A DNA stretch of 64,000 nt from Amanita rubescens (Eukaryota > Basidiomycota > Agaricomycetes > Agaricales > Amanitaceae): assembly GCA_015039365.1 (NCBI GenBank), contig WION01000218.1:26194-90193 (forward strand). Direction: 5' to 3'. The notes below the pieces were generated by a model. The model had not been told where the DNA came from. It saw only the letters and a list, made by a program, of their open reading frames with translations, and ran no database searches. Positions 1-64,000 of the stretch are shown here, piece by piece. Each line of letters starts with the position of its first letter. Position 1 is the first letter of the stretch. A program made the translations under genes and the position numbers.

Positions 1-2020
1 CATAATTTCCAAATATCTCTTTTGATTCTGTCGTAAATGTCGTCTTGCGATACATCCAGACCGTGACGGTGGACAAGGGATCTCCACTGTCCCGATACGC
101 CTTGGCCCTCTGCGAAAATCAGCTCCTAAGAATAAATAACCGGGAAAATCTACATGGGACCAACCTGATATACGGATTCTCTGATGCATTCTTTCGAATG
201 TGCTAGATTTTGTCTTGAATGGAAGCAGCGTGTTCAGCACATTCCTACAAGATGCGATCAAGCATGTTTGTACGGCATGCATGAGCCACGAGTGCTCTCG
301 CCGAGCCCTGGCTTGAACAATGAAATTGGCGATGTCCTGCCCGAAGAAAGTTCGGAGCATCTCAAAATCCTTAGAAGAGATCGGCTGCACATCCATGGTG
401 CGCTCCCCGGGGGTCTTTTCAAACTCCTCCGCAAGGAGTGCAGCCAACTGGTAGATCTCGTCGTTCAACCGCTCCGTGTCTTGGATTAAGTCTTGCCCCG
501 AGACACCGTCTGCCGTGTGCGGAGCGAAGGTGCTAGTTGAAACCACAGCTGTAGGCTCTGGCCGATCATAACTTGTGGCCTGATGAAGCTGTTTTCCCAG
601 GTTTAAGACCTCGTCCTGCAGGGTCTGTCGCACTGTTAGGGCAAAAAATGCAAAACTACATCATTCCTTACTTTCATTCGTCGCTGCAACTCGTCTCGTT
701 CGTGCTCTATATTCCGCATTTTAAAATTCAGTTCTTTAAATGCATCGCAGTATTCATTTTGTTGAAATTGAAGATAGTAACGTAAGGAACGTTGTGCTTC
801 CGTCCTTTCTCTGATTTGCTCATTACATGCTTCGATCTCACGATCGCTCAGTTTGTCGAGATGGCAAAGCATTTGCGCTATTGCTTTGTCTGCGTCCCTG
901 ATCTTTATTGATCCATTGTTAGAAATATAAAATGAAGCGTAGTTTTTGGTAAATTTACCCTTGGTCCATGTTCTGCGTCGAATTCACCTGCAGGAGAATT
1001 TTCAGCCCCCCGCGAACACGTGTCGTGTTGAACCGGACCAGCCACGGAACCGTTTCCCCTGCGCTGCATTGGACTATGCTGGCTTTGTATATCAGTTTGC
1101 GATGCATACATTTGGGTGAACTAACCGGTAGTCCAGGTGGTCCACCGGATTCACCTACGGGAGAGTTATCAGCTCTCGGCGAGCGCACGTCGCGTTGATG
1201 ATGGAACGAGTTAGCTGATGACCTGTTTCCGTTGCCTCCAGCTGGACTACTTTTCCGCGAGTTTTTCGGGTTTGGTGTCTCGCTTTGGCGCCGAGTAGTA
1301 GGACCAGTATTTGTAGTAGTAGCATGGGTTGGCCTCATTGAGCTATTTGTCTGAGGGTTTTGCTGGCTTGACACAGTCCTTTGGCTGTTGGCGGGACCAG
1401 AAGCACTTGTGCCCGTAGTGATGGCTGGCAGAGAGGTCACATACGCATATAAGAGCTTGGGTGTCGAACGGTTATGTTCTTCAGATTCTGACTTTGGGTT
1501 TGGGGTGCCCGATGCGCGCTCTTGGGGATTGTGATATCGGTCCTGATCGTTATTACGAGCCGCCGCTTGAGTTGATGCTGTGGTGCGTTACGAAATTTAG
1601 CATATACTTCAGGCTCGAGGAGATATGATACGGACCTGATGTTAGCGGTTTGCCGTCTGTCGTCGTACTTGGCCCATCGTATTTCTGCTTCTGTTGCTGC
1701 TCCGGTTTAGTATTGTGTGAGCGGGATTGATTGCGTTGAGGTGTGGTCAACTATGGCGGGAAATTAATCATAAAAGTCAGGATGGGCTGTTGGCTAGGTC
1801 TACGCACTTGGGCCATATGGCGGACTGGCTCGGCGTGAACGACGTAATGCGTCACTGGGATACGGGTGGGGGGCCATCCGTCTGCAGAACTCAGGTTAGG
1901 AGGGTCAAATTTCAATATGCTTGTGATATTGCCGTAGTTGCTGCGCACGTACTTTGCAATTGCCTCGTGTTCAGCTCCTTCCTGCATGTTAAGAGCCAGA
2001 GATAGAGCCAGGGGCGACAC
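1..2020 (-). CDS. Conserved agaricomycete coiled-coil protein, 3' end beyond the left edge
   Basis: Minus-strand gene of at least six exons that runs off position 1. Exons read: about 2020-1790 (contains EHEAIAKYVRSNYG), a Gln/Ser-rich exon from about 1748, a Ser/Pro/Thr-rich exon around 1560-960 with a repeated NSPVGE/NSPAGE motif, a charged coiled-coil exon about 902-662 (KLSDREIEACNEQIRERTE), an exon about 626-140 containing LNDEIYQLAALLAEEF and DFEMLRTFFGQDIANF, and an exon from about 138 to the edge containing GQWRSLVHRHGL. Good GT..AG pairs join these frames. The LNDEIYQ...AALL segment followed by a GQWR(S/A)L segment is a pattern I recognise from multicopy basidiomycete hypothetical proteins of unknown function, so no role is assigned. 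The start is uncertain: 2020 is the first ATG of the upstream frame, but an acceptor near 1989 would allow a further 5' exon. A relic of the same family lies near 58.4-58.55 kb. Confidence 0.6.
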
Positions 2021-2195
2021 GAGGTTGGTATCAGCGATAGCTGTTCAATCACGATTAGGGAAACCTCATACACATGTGAGAAGGAGTGTGACAAGCGTAT
2101 CAGTCAGGGACGGATCCCAAGCCTCTGGATACTAGTAATACACTATCGAACAAATATCAATACATTCGATACAGATTCTCCGCGCAGTCGAACTT

Positions 2196-4588
2196 CTAAG
2201 TATTTACTGTTGGCGTTACATCGTAAATGATCGAAGCAGGACCCCTAGAACTCGGATAAGCATTCGGTCCTAGTATGGCGTTAGATACGTGTATACCGTT
2301 TTTTTACACCCTATTTACAGTATCAAGCAAAGGTCGCAGCGAAGTAAGAAATACTCACATCCTCTTTCCATGCTATCTGAGCCTTGAGCTCCGTCGACCC
2401 GAAGAGGAGAATCACATCGTATTCTGCCGTCCAAAATCTAGTTTCGCCACGACGGCGCTTAGGTTGCGACTTGAATCGACTTTTTCATCCCAGAAACATT
2501 CGCAGTGACTTGACAGAGATCAACGAAAAACTCTGTTGATTTATGATCGTTAATCTGTGCTCAAGATTTGAAGGCAGTTGACTCACCTGGCTCCATGTCG
2601 ATCCAAGCGGGTGCCCTTTTGTTGCGGTTTCGATAACATTTGATTATGACGGACTCGGTCGTCAGCTTGCGAAATTGGGATCTGGTATATTCGCTAGAAT
2701 AAGGCAGTGTGAACTCCGTTCCCTCTGACACTTCAGTATCCTATTGACATTAGCAAAGAAGTACTTGATGAAGCGTAAAGTGGACCTTTTCTAGTATTTC
2801 CGAGAAGGACTTTGGCAATAAAATCTCTCCAGAGAGTGCCTGGAACGCAGTATGCACGCGTGCGCGATGCTCCGTACATTCTGAATCGTAAAGAGTGCAA
2901 CTTTCGATTCCATATGTGTATTTAGCCATTCTACTAGACACAGAATGGTCCAGTGTGAACATAAGAGAGCCCTCTGCAACGGCCTTGGTTCTGGTGCAAA
3001 ACTTGTCAATCAATCATCGTAGGACGAAGTACGTCCACCCACAAATAGGCGTCCTGGTCTCAGGATAGTGATACCCTTCATCTTGAAATGATCCTCCAGC
3101 TGTGAAAAGAGGTAATCCGAGGTGGAAAATCCTCCGACCATAACGATGACCTATAGATGACGCTCAGTTAGGTCACGCCAAACTGTTATGATCGCACTTT
3201 AACCGCTTTTGTGGCCTTCTTGAATTGTCCTTCGATGGCTTTGATGATGCTTTGAATGGCGGGTTCAAAGAATTTTGCAATCTGTGCCCTGAGATGCGAG
3301 TTTTATTACAGTTCCGCAATATAAGGTAAGGGCCTACCCATCAACTTTGACGTTGCCATTTCGAATATCAAATTGGGGATCATTCTCTCTCAGACCAAAG
3401 CGGATGAAAGATAATTTAGAAGACCCTCTAAAACTAGGCTTCGTCGTCTTATCGAAATATCTAGTCATGATATCGATATCTTCCTGGTGATCCAAATTTC
3501 GATCCACGAAGCTTGTCTATATATTCATTAATTTATGACCGTCTTGAGACCGTTTTACATACCTGTTAAAAACGCTTGTGCTCTTCTGTTGACGAAAATC
3601 GAACCCTGCAAAAGACCTGAACAAAAGTAAGCATCGTATCATAGAAAGAGGAAGGGTAGTACATTCTGCTGGGGCTATTTCTTTGAACTGGTTTCCAGAA
3701 GATCGTGCATATGTACTGATATCCACAGTTCCTCCGCCGCAATCAGCGACTAGTATTCCATCATTGCGCTAGCATCATGCCGTCAACAACCGGCTGAGCG
3801 TAATAGAAAATCAACTTACGTATCTCTCTTGAAGCGCATCTGGTATCTTGTTTAGGCAAAAATGAAGACTGGCCTCGCCTTCTGTCACGAAACTGATCCG
3901 CTTCGTGGCTTCGGGCTTGCTGGTTACCAGTCCTGCAGAGATAGCTGCATGGCGCATTTCAGATTGTTGCTTCCCCTCCCAGCCATTGGGATGACTGAGG
4001 ACAAAGTCAATATTGTTATGAAAAGATTCCCACATATTGCCCCCCAGTCGCTGTCGAATGTGCTCCTTTGTGGATTGGTACAAGTATTTCAGGAGATCAC
4101 TGAATATGTCGATAGCTGTTTTGTTTGATGGAAGAGCTGGTATATTTTTGACATTGAATCCTTGCTCGGCAACAAGATGTGGTGGTCGGAGATGTAGCTT
4201 GAACCTACAAGATACTTGAAATACTGGTCTTATGATGACGAGAAAGCGTAGTACCATTCAGCCCTAACGAGATCTTCAACTTCCAAAAGCTCAGGGTTTA
4301 CATCTGGGTCAGCTTCTGAGCCAACAGCGACGACGGTTCCGCTTTCATCGTAACAAACCACACTTGGTATCTTGCAGTCGCCGCCACTATTGTGCTGACC
4401 TGGGAATCTGAAAACTTGTCCATTGGCGATTCGACTACTATAAGAGCGGTCACGTACTTGGTAACGCCATGAATTAACGGCAATTCCCTTGGTATTAGAA
4501 CCGCGTAAGAGACGCCACTGAAGGTCGTTCCAACATCGAAAGCAATTATAAGCTTTCTTTGAAACCCGCTATAAGGCTTTGTAGCCAT
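2196..4588 (-). CDS. Hsp70-like ATPase (HSPA12 type), tandem copy 1, possible frameshift
   Basis: Multi-exon gene with an actin-like ATPase fold. Landmarks in order: phosphate-1 loop FDVGTTFSGVSYA just after the start, LHLRPPHLVAEQGF, the LSHPNGWEGKQQSEMRHAAI block, VTEGEASLHFCLN, a glycine-rich phosphate-2 segment with STYARSSG (about 3750-3690), the adenosine motif VMVGGFSTSDYLFSQLE (about 3160-3100), AVAEGSLMFTLDHSV, ELKAQIAWKED (about 2400-2350), and a last short exon ending SSRGPASIIYDV before a TAG at 2196-2198. Length matches its siblings. Against copies 2-7 the RPDAYL codons just before a splice donor (about 3049-3053) carry one extra base, which shifts frame. Using an acceptor 7 nt downstream of the usual one (AG before GCC GTT GCA) would restore frame at the cost of three residues. 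HSPA12-like proteins bind ATP but lack the canonical Hsp70 substrate domain; the cellular role of the fungal expansions is unknown. Confidence 0.8.
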
Positions 4589-5183
4589 CCTGACGTACCG
4601 TACCTGAGAAAGACAAGATCAGATATAGACGTGAAAGAGTCTGGGGATTGTGCCCTACGTTGGCGTAATGGTAGGTTACAAGCACCAGTCGCTTGGGCGG
4701 TCTATTCCACGCATTGGATCACATGGTGAAGAGAAACGGCCTTTTGAGTGGTCATGAGAAATGTTGATACGGCCCGGGCCCGTCCGAGTCACTAAAGAAG
4801 CACTGAAGCATAGCTTCCCTGGTCCTAGATCTCCGATGAATCCGCTTTCAGATCTGGAGAACAAACAACTACCGTAAGAATGTGTGACCCGTTCTGCTCT
4901 CAAGTGCTAGGGACATTACATTGTTATTGTTGCGGCTGCCAGCGCATACCCCCGGGACTCTGCATACCAATTGTGACTAGAATATAATGACGCGTGGCGA
5001 CACAATATATAGCTGCTTACCTACTCGAAACGTTTCACGCCGGCTTATGTGAGCACACAGCATGTCAATGTCAGGATTAAATTGGACCCGGTAATTTGGA
5101 CACTGAAGTACTGTTACAATTATCAACACATTCGACACAAAGATATCGTCAAAGTTGCGTTTTTCTCAATTTGGCAGGAACGA
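4589..5183. other. Intergenic spacer between Hsp70-like copies 1 and 2
   Basis: About 600 bp containing the 5' flank of copy 1 and the 3' flank of copy 2. The minus-strand frame at 4903-4676 matches nothing I recognise. A TATA-like stretch (AATATATAGC, about 5001-5010) is visible, but no convincing heat-shock element array was seen. Confidence 0.4.
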
Positions 5184-7587
5184 TTAGACGTCCGCTGTTG
5201 AAGCTACATCATACACGATGTATGCCGGTCCCCTGACGCTCTCAATGAGTATATGGAATCATAAAGTTTGTGGTAAACGTACCGTTTTTCTACTCCCTAT
5301 TGTACAGCGTTAGAAGCATCCTGTACGGGGAAACCTATGACTCACATTATGTTTCCATGCTATTTGAGCTTTGAGCTCTGTTAACCCGAAAAGGAGAACA
5401 ACGTCGAAATCCACATCATAGTACTTGGCACCAAAGTGATTCTTCTTAGGCTGAATGGAGCTCTTGAGCTTGGTCATATCGGCAGTGATCTCACAAAGAT
5501 TGGCAAAATGGTCTGTGGAGAAACCTTCGTTTGCCTGGGTATCTGACAGGGCGACTGGTCACACACCTGGGTCTAGATCGATCCAAGCAGGAGGTTTATC
5601 CCTACGGTTTCGGTAACATATGATGTCAACCGCCTTCGTTTTCAGTGCACGGAACTGGGACTTGTTAAGGACATTGTAAAAAGATGCTCTGAATTCCGTC
5701 TCCTCTGAAACCTCGGTATCCTGTTGAAAATTATCAGAGGACAAATAGAGCATAAAAGCATCAAGTTGACCTTGTGTAGTATCGCCGAGAAACGGTTCGG
5801 GACCCAGACCTCCCCGGCGATGGTATCAAAACAAGTGTGCTCTCGTGCAAGATGGTCTGCACGATTTGGGTTGAAATCAGTACAACTTTCGATTCCGTAC
5901 GTGTATCTGGAAACTCGACCAGATACAGAATGATCGAGTTTGTATATAATAGAACCCTCTGCGACTGCTTTGTTTCTGATAAAAGAGCGTTAAAGTTAAA
6001 TGACGCGAAACATTGGTTCTGCTCACAAATAAGCGTCTGGTCTTAAAATGTCGATATCCTTCGTCATAAAATGGTCTTCCAATCTGGAAAACAGATAATC
6101 GGAGGTAGCAAATCCTCCGACTAGAAAGATCGCCTACGTGTTAAGCTGTGAGTTACGAGACATCAAAGTTCTCTAAAACGCACTTTAATCTTTTTCGCTG
6201 CTTTCCTGGACTGCTCTTCGATAACGTTGATGATGTTCTTTATGGCAGGTTCAAAGAAGTTCGCAATGTCAGAGCTGAAATATAATCAGGTGTTTTTTCA
6301 AAAAGTTCATTGATCATGGTAAACGCTTACCCATTGAGTTTGATGCTGCCAGATCGAATATCATATTGTGGGTCATTCTCGCTTCGACCAAAGCGAACAA
6401 AATATGGTTTTGACGACCCTTTGAAGCTGGGCTTTGTCGTTTTGTCAAAATACCTGCTCATGACCTCAACGTCTTCTGGGATTCCGAATTTCGATCCACG
6501 GAGCTTTTCTGCAGACTTTTAGATCATAGATATTTCGGGTTTCATTAAGCTGACCTGTCAAAAACGCTTGCGCTCTACGGGTGACAAAGAACGAGCCCTG
6601 TAAAAGGCCTGAGGAGAAGTAAGTATTGAGCTAAGAACTAAGGATGCGGCACTGGTACACTCAGCCGGGGAGATTTCTTTGAATTTGTTGCCCAAAGACC
6701 GGGCATATGTACTGATATCCACAGTTCCTCCTCCACAGTCGGCGACTACTATTCCATCATTAGCCTGTCCTCGGTCAGTTAGTTGAACACTGCAGTAGAA
6801 ATGACCTACGTATTTCTGGAGAGCGGCGGGAATCTTGTTTAGGCAGAAATGAAGACTCGCCTCGCCTTCCGTGACGAAGCTTATTCGATCCGTGGCTTCA
6901 GATGCGTTGGCCACCAATCCTGCAGTAATTGCCGCTCGGCGCATTTCGGATTGTTGTTTACCCTCCCAGCCGTTGGGGTGACTGAGGATAAACTCGATGT
7001 TGGTCCCGACAGATTCCCAAATATCATCCCCTTGGCGTTCTCGAATATACCGCTTTGTAGATTTATACATGTATGTCAGAAGATCGCTGAAGATGTCGAT
7101 AACAGTCTTGTTCCGAGGAAGGGGAGGTATGTCTTTAACATTGAAGCCTTGCTCAGTAATGAGATGAGGCGGTCGGAGATGCAACTTGAACCTGTTTTTT
7201 TATGTCAGAAGAGAGACTGCTGGTAACGAGTCGATACACACCATTCAGCCCTAACAAGACCCTCGACTTCCAGAAGCTCAGGATTGGTATCTTCGTCGGT
7301 CTCCGAACCAACAGCGACAACGTGCCCATTCTCATCGTAACAAACCACACTTGGTATCTTGGAATCACCGCCGACCTTCTGCTGAGAAGGAAATCTGGAA
7401 TGAAGTCGTGAGTCGTTCCGGAACTTGCCCCTACAGTGGCAACTCACTGGGTGACGCCTTGAATTATAGGTGGTTCTCCTGGAATTAAAACCACGTAGGA
7501 AACGCCACTGAAGGTGGTGCCAATATCAAATGCAATTATGAGTTTCCTTTGAAGTCCGTTATAAGGCTTTCTTTGTGGTGCAGACAT
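5184..7587 (-). CDS. Hsp70-like ATPase (HSPA12 type), tandem copy 2
   Basis: Apparently intact. The start at 7587 is set by homology with the siblings (MSAPQRKPYNGLQRKL) and lies 19 residues before FDIGTTFSGVSYVVL. The large exon (about 7184-6810) holds LHLRPPHLITEQGF, IFSDLLTYMYKSTKRYIRE, LSHPNGWEGKQQSEMRRAAI and VTEGEASLHFCLN. The next exon has VVADCGGGTVDISTYA, the phosphate-2 loop. Then follow the VGGFATSDYLFS-type adenosine motif (about 6120-6060), RPDAYL joined to NKAVAEG across an intron, the DTEVSEETEFRASF exon, ELKAQIAWKHN, and a terminal exon SVRGPAYIVYDVASTADV with TAA at 5184-5186. All joins tested keep frame. It is flanked head-to-tail by copies 1 and 3. The function is inferred only at the level of an ATP-binding Hsp70-like ATPase, probably cytosolic because no signal peptide or membrane segment is seen. 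Confidence 0.88.
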
Positions 7588-8218
7588 AGCTGAGCGTAGT
7601 GGGGTGTCACGGTCGTGTGGTCACTAGTATTGCCAGTACGTCAAGATACCATGCCGAAAGTGTTTGCTGGTACCCACGATTACAATTCACGACCAATGCA
7701 ACAAAAGGACACAGCCTAGTAGTTGAGCCATGGTTCTGGTCCACCAGCGGTATCCGGGATCCTGTTTAGCCACGTGTCCATCGCGATCGGATCATCGATC
7801 ATCGCCGCGGCTGCTTACCATTGTCATCTCTCGAAATATGCACTGGTCTTGCATAAAGTTCTCACAGCTTGGAAAGTACATTATCATGCTTTTGTCTTTG
7901 CATAATCATGCCAACTCAAATGTTTTATGTGCGCTTCTGATAGCAAAAATCCATCTAACACATTTACTACACGGAACGATCGGAGATCTAAATCTCGATC
8001 TAGGATTGTGGTCTGGATCAGCAAACGACTTCCATTGGAATCGACAATTAGCTGTAAAATCCGACAATTGCCTATATTACATATGATATATGATGGGAGG
8101 ACTGGATCGGGGAACAAAGCGAGGTAGTAAATGAAAATCGTTAGCGGACGTTGAACGTGGTAGACGATACCAGCCAGAATGGACAAGGCTTGACAAATAT
8201 AGGAGTCTTTGCATCGGG
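7588..8218. other. Intergenic spacer between Hsp70-like copies 2 and 3
   Basis: About 630 bp with short frames on both strands, none showing a recognisable motif or convincing exon structure. It holds the 5' flank of copy 2. Confidence 0.4.
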
Positions 8219-10730
8219 CTATGTGCTCCTTGTCGGGGATGTGTCACGAGCTGAAGCGGCGAGACGAACATCGCAGTTCGAGCGAAGCGAGGACGCGCCG
8301 AAGGCGGGTCCCCTGAAGCTCGTATTATAGACAATCGATGCCGGTCCACTTGAGGAGTGTGGTTAAGCGCATCGCCTTGTCGAGAAATTAGCTATATCTC
8401 ACCGTCTCTCTATTCCCTACCGCACAAGTCAAATATCAACTACAATGGAGGGGAAAGTATTGCTCACATTCTCCATCCAGGCCATCTGAGCTTTGAGCTC
8501 TGTCAGTCCGAAGAGGAGAACAATATCGAAGTGCATCCTGTAATATATTTCGCCGGTCATGAGATTCATTTCGGGCAGCACTGACTTTTTAGCGGCGAAA
8601 AGATCGGCGGTGACTTCGCATAAGTCAGAGAAATGATCTGTAGCACTGAATCTGCATTTCCTTTCTGAGAAGCAGAGTACAAACCTGGTGCCATATCAAC
8701 CCACTCTGGAACTTGCTCATTCCTTCCTCGGTAACATATAATCATAACTGACTTAGTTGACAGTTGATTAAACTCCGTTTGGTCTAATTCCTTGTAAACA
8801 GGTTGCCTGAATTCTGTTTCCTCTGACACGACAGTATTCTATTGGAATGAGCATGATTTATCCCTCCTCGACGGAAAAGTAGATTATCACCTTCGGTAAA
8901 ATGGTCTGAAAGTACCCGGGTACACGAGGGCTCCCGGATGGTCTCAGGACGCATGTAACCTGGCGCGATACATGGTCGGGCTTTTGTAAATCTAATAAAG
9001 GATTTACTTTGATACCATACGTATACCGGGATATCCGACTGGTTACTAAATGATCAAGGGTGAATGAAATGGCACCCTCTGCGACGGCTTTGCTCCTGGT
9101 TAAGGCATAAATCAGCTATCCGGTGCAAATATCCTATACACACAGATAGGCATCTGGTCTTAACATTCTAATGCCTCTTCCGTCAAAATATTCATTCAAC
9201 TTGGAGAAAAGGTAGTCAGAAGTAGCGAATCCTCCGACCAGAAATGCCTTCTAGTAAAGCCGAAATGCGAGCTGCAATTATCTTCTCTGCGAAGAAGATA
9301 TCATTATACATACCTTAATCGGGATTGACCCCGCCGCAAATTGGTCCTCGACGACCTGGATGATACTTTTTATAGAAGGGTTAAAAAATTCGGCGATCTG
9401 CGATCTAACAGTACGAAGGGAAGATGCTGCTAGTGTTCGTCTAAATCAAATGGGACTCACCCGAGTAGGTTTACAGCGCCAGATCGAATATCAAACTGTG
9501 GATCGTCTTCTCTTCGACCAAACCGAATGAAATATGACTTTAAGGATTCCTTGAAACAATGTTTGGTTGTCCTGTCGAAGTATCTGGTCATGGCATCTAT
9601 GTCTTCTGCGTTCCCGTACACTGATCTTCGGAGCTTTTCTACGGAGCTGTGATTAAAGCAAGAATTTCTGTGTTCCAAAAAATCAACCTGTTAGGAAAGT
9701 TTGGGCTCGGCGAGTGACGAAGAACGCGCCCTGAAATAGACCTGGGGTGGAGTAAGTAATAAGCATCGTACCAGTGCTGAAGTGAACTGACATTCTGGTG
9801 AGGCAATTTCTCTGAACTGGCTATTCGAGGATCGCCCATATGCGCTAATGTCGATCGTCCCACCACCACAGTCAATAACAAGATACCCGATGTCTTCCTA
9901 TTGGGGCATCAGAGTTGTGAAATTTACATTGGTGAGCGGCTTACACGGCTCTCAAAAGCGGACGGGATCTTACTCAGGCAAAAATGAAGGCTCGCCTCGC
10001 CTTCTGTGACGAAACTGATTCGCCGCATAGCCTCTGATTCGTTTGCCACCAAGGCTCCTTTGATGGCTGCTTGGCGCATTTCAGACTGTTGCTTCCCTTC
10101 CCAGCCGTTCGGATGAGTGAGTATGAAACTTATGTTATCGCCGACAGAACGGAGTACTTCATCCCCTTGCCGATATTGTATATATTGCTTTGTTGCCTGA
10201 TACAAGTATCGTAATAGATCTCCAAAGATTTCAATAACTGTCTTGTTCGACGGAAGAGGGGGTATTTCTTTGTCGTCAAGCCCTTGTTCAGCGACCAGGT
10301 GGGATGGTCGAAGATGCAACTTGAACCTAAATGCCGACCTGGATATAGAATGCACCTTGGATAAAAGGTTTGGCGTACCATTCGGCCCTAACGAGACCTT
10401 CGACTGCCAACAGCTCAGAATTTATATCTGTGTCAGCTTCCGAGCCGACAGCAACGACATATCCGTTTTTATCATAACAAACGACACTTGGTATTTTCGA
10501 ATCGCCAGATACTTTCTGTTGACCGGGAAATCTGAAATGGATTAGTTACTTTACGTCATTTCTGCGGCAAGCTCGGTACTGGCGACTTACTGAGTGACAC
10601 CCTGGATCATCGGCGGCTCCCCAGGGATCAGGAGCACATAGGAGACGCCACTGAATGTTGTTCCAACATCGAAGGCAATGATCAGCCTTCTTTGACGTCC
10701 ATGATAAGGGTTTCTTGCCAACGCAGGCAT
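8219..10730 (-). CDS. Hsp70-like ATPase (HSPA12 type), tandem copy 3, altered C-terminus
   Basis: The start at 10730 gives MPALARNPYHGRQRRL followed by FDVGTTFSGVSYVLL. The large exon (about 10355-9950) has LHLRPSHLVAEQGL, LTHPNGWEGKQQSEMRQAAI and VTEGEASLHFCLS. The next exon has LVIDCGGGTIDISAYG. RPDAYL is spliced to SKAVAEGAISF, then come NTVVSEETEFRQPVYKE, DHFSDLCEVTADLFAAKK and ELKAQMAWMEN. All joins keep frame. It is the most divergent of the seven tandem copies at the 3' end. Where the siblings stop about 6-9 codons after the GPASIVYD motif, this copy reads on for about 30 more codons through GC-rich DNA, repeats an RGPA motif (SFRGPAFGASS), and stops at 8219-8221. The extension could be a recent read-through after loss of the ancestral stop. 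Confidence 0.83.
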
Positions 10731-12239
10731 GGTCGTCGAGTGACGCGGATGGATGTACAGAGAATGGGGATTTCCAGCGGGCCCGGGTTACCACATTCAC
10801 TGCCATTGCCAGAACTGTCCGGGGTCCAGTGTATCTCAAGAAGTAGGTTGCGGTATTGCAAACTTCCATTGAGGGCCGTCGTGCGCGCCAAAATATTTGC
10901 CTCCGCTTCACACCCCGCTCGGCTGTGCTGCCCCAGAACGGAACTGACTCCAGGCAGAATTCTGGCGGGCGAACTTCGTCGTAACAAAGAATACAATGAA
11001 TCCATCTCATTATTGTGTATCGCAATCTAAGCCCTATTCTGCATCAGCTTCTCAGTCAATTTCCGATCCATCTCTGATCCTCCTTTCACAAACGCATATT
11101 CGAAATAATCGCGGTCACCCATGAACCACAGTTTGCTTCGCCGATCACAGGGACTTTCAACGCACACCGGCGAAGCGTCGGAGATTGAAATTTAAACACC
11201 GAAACAGGAATTACGGATGATCGTAAATCAGTAGTGCATGGTGAGCGGTGAGCGGTGAATCAGTGGTGCATTGAGTGGTGAGTGGTGAGTGGTGTGGTGA
11301 GTGGTGGGCGGTGGACAGCAATTGTGAGCGGTGGGCGGTGTAGAGCAATTGTGAGTGGTGACCCGGTGGGCAATACTATTGAGGTCTATTACTAATTAAT
11401 ATGTACGAATACATATGTTTGTAACTAGCGGATTGAGTACAACTGTTTGTGCTGTTCTTTCCTCTGTTGAAGCAACGGTGCCTGCTGCGTGCTGTTTTCC
11501 TCCTCTCCTTTTTGAATGTTATCATTTGACAGCCTAGCACTTTCTTTTTTTTGACAGAAGGTGGGAGGATCCGGTATGACGTACCGGGCATGGTGAAAGT
11601 TCATGGATCTCCTACCAAGAGCGAAAGGGAAACGAGAGACCTGAGGCCCGAGGGCGGTGGGAGGTGAGATGTACGTCACCAGGGGTGCAACTGTTAGTCA
11701 GCGAAGAGCAAACGCGAAATATACCTATGTACATTTCACGCAATTCCATAGAAATGGTGAGCACTGAGCATTCATAAACTTGATGCATACATACATTAGT
11801 TGTTGCAGTGCCAACATGCAAAAGTGCAGACACCGGTTCATTTGGGGATGTTGCTGCTGACGCGCTGACGGTCGGGCCGGTCCGTATGGCGTGGATAATG
11901 GAGTTTTGCTGGAGCGTTGGATGTCAGTTGACTTAGCTTTGAGCGCATATAGTCGACAAGTACCTCGTCATCAGGGCATGTGCGCTCAGCGTGACTCGGT
12001 ATCGGTGATGTACATACTGTACCGCGCGGTTGACATTGAGAATTGAGGTGGAGGTTGAGATAGAGGCAGAGGTGGCAGTGGATATCATGATTGAGGTGGC
12101 AGGTGAGGTAGAGGCTGTACTAGATGTGGTCGGCGAGCAGTTGGAAGGCATAGAATGACAGTTGGGGAGAAGAGCAAGGAGTAGCGTCATGGTTACGCGA
12201 CGCGCGACATTGCACCCACGTGACCACCGCTCACCGGTG
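10731..12239. other. Intergenic region with simple repeats
   Basis: No gene supported. It contains the copy 3 5' flank, a GGTGAGT-type simple repeat (about 11236-11365) and a second purine-rich GAGGT-type stretch at about 12035-12125. Frames on both strands are low-complexity or short. Confidence 0.45.
11236..11365. repeat. Degenerate (GGTGAGT)n simple repeat
   Basis: Irregular tandem runs of GAGTGGT/GAGCGGT with an embedded duplicated AGCAATTGTGAG motif. It looks like a slippage-generated microsatellite. Confidence 0.8.
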
Positions 12240-14768
12240 TCATTCACCGGTGCGCGGCGTGGGTTGTAAGTTCCGATCACAGTCCATAGTGGACATGAGA
12301 GATGACAGTACAGGACCATCACTACTCGTCGCTTCCAAGTTGTTGTCCGCAACACCCGCGGCACTCCCATGTAGCACCTTTTGTTTCTTCGTTTTTGGAC
12401 TGCCTGCGGGTTCATCGAGGGCACTTCGTTTTGTGCCGAAGTAAGATTGCGACAGAGGTATTAAAGCGGGGTTATCATCAACTCCCAATGGAGTAGGATT
12501 GATCTCGATCTCGCTGTTATCGGCTTGAAGGTTCTTGATCTCTGCCAAAAGGACAGACTGGAGCGCGTTGTGAGCATGGAAGCGATGTTGTCCTTCACTG
12601 GTCCCCAAGACATGCCAGGCTCGACGGAAGTAATGGTCCAAGCGTTTCAACATATTACAGAAGCGATGAAGTTGAGGAGGAAGCATATCTATTACAGGTG
12701 TGCCTCTGGAGTCCTGGACTGTCCCAATTTCATTTCTCACAAAGGAATTAAAGGTACTGGTGCGCGCCTGCCGCCGTTTACGTTCGTTGGGATCACTTTT
12801 GGGATCATACCCCTTCGGGCTTGCTCGAAGGAAGAAAAGTATGATGAGCCAAAAGATCGATTCCGCGTCGTGCATGGCCGTATGAACTACTACCTGTGGG
12901 GTCAATGGACTTTCGTAATTTTCTTTATCGTCTCTATCAAGCTGTCTGACAACTTGAAGGAAAGCGGTCACTTCTTGTTGGCGCTGATGAACGCCCGTAA
13001 GACCCCCCGGGAAGACCTGCTTGCAAGCCCAACCGAACTGCGACAACAGACGGTCGATGTGAGATGGTAGCAAGCACAACGCCCTCGAGATGAACATGGG
13101 CGTTCCCTTTTTTCACGTAAGCCTACGCCTGGCAGACGATCCGTTACGTACCGTAATTTCGCCTCCAATAGTTTGTGGTTCATATAGCTTATTACTTCCA
13201 AGGATGCACGCACAGTCGAAGTCCGATAATGTAGCATGCACTTTCTTTGCATTTTCCCTGCATTAAATTCGAGTCTGAGATCCTGTTATCCTTAGACATC
13301 TGAGAGGCATACTCAACACCCAGGATTGCATCGATAAACGGACGACCGCAAAAATCATCGTGGTTGTCTCCCTCTGAATGGATGGCGTCGATCAACACGT
13401 TTGTCCAGCTGATATCACGATGGAGAATATCATGGTCTTCAACAAGCATCCGGTGAACTGACCGCATCGATGACCCTCTCAAACCTAACCATACGCGAGG
13501 TGCTTACCTTCTACTAGATCGTACATCACCTTTAGAAATTTCATCACCGATGGACAAGTTGCAAGGGCCTTTCCGAGCGTTTTCATAATTAAGAGGACGC
13601 TTTGTCGTTCAACCGATTGTCCTAGAGCGGTCGTGGTATCCTCGCCCAATTCCATGGATTCCTGCAAGTCTACTCGGACAATACCTGCGGTGCACAGCTT
13701 CTTTTTTGACGACGGTGAATGGATCTTTTTGAGAATTTCTAGCTCGTTGAAGCGTCGCCCCATATCGTGCCAATAGTGTTTGATTACTTTCCAATCGGTT
13801 GGAATCAATTCCCCATCAATGCCGGAGCGAACTCCGATGCCGACATAAGCGTTGCGGTGATAACCCTGTCCTCGGTGAAGGTCAAACAGTCGATAAACTT
13901 GTGCGTCAGAAGTGGTGAAGTCCCCCGAAAGACTAAACTGTAAGTGCGATAGACCATGACGATCCGAAGACTTGATCGACGCGAACTGCTTCGTAGTAAA
14001 AGGGCGCCTCCGCACATCAGCAATAGCAGATCGCAAAGCCTCCCATGCAGCATCTTTCTCTTCCCATTTGAACAGTTCAGAAAAGAATGCTTGATCTGGA
14101 TAGTAGTCGATGATAAAGAAACCGTCACAGTAAACGAGGATGCCTATGTGGGAGGCGTGCTGAGGTTGGTAGCGCGAGACGGTGAACAGGTGTTTTAACA
14201 CCCGTACCGCATTTTCGAACGGTGACTCAGGTGCAACACCAGGTTTGACTTCGCCAACCATTTGAACGTTGGAGTAGTGAAACCTCGGTTCGAGTTTGCC
14301 ACCCTCATGATATGTGAACTCGGAGGGAAGCCGATCCATTGTTTGCTTGCCGTTGAGAAAGCGATCTATTTCATCAGGTTGAGCATTGACGACGACAATG
14401 TCCTGTCGATATAGTTCATCTTTGCCTTGAGTCTTGTGATCCCAGGGGATAAACAAGAATTCCTTGTTTGCGAGCAAAGTCAGAAATCTACAGAGCGGCG
14501 CATAAATCGTCTTTTCCTTCTTTGATGACTTGAGAACATTTCGGAGTGTATTCCACGCAGAATCGATGGGCTTTCCCCGACCATTCGAAGCTGATGGCTT
14601 TGATTGGGTAACCTTCCCCGCCACGGCGCTATTCCTGCCGTTCGTCTTGATACAGAAATTCCCCTTGACCAGCTGCTCTTTGATAAATTGGCTAAGGGCG
14701 TCGGCTTCGTTACTGTTGAGCCTCTTTGGCAAGTCGTCATTTGCTATGCTAGGTATGATGCCGGACAT
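12240..14768 (-). CDS. FunK1-type fungal protein kinase
   Basis: Four readable exons: 14768-13508 (N-terminal region), 13457 to about 13310, then DFD exon about 13255-13153, then from about 13106 to the stop at 12240. The catalytic loop reads LHRDISWTNVLI. After an intron beginning GTATGCC the frame continues ENAKKVHATLSDFDCACIL, where DFD replaces DFG. After a further intron comes GTPMFISRAL, the FunK1 activation segment, then HTAMHDAESIFWLIILFF. The N-terminal exon contains RQDIVVV and, about 60 residues later, QMVGEVKPGV, with D...E-x-K spacing resembling a PD-(D/E)XK nuclease-like core. A C-terminal KTKKQK stretch could be a nuclear signal. All frames join without disruption. FunK1 kinases are a large fungal-specific kinase family expanded in multicellular basidiomycetes; substrates are unknown. 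Confidence 0.85.
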
Positions 14769-15240
14769 GATTCAGATTCCACTTTATTTGGTTTTATTTG
14801 TGTGCTCAATGGAGACGCGTGACAATTGGCCTTTTCAAATCACTTTATGCTCACCGACGGTCCGACGCGCCCAAGCTTCATCGCACCGAAGCATTGCAGC
14901 GCATCCGCACAAGCCGATTTTCCTTATCATCGTTGTTCTCTCCTAACTTCTTTCCTCTGCTCCCTCGACGCCCTATCTGGTTCATCTCTGGCAAATCGCG
15001 GGAGAGAACCCGCCGAAATTCAGCGGTTGCGTCAAGGTAGACGCCGTTCTCTTGTCATACCCACTAAAACCCCGCGATGCACGCGTCCGCGTTTGGTCAC
15101 GGTGGTAACTTCAATCAACCAAGGGCCATCGCGAAGTCACAGAGAAGTTTTGTTCTTACAGCTTTGTATACTCAAGTACTGATATATTCAAATTGGAAAC
15201 ACATTTAACGCAGAGATATCATACGATCAGTCAAGAAAAG
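14769..15240. other. Spacer between FunK1 start and Hsp70-like copy 4 end
   Basis: About 470 bp that include the presumed FunK1 promoter on the minus strand. Pyrimidine-rich stretches (about 14920-14975) are visible, but no gene is supported. Confidence 0.4.
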
Positions 15241-17722
15241 CTATGGATTTACTATCGAATCCGCGTCATAAACGACCGACGCAGGTCCACTAGAATGATC
15301 CCCAAAGTCACATGAGGATGTGGCTTACAATGTTAGTTGTCAACGTACCGTTTTTCCTTTCCCTATTGCATAGCGTCAGACACATTTCTTCGCGAGGGAA
15401 AATAATGCCTACATTCTCAATCCATGCTATCTGAGCTTTGAGCTCTGTCAAACCGAAGAGGAGAACAATATCGTATTCCAGCTCGTAGTATTTGGAACCA
15501 TGGGGATTATATTGAGGCTTCATTGAGCTCTTTACCTTGGTAACGTCGGCAGTGACCTCACAGAGATCGGTAAAATTTACTGTGGATGGAGAGTCAACGA
15601 GTCTACTACAGAGTACTTCAGCTTGACTTTAAATTACACACCTGGGTCTGCATCGATCCAAGTAGGAGTGTTATCCTTACGGTTTCGATAGCATTTGATC
15701 TTAACTGATCTGGTTTGCAGAGTGCGGAATGCAGAACTTGAAATGGCGTTGGTATATGTTTCTCTAAACTCCGTCTCCTCCGCAACTTCGGTACCCTATT
15801 GAAAATATCAGCGGCTGGAGAGCATGCAAGCGTGAAGTCAACCTTTTTCAGTATATCTGAGAAGTGATGCGGTACCAAGATATCCCCAGACGGTACTTCA
15901 ACACAAGTAGATTCGCGTGCAAGGTGGTCCGGACAGGTCGGATCGAAGTCTACGCCAACTTCAATACCATACGTATATCTAGCGACTCGACTGGAGACGG
16001 CATGATCAACTTTGAATATAATAGCGCCTTCCGCGACTGCTTTGTTTCTGGTGCGGGGATCTTCGATCAGCGGGCATGAAACACAGTGTATTCAACTCAC
16101 AGATATGCATCCGGTCTCAAAATATCAACACCCTTCATCTTAAAATGATGCTCCAATTTGGCGAAGAGATAATCAGATGTGGCAAATCCTCCGACCATAA
16201 AGATGGCCTATAGACAAGACCGTCAGCTGAAATGCATCGGATTCCATGAAACGCACCTTGATCGCTATTTCGGCCTTCCTAATCTGTTCTTCGATGACTT
16301 TGATGATACTCTGGATGGCAGGTTCAAAGAATTCTGCGATTTGCGCACTACGAGGCATCAAAGTTTTGTGAGATTGGCCAGGTACAAGTGAGGGCTTACC
16401 CGTTGATTTTGACACTGCCAGATCGGATATCAAACTCGGCATCATTCTCAGCGCGACCGAAACGGATGAAGTGTGGCTTGGCTGATCCCTTGAAGCTAGG
16501 TTTCGTCTTCTGATCAAAATATCGAGCCATGACGTTTATGTCTTCCGGCGCTCCGAAACTCGACCCGTGGAGCTTTGCTACAACAACACGATTAAATCAA
16601 GGGTATCTGGACTGACGGTGAGCCTAACTTGTCAAAAATGCCTGCGCTCTATGCGTGACAAAAACTGAGCCCTGCAAAAGACCTAAGGAATGCTTAGAGG
16701 TGACGAGCAATTGGAAGGAGAAGAACAGTACACTCAGCCGGTGCCAATTCTTTGAAATCGCCTCCGGAAGATCGCCCATACGAACTTATATCCACAGTTC
16801 CTCCTCCACAATCAGCAATCAGTATTCCATCATGAGCCTGTTAGGGCGTCAGCAAGGTAAGTTACGTAGTACGGTTGGCTTACATATTTCTTGAGCGCAG
16901 CGGGGATCTTATTTAGGCAAAAATGAAGACTCGCCTCGCCTTCTGTGACGAAGCTGATTCGCTCTGAGGCTTCGGCCAAGTTGGCCACCAATCCTGCAGA
17001 GATTGCCGCACGGCGCATTTCGGATTGTTGTTTGCCCTCCCAGCCGTTGGGGTGACTGAGAATGAACTCAACGTTAGTTCCAACAGAATCCCAAATGTCA
17101 TCCCCTTGTCGTTCTCGAATGTATTGCTTTGTGGATCTATACAGGTATCTCAAAAGGTCACTGAAAATATCAGTGACTGTCTTGTTCGGGGGGAGAGCAG
17201 GTATATCGTCTACATCGAGACTCTGTTCAGCAACGAGATGCGATGGTCGCAGATGTAACTTGAACCTATGTTACCATTATTAGAAGATGGTCCATTTGTA
17301 AAGAGAGGCAGAAAACCATTCGGCCCTAACAAGTCCTTCAACTTCCGAGAGGTCAGGGTTTGTATCTGGGTCAGCTTCCGAGCCAACAGCAACAACATTT
17401 CCGTCTTCATCATAACAGACAACGCTGGGTATCTTGGAGTCGCCACCGACCGACTGTTGACCAGGGAATCTGGGAAACGATCCTGTAGCTCTTCTATCAC
17501 TTCTAGAACGACAACCTACTGGGTAACGGGTTGAATGACTGGCGATTCTCCTGGTATCAGGACGACGTAGGAGACGCCACTGAAGGTGGTGCCAACGTCA
17601 AATGCAATTATAAGTTTCCGTTCAAGTCCGCCTGTAAGCCTTTCTCTGTGATACAGACATTCTGACTGAACATGGTGCGTTAGATTTGTGTAGTAGTCCC
17701 TGAAATTTCGAATTGTACCCAC
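15241..17722 (-). CDS. Hsp70-like ATPase (HSPA12 type), tandem copy 4, shifted N-terminus
   Basis: Most landmarks are intact: FDVGTTFSGVSYVVL, GGDSKIPSVVCYDEDG, LSHPNGWEGKQQSEMRRAAI, VTEGEASLHFCLN, the glycine-rich phosphate-2 loop, RPDAYL joined to NKAVAEGAII, ELKAQIAW, and terminal GPASVVYDADSIVNP with TAG at 15241-15243. The ATG homologous to the sibling starts (17660, MSVSQRKAY) is out of frame with the ATPase core because of one extra base near 17632, and that frame meets a TGA at once. The core frame is open upstream to an ATG at 17722 (MGTIRNFRDYYTNL), which would replace the usual first 12 residues. Either translation starts at 17722 or the copy is an early pseudogene. Confidence 0.75.
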
Positions 17723-18629
17723 TTGCGAGTTCGGAGATGGTGGTAGGCAATGTACAAATTAGGTCACATTAACAGCACAAGGACCATTTAAATAGCCCGG
17801 TGTTGATATCTAAGAATGGGTTGAGTGGCGGGCAGATGTGACTCGGACCAAGAACAGCTACTGAAGGGTCCGAGAAGAAATCGTATGGTAATTGTTATGT
17901 GACGGCGGCATGCCTAATATGGACAGCTTGTGCGGCATGGCTATTCACTTTACGTGGTAGTTGTTGTGCAGCGTGTCTGCATGCTTCACACGGTTTCATT
18001 GTTCAATTCTCAAGTTTGCCTTGTAAACTCATCAGATGCGTGCAAAGAATTCGTGCCTGCGATTTACCTGCAATGTACGTACAAATCGGAGTTATTTGAG
18101 TCTTTCCGCTGGCTGATTGTCCCAGACCGCCGCAAAGAAATGAGTTGTTACACCGTGTGAAATGTGACTTTGGGATAGGAATGCGTGATCATGATCATAC
18201 TTCAACTTCTATGGGCGACGTTCGTTGTCAACGCCCCACACAAAATATGACCTCTTAGGATCGCTGGACCTCGAATTTGGGATATCGACAAGGAATGATC
18301 ATTGCAAGAAGTCACCGTGAGCGACAAGTAGGTGGAAAAGTTCTGACTTAAAACACTGTGCATGTGCACAGCCTCCTCGCCGCGCCCATATTGATAAGTA
18401 TTCTGAGCAGACAGCCTCCGAGCACCGCACCGGAATGACAGTTATACATAAATGTCTTATTAAGGGACAGGACTATAAGAGGTAGACATGGTTTCTCACT
18501 ATCGCCCTGTGCCGTGCATCCCCACATCCATTCTCATGTGAGAAGTCCCATCTATCCCTACAAATTATTCATTCTGACATCGTAACCACAATAGACAGGG
18601 CTGGTCCTAATCGTTACATTAACTCCAAT
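17723..18629. other. Intergenic region
   Basis: About 900 bp between the Hsp70-like copy 4 start and the secreted-peptide gene, the two reading away from each other. Two overlapping plus-strand frames at 17899-18160 are Cys-rich but show no signal or known motif. Nothing else is supported. Confidence 0.4.
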
Positions 18630-19106
18630 ATGCGTCTCTCAGTCCCCGTCTCCGTCATTGTTCTCCTGGTAGCTAGCATGCCAGCGTTTGCTGCGCCGAC
18701 AGACTCCTCCAACACCGCTTCTCAGGCCTATCCTCAACTTGAACAACGCAGCCCATTATTCGGAGTGTACGGCTTCATCGCCAAAGAACTCTTCAGAGGA
18801 GGCGAGGTGCGTTCTTCAGCTGCACTTGCATCTGATCATAGAGCTGAACATAAGCGTTTTGGGGTAGGCTATCTACGAGTATGCAAAAAACCGCAAGAGC
18901 CATCACTACAGACGCGATCTTCTTGAACCCCGAGATGAACGAGTGCAACTTCTTCAACTTCGTAGTGAAGTAAGTGGCGCTTCTTATCATACGATGCTCC
19001 AGAAGCTTAGTGTTTACTTTAGGTCGTGAACTATAAGCGGGCGCTGGATCATTTACTGGAGCTCAACAAACGGGACTTAGCAGCAGCTGCAGCATATGAT
19101 GATTAG
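18630..19106 (+). CDS. Small secreted peptide precursor
   Basis: Three exons. Exon 1 (18630-18806) encodes a clear signal peptide (LSVPVSVIVLLVASMPAFA, with likely cleavage before APTDSS), then QLEQRSPLFGVYGFIAKELF. Intron 1 is GTGCGT...GGGGTAG. Exon 2 gives AIYEYAKNRKSHHYRRDLLE and ends LLQLRSE before GTAAGT. Intron 2 ends TTTAG and exon 3 gives VVNYKRALDHLLELNKRDLAAAAAYDD before TAG (19104-19106). The product is about 120 residues with no cysteine pattern. RR and KR dibasic sites before DLLE and DLAAAAAYDD are possible Kex2 sites, so a processed peptide is conceivable. Similarity to a named family is not recognised. It lies between Hsp70-like copies 4 and 5 on the opposite strand. Confidence 0.65.
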
Positions 19107-19415
19107 ACGCGATATACGGAGTTACCATAAATGTGTATAGTTAACACGACTGCCATGAGTAGAACAGCACTTCATGAGTTGTTCTGCCCCCAAAAGGAGT
19201 CCACTCTGTGGTATCACGCACTCAGCACACTCAGGGCCCTCAGTACGATGTCATGTTCATTCAATGTCACATTAACGCTAGTTAGGCTAAGGGTTCAATG
19301 ATATGTCGTCCTGATCTGGCATCTACATGAAGCTGCGTGTTGAGAAGAGCTGGGCGCGCCCGTGTCACGGTGCGTAACGTGGGTGTGACTCGGATTTCAT
19401 TTGTCGATCGGTTTT

Positions 19416-19534
19416 TCCTGATTAATAGGAGCGAAGGTGAGTACTTGAGTTTCGGAAGCGGAGTAGGTCCAGTTGGTCCTGATTAATAGGAGCGAAGGTG
19501 AGTACTTGAGTTTCGGAAGCGGAGTAGGTCCAGT
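19416..19534. repeat. 61-bp tandem duplication
   Basis: Two adjacent, essentially identical copies starting TCCTGATTAATAGG at 19416 and 19477 and ending GTAGGTCCAGT. Period 61 bp, so not frame-preserving. Confidence 0.9.
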
Positions 19535-19549
19535 GGAGGTTTGGGACGA

Positions 19550-20000
19550 AAAGGGTGATGTGAGGTGCGTAGAGCTGTATGCTATGTCCACCACCAAGGA
19601 CAGCACCACTCCATACCCCCCGTCGTCTGTCGAGGCCGAGTACTTCTACTACGGCCCGTCTCATCGCTCGCTCGAGCAGCTACACCTGCCTCGAACCTCG
19701 GGGCCCCGAGGCATACCTTACTCCGAAGGAGCTTACTCCTCTCGGCTTTGGCCACCCTCTCGAGAATTTATGGGAGCACAAGGTCGGCCCCGAGATGATT
19801 AGCTACTTGGACCACATGGGTGTAAGATCTTCGAGCCTAGACCCCGTCCGCATTGGCTACGCTGGCGACTCTTCCCCTCCCCCTATTGTCTGGGTCGGAG
19901 TCCTTCCCGGCACCCTCACTGCTGAGGCTGGCGTCAACATCAATGCAAGAACATACTGTCTGCTAACGGCATCGATGACGAACACGGGACTAGACTCGTC
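19550..20000 (+). pseudogene. Decayed fragment of a conserved agaricomycete hypothetical protein
   Basis: Frames in two registers carry pieces of one protein: SYTCLEPRGPEAYLTPKEL, GFGHPLENLWEHKVGPEMI, SLDPVRIGYAGDSSPPPIVW and VGVLPGTLTAEAGV in one, then a frame change after which LSANGIDDEHG is readable. I recognise the IGYAGDSSPPPIVWVGVLPG block from multicopy hypothetical proteins of mushroom fungi, function unknown. No start, no consistent splice signals and at least one frameshift point to a relic. Confidence 0.6.
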
Positions 20001-20056
20001 GTGTGACGCCTCAATATCATGCCATGTTCATTCAATGTCACATAATGCTAGTTAGA

Positions 20057-22492
20057 CTAAGGATCCTTTTCAAACGATGTGTCATAGATAATGGATGCTG
20101 GTCCCCTGAGACTCAAATCAAGTATTTGTTTCTATCACGATATCAGCAAGATTTTCCTTACCGTCTTTCTCTTCCCTGTTTTTTAGCATTAGACATGGAC
20201 CTTAATAGAAAGAAGGCAGTATGACTCACATTCTCCATCCAGGCTATCTGAGCTTTGAGTTCCGTGAATCCAAAGAGTATAACAATATCAAACTTAAATT
20301 CATAGTAATGTTTGCCGTTTATCGGGTTGGTTTGAGCTTGAATTGTTTTCTTTAATTCAGACAAATCGGCAGTCACGGTGCATAGGTCCGAGAAAAGGTC
20401 TACAATCATCATCAAGTTTCGCCTTGATTGATTAGCGCGCTGGACGAACCAGGTGCTTGATCAATCCATCTCGGAGGTTTCGCTTTCCTATCCCGATAAC
20501 ATTTAATGTATGCCGTAAATATCGACAATTTATTAAAAATTTTCTTGGTGAATGTAAGGGAGAAAGGGCTTCTGAATTCCGTTTCCTCGCAAATTTCAGT
20601 ACCCTATGTTGGTGTAGATTACGAATATGCCTAACTGAGACGCAAAAAATAAAACATCACCTTTTCCAGTATTGCGGAGAAGCGACCAGATACAAGAACT
20701 CTCCCAGAGGCATCAACCTCGCACGCGTGCTTACGGGCAACATGCTCTGGGTTATGTGGATCATATGTCGGGGTGAAGTCGACCCCATACGCGTATCGGG
20801 AAACCCGGCGAGTGACACTGTGGTCAAGATTGTATAAAATAGCGCCCTCCGCAGCCGCCTTATTTCTAAAGGATTGGTTCAGTAGGGCTCTATCCATCCG
20901 ATGAGAAAATCTCCACTTACAGATAAGAATCAGGCCGCAGGATATTAATACCTTTTGGATTGAAGTGCTCGCCCAACCTGGAAAAAAGATAATCGGATGT
21001 GGCGAATCCCCCAACCATGAATATCGCCTAATCTCAGCGGCGATTAGTGAGTCTAAAGGAATGACACATAAGTGACATAACAGACCTTGATCGGGACTGA
21101 AGATGTCCTGGACTGTTCTTCGATGGCCCGAATGACACTCTGCACAGCAGGCTTAAAGAATTCCGCAATTTTTGACCTGTACGGAGGGATATCAAGGTGG
21201 TAGGGTTCCAAACCGGAAGAAACTGACCCATCGAGTTTGACGCTACCGTTCCGGATATTGAATTCCGGATCATTCTCGCTCCGACCAAATCGAATGAAAT
21301 ATGGCTTCGATGATGACTTGAAACTAGGTTTTGTTGTCTTGTTGAAGTACCTTGTCATGACTTCTATGTCTTCGGGTTTTCCGTATCTTGATTCCTGGAG
21401 CATTTCTGTACGATATCCGTGGTTAGATTAGGAATTTCTTAAACTGAAACAATTACTTAACCTGTCAGGCGAGTTTGTGCTCTACGAGTGACAAAGCATG
21501 AGCCTTGCAAAAGACCTGGATAAAGTAAGCATCGAGTACAAAGAACATGAGCAAGCGTTACATTCTGCGGGTGCGATTTCTCTGAAATGGCCATCTGACG
21601 ACCGTGCATATGTACTGATATCCACCGTCCCTCCCCCACAATCAACGACCGAAATGCCATCGTTCGCCTGAGCATAAGCATGGAACAGGATCCTGATACA
21701 TATTGGACTTACATGTTCCTCAAGAGCAGTAGGAATTTTGTTTAGGCAAAAATGGAGGCTCGCCTCGCCTTCCGTTACGAAATCAATTCGTGTCAATGCC
21801 TCAGACATATTAGCGACAAGCCCTGCATCGATAGCTGCACGGCGCATTTGGGATTGTTGCTTCCCTTCCCAACCGTTGGGGTGACTGAGGACAAACTTGA
21901 TGTTGTCGCCGATAGAATCAAGTATTGAATCTCCTTGTCGCTCCCGAATATACTGTTTTGTGGATTGATATAAATATTCCAAAAGGTCACTGAAAATATC
22001 TATAGCTGTCTTGTTCGGAGGAAGGGGAGGTATATCATTGACATCGAAGCCTTGTTCTGCAACTAGATGGGATGGACGAAGATGCAACTTGAACCTATTT
22101 CATCGTGTGAGAAGAGCAATTTTCTCGTATAGATTCGGGCTGCAATATACCATTCAGCCTTGAGAAGGCCTTCGACTTCCAAAAGTTCTGGATATGTGTC
22201 CGTATCGGCTTCCGAGCCAACGGCGACGACATTTCCGTTCTCATCATAGCAGACCACACTTGGTATCTTGGAGTCGCCGCCGACCCTCTGTTGACCAGGG
22301 AATCTGAAAGGTGGACCTTGAGCTGATTAATTGCCGTCGCAAGGCGACTTACTGGGTGACACCTTGAATGGATGGTGGTTCTTCTGGTATCAAAATCACG
22401 TAGGAGACGCCACTAAAGGTGGTGCCAATGTCAAACGCAATTACGAGTTGTCTTCGAAGTCCTTTGTAAGGCTCTCTTGGCGACACAGACAT
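20057..22492 (-). CDS. Hsp70-like ATPase (HSPA12 type), tandem copy 5
   Basis: The start at 22492 gives MSVSPREPYKGLRRQL then FDIGTTFSGVSYVIL. Exons in order: the ATPase start, the SKIPSVVCYDENGNVVAVGSE exon, the large exon about 22087-21715 (LHLRPSHLVAEQGF, LSHPNGWEGKQQSQMRRAAI, VTEGEASLHFCLN), VVDCGGGTVDISTYA, the adenosine-motif exon near 21010-20950, RPDSYL, AAAEGAILYNLDHSVTRRVSRY, ELKAQIAWMEN and a last exon GPASIIYDTSFEKDP ending at TAG 20057-20059. No frame breaks were noticed. With copies 6 and 7 it shares RPDSYL, the ILYNLDHSV-type segment and a K-D/E-rich tail, so these three form a closer subgroup than copies 1, 2 and 4. Its 5' flank carries an 84-bp repeat array. Confidence 0.86.
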
Positions 22493-22544
22493 ATCCTCTG
22501 AGCGTAGATTGTTAGAAGTTGAAGTCCGACCTGGTGAATGGAGA

Positions 22545-22835
22545 GCCTATGTATTCTGGTACTCGCGTTTTCGGTTAGGCCGTGGTGGTCGCGCAAACGA
22601 GGTTCATCAGGTAGGACACAGCAGCACGGAAGTTTTCTGGTGCGCGGATTTTCGGTTAGTAGGCCGTGGTGGTCGCAAAAGAGGGGTTGAGTATGTAGGC
22701 CGCAGCAGTGCGGATGTTTTCTGGTACGCGTGTTTTCGGTTAATAGGCCGTGGTGGTCGCGAACATGAGGTTCAGTATGTGGGTCGCAGCAGTGCAGATA
22801 TCTTCCGGTACGCGTGTTTTCGGTTAGTTCAGCAA
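22545..22835. repeat. 84-bp tandem repeats upstream of Hsp70-like copy 5
   Basis: About 3.5 units with the marker TTTTCGGTTA at about 22568, 22649, 22733 and 22817 (spacings 81, 84, 84). Each unit includes GGCCGTGGTGGTCGC and a GCAGCAG motif. It starts about 50 bp upstream of the copy 5 ATG. On the minus strand the units are open in one frame (22878-22441) as 28-residue repeats with HHGLLTEN, in a different frame from copy 5. Confidence 0.85.
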
Positions 22836-23075
22836 TGTGGGCCACATGCCACTGCGACCTTTGAACTGCGCAGTACACAGAGCTGATCAGAGTGACATGA
22901 ATTCCGAATCAAGAAGCATCGTGCCGATGTACTATACCATATCGGCGAAATACACTAAAACTAAGTTATATATATTCTTGGGCAGGAGCTGCGATCATGT
23001 ACATTTACGCAAGCAACGGAGTGAAGTTGCGGCATGTAGCACCAAAACATAAGTTTATCCCTACCTTAGACAACG

Positions 23076-25474
23076 TTAGGCAAGAGACTCCTTTACAGAT
23101 GTTACATCGAAGACAATAGACGCAGGCCCTCTAAAGCTCAGATTGAGTATACCGTTTGATGACGTTAATGGGATCGTACCGTTTTTCTACTCCCTATAAT
23201 CGACATTAGATATGGATCATCATGACAGAAAATTACGACCCACATTCTCCATCCAGGCTACTTGAGCCTTGAGCTCCGTCAACCCGAAGAGAAGAATTAC
23301 ATCAAATTTCCATTCATAATATTTTTCACCATTTCTGCGGTTAGTGCGAGGATAGGCAAATTTCTTGAACTGAGAGATATCTGCAGACACGGTGCACAAG
23401 TCCGGAAAGAAGTCTATAATCGTTGAGTATGCCTTTGATTTGCTAGCGCAGCAGACAAACCAGGTGCTTGATCAATCCATCCAGGGGCCTTTGTTCTCCT
23501 GTCCCGATAACACTTGATCGCCTCTTCAAATATCGACAATTCACGAAATTCCTCCTCTTCGTACTGACAACTGAAAGGCTTTCTGAACTCCTCTTCTTCA
23601 AAAACTTCAGTGTTCTATTGGTATAATTATGGGTAAGCGGAGACGAAACAGAGAGCTACACTTACCTTTTCCAGTATCGCCAAAAAGTATCCAGGAACAC
23701 AAACCTTTCCAGATGATCTGGTGACGCAGGTGCGCTTACGAGCAATATGCTCTGGATTGTTTGAGTTATAGGGTGTGCAACACTCGACCCCATACGTGTA
23801 CCGGGAAACTCGGCTGGTGACGGAGTGGTCAAGCTTGTACGAGATAGCGCCCTCCGCAACCGCCTTGTTGCTACGTCGGTCTCAGCTAAGCGTTATCCCA
23901 ATGAACTAACCAGAACTTACAGGTAAGAATCTGGTCGAAGTATGTTGATATCCCTTGAATTGAAATGCTCGTCCAACTTGGAGAAAAGATAGTCGGATGT
24001 AGCGAATCCGCCGACCATGAATATCGCCTAGATAGTAAGGTATAATTAAAAGCCAAAGAAATCGCTTGAAGACGTACCTTTATTGGAACCGAAGATGCCC
24101 TAGATTCTTCTTCAATGACTTGGATGATACTGTTCACAGCGGGATCAAAAAATTCTGCTACTTGTGGTCTAGGAGGAAAATGATTCATTGTCGAAAATGT
24201 TCAATGTCGGCAGACTTACCCATTAAGTTTGATACTGCCGCTCCGGATATCGAACTCTGGACCATTCTCGCTTCGACCAAATCGGATAAAGTACGGCTTT
24301 GACAATCCCTTGAAACTTGGTTTCGTTGTCTTGTCAAAGTATCTAGTCATGACCTCTATGTCGTCAGGGCTCCCATATTTTGACTCCTTGAGTTTCTCTG
24401 TCGGTACTTGTTATCAGTTGAGACACTCAAGATGAAATTATCAACCTGTTAGGTAGGCTTGTGCTCGACGGGTGACGAAGAATGAACCTTGCAAAAGACC
24501 TGAATCAAAGTAAGTACCATATTAATGAGCAGTGAAGCGACATCACATTCTGCGGGAGCGATCTCCCTAAAATGGCCTTTTGATGAACGTGCATAGGTGC
24601 TGATATCCACAGTCCCGCCTCCACAATCAATAACCATCATACCGTCATTGGCCTAATTATGATGAGCATGGAAGAGCTAAGCTATAGTTCGGACTTACAT
24701 GCTGTTCAAGAGCCTTCGGAATTTTGTTCAGACAAAATTGGAGGCTCGCCTCACCCTCCGTGACGAAGTCGATCCGTTCTAATGCCTCGGACGTGTTGGC
24801 CACCAACCCAGCCGCGATGGCTGCACTACGCATTTCGTATTGCTGCTTTCCTTCCCAGCCATTAGGATGACTGAGGACAAATTCAATGTTAGTGCCAATG
24901 GACTCAAGCATGTCTTTCCCCTGTCGATCTCGAATGTAGTGTCGAGTGGATCGGTACAAGTATTTTAGAAGGTCGCTGAAAATGTCAATGACGGTCTTGT
25001 TCGGAGGAAGGGGAGGTATTTCTTTGACGTCGAAACCTTGCTCGGCGACCAAATGAGGCGGTCGCAGATGTAACTTGAACCTATATTATCGTTTAAGAGC
25101 AACTTCCTCTCGATAAACTCATAACGTACCATTCAGCCCTAACGAGTCCCTCAACCTCCAACAGTTCAGGATTTGTATCTGAGTCAGCTTCTGAGCCAAC
25201 AGCAACAACGTTTCCGCTTTCATCATAGCAAACAACACTTGGTATCTTGGAGTCACCGCCGACCTTCTGTTGACCCGGAAATCTGAATGTGGACCTACGG
25301 TGAACTATACGATCCCAATGAAATAGTGACTTACTGGGTAACGCCCTGAATCAATGGTGGCTCTCCCGGGATTAACACTGCATAAGAGACGCCACTGAAA
25401 GTGGTGCCAACGTCGAATGCAATCACGAGTTTCTTTTGAAGTCCTTTATAAGGCTGTCTCTGTGGCACGGACAT
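23076..25474 (-). CDS. Hsp70-like ATPase (HSPA12 type), tandem copy 6
   Basis: The start at 25474 gives MSVPQRQPYKGLQKKL then FDVGTTFSGVSYAVL. The large exon (about 25080-24705) holds LVAEQGFDVKEIPPLP, IFSDLLKYLYRSTRHYIRD, LSHPNGWEGKQQYEMRSAAI and VTEGEASLQFCLN. The following exon has MVIDCGGGTVDISTYA. The adenosine motif (about 24030-23960) is followed by RPDSYL spliced to NKAVAEGAISYKLDHSV, then acidic EEEEF exons, ELKAQVAWMEN, and terminal GPASIVFDVTSVKESLA with TAA at 23076-23078. The LHFCLN-type motif has Q for H, a private change. No frame break was seen. Confidence 0.86.
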
Positions 25475-25962
25475 ACTCCACGAGTGTAAAAGAGCGTGTA
25501 TGTAAAAGGGCGTCGGCCTAGGGTCGAGGTTGAATAAGTACTAGTAGATCTCCGGAGTTTGAACCAATCAATGTTTGTGTCATGGTGGTCACAAAGCGCG
25601 TATGATGGCCGTCGTTTTCACGTAATGTAAGCACAACCGCCCTTTGAACATCCACAGGATGGATATGAGCCCGGCATGAGATCGGTGTGGACAGGAGTCA
25701 TATACTTCGTGAACAACATCCGACGGTTCGCTCCCCAGCCCAAGAAATGATGTTGCACAAGTAGCCTGATATATGTAGAACGCAATGTGGTACCAGTGAG
25801 GAGAAACGGTAGACTATGAGAATGACAAAGAAGATTATCGTAAGCGTGTAAGTAACAAGACGTCGTGGGAGGACATCATCAAACTCTAACCGATTACCTC
25901 GAGGTCCGCGTTCACTTTACGCCGCAGGATCTGTAATGTTACCTCAATACGTAACTGCGGAG

Positions 25963-28383
25963 CTAAAAATCCTTTTCTGAGGTTATATCATGGATAATGG
26001 ATGCTGGTCCTCTAAGGACCAAATTAAATCGCTGTCTCAGTGTCAGGAAGACTCCATACCGTCTTTCTACTCCCTACTTCTTACGTTAGACATAGATCAT
26101 GTTGGCAAGAAAGAGCGACCCACATTCTCCATCCAGGCCATTTGAGCTTTGAGCTCTGTTAACCCAAAGAGAAGGATGATATCAAACCAGTAGTCATAGT
26201 AACGCTTGCCATTTTTCCAATTGGTTCGAGGTCGGATTGACTTCTTCAACTCGGAAAAATCGGTGGTCACGATACACAAGTCCGCGAAAAGATCTAAAAT
26301 CTTTCAAGTTTCGTTTTCATCTACCAACACGATATACAAACCAGGTGCTTGATCAATCCATGCCGGAGCCTTTGCCTTCTTACCCCGATAACATTTGATG
26401 TACGTTTCATGTATTGACTTGTTGGGAAAGTCTTCCTCGGTGTATTCGTGATGAAAAGTGCTTCTGAATTCTTTTTCCTCGAAAATTTCAGTATCCTATT
26501 GGTATAATTGGTATAAGTACGGGGCGCTCAAACTCAAACCGAAAGGATATATAATTACCTTTTCCAGTATCGCGTCGAAGAAACCAGGCACAGAAACGTG
26601 CCCGGATGGCCTAGTACGGCACATGTGCCTGCGGGCAACATGCTCTGGGTCGTGTGGAACAAACATCGGGCTACATTTTATCCCATACGTGTACCGGGAC
26701 ATTCGGCTGGCGACAGAGCGATCGAGTATGTGTGAAATAGCGCCCTCTGCAACCGCCTTGCTGCTAAAGGCTTGATCTTAATTATGCACTATCTGTGAGC
26801 TGACGCGCACTCACAGATAGGAATCAGGTCGAAGTATGTTGATACCCCTTTGACTAAAATGCTCGTTTAACTTGGAAAAAAGGTAGTCTGATGCACCAAA
26901 CCCTCCAACCATGAATACCGCCTAAAGTACAGAGCATCAATAACATATTTCAATGAATCACGTATAAGTTGCACCTTGATTGGCATCTTGGACATCCTGA
27001 ACTGTTCTTCGATAGCTTGAACGATACTTCTCACAGCAGGTTCAAAGAATTCAGCGATTTGAATTCTAGTGCGGGAAACCTTAAGTTTATGAACATTCAA
27101 CATCGGTAGGGACTTACCCATTGATTTTCATATTGCCATTTCGGATATCGAACTGTGAATCATTTTCGCTTCGACCAAACCGAAGAAAATGAGGCTTTGA
27201 CGAGCCCTTGTAACCTGGTTTCGTAGTCTTGTCAAAGTATTTACCCATGATCGTTATGTCTTCAGGGGTCCCGTATCTCGATTCCCGAAGCTTCTCTGTG
27301 CATATATCAATGGTGTTGAGATGTTCCCCAGTGTAATGAACTGACCTGTCAGATAAGCTTGTGCCCGACGGGTTATGAAGATTGAGCCTTGCAAAAGACC
27401 TAAAGGCGAGTAGGCATCACATAAAGCACCTCTGAACTGGCTTACATTCTGCGGCAGCGATTTCCCTAAAACGGCCATTCAATGACCGCGCATATGTACT
27501 GATATCCACGGTTCCACCTCCACAATCAAGGACCAATACACCGTCATTGGCCTGATCGACATAAGCACGGAAAAAAACGTCTTTATATATCTCAAACTCA
27601 CGTATTCGTTAAGAGCACATGGGACATGGTTCAAGCAAAAATGAAGGCTCGCTTCTCCTTCCGTGACGAAGCTAATGCGCTTCAATGCCTCGGACATGTC
27701 TTTCACCAATCCGGCCGCGATAGCCGCGCGGCGCATGTCCAATTGTTGCTTCCCTTCCCAACCATTAGGGTGGCCAAGGACAAAGTCAATGTTGGCGCCA
27801 ACAGATTCAAATATTTGAATCCCTTGTCGTTCTCGAATGTAATCCATTGCCGATTTGTACAGATATTTCAGAAGATCCCCGAAGATATCGATAACCGTCT
27901 TGTTGAGAGGAAGAGGAGGTATGTCTTTCGCATCAAATCTTTGCTCGGCCACCAGGTGAGGGGGCCGGAGATGCAACTTGAACCTATCAAGTGTCTTCAA
28001 AGGCGCACCTGTGAATACGAACTAAAAACGTACCACTCTGCTCTAACAAGGCCCTCAACTTCTTCAAGTTCGGGATTTATTTCAGGATCAGCTTCTGAGC
28101 CTACACCAGCGACATTTCCATCTCCATCATAGCAAACAACGCTCGGTATTTTGGAATCTCCGCCGACCTTCTGTTGACCAGGGAATCTAGAAGAGAAACC
28201 ATTGTAAGCATCTCGAACATCGTCATGAGAACAAAAACTCGCCGGGTAACGCCCCAGATCGTCGGGGTCTCCCCAGGAATCAGAAACGCGTAGGAGACAC
28301 CACTGAACGTGGTCCCAACGTCGAATGCTATCACCAATTTCCTTTCAAGTCCATCATACGTCTTTTGCTGAGCCAAAGACATC
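25963..28383 (-). CDS. Hsp70-like ATPase (HSPA12 type), tandem copy 7
   Basis: Last member of the tandem block. The start at 28383 (MSLAQQKTYDGLERKL) is chosen by homology, although the frame is open to an ATG at 28481. FDVGTTFSGVSYAFL, SKIPSVVCYDGDGNVAGVGSE, the large exon about 28000-27600 (LVAEQRFDAKDIPPLP, LGHPNGWEGKQQLDMRRAAI, VTEGEASLHFCLN), LVLDCGGGTVDISTYA, the adenosine motif with VGGFGASDYLFS-like sequence (about 26920-26860), RPDSYL, DHFSD-type and ELKAQMAWMEN exons, and terminal GPASIIHDITSEKDF with TAG at 25963-25965. HPNGWEGKQQ is preceded by G instead of S. No frame break was noticed. Closest by eye to copies 5 and 6. Confidence 0.85.
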
Positions 28384-28852
28384 CTAGTCGTGCGAATGGG
28401 ATGTAATTGAACGTAAGATGCAGTGGTTGGAATTGGCCCTTTAGTACACTGCCGTGTGCGAGGCAAATAATGTGGAATCAACGTGTAAGGCCCTTGGTCC
28501 CATTTCGTTTGACTCGGCTAGGCAGTGGGCGGTGGCTATTTGATTATCAGGGTCGTTGCGTAGGAACAAAGAGTGACAGAAACTTCGGCCATCCTCCCCG
28601 ACGATTCCAACTTATTCTATATTACAGCCTAAACACTAATAAAAAATTATAGTCATATCAGCCAAGATATCAAGATGAAAGGAAAAAAATATAAATGAAT
28701 GTGAGAGAGTGAGTACACCTGTATATACAAAATGAAAGAGTGACAGACATTCCAGAGATACCTATAAAGACAGACAGACAATGCAGAAAAAAAAAATGCC
28801 ACAGCAAGATGGTTCGTATAAATGGTGGTTCGAAATTCGGAGCCTTCTTCCT

Positions 28853-31800
28853 TCACGTAAGCGAGACGGAAAAGAACGATCCTGGCATATTTCCATGCGC
28901 CAACAGACGCTTCTTCTCCTCCCAGCTCTTCAACGCCCTCACGATCTGCGCCACCTTATCTGGTCGCTGCAGTCGTACATCGTTGATGCTGACGCTCCCC
29001 ATCTTGACCTCGTTGTTCACCAAGAAATCAAACAACGAAAACAGCCCCTCGATCGACTTGTCATCATGCGGATGAGACGGAAAGGCGGAATCAGGAACAG
29101 GTGGAGACGCGGGGTGTCCCTTGATCGCTTCGGCCAGGCGGAACAGTGCCAAAGCGCTGAACGTTTGTACAAACGGATTTGTCACGCGCAACTGGACAGG
29201 CAAATGTGAATTTGCCCACTCAACAATTGGCGTATCAAGTTGTCCCTATTTTCAACCCGGGTCAACATGACTGTTTTTTTTTAAAAAAAACGATAATAAT
29301 ACAGGAATGGCAACTAGAAAGGGGGGAAAGGGGGACAACAAAAAGCTAAACGTCACATACAGAAATGCCACGTGCGCTTTGCCGTTTTGATTCTCTAGCT
29401 GGTCTAGGGGGAGGGGGGGCACTGAACGATTTTGAAGCCTTGGGTGTGTTCAATTCTTCATCGTCTCTTCCTAATTCAGTTATCGAATGGCCCTCTGATG
29501 AATCGCGCTGAGGCTGCAAACCCATCAGAACGAGCGTGGCATGATTAGGAACCTCATTAAGGTCCTTCACGCCCAATGATTCTAGATCTTTGGTACGATG
29601 AGCCCGTTGAGTAGCCGCACGAGCAGAGGGAGAAGGCGGACGTGGAGCGGGATTCATCGCTTGTGCTACTGTTAAAGGAATGGTGGGGATATTGCAGGAC
29701 GACATAACAGCTTCTATTGAGCGCAGATCATTAGCCTCAAACCTTGATCGGGTAGACCAATATCTACTCACTCGAGTAATCCCGCGCAATCGTCGCTTTC
29801 ATAATCGCCTTCATCCAATCCCGTATGACCATCTTATCGTCCGAGCTGAAGTAATGCGTCTTGTCCGTGTCATGCTCGATTCTGAACCCATACTTCCCAG
29901 GGTCCACCGTTTCATCTACAGTCACCTTGTACCCCGTGATGTTGATGTAACCTTTAATTTTAGTTTCCTATTACCCCTTGTTAGACCATCCGTCTTGGCC
30001 GGAACCACCACACTCACCGCCTTGCTGTTGCTCCTCAGACAATACAGGTGAGTACCGGTCAGGACGAAGTATCTGATCTTCCAGTTATTGTACCTATCTC
30101 CCTTTTTGCGCATCCATCCGCTATGATCAGCCTCCCCGATTTGTTCCAGGATACTCTGACCCTGCTTGACGGGCACAACATCACCGTTCGATGCAATGAC
30201 AACAGCCTCATCCTTGCCCTTCTTGGGAGAAGTGGGAGGCGCGCTCGTTCTCTTCCGAAGAGTGTTGCTCTGATCTTTCTCCTTTTGGGCCTTCTCCTTC
30301 TCTCGCTGAGCCTTCTCTTTCTCCTTCTCCTTATCCTTTTCACCTTCTTTGAGTTCTTTCATCCACTTGGGTGACCCATCTGGGGTCTGGGGACGTTGGG
30401 AAGACGTTTTCCTCCCCATAGAGGATGAAAGTCGGGGTAACGGGAACAATGAAGACTTTTCTGCATTATCGTCACTGCCGTCCATCCATCAGCCTCTCAT
30501 CGCACAGCTCAAGGAAATGAACACTAACACGGAGTACCTGGGAGGCGGCTTCCTCCCTTTACCCAACGATCCGGGGAACGTCGCTCCGAAAATGCTCAAC
30601 CGTTCCGTCCCAGTCTTCGCTTCCGAGTTTTTCTTGGGCCTCGCGACCGCCTTGACGTCCTTGTCCAACATGGAAGACTTGACCAGAGGCGAAACCTGCC
30701 CAGACGACGGAGCAGACGCAGACACCTCTTTCGAAGTCCGCGAAGCAGAATCCCCACCACGGGATCCAGCCGAATCGTGCGAGAGACCCCAGAGGCGTCT
30801 ACGGACTTTTTTCTTCACACTCATGTCCGTCTACGACAAAAAACGAAAATGAAAATGAAATCTAGCGTTCAAAAGAGCCAAAACGCACCTCGCTCATATG
30901 CCCGCGGTCTTCTTCCTCGATACCAGGGCTGTCTTCTTCCTCCTTGAGAAGATGAATCTGATCGCTCAACGTCCCATCACTCGGGGAAAGCGACAAATAC
31001 GACGGACGATGCGTCCTCTCTTCCTCTTGCACCACCAACCCAAGACCGACCCTCTCCTTATCCTTATCCTTATCCTGCACCTTCTCTCTATCCTCCGACA
31101 CAACACTCTCCGAAACTGAATCCATCCCTGTCACATGTCCATTCACCGACCCCGGATCGGCACCACCACCACCACCGGGAGCACCAGGCACACTTCCCCA
31201 TGCAGCCGCAAACGTAGCTGCGACGGGGCTAGGCATGGACGTCGACTGCTGCATCCCAACTCCAGGCAAACTCTGCGAGTAATACATTGGCGGGACAGAC
31301 GTACTCCCCGGAAGCGACGACCGCTGACTGTGTTGACTCGCAGAGTAGGTTCGGGAGTGTCCGGGAGCGGCTTGTTGATGACCTCCGCCAACGCCGATGC
31401 CTACACCGGGACCGGCACCAGGACCACCACCGGGCAAAAAGTGGCTCCCGAGCGGGGAATAAGACACCGAGCCGTGTATCACGTGCGGAGGTGTGGAAGC
31501 GGGGTGATGGTGGTGATACGACGTCGTCGATACTGTGGGGAAAGACTGGTGCGACATCTCAGGTGAGGATTGTTGGAAGAGTTGGCTGCCGAGCGCGTGC
31601 CCGTGGAAGGAAGAAGGTGAGCCTGAACCTAGATGTTGGCTCCGTAATTCGGCGATGGCGTTGGCAATTCGGACTCGTTTTCCAAAGGCCATGATCCCGA
31701 TTTCGCTCTTGAGCAGGTTGGCGTCGAGTTCGAGGAGGACGTCGCCTGTGATTTCTTGTTCTTTAATGCAAACGTCAGTCGCGAACACAAAAAAGGTAAA

Positions 31801-33304
31801 AAGGCAAAGAAACTCACCTATAAACTTGGTCTGAACGTCTAGATCGAAACCTTTACTCTTCAACCAGTCTATAACGTCATCTACTGTCCATTCGGTAGGA
31901 CTCTTCTCTTTCTTCTCTTCCCCTGCTTTGTCTTTATCTTGCTCTACGCCAGGGTTGCTCGGAAGATGTACGTCCTGTCCCTGAGGCTGCGGTGAGACAG
32001 CTCTGACGACCCCATCCAACGAGCTTACGATCACATATCCATTCGATCTCGGGGAGCTGGTTCGCTTCGGCTCAGATATCCTGGTATCTGAGGGACTGCT
32101 CCTCGTATTCGAATTTGATGCGCCAATAGAGCTGGACGCCTTCTTATCCGCCTCTTCCGAACGGATAGAGGATACAGCCGTATCAGTGGGAGTGTCGGGG
32201 TCGAAAGGATTAGCAGGTGTGCCGGTGATGGTGGGAGCAAGGGATTGGGAGTTACTTGATTGGGCAGTTGTATACGCAGAGTCATTGACAGCCATGGTGT
32301 CGGTCTCCATCTCTTGCGAGTTGTCCGCCGGCTTGGGTGAATGGGCCGCTCCCGTTTCCTGAACTTCATCTTCATCTTCCTCTGGAATATAGGGGTGTGT
32401 CCGCTTATAAGACTCGGGATGACGAGTGTAACCCTCGTCGTCGCTCTCGTCGCTCATTTCAACGTCGATAGGCGGGGCCACCATCCTCCTGCCGGAAGGC
32501 ATAGAGTTGGTGATGGCGTTTAGCTTGTCAGCCTCTTCCAGCGCTCGCCGCGCCGTCTCCGCTAACTTCCGTCTCGCGCCGACATGATAGCTCTCGCCCC
32601 CAGCCGAGCTCGCAATATCTCCATCGGCATCACTGTTCTCGTAATCAGTGTCCGTTTCGGTCTCGCCCCCGTCGCGAGACGAAGCAAAGCTAAAACTCCT
32701 TTCCCTGTCGCTCTCCTCGGCTACCTCGTGATCTGGACGACCAAGCTGCTCAATAGCTTGTTGGACGTCTGTCAAGGTAGCTTTCATGACTTCCCCGTCA
32801 GAGCCTGAGCCTATCCTGCGATGTTGCAGGGCGGTAGACATGGTGGTCGTGGAGTAGGAGCTAAAGGCGGGAGCGGAGTCCCCGTTTTGTTGGAGAATGG
32901 CAGGTGATTTTGGAATAGGAGCATGGATAGTGGCAGTGCTTTCCTGTTGGTGGGCCGGAGCGTTGACGGCGGAATCTGTCTCGGATTCTTCGTCGAGCGG
33001 GAGGAGCACGGACTTGCCGTTCTGTACAAGGGGATCGTCGGATGCTGCTGCGGGCACAGGCGGAGCAGGGGCAGTATAGCTCTGGGGGAATAGGCCAATA
33101 TGACCTTGAAGGTTCTTACCCTGTTTGAGTAGAAAGTTGAGCCAGCGCATGTGGAATGAGTAAGCCTCGAGGACGGACCTGCCACCAACCATCTCCGAAG
33201 TTATCGTCCTTCTCAATCACCTCGATGCGGTCTCCTGCTTTGAATGAGATTTCGTCCACGTTTTCAGGGAAGAAATCATGGAGGGCGTAGACGAAGTCTG
33301 GCAT
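28853..33304 (-). CDS. Boi1/Boi2-like polarity protein (SH3-SAM-PH, with a C-terminal CH-like domain)
   Basis: About seven exons on the minus strand. Exon 1 from ATG 33304 plus exon 2 give an SH3 domain (YALHDFFPENVDEISFKAGD, EVIEKDD, GDGWWQ, joined across intron GTCCGT...AACAG to GKNLQGHIGLFPQSY). A long Ser/Pro/Asp-rich linker follows. SAM domain: EWTVDDVIDWLKSKGFD, then across an intron EQEITGDVLLELDANLL and GKRVRIANAIAEL. A Gly/Pro/Ser-rich region and a basic coiled segment (EKDKEKEKEKAQREKEKAQ) follow. PH domain: HSGWMRKKGDRYNNWKIRYF, joined across an intron to GYINITGYKVTVDE and KMVIRDWMKAI. The last exon joins in phase (ISGQLDTPIVEWANSHLP) to a helical segment with NPFVQTFSALALFRLAEAIKG and NDVRLQRPDKVAQIVRAL, stop at 28853. 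Yeast Boi1/Boi2 (SH3-SAM-PH) act in Cdc42-linked polarised growth; the same is inferred here. The only housekeeping-type gene in the window. Confidence 0.85.
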
Positions 33305-33439
33305 AATGAGGAGTGGTGGCAGCCCTGCCGTGGGAATCCCAGTGACGGGCGTGAGGTAATCCAGGGTATATAATTAGGTCCAACTACTAACTTTATTAGT
33401 AATTCCAATTGATATCGTTTAATGATCAGCCTTCCTCGA

Positions 33440-33531
33440 GTCGACTACGCTACCTGGCTCTAGATCCAACCATAGTCGTGCCTTCGCAGCGCGGCCACGA
33501 TGACATCTCAGGACAAACTCAACGGTGCCAT
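33440..33531 (-). pseudogene. Solitary exon relic of an Hsp70-like gene
   Basis: Minus strand reads TVEFVLRCHRGRAAKARLW then LDLEPG before a GTAGCG. It matches the exon of Hsp70-like copy 8 near 55850-55930 (VELVLKCYRGRAAKAPLWL). No neighbouring exons of the family are visible, so this is a detached relic. Confidence 0.7.
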
Positions 33532-33757
33532 CAAACACCAGCGGTGGCAGCCCAATAATAAGCCAGAATTCAAATATTTCTATATTTCATTCTTATTGTA
33601 CTAGTCCAAGGGGTCACTACCTTGACCGAAGTCATTTGGACCTGCGCCTTTACCCACTGCATCGTTGTAACTTCAACATCACATAGGCATCCAAACAATT
33701 TCTACATATCTAGGGATAGCCCGGATAGGTAAGATAGACAACTATCTGATCATACAT

Positions 33758-33943
33758 TCACTGACCATGATATGCATGATTCGCTGGATCAGCGCAAGAA
33801 CAAAATGGCAGACACCGCGGGTTGCATTGTAGGGCATTTTCGTAGCCCGGAATGTCATCAAGTTTGATTTCGATTACAAGGGGTCGAGCGATAGTGACCG
33901 ATGCGCAGAGAAGTGTTACGAGAACGGTGGCTGGTAATTTCAT
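33758..33943 (-). CDS. Small secreted Cys-containing protein
   Basis: ATG at 33943 gives a signal peptide (KLPATVLVTLLCASVTIA), then RPLVIEIKLDDIPGYENALQ and a short C-terminal cluster CNPRCLPFCSCADPANHAY with four cysteines. About 61 residues if the TGA at 33758-33760 is used. A GTCAGT within the last codons could instead be a donor to a further exon near 33710. No family recognised. The gene lies alone between the polarity gene and the F-box gene; a TATA-like TATATT lies about 130 bp upstream (minus strand, near 34080). Confidence 0.5.
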   Translation of the reverse strand: MKLPATVLVTLLCASVTIARPLVIEIKLDDIPGYENALQCNPRCLPFCSCADPANHAYHGQ

Positions 33944-34920
33944 ACTAATGCGAAAAGGCAAATAGTGCTAGGACACCGAATCAGAGTCCAATCGAAATCG
34001 AGGACAAGCGAGACTGACTGACTACTTAAAGAGGTGTTGTGGAAGCTGAAGAACTATTGGACGTCAGAATTGAAGGTTTTTATATTCCGTCCCCAAGACT
34101 CCCCAAGCTAAGCTGATTATGGGAGAACCACGGACTTTTACATCACATGCTCAACGTTGTCAACTTCATCGGGAAGCGGGAAGTCCTAGTAATATATATT
34201 ATCTTGCTTCTCGCACCCCCTTAATTTGTGCGCTATCATGTGGCTTATCTAGTTGTTGACAGAAATGCGATGCTACTTGTCGTAATGTTCTCGCTGTCAA
34301 CCTGTCATATTAATAACATATAGCAGAAGCATAAATCTGTCGATACGATGAATCGAGGTCAGTGAGCGCTGAATACCATTGAGTTATGCAGGTGACATTA
34401 CCGTTTGTCCTTCGACATCATACATACCAGGTCCCACCGTCGTATTCTGGCTTGTCGGGTGTAAGGTGGATGTCTTCTCAACGATCGTATCGCCGAAACC
34501 CTAAATGTAATTCAGTCACACGCGCAGCTTATCGGTGACAATATTCGCTTGAGTAACATGGGCCGCTGCTGGTCACGGCAGACCCGAAGCCTTTTTAACT
34601 ATTATTTATACGCCTCGCTTTGCGTCTTCGGCAGTCATGTCAAGCAACCACCTTATCGTGATATGCTTCTGACATTCAATGATAACCTGTGGAGCAGCAT
34701 GCGTGAGATCACGAAGCTGACGAAAATATCTCTGCGCACTTTTCTTCAAAATATATATATATTCCTCTATCAAGTATTTCCTACCGAGAGTTTGAGCCTT
34801 GTCAGTGTTCGTTTGGAATGCGATCCAGTATGTTGTCCTAAACGTTAAAATCAATCCCCACCAACCTCATTTCTATTGGTGCTCACCAAATGAGAATGAT
34901 GGTGCATGATGTTGACGAAA
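33944..34920. other. Intergenic region
   Basis: About 1 kb, AT-rich in places, including a short (TA)n at about 34751-34760. The plus-strand frame 34549-34848 has no recognisable motif and no splice support. Nothing further is supported. Confidence 0.4.
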
Positions 34921-34924
34921 GGAT

Positions 34925-35480
34925 GGTGCGAGGTCTACTACCTCCTGAGGGAGCGACAAAATATCTAGCTCATGTTTCATCACAAGCAGTGACGAAGTTC
35001 AAAGGCTTCCCAACTTGGACGTCAGCGTCGTTGGATGTTGTTGATAACCTGCCGCGCCTGCCGACTAGTAGGCTAAAGATGGGCTGTTGAGCGCAAAGCG
35101 AGAGCGCGTAACGTGGCGTAAACGAACCTGATCTGAGCTCTCTCAACCCACACTGACGTGACTGTCGCGCTCCTCCAAAACAGACAACGAGGAGGTATCG
35201 AATCAGTATATGGATCATGTTCAGATCCAACAATTGTAGATGCGTTTGTCGGTAACGACTTTTAGATCCACGTGTCGAGGAAGAAAGGATCCGCGTCGCT
35301 GAATGCTGTTGATGATCTGTCGCGCCTAAAGATGGGTTGTTCGGTGCGCAAAGCGAGTGGCGCTCAAAGAATATGTTCAGTGGGGAGTGGTTGTTGTCGA
35401 ATTGGATGTTGTGTCGGGGAGGCTGAACAGGAGCTTTTCCAGATTGGAGATTTCGTTCTTAAAAGGCAAGGGTCGTGGAT
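34925..35480. repeat. Dispersed repeat R1, copy a
   Basis: Shares long near-identical blocks with 40500-40905 and 61064-61495: TACCTCCTGAGGGAGCGAC, ATCTAGCTCATGTTTCATC, GTAACGTGGCGTAAACG and GAACAGGAGCTTTTCCAG. Copy a has internal duplications and insertions compared with the other two. It lacks an intact common ORF, and its nature is unknown. Confidence 0.75.
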
Positions 35481-35672
35481 GAGGGAAGTCGGTAGTGGGG
35501 TGGCGGGGATGGGAAGGTCGGTACTGGTGGGAATTTCACTGCAATATTCGAGGAGTTGTGCGTCAAGTGTAGTGAGGCCGCAGAATAGTGACGGATAAGG
35601 TATTTTTAGTCCATCAATCTCGCTCACACACAAGCTATCACACCTCGATCACCCGAACTGCCGAAGACCCGC

Positions 35673-37786
35673 GAATGCCTCAATCGGTCAAGATCCTCTT
35701 TACTTCCTTTCCACTCGAGATCGATCTAGAGGCCAGTCCTCCAGTCCTTGACTTGCTAGAGCTTACTTGTGCAAAATAGATTCTCGGTTGGACGCGTACT
35801 CAAGATCTCCTATCTCTGACTGAAACAAACAAGTCCATCTCTCAATTACTCTTGTCGCCCATATCCGAGAGAGCTTGGGAACTCTCTTTCTTGAGGAAAA
35901 GTATTCCGCCCCTCCCGCCAATTTACTCATATGTTAAATGGGCAAGATTGATATATGGCAACCACATTTGCTACGTAAGCTACGAGATGCAGTTTCGTTC
36001 AGCTTTTGACGGAAACAGGCTTGTAGACATAACCTGGCGGAGTTTAATTACCACCTCCTGCGCCGGTTGTGTTCCGAGTGCACCGCATGGTTTCAAACCG
36101 CTATTGCTGAGCCAGAAAGAGTGGCCGCGCTTGAAAATCCTGTCAGCTCGACCGAAAGAGACGTTTTGGAACTCATTCCACACACCTCTGAAAGTATGTC
36201 ATGTTTCTAAATAGCTATATCCTGGCGAATTGACAAGGGCACCGGACCCACCTGGACTTTTGCTAGCTGATATATGGTGCCGATACTTCGAGCAAGATTA
36301 CGACGAAGTGTATCAGAAGCTGCGAGCATACGAAACGAACCAATTCGACACAGATGGCCATACTCTCTCCGATTTTCGACTTCAACGGCTCGAATTTATG
36401 GAGAAGGTACACGAAGTGCGTTCGAAGATGCCTTTTCACGCTGCTCCATTGACCGTGTCCGTTTCCAGCTGTCGATATGGTCACGTTCAAATCGACAGCG
36501 AGGGGTGAAGCACCGTGTCGAAGCAATGTATGTAACCGCCGTGCTTTCAGACTGATGTACGAGACTCACTAGGCCAGCATACGAAAACGATTCTATGAAT
36601 TAGGGTTCGAGGAATGTGATTTCGACCGTGGCTTTAAAGCTCCCGTTTGGATCATCGACTTGGACCACGAAGATATAACTGAGCGAGGTACTAATTACTA
36701 CCACTTTTCGTTATTTCAACGCTGATGACACGCCAGAGTGGAACCTTATTTACGAGTCAACGAGGGGGCGTATATGTGATTACAGGAACGTACGGGAAAT
36801 GGGGGAAAGACGGAAGATCATCACTCGGATGCTCTTCGATTCTTACCTCAAGTACATCTCCCCGTACCAATGGGCTTATCAGCCCAAGTCTCATGACATA
36901 TATGATGACAGGGAACTAGCCTTTCTGGCCATAAGCTTCCAGAAAGACCGAGACCTATCCAAGGCAGACCTTGATGCAGCAAAAGCTAAAATTCCGGAGA
37001 TCGCGAAGAATTGGATGCAGAACAAAAAAAACGCATTATCAAGCCTCATGTCTTCTTATTTGAGGGATAAAGGGTATTTGAAAGAAGTGACAATCACGCC
37101 CGAATTTGACATTCTGCAACTTGCGATAGCTGTTTACGCATGTTCTCCCATCCCTTCTGCTACATCTTTCTGGGACAATCCATCTTCAATACCACTTATA
37201 GGCCCTGATGCAGCTCTTCTCCATAAATGCAAAAGCCCAATGTGTCACATCATCTTTTCGGAAGTTGGATTTGAGGCTGCAACGTTTTTTGTCAAGCTTG
37301 TTGGTTTAGACCCCCTCTCGACTACCTACGCGGACATGGTCAAAAAGGATGCTCGATTTGTTCGTTCGGACATGCGCGAAGTTGCACTCCCGTGGACGGC
37401 TGCAGTAAGTACTAGCATGAAACGATTTTCTCTCGATTGACTCGTCGAATCACCAGGTCACTCGCTTTATCTTAGAAAAAGACACAGTTTATGAGTCTAC
37501 TACAGTATGGGAACTACTTTCGCCGGAGGAAACATTTGAAGCGAAGAAGAATGAGGAGGACCCAAAGCTTAACGAATCGTGGTGCTGTAACCTCTGTCCT
37601 GTCTTTGGATATTGGTCTCGAAAGAACTTTTACGTAGTCAAGGAACATATCTACACGAGGTGCTTAGTAGTCGGGTCTTTCAAAATCACCTCGCTGATGC
37701 ATTTCCATAGCCATGGTATATGTGAACCGGAGGTCCCTCGCCATATCTTTGTTTATAATTTGTCACCCCTGAATCCATTGTGCTAA
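35673..37786 (+). CDS. F-box protein with CxxC...CxxC motif and C-terminal C2H2-like finger
   Basis: Multi-exon plus-strand gene. The start at 35673 reads MPQSVKILFTSFPLEIDLEA. After an intron ending AATAG comes ILGWTRTQDLLSLTETNKSI and ERAWELSFLRKSIPPLPP, the F-box region. The WARLIYGNHICY exon joins across GTAAGC...AACAG to ACRHNLAEFNYHLLRRLCSEC, placing a CxxC and a second CxxC about 17 residues apart. Further exons: DIWCRYFEQDYDEVYQKL, SIRKRFYELGFEECDF, EWNLIYESTRGRICDYRNV and a long helical exon ending near 37405. The next exon has NESWCCNLCPVFGYWSRKNF and VKEHIYT, which spliced over a 44-nt intron to SHGICEPEV makes C-x2-C...H-x4-H. Stop TAA 37784-37786. F-box proteins recruit substrates to SCF ubiquitin ligases; the specific target is unknown. 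Pieces of its 3' end are copied at 41.0, 46.2, 55.1 and 61.6 kb. Confidence 0.72.
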
Positions 37787-37860
37787 CAAGTACTACCACG
37801 CGTTTACTGCTATCATGTGTTCCTCTCATTCTGGATGCGTATTTCCATCGTGCGACTCCA

Positions 37861-37947
37861 GGTATTTAATAACTGTTCGACATCGTCATATCATACACGA
37901 TGCTCGCTGGTCCTCTGTACCACATATGTCAATTAAACACACATTAA
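37861..37947 (-). pseudogene. Relic of the Hsp70-like 3' terminal exon (copy 8 type)
   Basis: Minus strand reads the GPASIVYD-type end of the Hsp70-like family (GTACAGAGGACCAGCGAGCATC...) and is near-identical to the terminal exon of copy 8 at 55447-55510. It lies just downstream of the F-box gene. Confidence 0.8.
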
Positions 37948-38122
37948 GCCCAGTCAAAATCGATTCTGTGAGAAAACAGGTCGAAACCGCGTGATTCCGT
38001 ATTTAGCGGGATGGGACGGGTTTCAAACGCTTCTACACCGTCGTAATGTCAGGAACACGGCACGTTACGTCACCGGTCACGCGTTCAAGTTATCCGAGAC
38101 TCGATAGCATGCCTCGAACATC

Positions 38123-39544
38123 ATGAGAACCACGCTCCCAACTTTGTCTTACAACCCGACAGGTTTTTTGTGGGACGAAGATTTTCACAGTTCCGCATAC
38201 ACAAAGGGACAAGCTCCACGAACAGATCTTCAACACCTCGTTCCATGGAATACATTTGAAACAGAGATCAACGAGGCTATTACTACTCGCATGTTCGCTA
38301 TGGGCATTCCCTTAGACGCCGAATATGATATCGGGTCCCTACCAAAGAAACGACCATGCGTGGCGAACGAAGAAGGTGTTCGACAGGAGGCGAGAAGGCA
38401 GCTGCACGATTTGGTGGTAGAGGTGCTGGATATACTTGGGATTGAAGGATGGTTCGAGTCCTCGCCAGACTCTGGGAATAATCAGATCGTTGGAGAGCCC
38501 GACTTTTCTTGGTTGCGGGCTCCCACCAGGCATCCCAAGGTTGTGGTACGTGTATCAATGATTTCTATTTTTTGACACGCCTCATCTAAGTTGTGGGGAC
38601 AGGTAGAGTACAAGACAAAATGGTCGGCCCCTCTTGAGAACTTGCCCGAGTATTTTCAACGTAGAGCTCAGGAAATCCCTCGGCTGGCGCGACAGTCGAT
38701 CGACGCTGTCTTCCAACTCTACGGCTACATGACGTTTAACGAGAACAAATATGGCATACTCAATAATATGGAGTGTGCTTGGTTTTTCCAACGCGTCGAG
38801 ACTCCCGAAGGCCAAGGCAAAACCTTGCAGTACTACGGGCCGATCAGTTTTGATTCGGTTCGTTCGCCAAGTATGCTCAAAGCCTTTGTGGGCACTGTTC
38901 TGCTTGCCGAAACTGCCTGGTTTCATAGTTCCCCAACCTCTGCCAATGTACCCTCTACCACAGCTACTCGTAGCCGTGACGCAGCCATTGCGCAGGCACA
39001 GTCATACGATTCGGTCGTCGAGGCTGGATCATATCCGGTTTTGCCACTTGACCCTCGTCTTTGCTATTTTGACCGTACTTCCGTGCGTCATGCTCCACAA
39101 CGAGGCTGTACATTAAAGGCAACACTGGTGAAACGAATTTGGAACCTGGACGTCTACTGCAAAGTTGTAGACCTTTTTCAGAGGGGAGATGCCATGGATG
39201 CGCTGGATACGGAGGTGCGCAATTATGCCACCTTGCAGCATCTGCAAGGCATAGTTATTCCGTGCGTCCGTGGATATTACGACGTTTGGGGACTATTGAG
39301 GCTCCTTGCGCTCGAAGATGTCGGTACCGCAATCCCTGGAGATGGGCCAATCAATACACGGACGAAGAGACGGATGAGATCCGCTCTTGGTCGCATCCAC
39401 TCGGCAGGATATGTTCACGGTGATATTGCACGACGCAACTTCTGCCAGAAGGGTCGTGCGATATTCTTGGTCGACTTGGAGACGTTGGCGGCGGGAAGTC
39501 CTGAACAAATGGCAGCTGAATTAGCCCAAATTGATGCATTGTAG
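38123..39544 (+). CDS. PD-(D/E)XK nuclease-like and protein-kinase-like fusion, copy A
   Basis: Two exons: 38123-38545 and 38603-39544 (intron GTACGT...GGACAG), 454 residues. The N-terminal half has GEPDFSWL then, across the intron, VVVEYKTKW; the PD...E-x-K arrangement fits a PD-(D/E)XK nuclease core. The C-terminal half is kinase-like: EVRNYATLQHLQGIVIPC resembles the alpha-C/beta-4 region, LLALEDVGTAIP the hinge, HSAGYVHGDIARRNF the catalytic loop with H-x-D...N, and LVDLETLAAG takes the DFG position. Nuclease-kinase combinations occur in Crinkler-type eukaryotic effector/conflict proteins; that assignment is inference from motifs. No signal peptide is visible. The paralogue at 58692-60118 differs by few residues. 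An upstream exon cannot be excluded. Confidence 0.78.
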
Positions 39545-40167
39545 ATTGTTTCTTACACCTGAATTGCATGCAGTAATTTCACACTTGGTCTGCATCTCCT
39601 GCAGAGGCTCGCTGCCGAATCTCGGTCGTCGGCGCATCAAGCAACGGGAACGTGACTCTCCAAATGCATTAGTCCCGCGTCTCAGTACTTGGCGTAAACC
39701 CGTAAAGCTACATCGTCCGGAGGAGCGTCTGGGTAGCTCAGGTCGCACGTTGGTACACAATCCCAGTTCCTCTCAAAGCAGAAACTCGCTGTACTGCGGT
39801 TCCTGCTCTGGATTATTTCGCTTCGCCTGAATAGCGTCCGACACGCTCCAAAGTAAACTTGCAGCAGCAGTTAGAGCGATATTCGTATCAGACTATCGAC
39901 CAAACTGTCCAAGGGTGCTGATGCAGAGGGGCATAAATATTGAGAACTGCGGTATGGATTCGATTAAAAAAATGTTGGTGACTAGTAACTATGAGCAAAC
40001 TACAAGCTTCCGTTTATATATACACGCAAGACTTCGTTGAATCTAAAAAATACGAATGAGAAAAAGGAGCGTATGAGTCTATGACATATCTACAAAAGTT
40101 CCATAAGTAATTTGTACGGATAGCCTAACAATTGCACTTACAATCGACCCGCCAAAACTAGTTGACT
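39545..40167. other. Spacer downstream of nuclease-kinase copy A
   Basis: Closely matched by 60119-60690. Short frames only (for example minus 39760-39521). No recognised motif. Confidence 0.4.
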
Positions 40168-40480
40168 AGCTTAGACAGATCGCCGTTGGTAGTCGTTACG
40201 GCCAAGGGATCCCAGGCCAAAGTTGGTAATAGCGCCGCGGAGGGTCCCGTAGTGGGTAATATATGTGTGATCGACGGTGATGCCGTAGCATAGCAATGGA
40301 GTTGTTGTTGGGGACAGGGTCGTCATCATTTTGCCAGGTGGCCTCGTCCCAGCTCGCTACTAGGGTACCTTGAACGGTCAACGCGGGAAGGTACATGTCG
40401 AGGAAGGCGTTGAACCAGATACCAGCCGCAGTAGCCTAGTGAGCATGGCCTCATCGGCCGTGGGGTCGTGCCACCCATTG
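40168..40480 (-). pseudogene. C-terminal fragment of an unrecognised protein gene, copy A
   Basis: Minus-strand frames contain YLVQRF/WFNAFLDMYLPA, SWDEATWQNDDD, ITHYWTLRGAITNFGLGSLG and, clearest in the paralogue at 60692-61010, GRNDTNTTNGDLSKL. The frame changes several times and no start is present, so it looks like a relic. I do not recognise the parent family. Confidence 0.45.
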
Positions 40481-40499
40481 TGAAGCATGTCTGGGACGT

Positions 40500-40905
40500 A
40501 GAAAGAGTACTACCTCCTGGAGCGACAAAATATCTAGCTCATGTTTCATCGTTATATGTTGTTGATGACCCCTGCCGACTAGCAGGCTAAAGATGGGCTG
40601 TTGAGCGCGCAAAGCGAGAACGCGTAACGTGGCGTAAACGAACCTGATCTGAGCTCTCTCAACCCACACCATGACTGTCGCGCTCCTCCAAAACCGACAA
40701 CCAGGAGGTATCGAATCGCCAACAATTGTAGACGCGTTTCAGTCGGTAACGAATTTTAGGTCCACGTGTCGAGGAAGAAAGGATCCGGGAGCGGTTGTTG
40801 TCGAATTGGATGTCGCTGTCGGGGAGGCTGAACAGGAGCTTTTCCAGATTGGAGATTTCGATTCCGAAGGTTATGGCGGAGGCGAGGGTTGTGGATGAGG
40901 GAAGT
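40500..40905. repeat. Dispersed repeat R1, copy b
   Basis: Near-identical to 61064-61495, and similar to 34925-35480. It carries a 75-codon plus-strand frame (40671-40898) conserved exactly in the third copy, without splice or start support. Confidence 0.8.
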
Positions 40906-40997
40906 AGTGGAGTAAATGGTGTGAAGAGTGCAGCCGGGAAAGGAGTTGGTCTGTCCCGGGTATAAATATGGGTCGCGAACATAGAGGGCCAATGCTT

Positions 40998-41152
40998 CAA
41001 GGTAACCTCTGTCCTGTCTTTGGATATTGGTCTCGAAAGAACTTTTACGTGGTCAAGGAACATATCTACACGAGGTGCTTAGTAGTCAGGTCTTTCAAAA
41101 TAACCTCGCTGATGCATTTCCATAGCCATGGTGTACGTGAACCGGAGGTCCC
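40998..41152 (+). pseudogene. Relic of the F-box gene 3' end (left side of transposon insertion)
   Basis: Matches 37588-37732 of the F-box gene: the NLCPVFGYWSRKNF codons, VKEHIYT, the 44-nt intron and the start of the last exon. It stops at ACCGGAGGTCCC, where the transposon begins, and resumes at 46174. Confidence 0.85.
41142..41152. repeat. Left flanking direct repeat of the transposon (11 bp)
   Basis: CCGGAGGTCCC here and at 46174-46184. It is present once at the empty paralogous sites 61648-61658 and near 37728. The true target duplication may be 8-11 bp if element ends match the target by chance. Confidence 0.85.
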
Positions 41153-41619
41153 GGATAACCCGTGACCTCCCAGCCGTTACAAGCGGTAACATACTTCATG
41201 CCAATTTCTGGAACGCCCGTCTGTTCCCTCAGGCTCATGTTTCCTCTCGATTCCTCACCGACTTGTGGTTTTCCCCCACCACGACAAACACACAAATTCT
41301 GACACCGTGATACCGTTTTTTATCGCGGTTCATCAGTACCGTTATCGATCAGGTACCAATGTAGTCGTCAATTGATCGGTGGGTTCTGTGGTACATTAAA
41401 ACCATACTTAGCTGAGCGCACGCAGCATTTGGCGGCCATCGTGGTCCATCGGCACTGTCTAGTCACTGTGTCGCCCATCCTCGGCTGAACGCGCCCACGT
41501 GGCACTATTGCTCGCGGTCCCACTGGTAGTTTCCCTTACCTTGCACGGTAGGTTCCCCAGGACCATTGGTTGCACGGACGCTGATATATCCTTCGTATCA
41601 GGTCGCTGTCTCGCCCATG

Positions 41620-42960
41620 TTCGCATTCCCCAGGATTCTTTAGAACCGTTCGCCACGCCGCCGCCCGCGGTATTCTTACACCAGCGCCTCCGTCGTTTTT
41701 TAGAATTGTTCGCCACCCCCTCGCCTGCGGTATTCTTACACTGGTACCTCCATGGTCTTTGAGAACCGTTCCCCACACCCTTGCCCGCGGTTTTCTTACA
41801 CCATCACCATGGTCTTTGACAACTGTTCCTCACGCCGTCGCCTGCGGTATTCTTACACCAGCAGCGCCTCCGTCGTTTTTTAGAATTGTTCGCCACCCCC
41901 TCGCCTGCGGTATTCTTACACTGGTACCTCCATGGTCTTTGAGAACTGTTCCCCACACCCTTGTCCGCGGTTTTCTTACACCAGCACCATGGTCTTTGAC
42001 AACCGTTCCCCACGCCGTCGCCTGCGGTATTCTTACACCAGCAGATCCATAACTGTTCCCCACCCCCGCCTGCGGTTTTCTTACACCCCACTTGTAGTTT
42101 TCGAGAACCGTTTCCATGCCCCCGCCCACGGTTTTCTTACACCAACAGCTACACAGTTTTTGAGGACCCGCGGTTTCCTTACATCAGCAAACCTATAGTT
42201 TTTTTAGGACCATTTGCCACCCCTGTTCCCGTGGTTTTGTTACACCAGCAACTCAATGGTCTTTGAGAACTATGCCCCACGCACTTTCCTGTGGTTTTCC
42301 TACACCAATAGACATCTAGTTTTTGAGAACTGTTACCCACCCCTTTGCCCGCGGTTTTGTTACACCAGGAAATCAATGGTCTTCGAGAACTGTGCCCCAC
42401 GCACCTGCCCGTGGTTTTCTTACACCAACGGATCCATAGTCTTGACTCTTTGAGAACCGTTACCCACCCCTTCGCCCTCGGTTTTGTTACACCAGGAAAT
42501 TGGAATCAATGGTCTTTGAGAACTGTGCCCCACGCACTTGCCCATGGTTTTCTTACACCAATGGATCAATAGTCTTTGAGAACCGTTCCCCACCCCTTTG
42601 CCCGTGGTTTTCTTACACCAACGGACCCATAGTTTCTGAGAACCGATTCCCACCCCTTTGCCCGCAGTTTTCTTACACTGGCAGTCCATGGTCTTTGAGA
42701 ACTGTGCCGAATGCCCTTTCACCTGGTATTCCTACACCAGCGCAACCATGGCAGTTTTTGAGAACCGTTCGCAACCCCCACGCCCACGGTTTTCTTACAC
42801 CAGCACCCCGATGCCAGTTCTTGGGAACCGTTCGCAACCCCCTCGCCCACGGTTTTCTTACACCAGCACCCCGATGCCAGTTCTTGAGAACCGTTCGTCA
42901 CCCCTCACTCGTGGTTCTCGTACACCAGTACCTCCACAGTCTTTGAGAACCGTTCCTCAT
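41620..42960 (+). repeat. Left subterminal minisatellite of the transposon
   Basis: About 22 imperfect units of roughly 55-65 bp. Consensus elements are TTTGAGAACCGTTCCCCAC, GCCCGCGGTTTTCTTACACCA and an ATGGTC/CCATAG spacer. Several unit pairs are near-identical (41680-41810 and 41870-41990), indicating recent block duplication. Confidence 0.9.
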
Positions 42961-42980
42961 AAGTTTATGGGTTGACCGCA

Positions 42981-44696
42981 GTCCATACCTGTGAAATTGA
43001 ACTTCAACCTTGCAATACCTGCCCCCGCGCGTATCGTCGATATGTTGGTCCAGATAGCCGAGAAAATGGAATCTTCAACTGGAACAATAAACTTCTTTTC
43101 ACCCACGATCTCTTAGACGACTACACCGCTTCGTTCACATCATCTGAAACTCCATTTACCGCATGGATGAGCGTGGTACAGAGAAGATACATACGATATG
43201 CTTCACCTGAGCCATTCGTTCGCCGCGATGATGTTTTTTTGGCGGCTTGGTTTGCCTACAGCAATATTCAGGCGATGGATGGCGATATGAGTTGCCCGGG
43301 GTGCGGGCCTACTCCTGACAACGTGATTTGGGATGGAGTAAGCCTCTCTTTTCATCGCAAACACCTCCTCCCTACCTTACGGCCTCCAACGGTGGTGAAC
43401 GAAAATTCTTTGGAGAGAGAGAGCAAACGCATCTCGCAATCACTGATCAAGTCCGCAGAAGTTCGCCGCAATATGCAGAAAGTCATTGATGCAGCTGGCA
43501 CCACCAAAGGCGAAGCAATACTTTCACTCGGGCAACTGACAGACCACTTTGGACTAATACAGGCGACTAGCAGCGCTTTGAGGGAAATAAATCAAGAGCT
43601 CGGAGATTACTTCAATAGCCACTATGGCATTGAGATGTTAGCGAGCGAGAGAAGGCCTAGTTCAGAGATTTCCCAGCTTTTTCGACAGGTACGTGGATCA
43701 TGTGGCTTTACATCAATCTGGTTCTTATCCTGGGTGTACTACAGATCGCAGCCGACGACTCAGTTCTACAGATGATAACGATCTCATCAAGGAAGCTTCT
43801 AGAAGAGTTTGTCGAAAATCCGTCGCCGGTGACAGTATCGCCTCTCATCACTATACCCGCCATCTACCGCGCACTCCGATTTGAAGAGCAGCATCATAAA
43901 CAATCATACTCTGCACCACTTATTGCAATCTGCAGGTGGATAGCGAACAAAGCCAAAAGCATTCTCGAATCGATGTTATCAGACACAGCACCCGGCATAG
44001 ATCTCACGGCTATGGCGCTAAGTTCCAATGATTGGAGAAAGGTACGTCATTGTCGAGTCGTTCGTGCGCAAGCAAAGTTTCTGATTGAACGAGTTGCAGA
44101 CGGGTACTTGCTACAGCATGCCACAAATCCGCCACAGGCCAAGGTACCCGAGGCTCAAGGATGATAACGCTGGCGAGAGCGACGAGCGTGGTGGCCAATG
44201 CTCAAAATACTATTGGCAGTATAGCCAAAGACGATTGACAGGCGGCATTATGTGTGCATGGTGCACACATAGCATTTGTTACGGGTTTCACTGCATTCCC
44301 AGAGGCGAAGGGCGTAACGACGTTTTTTCAGCAATGATTACACGATGGCCCAAGGCTCCGAAACGCGTCATATATGATTTTGCATGCGCGCTGGGTCCCT
44401 ACTGCATGACGCGTGAACCGGACTTTTTCACTGACACCATTTTTGTAGTAGATGACTTCCACGCAAAGGGTCATACAAAGTGCTCAGCAGCGTCATTCCT
44501 CAAAACATATGCCGAACTGGACCCGCGCTTACTTAAGATCAATTCCAGTGCAGCTGAGTGCGGAAATGGAGGAATTGGGCGCATCCGTAAATCAGTCAGT
44601 TACATGACCCAGGGCCGGGCAATCCTATACACAAAAACTTTCATTTCAGTTTGGAATCGTATAATGATTCGCAAGCAACTGGGGATGGACAAGTAA
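42981..44696 (+). CDS. KDZ-associated CxC-type transposon protein with transposase-like C-terminal half, N-terminus unclear
   Basis: Three exons in phase: to 43688, 43745-44041 and 44100-44696, stop TAA. Exon 1 opens with CEIELQPCNTCPRAYRRY, then GIFNWNNKLLFTHDLLDDY, FTSSETPFTAWMSVVQRRY, DGDMSCPGCGPTPDNVIWDG and HRKHLLPTLRPPT. Exon 3 carries GGIMCAWCTHSICYGFHCIP, EGRNDVFSAMITRWPKAPK, VIYDFACALGPYC, FVVDDFHAKGHTKCSAASF, INSSAAECGNGGIGRIRKS and WNRIMIRKQLG. The YDFAC...D.FH..GHT.C pattern resembles the catalytic region of KDZ transposases, and paired-Cys clusters are typical of proteins carried with them. No ATG starts exon 1: the upstream frame is bounded by a possible acceptor ACCGCAG at 42980. 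The 5' end either lies beyond the left minisatellite or is lost. At least 536 residues. Confidence 0.7.
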
Positions 44697-44759
44697 ATAG
44701 TGTATTATGCAATTTCATACAAGAATAAACTGTAGCTGGACAGGTGCACAAAAACTATA

Positions 44760-45700
44760 ACTGAGTGGTGGTGCAAAGAAACCATACCCGAGTGAGGCTG
44801 AGATGGTGCAAGAAAACTAGAGGCAGTTGGTGGTGCGAGGAAACCATACCCGAGCGAGGCTGAGATGGTGCGCGAAAACTATCGCTGGCCAGTGGTGCGA
44901 GGAAACCGTACCCGAGCGAGGCTGAGATGGTGCGAGAAAACTGGAGGCAGTCGGTGGTGCGAGAAAACCATACCTGAGTGAGGCTGGGATGGTGTGGGAA
45001 AACTGGAGGCAGTTAGTGGTGCGAGGAAACCATAAGCAAGCAAGGTTGAGATGGTGCGAGAAAACTGGAGGCTGTCAGTGGTGTGAGGAAACCGTACCCG
45101 AGCGAGGCTGAGATGGTGCGAGGAAACTAGAGGCAGTCGGTGGTGCGAGAAAACCATAAGCAAGCGAGGTTGAGATGGTGAGAGAAGACTATCGCTGGCC
45201 AGTGGTGCGAGAAAACCATACCCGAGCAAGGCTTAGATAGTACGAGAGAACTAAAGGCAGTCGATGGTGCGAGGAAACCATAGGCAAGCGAGTTTGAGAT
45301 GGTGAGAGAGAACTGGAGGCTGTCAGTGGTGCGAGGAAACTATACCCGAGCGAGGCTGAGATTGTGCGAGGAAACTAGAGGCAGTCGGTGGTGCGAGGAA
45401 ACCATGGGTAAGCGAGGTTGAGATGGTGAGAGAAAACTATCGTTGGCCAGTAGTGCGAGAAAACCATACCCGAGCAAGGCTGAGATGGTGCGAGAGAACT
45501 AGAGGCAGTCGGTGGTGCGAGGAAACCATAGGCAAGCAAGGTTGAGATGGTGAGAGAAAACCATACCCGAGCGAGGGTGAGATGGTGCGAGAGAACTAGA
45601 GGCAGTCGGTGGTGCGAGGAAACCATAGGCAAGCGAGGTTGAGATGGTGAGAGAGAACTATCGCTGGCCAGCGGTGGGAGGAGACCATAGCTGGGTGAGG
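44760..45700 (-). repeat. Right subterminal minisatellite of the transposon
   Basis: Units of about 55-65 bp built from GGTGCGAGGAAACCATA, CCCGAGCGAGGCTGAGAT and GGTGCGAGAAAACTAGAGGC. The core TGGTGCGAGAAAACC is the reverse complement of GGTTTTCTCGCACCA, matching the left-array core in inverted orientation. Two cores occur per unit. Confidence 0.88.
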
Positions 45701-46173
45701 TGCGAAAAAACTCTTAGTGTTGGAGCACCATCCAAGAAACCATAGACAGGCGGGCGGGCGGTGGTGAATGGAAACCACCGGCTCGGGAGTGAGAGATAGT
45801 GCTGGAATACCGTCGAGGCAACTTGTAAATGGCAGACCCGGAAGGCAGGGCGCAACCGACTACGGCTTAACGACTAGTGCGGCCAGGTTCAACCAAGGCG
45901 GGACTTAATCAGCGTAGGGGCTGGCACCTGATCCGGGGTAGCACTCACTTGCGGCGAGCAACGGGAGGTGGCAGAAGGGGAAACCGGGGAGGCAAGATAA
46001 TACGGGGGAAGCAGTAGTGTACAAGTACCAAGCGCCCAGGCGACGAAGTTGATAAAAACTACGTCGTTTCAAAAGAGTGAGAGAAGTCACGTGCTCTAGG
46101 GAACGACAGTCCGTTCCTGTTTTTGGGTGGCAGTACGTGTCCGTTACGAACGTCCTGTCACTCGCGTCCTGCC

Positions 46174-46465
46174 CCGGAGGTCCCTCGCCATATCTTTGTC
46201 ACGGTTTATAATTTGTAGCCCAATGTGTTAACATGTACTACCACCCGTTTACTGCTATCATATGTTTTGGTTGCTCTGGATCCGTATTTTCATCGTGCGA
46301 CGCTGGCTATTTATCACTGTTCGACATCGTCGTATCATGCACGATGCTCGCTGGTCCTCTGTACCACATATGTCAAATAAGCGCACATTGAACATCAAGA
46401 AGCACCGTTTCTCGACACCCTGTACGAATTTCTCAGATATATTTCTTTGACAAAAAATAGAAAGC
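46174..46465. pseudogene. Relics of F-box last exon and Hsp70-like 3' end (right side of insertion)
   Basis: Starts with the duplicated CCGGAGGTCCC, continues the F-box last exon and 3' flank (TCGCCATATCTTTGT), then from about 46305 a minus-strand relic of the copy 8-type Hsp70 terminal exon and part of the preceding intron (ACCGTTTCTCGACACCCTG), ending near the ATAG/AGCG motif at about 46465. Confidence 0.82.
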
Positions 46466-46706
46466 GTAGAATCTGAATCTGAATCTATGCATAGGAGGTG
46501 AGTCGGCGTATGGAAATATAGAGTACACAAGTCGGAGCGCCGATGAGTCGAGAATGTCTGAAAACATGATAAAAAGATGAAAAGAATTCCCGGCACTCGA
46601 GTCATGCACATAAAGAACCGTTAATGCCAATTCGTATCCCCCCGTGAGTTACACCCTCTCAGGAGCAACTGATACGACCCTTCCGAAGGTCAGTAGCATT
46701 GATCCA

Positions 46707-48711
46707 CTACGCCTGTGGCGCCTGAACGCGATGTTTTTCGATTAAGCGGATGGTTTCTTCCAAAGTATAGTCTTTGTCACCGAGACGTGAGGTGGGGATG
46801 CATTCGCAAAATGTGCGAATATCATTGTGGACTTGTGCAATCTCTGGTGACTGGGCATAATCCTCAAGGGCAGATACGACGCTTTCTTCGGATATATCGA
46901 TCGCTGACAGTCGATGCATCACAATTGTGAGGTCCACGATATATGCCATGACGCATGCTATGTTGCGAAAGCTACCAATATGTTTTAGCATTCTAGCACC
47001 GACTCTAAAACAAGGGACGTACGTGTTTTGGTAAACATCAAAAATCCACTTGGCAAACAGGACTGCTGTCCCGATGGACAAAATAACAATGCCTGCAGGG
47101 GTTGATGCGGCACCAGCAATGGCGGCCACCGTTACCATCGTCAGGCCATCGCTAGGGCTGAACAACGAAGTGAGAACAGGGAACAAAATCCTTGAATCTA
47201 TACATACGTCTTGGTATTCGGATTTGCAACCAAATCATCGACAAGTACCAACATCTTCGCCTTGAAATCGTTGCCCACCAGGTACTGCAAGAGGTAAGGA
47301 TTAGTATTACAAAAGCGCGTCTGATGAAAGGAATGTACAGCATTTGAGTCGTGGATATTCCAAACGGAAACGATATCGCGATGGATCACGTCGAGGCATT
47401 GCTGAAGTTTCTTTTGTCTGAAGTCCGTGCTTGAGAGTAGCCCGTTCCAGTATCCTGCGCAGATAAGAAATTGAACAGAACAACAGGACGTGTATGTACG
47501 CACTTTTCCGACCAATGCTATCAGAGAAGGCTTAAGTACACGCGCACAGGCATTCAGTGCAAATGCTCACTCAATAGACGCCTCAATTTTCAGGTCGTTA
47601 TCTGCTCTTTGAGCGAGGGAGAAGTTGAGAGAAGAGGGCTCTGTGTGCCAAGGAACGCCCGTTTGCTTTTGTATTTCCTTATCGGTAGCTTGTATCAATT
47701 CTCTGATAGTATCTTTGTATCTCTGGCCACCTGAAAAGGGGTAAAGGGAAGCGTTAACTTTGCAATCGACTCCGAAGAGCGGTGCTACCCACTAGACACC
47801 CGCATTATAGGAACTTCCCCGATTGCTTTTGTCAAGGGGTCAACGCACAACTCTTTGAAAGTCCTCTTGGCTTTCTCCTCGCCGTCAAGCCAAAGCTGCT
47901 CTGTGCTTCCGCCTCTGAAAGCAGATTTCCGAATTTCCGACGTAACAAGTATATCGTACTTTGTGAATACAACAATATGAGGCACTGTGTTTGTCGCTTG
48001 TTAGGGGAGCTTGGATGGCAGAGAATGGTGAGACTTACCGCCGCGTCCACGCACCAGATTGACTATGTCCTCCACTCCTCTTTCTGCGACGCGATCGCCA
48101 GCGACAGGCACTGAGATACAAATCCTGAAAGTATGCTGTCTCGAATTGGAACATAATGGTCGGTGCCCAGTGACTCACCAGATGGCATGAAGTTTGTCTT
48201 TGAGTTCCGTCATTTGCTCACGTCCTTCGATGAAACGCTTCACCGTGTCGAACTTGGCAACCTCGCCAGGCTCGAAGCCTTCGGAGTCGTGTAAAATAAT
48301 CTTGTCGTTATTAGGATGACGAAATTCAGCGTCGATGTTTGCTTTTCCTGGGCCATCGTGAGAGACTTGCTGAAGGGCGATCAGCATCGGGGTCCTTCAA
48401 TGATAATGCAAGCGCTTACAGCAAAACCTTCCCCGACACCAAAGACTTTGTTGATCATCGATGACTTTCCACATCCCGTCTATAGAAAGTCGGAGATCGA
48501 TTAATTATATCTTACATCTCGCTAAGAAACGACAATATTCGATACCTTTCCCACCACTAATATGCGGAATCTATGAGCCAGATAGCTGCCGTCAGCGCTG
48601 GAGAAACAGTTGAGGTATAAGCGGTGCGCACTGAGAACACTCAGCCGTGATGTCTGCTACAGTGGAGCGTAGAGGAGTATCATCGACAGTTGTTCCGTTG
48701 TTAGGGTCCAT
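46707..48711 (-). CDS. G-domain (small GTPase-like) protein with C-terminal hydrophobic helix, copy A
   Basis: ATG at 48711 (MDPNNGTTVDDTPLRSTVAD), first intron from 48631, then HYLAHRFRILVVGK joined across GTATCG...CTATAG to TGCGKSSMINKVFGV: together GKTGCGKSS, the P-loop (G1). Then QVSHDGPGKANIDAEF, IILHDSEGFEPGE (G3 D-x-x-G-like), LKDKLHAIW spliced to ICISVPVAGDRVAE, and PHIVVFTKYDILV (G4 TKxD). The C-terminal exon (47186-46707) has a hydrophobic stretch AGIVILSIGTAVLFAKWIF, then helices with RNIACVMAYIVDLTIVMHRL. The length and motif order fit the fungal G-domain family that resembles AIG1/IRG-type GTPases. Function unknown; membrane association is inferred from the hydrophobic segment. 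Lies in segmental duplication copy A. Confidence 0.8.
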
Positions 48712-49538
48712 AGTGAAAGAGCCGTCTAGTTTGGAAGTGCTGGTGCTTGAATTTGAATGAGTAGCTGGTAATGGATCTGTGAAACGAGCTCCGTAGGAAC
48801 AGAAGTACCTTAGTAAGTTGATTGATTCTCCCTTGCCATGAACCGAATAGAAGTTCGCGGATTTGGGTCGTGGGTATCACTGACATCATGGAGGGCGTTC
48901 TTTTCCACGTCAACTTGTGGAACGTGACTATGGCAAGTCCCAATTAGTAGTCCTCAGGCACCTACTTCCATTTTTCTAAAAATCTTTATGTTTCCCTGTC
49001 ACAAAGGCGTCTATCGATTGACCCAGGGAAATACTTCACAGCCTTGATCTTCTACGATTGGAAAAGAGCTTATCACCACGATGCAGGGATTATATAAGCT
49101 GACTACTACACCTAATGGCTCAGTCAATGTAGCAGCGGACCGACTTTGTAGACAATTTGAAATAAGCTGAAAAGATCTTCAAAATAACCGAGGCGAGGAT
49201 GGAAAAGAATGAACGGGTCGAAAAGGCGGCGGGCAACGTGAGAGAGAGAGTGGATGTGCGACCTTGGCTGCACGATCAATGACGGCATTGACGTGGGTCC
49301 AGTGTCCTCGCCGTTGGACAAGGTCGAGCAGCCAGCGGCGAAGATAGGCAGTAGATAGGCCCAGAGATGTGGGTTGGCTAATATTTTTAGATGAAGTTAT
49401 GATCGATCACGATCGATGATCGGAGAAGATTGTGCCTTGGGGATGCGCTGTGGGAATACGATGACGTAAGTGCATTCTTTACCGTTCACTGAATCCTTAT
49501 CGGAAGAGGTCGTTTGCGACTCCCCACACGAGCACATC
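48712..49538. other. Divergent intergenic region between two G-domain genes
   Basis: About 830 bp separating the minus-strand gene (start 48711) from the plus-strand gene (start 49539), so it probably holds both promoters. A palindromic GATCGATCACGATCGATGATC cluster lies at about 49400-49421. No ORF with recognisable motifs. Confidence 0.45.
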
Positions 49539-50627
49539 ATGCCGCCGCAGAAACTTGCAACCGCTAATCTTGTAGGGACTATGCGTGATTCTCACAGATT
49601 TCTTCTCTAATACTCGAGCAGGCTATTGAGCGCTTTCGAATCTTAGTCATCGGCAACGCCAACGCCGGGAAGACAACCATTCTGAAGAAGGTGTGCCATG
49701 CCCAGGGTCGTGAACCGGTTTGTTTCAATAGAGATGGTGAACCGGTGTGTCACCTGCTTTTCTGAATGTCGCCCTTAGTATTCATTCGCCCTCGTTTAGA
49801 TTGCTGCAGAATTGAAGCCAGATGCCTCGGTATGTTTCGGGTGCAACTGTATCCTTCTTTAATGGCAAATTAATGCAATTTCGCAGCGCGGAGAACATGA
49901 TATAGAAGACAGTTTTCAATATCCGACAGCTCACGGCTTCATTTTTCACGATTCCCGTGGGTTCGAGGCAGGTGCTACTGGCGAACTGGATAATGTTACA
50001 GATTTCATAAAGAAACGAGCTGAGAGAGAGGAATTAAAGGATCGGCTTCATGCAATTTGGTGCGCTAAGACCTGCAACATATTGTAATTTTCTGATTTTT
50101 TGTCTGCCGCTCAGGTATTGCATTCCGACCAGCAACGACAGACCGATGACAGAAGCGGGGAAGAAATTATTTGAGATTGACACCGGAAATGGTCGGCAAA
50201 CGTCTACATCACCTACTGAATGCATTGCTTATTCTAAATACAAGTTCCTGTCATTGCGATCTTCACGAAAATGGATGGTCTTGAAGAAAGGGCTTATAAC
50301 CGGCTAGCAATGGACGGCATTTTCGACGAAGAGAAGGCCACGGCTGAGGCAAAAGCTACATTCGAACGCAACTATCTGGAGCCACTTGAAGCGGTAAAGC
50401 ACAAGCCGCACCATACCATAAAACTCCGCGGTATGCTGCTCACATCGACGGTAACAGTGACCAGCTCAACCATTCTCCACCCAGACATGCACAAGGAAGA
50501 CACTACCTGCGACGAGCTGATCATGAGAACATCACAGGCCCTCAACGGCAAAACTCTAAAGTTGTTCTGTCTCTCAATCCTTCGGAATGATATGGAATCT
50601 CGTATCAAAGATGTTATCAACAAGTGA
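49539..50627 (+). CDS. G-domain (small GTPase-like) protein, shorter divergent paralogue
   Basis: Exon 1 49539-49571 (MPPQKLATANL), intron GTAGGG...GAGCAG, then AIERFRILVIGNANAGKTTILKKVC with P-loop GNANAGKTT. Two short exons follow, then GFIFHDSRGFEAGATGELD (G3) and LKDRLHAIW joined over GTGCGC...CTCAG to YCIPTSNDRPMTEAGKKLF. The intron GTCGGC...ACAAG leads to VPVIAIFTKMDGLEERAYNRL (G4 TKMD). The last part has FERNYLEPLEAVKH, MHKEDTTCDELIMRTSQAL and KLFCLSILRNDMESRIKDVI, a well-conserved C-terminal block of this family, ending TGA 50625-50627. A splice from GTGAGA here to a short exon ending at 50736 is possible but would overlap the next gene's start. No hydrophobic C-terminus, unlike copy A. 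Confidence 0.72.
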
Positions 50628-50716
50628 GATTGCTTCTTCCTCCCAGATAACCAGTAGCTCGATGCGATACTACAGGATAATTATACCAAAGGCGGAAGGT
50701 GAGGATAACGTCAACT

Positions 50717-53700
50717 ATGTCACCTTCTATCGGTAATCATCGCCCTCCCTTAGAGGCTCGCAAATCAGGCTCGTTTTCGCATGAACAAGCAAAATCGTTG
50801 TTCTGCGACGTGATGTATTGCTTTCCGCACATGCTGGTACGCATGCACTCTCGTTATACTTAATTATTCACCCGCGCTTACAATGCCGCAGCCCGTACGT
50901 AATAGTTGTACTATAGTGCCTTGCTAATCCTCCTTGGTAGAGTGTGAGCGTCCTTACATAAGTTGACGAGCTATTAATCACGCAATTACCTTACGTCACT
51001 CTTAGTTTGTAAGCACCTCATTGCTATGATTGTCATTGTTTGCCCTACTCATCATAATACTAAACCTCAAACATAACATAAACTTCAGGACGTAGGTCTC
51101 TACATTCCTGAGGGTATCGTCACTGATATCCTCGCTCGCTCCTCCCCTCCACAGAATGTATGTAACTGGTTATTTGGGAGGAAACTAGCTTGCTCTTATC
51201 AACTTTTCCTCATCTTCACAGCTAGTGCGTTCTTTAAGGTTTACTTTGATGGCACTTATGGAAATATTCCTTATTGGTTGCCCACAGATTGTGAGTGCCA
51301 ATGTTCCAGTTTTACTGTACTTTGCTGATAGTAGTGTGGACTGATGGCAGCAGGTGGGGTCTTGATTGTTTTAAGTTGAGTGGTGAATGTCTTACTGGAT
51401 ATATTGCAAACTACTAGGATGTGAGTCTCTCTGAGAATTGTGGTTTGTGGCTGTAGTGATGAACTACTTGATGTCTACAGATGGTGAGTTATTTGTGATG
51501 CTGTCACACTCATGCCTGATCATATCACTTGACAATCAGGATGTGGGTGTCTACTACATCACCAAAATCAACCATGCAGGCTAATGTTACAACTGGCAAA
51601 CCTTATTTGAACTATACAGAATGTGAGTGTGCTTGTTTGATACACCAGGGACAGATGATCTTATGCAAGTGCTATACTATCACCACCAGAATGTGAACTT
51701 TATTTGGACCTTTAACTGCATAGTACTAACATCATCTACTCACAATCATTTCTGGATTGGTGTATATCAGGCTGTGAGTTGGGATGTTCCTCAACCCAAT
51801 CACAGTGGTATACTGATGGCCTCATAATGACATTGAACAGGTTGATGTAAGTTTCCACTGCTCTCACACCTGCCAACTGAGTGACAAATGCTGTATTTGA
51901 ATTTTGAAGGCTGTATGTATCCTACAACAACAATTTTAAACTTAACTAATAGTAGATACTCTGTCTGATTCACAGATGGTATGTGCCATCTGCTCTTCAT
52001 GACCACTTATTGATCATTGCATTGGTCAATACTTGGCATTGCAGAGAGTAAGTTCATTCCATCACCACAGCATTGTGACCAATCTAACTGATTGATATGA
52101 TGTGGTGTAGGAGGTATGTGATTAGTTTGTCCCAAATTTCTGAATGACATTGACACAAAGCCAATGTGGTGGATATCAGAGCATAAATATGACTGTGAGT
52201 TTATTTGATTACTAGACATTAGTGGATTGTGTTTGTAACTCACATGTCTACTTTGCACTACTGGTGTGCCACTCTTTACAGAAAGTGAGTTTCTGACTTT
52301 TCCATATTAGCCCATCACAGCTCACATCTGCTCTTCACAGGATGTGAGTTTCTGGCTTTTCTGTTGTGATCAGCCCCTCACAGCTCACCTCTGCTCTTCA
52401 CAGGATGTGAGTTTCTGACTTTTCTGTTGTGATCAGCCCCTCACAGCTCACCTCTGCTCTTCACAGGAAGTGAGTTTCTGACTTTTCTGTTGTGATCAGC
52501 CCCTCACAGCTCACCTCTGCTCTTCACAGTTTGTGAGTTTGTGACTTTTCTGTTGTGATCAGCCCCTCACAGCTCACCTCTGCTCTTCACAGCAAGTGAG
52601 TTTCTGACTTTTCTGTTGTGATCAGCCCCTCACAGCTCACCTCTGCTCTTCACAGCAAGTGAGTTTCTGACTTTTCTGTTGTGATCAGCCCCTCACAGCT
52701 CACCTCTGCTCTTCACAGCTTGTGAGTTTCTGACTTTTCTGTTGTGATCAGCCCCTCACAGCTCACCTCTGCTCTTCACAGTTTGTGAGTTTCTGACTTT
52801 TCTGTTGTGATCAGCCCCTCACAGCTCACCTCTGCTCTTCACAGCAAGTGAGTTTCTGACTTTTCTGTTGTGATCAGCCCCTCACAGCTCACCTCTGCTC
52901 TTCACAGGGAGTGAGTTTCTGACTTTTCTGTTGTGATCAGCCCCTCACAGCTCACCTCTGCTCTTCACAGCTTGTGAGTTTCTGACTTTTCTGTTGTGAT
53001 CAGCCCCTCACAGCTCACCTCTGCTCTTCACAGCTTGTGAGTTTCTGACTTTTCTGTTGTGATCAGCCCCTCACAGCTCACCTCTGCTCTTCACAGGGAG
53101 TGAGTTTCTGACTTTTCTGTTGTGATCAGCCCCTCACAGCTCACCTCTGCTCTTCACAGGGAGTGAGTTTCTGACTTTTCTGTTGTGATCAGCCCCTCAC
53201 AGCTCACCTCTGCTCTTCACAGGGAGTGAGTTTCTGACTTTTCTGTTGTGATCAGCCCCTCACAGCTCACCTCTGCTCTTCACAGTTTGTGAGTTTCTGA
53301 CTTTTCTGTTGTGATCAGCCCCTCACAGCTCACCTCTGCTCTTCACAGCTTGTGAGTTTCTGACTTTTCTGTTGTGATCAGCCCCTCACAGCTCACCTCT
53401 ACTCTTCACAGCAAGTGAGTTTCTGACTTTTCTGTTGTGATCAGCCCCTCACAGCTCACCTCTGCTCTTCACAGGGAGTGAGTTTCTGACTTTTCTGTTG
53501 TGATCAGCCCCTCACAGCTCACCTCTGCTCTTCACAGCAAGTGAGTTTCTGACTTTTCTGTTGTGATCAGCCCCTCACAGCTCACCTCTGCTCTTCACAG
53601 GTTGTGAGTTTCTGACTTTTCTGTTGTGATCAGCCCCTCACAGCTCACCTCTGCTCTTCACAGGTTGTGAGTTTCTGACTTTTCTGTTGTGATCAGCCCC

Positions 53701-55039
53701 TCACAGCTCACCTCTGCTCTTCACAGCAAGTGAGTTTCTGACTTTTCTGTTGTGATCAGCCCCTCACAGCTCACCTCTGCTCTTCACAGGTTGTGAGTTT
53801 CTGACTTTTCTGTTGTGATCAGCCCCTCACAGCTCACCTCTGCTCTTCACAGGTTGTGAGTTTCTGACTTTTCTGTTGTGATCAGCCCCTCACAGCTCAC
53901 CTCTGCTCTTCACAGCGAGTGAGTTTCTGACTTTTCTGTTGTGATCAGCCCCTCACAGCTCACCTCTGCTCTTCACAGCGAGTGAGTTTCTGACTTTTCT
54001 GTTGTGATCAGCCCCTCACAGCTCACCTCTGCTCTTCACAGTTTGTGAGTTTCTGACTTTTCTGTTGTGATCAGCCCCTCACAGCTCACCTCCGCTCTTC
54101 ACAGTTTGTGAGTTTCTGACTTTTCTGTTGTGATCAGCCCCTCACAGCTCACCTCCGCTCTTCACAGTTTGTGAGTTTCTGACTTTTCTGTTGTGATCAG
54201 CCCCTCACAGCTCACCTCTGCTCTTCACAGGAAGTGAGTTTCTGACTTTTCTGTTGTGATCAGCCCCTCACAGCTCACCTCTGCTCTTCACAGCACGTGA
54301 GTTTCTGACTTTTCTGTTGTGATCAGCCCCTCACAGCTCACCTCTGCTCTTCACAGCTTGTGAGTTTCTGACTTTTCTGTTGTGATCAGCCCCTCACAGC
54401 TCACCTCTGCTCTTCACAGGATGTGAGTTTCCAAACTTGGGACCCCACAAAATCAATATTTGATTGCTTTTCAAACCTTGCATCCTTTTTTTGAAATGCA
54501 TTTGTAGAATGTACGTACATGCTATTATGTTTTGTGGTTTCTGCTCTTTCACACCTTCCTGTCTCCCACTGCTCCCCAATATTTGTCACTAATTGATTTC
54601 ATGTGGTTTTATAGGACCTTCACTTGCAGCAGTGCTTCAAACTTGTCTTGCAATTTATGCCAGAGTCACAGGTGTGGTACAGGCTTTGTTAAAATCTGTT
54701 GTTGCCTTATCATCAATATTATCATCATTCTATCACTTCTCAGGCTTCTCATCAAGCTATCTGGATTGGCATTTGTGTGTTTTTACATTCTCTGCCACTG
54801 CCATTAATGCCTCAGCCTGTTTCATAGTGGCTGAGGCCATTGCAGATATCTGCTTGTTCACCTCTCTCTCAATATCCCATGAGGACTTCAGGAAGGCTGT
54901 GGACTTCTGTCTAAATGCAGTGTCATATCCGAAACTGAAGTCTGCTGTGGAGCAACAGTCTTCTATCACTGACACCAATGTAGTCTTGGACATCCTGAAG
55001 GAGAATAGGGACAATTACAAGTTGTTGGTACTGCAGTGA
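50717..55039 (+). CDS. Gene split into single-codon exons (about 57 introns), function unknown
   Basis: Exon 1 (50717-50836, 40 codons) encodes MSPSIGNHRPPLEARKSGSF and then EQAKSLFCDVMYCFPHML. A 55-nt intron (GTACGC...CCGCAG) follows, then exons of exactly one codon starting at 50892, 50941, 51006, 51089, 51155, 51222, 51288, 51351, 51418, 51481, 51540, 51620, 51690, 51771, then 51841 (6 nt), 51910, 51976, 52045, 52111, 52180 (15 nt), 52282, 52341, then 33 more at 63-bp spacing from 52404 to 54420, and 54508. Every gap starts GT and ends AG; most donors are GTGAGT, GTAAGT or GTATGT. All internal exons are multiples of 3 and none is a stop. Introns of the first part are 46-87 nt and unrelated in sequence; several carry branch motifs (TACTAAC near 51723). 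Terminal exon is ambiguous: 54615-54692 (stop TAA), or acceptor at 54682 into a 119-codon frame ending TGA 55037-55039 with hydrophobic segments (NASACFIVAEAIADICLFTS). The product resembles nothing I know. Confidence 0.72.
52285..54422 (+). repeat. 63-bp tandem array of near-identical introns plus one codon each
   Basis: 33 perfect-period units from 52344: a 60-nt segment beginning GTGAGTTTCTGACTTTTC and ending CTCTGCTCTTCACAG, then a variable trinucleotide. A shorter 56-nt relative precedes (52285-52340) and an 85-nt divergent one sharing GTGAGTTTC follows (54423). Variation in the 60 nt is confined to a handful of bases (about 52355, 52539, 53400 and a shared C at 54093/54156), while the trinucleotides differ. 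Retention of any unit meets an in-frame TGA four codons in. Confidence 0.97.
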
Positions 55040-55104
55040 AGCAGGGTTGACTCCATGTATAATGTATAAATGCATATTATCATAGGTCACAATGATCCCG
55101 GGCC

Positions 55105-55320
55105 CCCTTAGTAGCATGAAATCATTTTCGAATCTCTCAAATCTCGATTGACTCATCGAATCACAGCCCCCAACAGGTCGCTCATTGCTCTATCTTCAAA
55201 CAATGCCATACAGCCTATACAGGTTACTATGAGTCTACATGCCGCAGCTTTTGCCCCGGGACGAAACTCATCTGAAGCGAAGGAAGCGAAATCTACTAGT
55301 AAAGCTTAGCAACTTGTGTT
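55105..55320 (+). pseudogene. Degenerate relic of the F-box gene 3' region
   Basis: Aligns by eye with 37411-37590 of the F-box gene (GCATGAAA-GATTTTC, CTCGATTGACTC-TCGAATCAC, TATGAGTCTAC, GAAGCGAAG), with substitutions and gaps that break the frame. It continues into a degraded version of the F-box 3' flank before Hsp70-like copy 8. Confidence 0.65.
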
Positions 55321-55446
55321 GTTATGTGAACCGGTGTCCCTGGCAACTTCTTTGTTTATCAAGTATCACGCCAATTCCACTTTGTTATGCCTGAGTTAAG
55401 CACTTCTCATTCTAGATGCATATTTCCATCGTGCAACTCTAGGTAT

Positions 55447-57880
55447 TTAATCACTGTTCGACATCGTCGTATCATACACGATGGTCGCTGGTCCTCTGTG
55501 CCACATGTGACATATGTCAATTAAACACACATTTAACATCAAGAAGCATAAAACGCACCGTTTCTCGACACCCTGTATGATTTTATCAGATATATTTCTT
55601 TTAAAAAACAGAGAGCATAGAAACGTACATCTTCCTTCCAGGCAATATGAGCCTTGAGCTCCGTCAATCCGAAAAGTAGCACAACGTCAAGCTCGAATCG
55701 GAAATACTCCTTTCCTCCGTTCAATAGTGGCTTCAAGTGACTTTTTAGGGTCGTTAGATCGGCTATAACGTCGCAGTTATCTTCGAAAAACTCTGTCGAG
55801 GTATTTGATAATCAGCCTTCCTCTCGACTGGGATATAAGCTATGTACCTGGCTCGAGATCCAACCATAGCGGTGCCTTCGCAGCGCGTCCACGATAACAT
55901 TTCAAGACAAGCTCAACAGTATCAAACTCCTCAAACTGGCGTCGCGGTAATTCGTGGAAATAGGTCTTTCTAAACTCCTTTTCCTCGGAAACGGCAGTTG
56001 CCTGCGTTCTAAAATTAAGTAAAATTGTCTCGCAAAAATGAACGCTACTAGCCTTTGCTAGAATTTCAGAAAAGATGCCTTCAATCCGACGTGGTCCAGA
56101 CGGCGAGGGGTAGACTAGACTAGGGCGACAAATATGTTCGGGGTTCGTTGGCTCGAACAAGCGCGTGGCCTCAATACCGAATGTAAACTTCGAGACGCGG
56201 ACGGAGACACGATGATCGATATGGTAAGAGACGGCTCCTTCTGCAACCGCCTTGTTGCTGCGAGAAAATTTAAATCAAGTCAACAACTCTCTGTACTTGG
56301 AAGTCACGTACAGATATCGATCGGGCCGGAGAATTTGGATGTCTCGCTCTTTAAAGTGTCCATCCAGTCTTGAGAAGAGGTAGTCTGAGGTAGCAAAGCC
56401 ACCAACGAGACATATCGCCTACAAAGTGAAATGGGAAACCTGGACACATCGGGGTAAAGGACGATTACCTTGATGGTAGTTCTGGATTTTGAACATTGGT
56501 CTTCAATCGTCTCAATGATGGCCTTTACAGAGGGGTCGAAGAAGCTCGCTACTTTCTCCCTAAATCGCGTAGCGTAGCATCAAGCACGAGGCAAAAGTTA
56601 TGAATAAAGTACTTGCCCACTGAGTTTTAAACCACCCGCTTTAATATTGAGATCGGGATCGTTATCGCTTCCTTTTCCGAACTTGATAAATGACGGCTTG
56701 GAAGAGTTCCTAAAACTTGTCTTGGTTGTCTTATCGAAAAACTTTTTCATCGTCGCTATCTCTTCAGGGCCTCCAAACTTTGATCCATGTAAATAGCCTA
56801 GAGTCAAGTAGATAAGGGTGAATATAGCAAAACGAAGATCAGCGGTCACTTTTCAAGTATTCTTCAGCACGTCCTGTGACAAAAGTCGACCCTTGGAGAA
56901 GACCTGCAAGAGACGGTTAGCTACAGGTGAACTCTTCCACGTCAAGAACGTACATTCAGCCGCCGAGATCTCTTTCAAAGATCTGTCTGATGCACGGGTA
57001 TAGGTGCTAATATCAATGGTTCCACCGCCACGGTCAACGACCATCACTCCATAGTCCAACTATCACATTTGTCAATCGAGAGTAGGAGTAAAATGAGTAA
57101 TTGCTTTACGCACCAAGCGTTCCAATACTGTTGGGATGTTGTTCAAGCAATAATGCAGACTAGCCTCGCCTTCAGTGACGAAGCTGACTTGATCCAACGC
57201 CTCCGCTTCGTTCTTCACCAGACCCGCAGAGATAGCCGCATTCCGCATCTCTGATTGCTGTCTCCCTTCCCACCCATTCGGATGGCTGAGAATAAAGTTT
57301 ATATCGTCTTTTACCGAGTTCCACATATCGTCCCCTTGGCGTTCTTGGATATACCGTTTCGTTGCGTCGAATAGATGGCGATGGCGGTTTTGTTCCTCGG
57401 AAGTGGGGGCAGGTCTCCCGCGTTGAATCCTTGCTCAGCGGCCAAGCGAGGGGGACGAAGATGCAATTTAAACCTTTGAAATCCGGTGAGTGCTGCGGAA
57501 ACTGGAAAAGATGCTTTACTGTACCATTCTGATCTGACTATGCCCGGAGTTTCGAATAGTTCTGGATTCGTATCTGGATCTGTTTCCGATCCAACTGCGA
57601 CGACTGTTCCATCTTCATCATAGCAAACTACGCTGGGAATTTTCGAGTCACCCGCAACCTTTTGTTGTCTGGGAAACCTGCCAAGTAACGAGTAAGACGG
57701 AAAACACTACCACAGCATGTTAATAAGATTCGTACTGAGTTACTCCGCGAATTTCGGGAGATTGGCCAGGGTCCAAAATCGAGTACGAGGCACCGCTGAA
57801 CGTCGTGCCAAGTCAAAGGCCACGACAAGTTTCCTCCTAGTTCCCGTGTATGGCTTCCGATGAACGGTGGATGTGGACAT
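55447..57880 (-). pseudogene. Hsp70-like ATPase (HSPA12 type), distant copy 8, decayed
   Basis: Same exon order as the tandem copies. Start MSTSTVHRKPYTGTRRKL at 57880. The phosphate-1 loop is broken: one base is missing at about 57811 so VAFD is followed by a shifted frame, whereas the codons for GTTFSGASY can be seen in the other frame. A second, larger loss near 57375 removes about seven codons and shifts frame in the IDIFSDLL region. Elsewhere LSHPNGWEGRQQSEMRNAAI, VTEGEASLHYCLN, CGGG changed to RGGG (VVDRGGGTIDISTYT), the adenosine motif near 56400, RPDRYL and ELKAHIAWKED are readable, with terminal GPATIVYDTTMSNSD and TAA at 55447-55449. Its 3' end is the source type for the short relics at 37.9, 46.3 and 61.8 kb. 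Confidence 0.8.
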
Positions 57881-58370
57881 GTTGATTGGCTGGAAGTGGG
57901 GTCGAAGTTTCAGAGAGAAAGCGCGGTTGCCTGGTGAGGCCGCATCATATATATGAAAGGACAGATTACTCACGCAATAGTACAAGCGTGCTTTCAACGT
58001 GCCTTCAAGATGGATCTAACGCAGTTGATAAGGACGCTCGTAAAGGGGGCAGTGTGTTTAACACGAGAATGTCCGAATTCATCGCTATCACAGAACCACC
58101 GAATTTGTTCACCCTCGTGCAAGACACATGATTCATGCTGCGCATATAGAAACCCGGAATGCCGTATAGAAGCCAGATTAGGGAGCGCTGATAGTAGAAG
58201 GATCGTGTGTTTGAACGCGTTGTAATAGGAATGCGTGGTAGTACATGATGCTGCATCGTGTCGATGATCGTGATGAGCTGTGACGAGGGGTCAGATTCCC
58301 ATTCTCAACTTTGCGTACTGCGCAAGGCGACGATGAGTCCTATATTCAAAAAAAAAAAGAAGAGAGCGTC
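57881..58370. other. Spacer upstream of Hsp70-like copy 8
   Basis: About 490 bp, including an A-rich run (about 58348-58359). No recognisable gene. Confidence 0.4.
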
Positions 58371-58555
58371 ACTCACCGGTCGCCTGGATACTAGTGAATA
58401 ACGTGGACAGGAAATCGCTGTAGTTCCACATGCCGGGGCACCAAGACTGGGTGATCTTGGCGCAGCAGAAGTTCATGCACATTTGCAGCGCTACTTGAAC
58501 GATGAGAGGGTCAAGGTCGGCAGCCGTGGAGGTTTTGACCTTCAACACCTCCGAT
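58371..58555 (-). pseudogene. Exon relic of a coiled-coil hypothetical protein family
   Basis: Minus strand reads VLKVKTSTAADLDPLIVQVA, then MCMNFCCAKITQSWCPGMWN and YSDFLSTLFTSIQATG before GTGAGT. The DPLxVQxALQM...ITQSWCPG pattern belongs to the same type of basidiomycete hypothetical protein as the gene at 1-2020. Only this exon is visible. Confidence 0.6.
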
Positions 58556-58691
58556 CATCCATGCGAGGGAGGTAGTGGTGTACAAGTACCATGCAGGCAT
58601 TGACCCGCTTAGTAGGCATCGTGAGCGGTACCAGAGGAACACGTTACGTCACCGGTCACGCGTTATCCGACGATAGCATGCCTCGAACATC

Positions 58692-60118
58692 ATGAGAACC
58701 ACGCTCCCAACTTTGTCTTACAACCCGACAGGTTTTTCGCGGGACGAAGATTTTCACAGTTCCGCGTACACAAAGGGACAAGCTCCACGAACAGATCTTC
58801 AACACCTCGTTCCATGGAATACATTTGAAACAGAGATCAACGAGGCTATTACTACTCGCATGTTCGCTATGGGCATTCCCTTAGACGCCGAATATGACAT
58901 CGGGTCCCTACCAAAGAAACAACCACTCGTGGTGAACGAAGAAAGTGTTCGACAGGAGGCGAGAAGGCAGCTGCACGATTTGGTGGTAGAGGTGCTGGAT
59001 ATACTTGGGATTGAAGGGTGGTTCTCCCCGTCAGACTCTGGGAATAATCAAATCGTTGGAGAGCCCGACTTTTCTTGGTTGCAGGCTCCCACCAGGCATC
59101 CCAAGGTTGTGGTACGTGTATCAATGATTTCTATTTTTGACACGCCTCATCTTTGCGGGGACAGGTAGAGTACAAGACAAAATGGGCGGCCCCTCTTGAG
59201 AATTTGCCCGAGTATTTTCAACGTAGAGCTCAGGAAATCCCTCGGCTGGCGCGACAGTCGATCGACGCTGTCTTCCAACTCTACGGCTACATGACGTTTA
59301 ACGAGAACAAATATGGCATACTCAATAATATGGATTGTGCTTGGTTTTTCCAACGCGTCGAGACTCCCGAAGGCCAAGGCAAAACCTTGCAGTACTACGG
59401 GCCGATCAGTTTTGGTTCGGTTGGTTCACCAAGTATGCTCAAAGCCTTTGTGGGCACTGTTCTGCTTGCCGAAACTGCACTTAGTACCTGGTTTCATACT
59501 AGTTCCCCAACCTCTGCCAATGTACCCTCTGCCACAGCTACTCGTAGCCGTGACGCAGCCCTTGCGCAGGCACAGTCATACCATCCGGTCGTCGAGGCTG
59601 GATCATATCCGGTTTTGCCACTTGACCCTCGTCTTTGCTATTTTGACCGTACTTCCGTGCGTCATGCGCCACAACGAGGCTGTACATTAAAGGCAACACT
59701 GGTGAAACGAATTTGGAATTTGGATGTCTACTGCAAAATTATAGACCTTTTTCAGAGGGGAGATGCCATGGATGCGCTGGATACGGAGGTGCGCAATTAT
59801 GCCACCTTGCAGCATCTGCAAGGCATAGTTATTCCGTGCGTCCGTGGATATTACGATGTTTGGGGACTCTTGAGGCTCCTTGCGCTCGAAGATGTTGGTA
59901 CCGCAATCCCTGAAGATGGGCCAATCAATACCCGGACGAGGAGACGGATGAGATCCGCTCTTGGTCGCATTCACTCGGCAGGATATGTTCACGGTGATAT
60001 TGCACGACGCAACTTCTGCCAGAAGGGTCGTGCGATATCCTTGGTCGACTTGGAGACGTTGGCGGCGGGAAGTCCTGAACAAATGGCAGCTGAATTAGCC
60101 GAAATTGATGCATTGTAG
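58692..60118 (+). CDS. PD-(D/E)XK nuclease-like and protein-kinase-like fusion, copy B
   Basis: Exons 58692-59111 and 59165-60118, 457 residues; intact. Same signatures as copy A: GEPDFSWL, VEYKTKW, GYYDVWGLLRLLALEDVGT, HSAGYVHGDIARRNF, LVDLETLAAG. Differences from A are scattered substitutions, a one-residue loss (EGWFSP here, EGWFESSP in A) and a three-residue gain (ALSTWFHTS). Both copies staying open suggests selection or a very recent duplication. Confidence 0.78.
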
Positions 60119-60691
60119 ATTATTTCTTACACCTGAATTGCATGCAGTAATTTCACACTTGGTCTGCATCTCCTGCAGAGGCTCGCTGCCGAATCTCGGT
60201 CATCGGCGCATCAAGCAACGGGAACTGTGACTCTCCAAATGCATTCGTCCCGCGTCTCAGTACTTAGCGTAAACCCGTAAAGCTGCATCGTCCGGAGGAG
60301 CGTCTGGGTAGCGTCGCACGTCGGTACACAATCCCAGTTCCTCTCAAAGCATGCTCTGGATTATTTCGCTTCGCCTGAATAGCGTCCAACACGCTCCAAA
60401 GTAAACTTGCAGCAGCAGTTAGAGCGATATTCGTATCAGACGATCGACCAAACTGTCCAAGGGTGCTGATGCAGAGGGGCATAAATATTGAGAACTGCGG
60501 TATGGATTCGATTAAAAAACGTCGGTGACTAGTAACTATGAGCAAACTACAAGCTTCCGTTCGGAGTATATAGACTTCTTCGTTGAATCTGAAAAATACA
60601 AATGAGAAAAAGGAGCGTATGAGTCCATGACATAGCTACAAAAGTTCCATAAGTAATTTGTACGGATAGCCCTTACAATCGACCCCCAAAA

Positions 60692-61010
60692 CTAGTGGAC
60701 TAGCTTAGACAGATCGCCGTTGGTGGTGTTGGTGTCGTTACGGCCAAGGGATCCCAGGCCAAAGTTGGTAATAGCGCCGCGGAGGGTCCAGTAGTGGGTA
60801 ATATGTGTGATGGACGGTGTTGGTGGTGATACCGTGACCGAACAGTAGCGTAGCAATGGAGTTGTTGTGTTGCGGACAGAGTCGTCATCATTTTGCCAGG
60901 TGGCCTCGTCCCAGCTCGCTACTACAAGGGTACCAATGCGGGAAGGTACATGTCGAGAAAAGCGTTGAACCAGATACCAGCCGAAGTAGCCTTGTGAGCA
61001 TAGTCCTCGT
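60692..61010 (-). pseudogene. C-terminal fragment of an unrecognised protein gene, copy B
   Basis: Counterpart of 40168-40480. The best frame reads VASWDEATWQNDDDS, ITHYWTLRGAITNFGLGSLG and GRNDTNTTNGDLSKLV. No start and several frame changes. Confidence 0.45.
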
Positions 61011-61063
61011 CGGCCGTGGGGTCGTGTCCATTGTGAACCATGTTTGGGACGTAGAAAGAGTAA

Positions 61064-61495
61064 TACCTCCTGAGGGAGCGACGAAATATCTAGCTCATGT
61101 TTCATCACGAGCAGTGACGAAGTTCAAAGGCTTCCCAACTTGGACGTCAGCGTCGTTATATGTTGTTGATGACTAGCAGGCTAAAGATGGGCTGTTGAGC
61201 GCGCAAAGCGAGAACGCGTAACGTGGCGTAAACGAACCTGATCTGAGCTCTCTCAACCCACACCGTGACTGTCGCGCTCCTCCAAAACCGACAACCAGGA
61301 GGTATCGAATCGCCAACAATTGTAGACGCGTTTCAGTCGGTAACGAATTTTAGGTCCACATGTCGAGGAAGAAAGGATCCGGGAGCGGTTGTTGTCGAAT
61401 TGGATGTCGCTGTCGGGGAGGCTGAACAGGAGCTTTTCCAGATTGGAGATTTCGATTCCGAAGGTTATGGCGGAGGCGAGGGTTGTGGATGAGGG
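61064..61495. repeat. Dispersed repeat R1, copy c
   Basis: Third copy of R1. It is near-identical to copy b from GTAACGTGGCGTAAACG onward and conserves the same 75-codon frame (61265-61492). Confidence 0.8.
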
Positions 61496-61559
61496 AAGTA
61501 GTGGAGTAAATGGGCAATTCGGGAGTGGCGGTACTAGTGGAGTGTGAAGAGTGCAGCCG

Positions 61560-61925
61560 GAAGGAACATATCTACACGAGGTGCTTAGTAGTTAGGTCTT
61601 TCAAAATAACCTCGCTGATGCATTTCCATAGCCATGGTGTACGTGAACCGGAGGTCCCTCGCCATATCTTTGTTTATAATTTGTAGCCCAATGTGTTAAC
61701 ATGTACTACCACCCGTTTACTGCTCTGCTTGCTCTGGATGCGCATTTTCATCGGGCGACACCGGCTATTTATCACTGTTCGACATCGTCGTATCATGCAC
61801 GATGCCCGCTGGTCCTCTGTACCACATATGTCAAATAAGCACACATTAAACATCAAGAAGCATAAAACGCACCGTTTCTCGACCTGTACGAATTTATCAG
61901 ATATATTTCTTTGACAAAAAATAGA
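61560..61925. pseudogene. F-box 3' relic and Hsp70-like 3' relic with empty transposon site
   Basis: GAACATATCTACACGAGG through CCGGAGGTCCCTCGCC (single copy at 61648-61658) is uninterrupted. From about 61765 the minus-strand Hsp70-like terminal exon, an intron (ACCGTTTCTCGACC) and trailing sequence follow. This is the empty counterpart of 40998-41152 plus 46174-46465. Confidence 0.85.
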
Positions 61926-62170
61926 GAGCATAGAATCTGAATCTGAATATATGCATAGGAGGTGAGTCGGTGTATGGAAATATAGAGTACACAAGTCGGA
62001 GCGCCGATGAGTCGAGAATATCTGAAAACATGATAGAAAGATGAAAAGAATTCCCGGCACTCGAGTCGTACACATAAAGAACCGTTAATGCCAATTCGTA
62101 TCCCCCCGTGAGTTACACCCTCTCAGGAGCAACTGATACGACCCTTCCGAAGGTGAGTAGCATTGAACCA

Positions 62171-64000
62171 CTACGGCTGTGGCGCCTGAACGCGATGTTT
62201 TTCGATTAAGCGGATGGTTTCTTCCAAAGTATAGTCTTTGTCACCGAGACGTGAGGTGGGGATGCATTCGCAAAATGTGCGAATATCATTGTGGACTTGT
62301 GCAATCTCTGGTGACTTGGCATAATCCTCAAGGGCAGATACGACGCTTTCTTCGGATATATCGATCGCTGACAGTCGATGCATCACAATTGTGAGGTCCA
62401 CGATATATGCCATGACGCATGCTATGTTGCGAAAGCTACCAATATGTTTTAGCATTCTAGCACCGACTCTAAAACAAGGGACGTACGTGTTTTGGTAAAC
62501 ATCAAAAATCCACTTGGCAAACAGGACTGCTGTCCCGATGGACAAAATAACAATGCCTGCAGGGGTTGATGCGGCACCAGCAATGGCGGCCACCGTTACC
62601 ATCGTCAGGCCATCGCTAGGGCTGAACAACGAAGTGAGAACAGGGAACAAAATCCTTGAATCTATACATACGTCTTGGTATTCGGATTTGCAACCAAATC
62701 ATCGACAAGTACCAACATCTTCGCCTTGAAATCGTTGCCCACCAGGTACTGCAAGAGGTAAGGATTAGTATTAAAAAAGCGCGTCTGATGAAAGGAATGT
62801 ACAGCATTTGAGTCGTGGATATTCCAAACGGAAACGATATCGCGATGGATCACGTCGAGGCATTGCTGAAGTTTCTTTTGTCTGAAGTCCGTGCTTGAGA
62901 GTAGCCCGTTCCAGTATCCTGCGCAGATAAGAAATTGAACAGAACAACAGGACGTGTATGTACGCACTTTTCCGACCAATGCTATCAGAGAAGGCTTAAG
63001 TACACGCGCACAGGCATTCAGTGCAAATGCTCACTCAATAGACGCCTCAATTTTCAGGTCGTTATCTGCTCTTTGAGCGAGGGAGAAGTTGAGAGAAGAG
63101 GGCTCTGTGTGCCAAGGAACGCCCGTTTGCTTTTGTATTTCCTTATCGGTAGCTTGTATCAATTCTCTGATAGTATCTTTGTATCTCTGGCCACCTGAAA
63201 GGGGTAAAGGGAAGCGTTAACTTTGCAATCGACTCCGAAGAGCGGTGCTACCCACTAGACACCCGCATTATAGGAACTTCCCGATTGCTTTTGTCAAGGG
63301 GTCAACGCACAACTCTTTGAAAGTCCTCTTGGCTTTCTCCTCGCCGTCAAGCCAAAGCTGCTCTGTGCTTCCGCCTCTGAAAGCAGATTTCCGAATTTCC
63401 GACGTAACAAGTATATCGTACTTTGTGAATACAACAATATGAGGCACTGTGTTTGTCGCTTGTTAGGGGAGCTTGGATGGCAGAGAATGGTGAGACTTAC
63501 CGCCGCGTCCACGCACCAGATTGACTATGTCCTCCACTCCTCTTTCTGCGACGCGATCGCCAGCGACAGGCACTGAGATACAAATCCTGAAAGTATGCTG
63601 TCTCGAATTGGAACATAATGGTCGGTGCCCAGTGACTCACCAGATGGCATGAAGTTTGTCTTTGAGTTCCGTCATTTGCTCACGTCCTTCGATGAAACGC
63701 TTCACCGTGTCGAACTTGGCAACCTCGCCAGGCTCGAAGCCTTCGGAGTCGTGTAAAATAATCTTGTCGTTATTAGGATGACGAAATTCAGCGTCGATGT
63801 TTGCTTTTCCTGGGCCATCGTGAGAGACTTGCTGAAGGGCGATCAGCATCGGGGTCCTTCAATGATAATGCAAGCGCTTACAGCAAAACCTTCCCGACAC
63901 CAAAGACTTTGTTGATCATCGATGACTTTCCACATCCCGTCTATAGAAAGTCGGAGATCGATTAATTATATCTTACATCTCGCTAAGAAACGACAATATT
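62171..64000 (-). pseudogene. G-domain protein, copy B, partial and frameshifted
   Basis: Near-identical to 46707-48540. The C-terminal exon (62650-62171) with the hydrophobic helix, the IILHDSEGFEPGE exon and the GCGKSS P-loop half are present, and the first exon lies beyond 64000. Compared with copy A, runs of four C are three C at about 63280 (breaking the LTKAIGEVP frame) and at about 63893 (just before a splice donor), and an A run is one shorter near 63198 in an intron. Either two frameshifts inactivate the copy or these are homopolymer errors in the assembly. Confidence 0.65.

Follow-up and report, generated by a model that had tools for sequence, protein, structure and literature searches.

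Runs of single-codon exons in a family of GTPase-like genes of Amanita rubescens

The window, a 64,000-nt stretch of an Amanita rubescens contig (WION01000218.1), contains a gene (locus A) in which a GTPase-like domain encoded by ordinary exons is followed by a long run of exons that are almost all a single codon in length, and then by a conserved C-terminus (Table 1). The model has 67 introns, every one of them GT-AG, with lengths of 46-104 nt. Between 50892 and 54510, 56 consecutive internal micro-exons (54 of 3 nt, one of 6 nt and one of 15 nt), all in phase 0, bordered by AG and GT and free of stops, encode a variable segment of 61 residues. The first block of these comprises 19 exons of 3 nt together with the 6-nt (51841-51846) and 15-nt (52180-52194) exons, and its 20 internal introns of 46-87 nt are mostly unrelated in sequence. 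Lengths, phase, splice borders and the absence of stops all agree with the initial annotation of this DNA, as does the placement of the first 22 micro-exons between ordinary introns of 46-87 nt. The beginning of the gene, which that annotation had placed in a normal 40-codon first exon starting at ATG 50717, had to be revised. The actual exon, 50754-50836, is the ninth and follows eight GTPase-domain exons that begin at 49539; the ATG is located within intron 50699-50753, because ...IIIPKAEEARKSG... runs continuously in the proteins P0001, P0004 and P0010.

TABLE 1 Features of the locus A gene, in window coordinates
Feature	Position	Strand	Description
Whole gene model	49539-55039	+	68 exons, 449 codons, span 5501 bp
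G domain (GTPase-like), nine ordinary exons	49539..50836	+	Introns between them 50-57 nt
G-domain exons 1-5	49539-49571, 49622-49744, 49800-49829, 49887-50059, 50115-50191	+	
G-domain exons 6-9	50245-50430, 50485-50623, 50676-50698, 50754-50836	+	
First micro-exon block	50892..52284	+	21 micro-exons; peptide PSFDNLIQDMDNNAVDAMRESINMTK
Array micro-exons	52341..54422	+	34 single-codon exons, one per 63 bp; peptide DDEFQQLFQGLLGGGFLQGQVVQVVRRFFFEHLD
Tandem array, period 63	52309..54431	+	60-nt intron GTGAGTTT...CTTCACAG plus codon; 33.7 copies, 96% matches
Final single-codon exon AAT, outside the array	54508..54510	+	Conserved at the other loci compared; P0001 seems to lack it
Three C-terminal exons	54615-54671, 54744-54774, 54828-55039 (TGA)	+	Conserved C-terminus

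In 50801-53800, AG-NNN-GT units separated by introns of 40-110 nt form a chain of 25. Chains in control tile-strands never exceeded 2 units (32 tile-strands of 3 kb) or 3 units (44 of 2.5 kb), and origin of the single-codon chain by chance is thus excluded. An antisense gene with the same layout was rejected, the opposite-strand chain reaching a length of only 1 in the region. The 63-bp array unit contains stops in all six frames, so the array cannot be an unspliced coding minisatellite. Curated noncoding RNAs of Rfam were not matched at the gathering score in 49000-56000.

Soon after its N-terminus, the predicted protein reaches the P-loop GNANAGKTT, and its translation also includes DSRG and FTKMD; the three are candidate G1, G3 and G4 motifs, respectively. 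Up to the residues HML, this part aligns with P0003, P0010 and P0008, the last being the NCBI model of a second locus, locus B. A Pfam scan of P0010, P0001 and P0003 at E values up to 1 returned general P-loop families only, all below the cutoff. A single weak PDB sequence match of P0010, to an acyl carrier protein (residues 247-318, E 7e-4), appears spurious, being gone from the profile search, which yielded no PDB match at E 0.01. AIG/GIMAP immune GTPases form large expanded families (PMC7053062); the Amanita genes are likewise an expanded GTPase-like family but differ in that AIG1 was not among the Pfam hits listed, none of which was above the cutoff.

Comparison of loci A and B shows that the splice sites are conserved: a single change (GT to GC) was found among 84 splice dinucleotides, versus 197 changes at 950 sites in the intron interiors, and none of the 31 indels, 18 of which are not multiples of 3, hits a micro-exon. 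The array segment 52341..54422 is identical in contigs C133, C777 (128023-130058) and C408 (36345-38380, minus strand). Among other copies, C408b holds 55 array units, a count that may include consensus errors, and C777b and C777c, split by a retrotransposon, hold 25 and 17; the flanks are 98.6 to 98.8% identical. No full model was built for C582 and C777c, where the upstream exon is outside the stretch examined. Long near-identical arrays are prone to error in assembly and polishing, and C408b looks damaged, its frame being broken and eight of its exons measuring 2 or 4 nt, although 52 of its 54 introns equal the consensus. Consensus error is suspected there; the odd lengths occur in this contig only, alongside CTA and GTA codons that the 107 other array codons lack, which fits such error. 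As an explanation of the whole pattern, however, an artefact is extremely improbable: three contigs share an identical 3.6-kb micro-exon region of locus A, locus B is found in five, and the pattern also appears at non-repetitive places.

The gene is one of many. At least 150 places in the genome, haplotype copies included, match one of its GTPase-domain exons, and chains of 6-23 exons of 3 nt were found at all 14 sister GTPase places examined (controls, at most 3). Each was assigned by position to a GTPase match on the same strand, some 0.4-1.9 kb upstream of the chain, whose frame it would continue. The layout described in the initial annotation is real, but it belongs to a family, not to the single gene supposed there. 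Stop codons are absent from the 164 codons of the sister chains, where 13.5 would be expected (Fisher 7e-12, with codons that are not independent and 12 places chosen without a stop filter); C439 and C770, probable alleles of C178 and C168, are left out of this count. In the array codons of A, B and C777b/c, 0/107 are stops versus 6.5 expected, a count made without C408b owing to its 2- and 4-nt exons; adding the 3-nt exons of C408b gives 0 among 157, and the arrays and sister chains (107 + 164) give 0 among 271. Intron similarity is 0.72-1.00 within repetitive loci and 0.58-0.69 between loci, the values of 0.66-0.69 for some loci, related ones included, being above the level of unrelated introns. 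A burst of introners is not favoured, the introns being most alike within loci, but there may be some sharing between loci.

Removal of the micro-exon introns from mRNA is indicated indirectly, for a sister gene, by P0001, which lies on a JGI contig of 1337 nt and matches C408b rather than locus A. In HML-PSFDNLIQDMDNNAVDATTESINMTE-, 26/26 residues correspond to 21 micro-exons of C408b; 26 further residues follow in the place of the array, and then a C-terminus identical to that of model A. Judging from the continuity of the ORF and the size of the contig, P0001 probably originates from RNA. A full-length relative, P0010 (449 aa), covers the whole protein on a contig of 1800 nt, compared with 5501 bp for the A. 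rubescens gene, and its variable segment, like that of P0006, would consist of single-codon exons. Two other relatives, P0005 and P0009, as we read them, pass through the codon of the first micro-exon, or of the first two, before running into the next intron and ending shortly after. The central claim of the initial annotation, namely, that individual codons form exons of their own and are brought together in the mRNA, is supported by P0001 for the sister gene and by P0005 and P0009 for relatives, and the comparative evidence agrees: the serial single-codon exons are confirmed as an observation, and their interpretation is supported.

If the array and chains were instead intron repeats within one large intron, 50836 would be spliced directly to 54615 and the codons would go unused. 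Tandem duplication alone could yield identical introns, and the NCBI models P0004 and P0008 ignore the micro-exon region, with just a short tail of unrelated sequence after HML. Yet the sister-gene codons occur as residues in P0001, which, if the contig is RNA, contradicts for that gene the direct splice that the initial annotation had named as a refuting outcome; the 271 codons include no stop and the splice sites are frozen; and C178 and C583 show the same layout without a tandem repeat. A single large intron is therefore highly improbable, and because P0004 and P0008 stop where the micro-exons begin, annotation evidently missed the region. P0004 also lacks some internal stretches of the G domain. 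Another NCBI protein, P0002, on a contig of 3257 nt, matches the C-terminus.

The micro-exons could also be real and in frame but optional, with skipping giving rise to a cloud of isoforms as in flatworm micro-exon genes. All 56 exons are multiples of 3, such that any subset of them preserves the frame; P0001 is without the AAT codon that precedes the C-terminal exons and is kept in the A, B and C408b models, with N at this position in P0010 and P0006; and four JGI ORFs (P0003, P0005, P0007 and P0009) end, as we read them, in a retained intron. However, this single possible skip is weak and may be an allele difference, and the retained introns may reflect unfinished splicing. Optional inclusion is accordingly considered credible but unlikely.

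PRDM9 zinc-finger arrays, TAL-effector repeats and the WD40 repeats of fungal HET/NLR proteins consist of near-identical tandem units with few variable positions and evolve by duplication and homogenisation. The array of locus A is hypervariable in the same sense, its units being near-identical save for a few variable sites, but the constant part of the repeat, which in those systems is protein, is here an intron and is removed. Per-site diversity in this array is 0.0041 for introns and 0.616 for codons, a difference of about 150-fold. Adjacent identical codons number 10 versus 3.5 expected (p 0.0006); such enrichment is found at p < 0.05 in four of nine arrays (A, C777b, C408b and P0006) and is absent at p 0.05 from B, C777c, P0001, P0007 and P0010. 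In allele and copy comparisons, the excess of codon over intron changes is nonsignificant in eight of nine informative pairs (odds ratios 0.9-3.1; one p 0.04), and the lack of synonymous changes among changed codons (0/12) is also nonsignificant (P 0.16), so positive selection on the codons is not demonstrated. Local hypermutation or junction-filling at the 3-nt exons, in place of selection combined with intron homogenisation, could be proposed as the source of codon diversity, given the 150-fold difference, the variable exon lengths of C408b next to its largely consensus introns and odds ratios above 1 in eight of the nine pairs. Only one pair is significant, however, the counted arrays have no stop codon, and the odd lengths are those suspected to be consensus error. 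Unsupported by eight of the nine comparisons, although with room for a modest excess, codon hypermutation is improbable.

Very short exons are thought to be hard to recognise. Many micro-exons are present in the bicycle genes of aphids. These make up a large family that evolves fast and is recognised from its gene structure (PMC9168663); they are unrelated insect effector candidates, unlike the Amanita GTPase family. The micro-exon genes (MEGs) of schistosomes and tapeworms are described as containing runs of micro-exons in multiples of 3 nt, down to 3 bp, that encode variable proteins and keep the frame upon skipping (PMC10526429, PMC7653826), with exons of 3-81 bp, introns of up to 5 kbp and secreted products (PMC10526429). 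Locus A similarly has runs of such micro-exons encoding a variable segment, and with 68 exons and 56 consecutive micro-exons it falls under the micro-exon gene rule of PMC7653826 (at least seven exons, at least half of them multiples of 3 under 70 nt, in a run of at least four). Unlike in MEGs, 54/56 micro-exons are exactly one codon, the introns measure 46-104 nt and in part repeat one another in tandem, and a GTPase-like domain opens the protein. Tiny exons include those of 1 nt in Arabidopsis APC11 and Fusarium CYP621A and of 3 bp in Drosophila homothorax (PMC4674806, PMC12940212, PMC7392893); exons of 1-3 nt can therefore be joined, in a fungus as well, but these genes have one such exon each, not dozens. 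In the open-licence literature, outside which most subscription papers fall, the titles and openings of abstracts listed hold no description of serial single-codon exons, and no paper combines "microexon" with "Amanita". Against these sources, which report one 1-3-nt exon per gene or genes of mixed short exons, the serial arrangement appears new.

Very probably, locus A is a real A. rubescens gene with a GTPase-like N-terminal domain, a 61-residue micro-exon segment and a conserved C-terminal segment, spliced and diversified as modelled below; the exon layout, conserved splice sites, open frame, sister-gene product and chains at 14/14 places are the elements of this explanation read from sequence and comparison. 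Intron definition would pick out the introns of about 60 nt singly, and their removal would proceed step by step, in the simplest case 5' to 3', with each 3-nt exon already attached to the exon upstream by the time its own donor comes into use; stepwise intron-definition splicing is the favoured mode. The near-identical 60-nt introns may act as a homology scaffold, where unequal exchange or slippage would gain, lose or duplicate single codons with the frame intact. The same process would homogenise the introns, with codon diversity maintained by selection on the protein. A conserved GTPase would thereby carry a peptide that changes rapidly and may serve in recognition.

More tentatively, GTPase genes with a one-codon-per-exon variable segment may form a repertoire in Amanita, perhaps a hundred strong, in which introns serve as the recombination scaffold. 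Such a system would be dedicated to the evolution, and possibly also the alternative splicing, of recognition peptides (e.g., for self/non-self or microbes). If so, each gene could gain, lose and shuffle single amino acids without breaking the frame or building up a repetitive protein. The gene at locus A must be spliced correctly 67 times, for the most part at single-codon exons, and every sister place examined repeats the layout. Intron definition, the order of splicing and the minimal size of an exon thus become open to direct testing in a fungus. The combination of constant introns and variable codons suggests a new route to protein hypervariability, with the scaffold of the repeat eliminated by splicing.

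The series of tiny exons claimed in the initial annotation was found as described, but the start codon proposed there falls inside an intron of a larger gene, locus A. In this gene, nine ordinary exons encoding a GTPase-like domain are followed by 56 micro-exons and three C-terminal exons, giving a total of 68 exons and 67 GT-AG introns of 46-104 nt, with 1350 coding bases within 5501 bp. A Pfam search with three related proteins (P0010, P0001, and P0003, described below) returned P-loop matches alone, all below the cutoff. The introns between the early micro-exons had been called unrelated in sequence, and indeed they are about as similar to one another (0.58-0.60; 19 introns) as introns of different loci are (0.59). 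The next 34 codons lie inside a tandem array, each 63-bp unit of which joins a 60-nt intron to one codon. Among 32 array introns, 28 match the consensus exactly (4 substitutions in 1920 bases), and the diversity of the array codons is 0.616 per site.

Features of the window and of related contigs of the Amanita rubescens assembly
Sequence	Position	Strand	Feature
Window	49539-55039	+	Locus A gene, containing the micro-exon series
Window	50892-52284	+	First 21 micro-exons, non-array introns
Window	50892-54510		G-final micro-exons rare (4/56, vs 7/9 ordinary exons); rarity also noted at other loci
Window	38061-40550 and 58640-61106; 46174-48539 and 61648-64000		Two segment pairs, 92% and 97.7% alike
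Window	41637-42904 and 44743-45691		Additional pair of minisatellite regions, periods ~60 and 62 bp
Window	42963-44696		Open frames adjoining these minisatellites, presumably transposase-like
Window	6558-7199 and 21482-22099	-	Pair of similar open frames, which we take to resemble Hsp70-type ATPases
Contig 777	144986-151577		Young LTR retrotransposon, apparently Ty3-type from its frames, interrupting the micro-exon array in the second gene copy (C777b/c); its two 328-bp LTRs are identical and its target site is apparently duplicated over 5 bp
Contig 408	19511-22937	-	Array of C408b, 55 units, eight of its exons measuring 2 or 4 nt

The 75.7-Mb assembly, of which the window covers bases 26194-90193 of contig 133, was searched with the array intron and with the C-terminal exon. 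Three contigs carry locus A, and their micro-exon regions are identical. A second tandem (sister) copy takes two forms, C777b/c and C408b, and five contigs contain a diverged relative, locus B. Locus B was modelled by a splice-site dynamic program that permitted exons of 2, 3, 4, 6, and 15 nt, and the layout is conserved: 50 exons, every one open and a multiple of three, in all four contigs that yielded a model. Across the first 21 micro-exons, A and B differ at 1/84 splice dinucleotide positions, 29/248 intron positions 3-8 nt away, 197/950 positions of the intron interiors, and 17/78 micro-exon bases. None of the 31 indels, 18 of which are not multiples of three, lies inside a micro-exon. 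Thus, the codons vary between the two loci, but the micro-exons keep their length and the splice sites are maintained. Each of the 12 codons that differ does so nonsynonymously (simulated chance probability, 0.16).

Contig 777 carries both gene copies, the second ~15.5 kb downstream of the first. The duplicated segments of the window mark a tandem duplication ~15-20 kb in size. The arrays of A, B, and C777b/c comprise 107 codons, of which 105 end in A or T; C is never the middle base. The codons CTA and GTA of C408b are absent from these 107; the odd exon lengths and codons of C408b probably reflect a consensus error, suspected in so long an array, or a broken allele.

Three protein searches yielded ten distinct proteins; seven come from JGI contigs of 916-1901 nt that presumably derive from RNA, because their ORFs cross the positions of introns in the A. 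rubescens genes. P0001 is a spliced product of the sister gene: it reproduces exactly the 26 residues that the first 21 micro-exons of C408b encode, continues with 26 residues of its own, DVFRFDFDELRRRVFRFQQRRRLRFD, and ends in a C terminus with zero differences from locus A. It lacks the conserved AAT codon, possibly through a skipped exon. P0010, a relative of 449 residues with 62% identity, has the variable stretch ALSLDLDDLHLHDRFHARLLDRFHFFHDLRGHEN, and in P0006 a different variable stretch precedes the C terminus; both stretches are likely to be encoded in the same single-codon layout. In our reading, P0003, P0005, P0007, and P0009 enter the micro-exon region and then read on into an intron. 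For example, P0005 ends in HML-P-VRIAILPALLLLILLGRV and P0009 in HML-P-S-VSVLA, where HML closes the nine GTPase-domain exons, and these ends resemble the beginnings of the second and third introns in the genome. Such ORFs must stop at the first retained intron and are therefore no proof of a 5'-to-3' order of splicing.

Chains of predicted 3-nt exons also occur beyond these loci. P0010 matches the genome at least 154 times, with 94 of 577 candidates scored and several matches per gene possible, and one GTPase-domain exon of a distant subfamily matches at least 150 places (150 of 243 candidates scored), haplotype copies included. Fourteen places, picked along the rankings rather than randomly, were examined (contigs C178, C439, C770, C168, C29, C583, C124, C56, C13, C223, C340, C89, C231, and C332). 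All 14 carry chains of 6-23 such exons, several ending at the edge of the examined stretch; at C178, the chain reaches 27 when exons of 6-15 nt are permitted. In genomic sequence, the chains are associated with the GTPase match by position, on the same strand and ~0.4-1.9 kb downstream. Control chains reached at most 2 in 32 tile-strands and at most 3 in 44 others. At 12 of the 14 places, scored with no stop filter, the chained codons include 0/164 stops, against 13.5 expected from base frequencies (Fisher p = 7e-12, an optimistic value given that codons of one place are not independent). Tandem Repeats Finder detected zero repeats at C178 and C583, degenerate ~68-bp repeats at C124, and one short 73-bp repeat at C56; hence, the single-codon layout does not require repetition.

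The architecture of locus A falls under a published operational rule for micro-exon genes (PMC7653826) but differs from the flatworm MEG family, described as having long introns (PMC10526429). Lone exons of 1-3 nt have already been described (PMC4674806, PMC12940212, PMC7392893). The retrieved portions of the open-licence literature contained no account of dozens of single-codon exons in series, nor of a repeat with the intron as its constant part and the codon as its variable part.

Short introns are probably recognised across the intron, so that a 3-nt exon would not need exon definition. Removal would then be stepwise, each codon being added to the growing upstream exon ahead of the use of the next donor. 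The array introns, in turn, probably provide the homology for gain or loss of units, one codon each time. In support of such gain and loss, identical codons stand next to each other more often than expected in 4/9 arrays (A, p = 0.0006; P0006, 0.005; C777b, 0.015; C408b, 0.02); the excess is not significant in the other five (C777c, 0.10; B, 0.17; P0007, 0.25; P0001, 0.48; P0010, 0.83). Hypermutation directed at the codons is unsupported, since 8/9 informative pairs lack a significant codon excess over introns, though the odds ratio exceeds 1 in 8/9 (the B pairs are not independent). Evolving by gain and loss of units, the array would resemble the PRDM9, TAL-effector, and HET/NLR repeats, and selection at the protein level would be the simplest reason for codon diversity beside homogenised introns.
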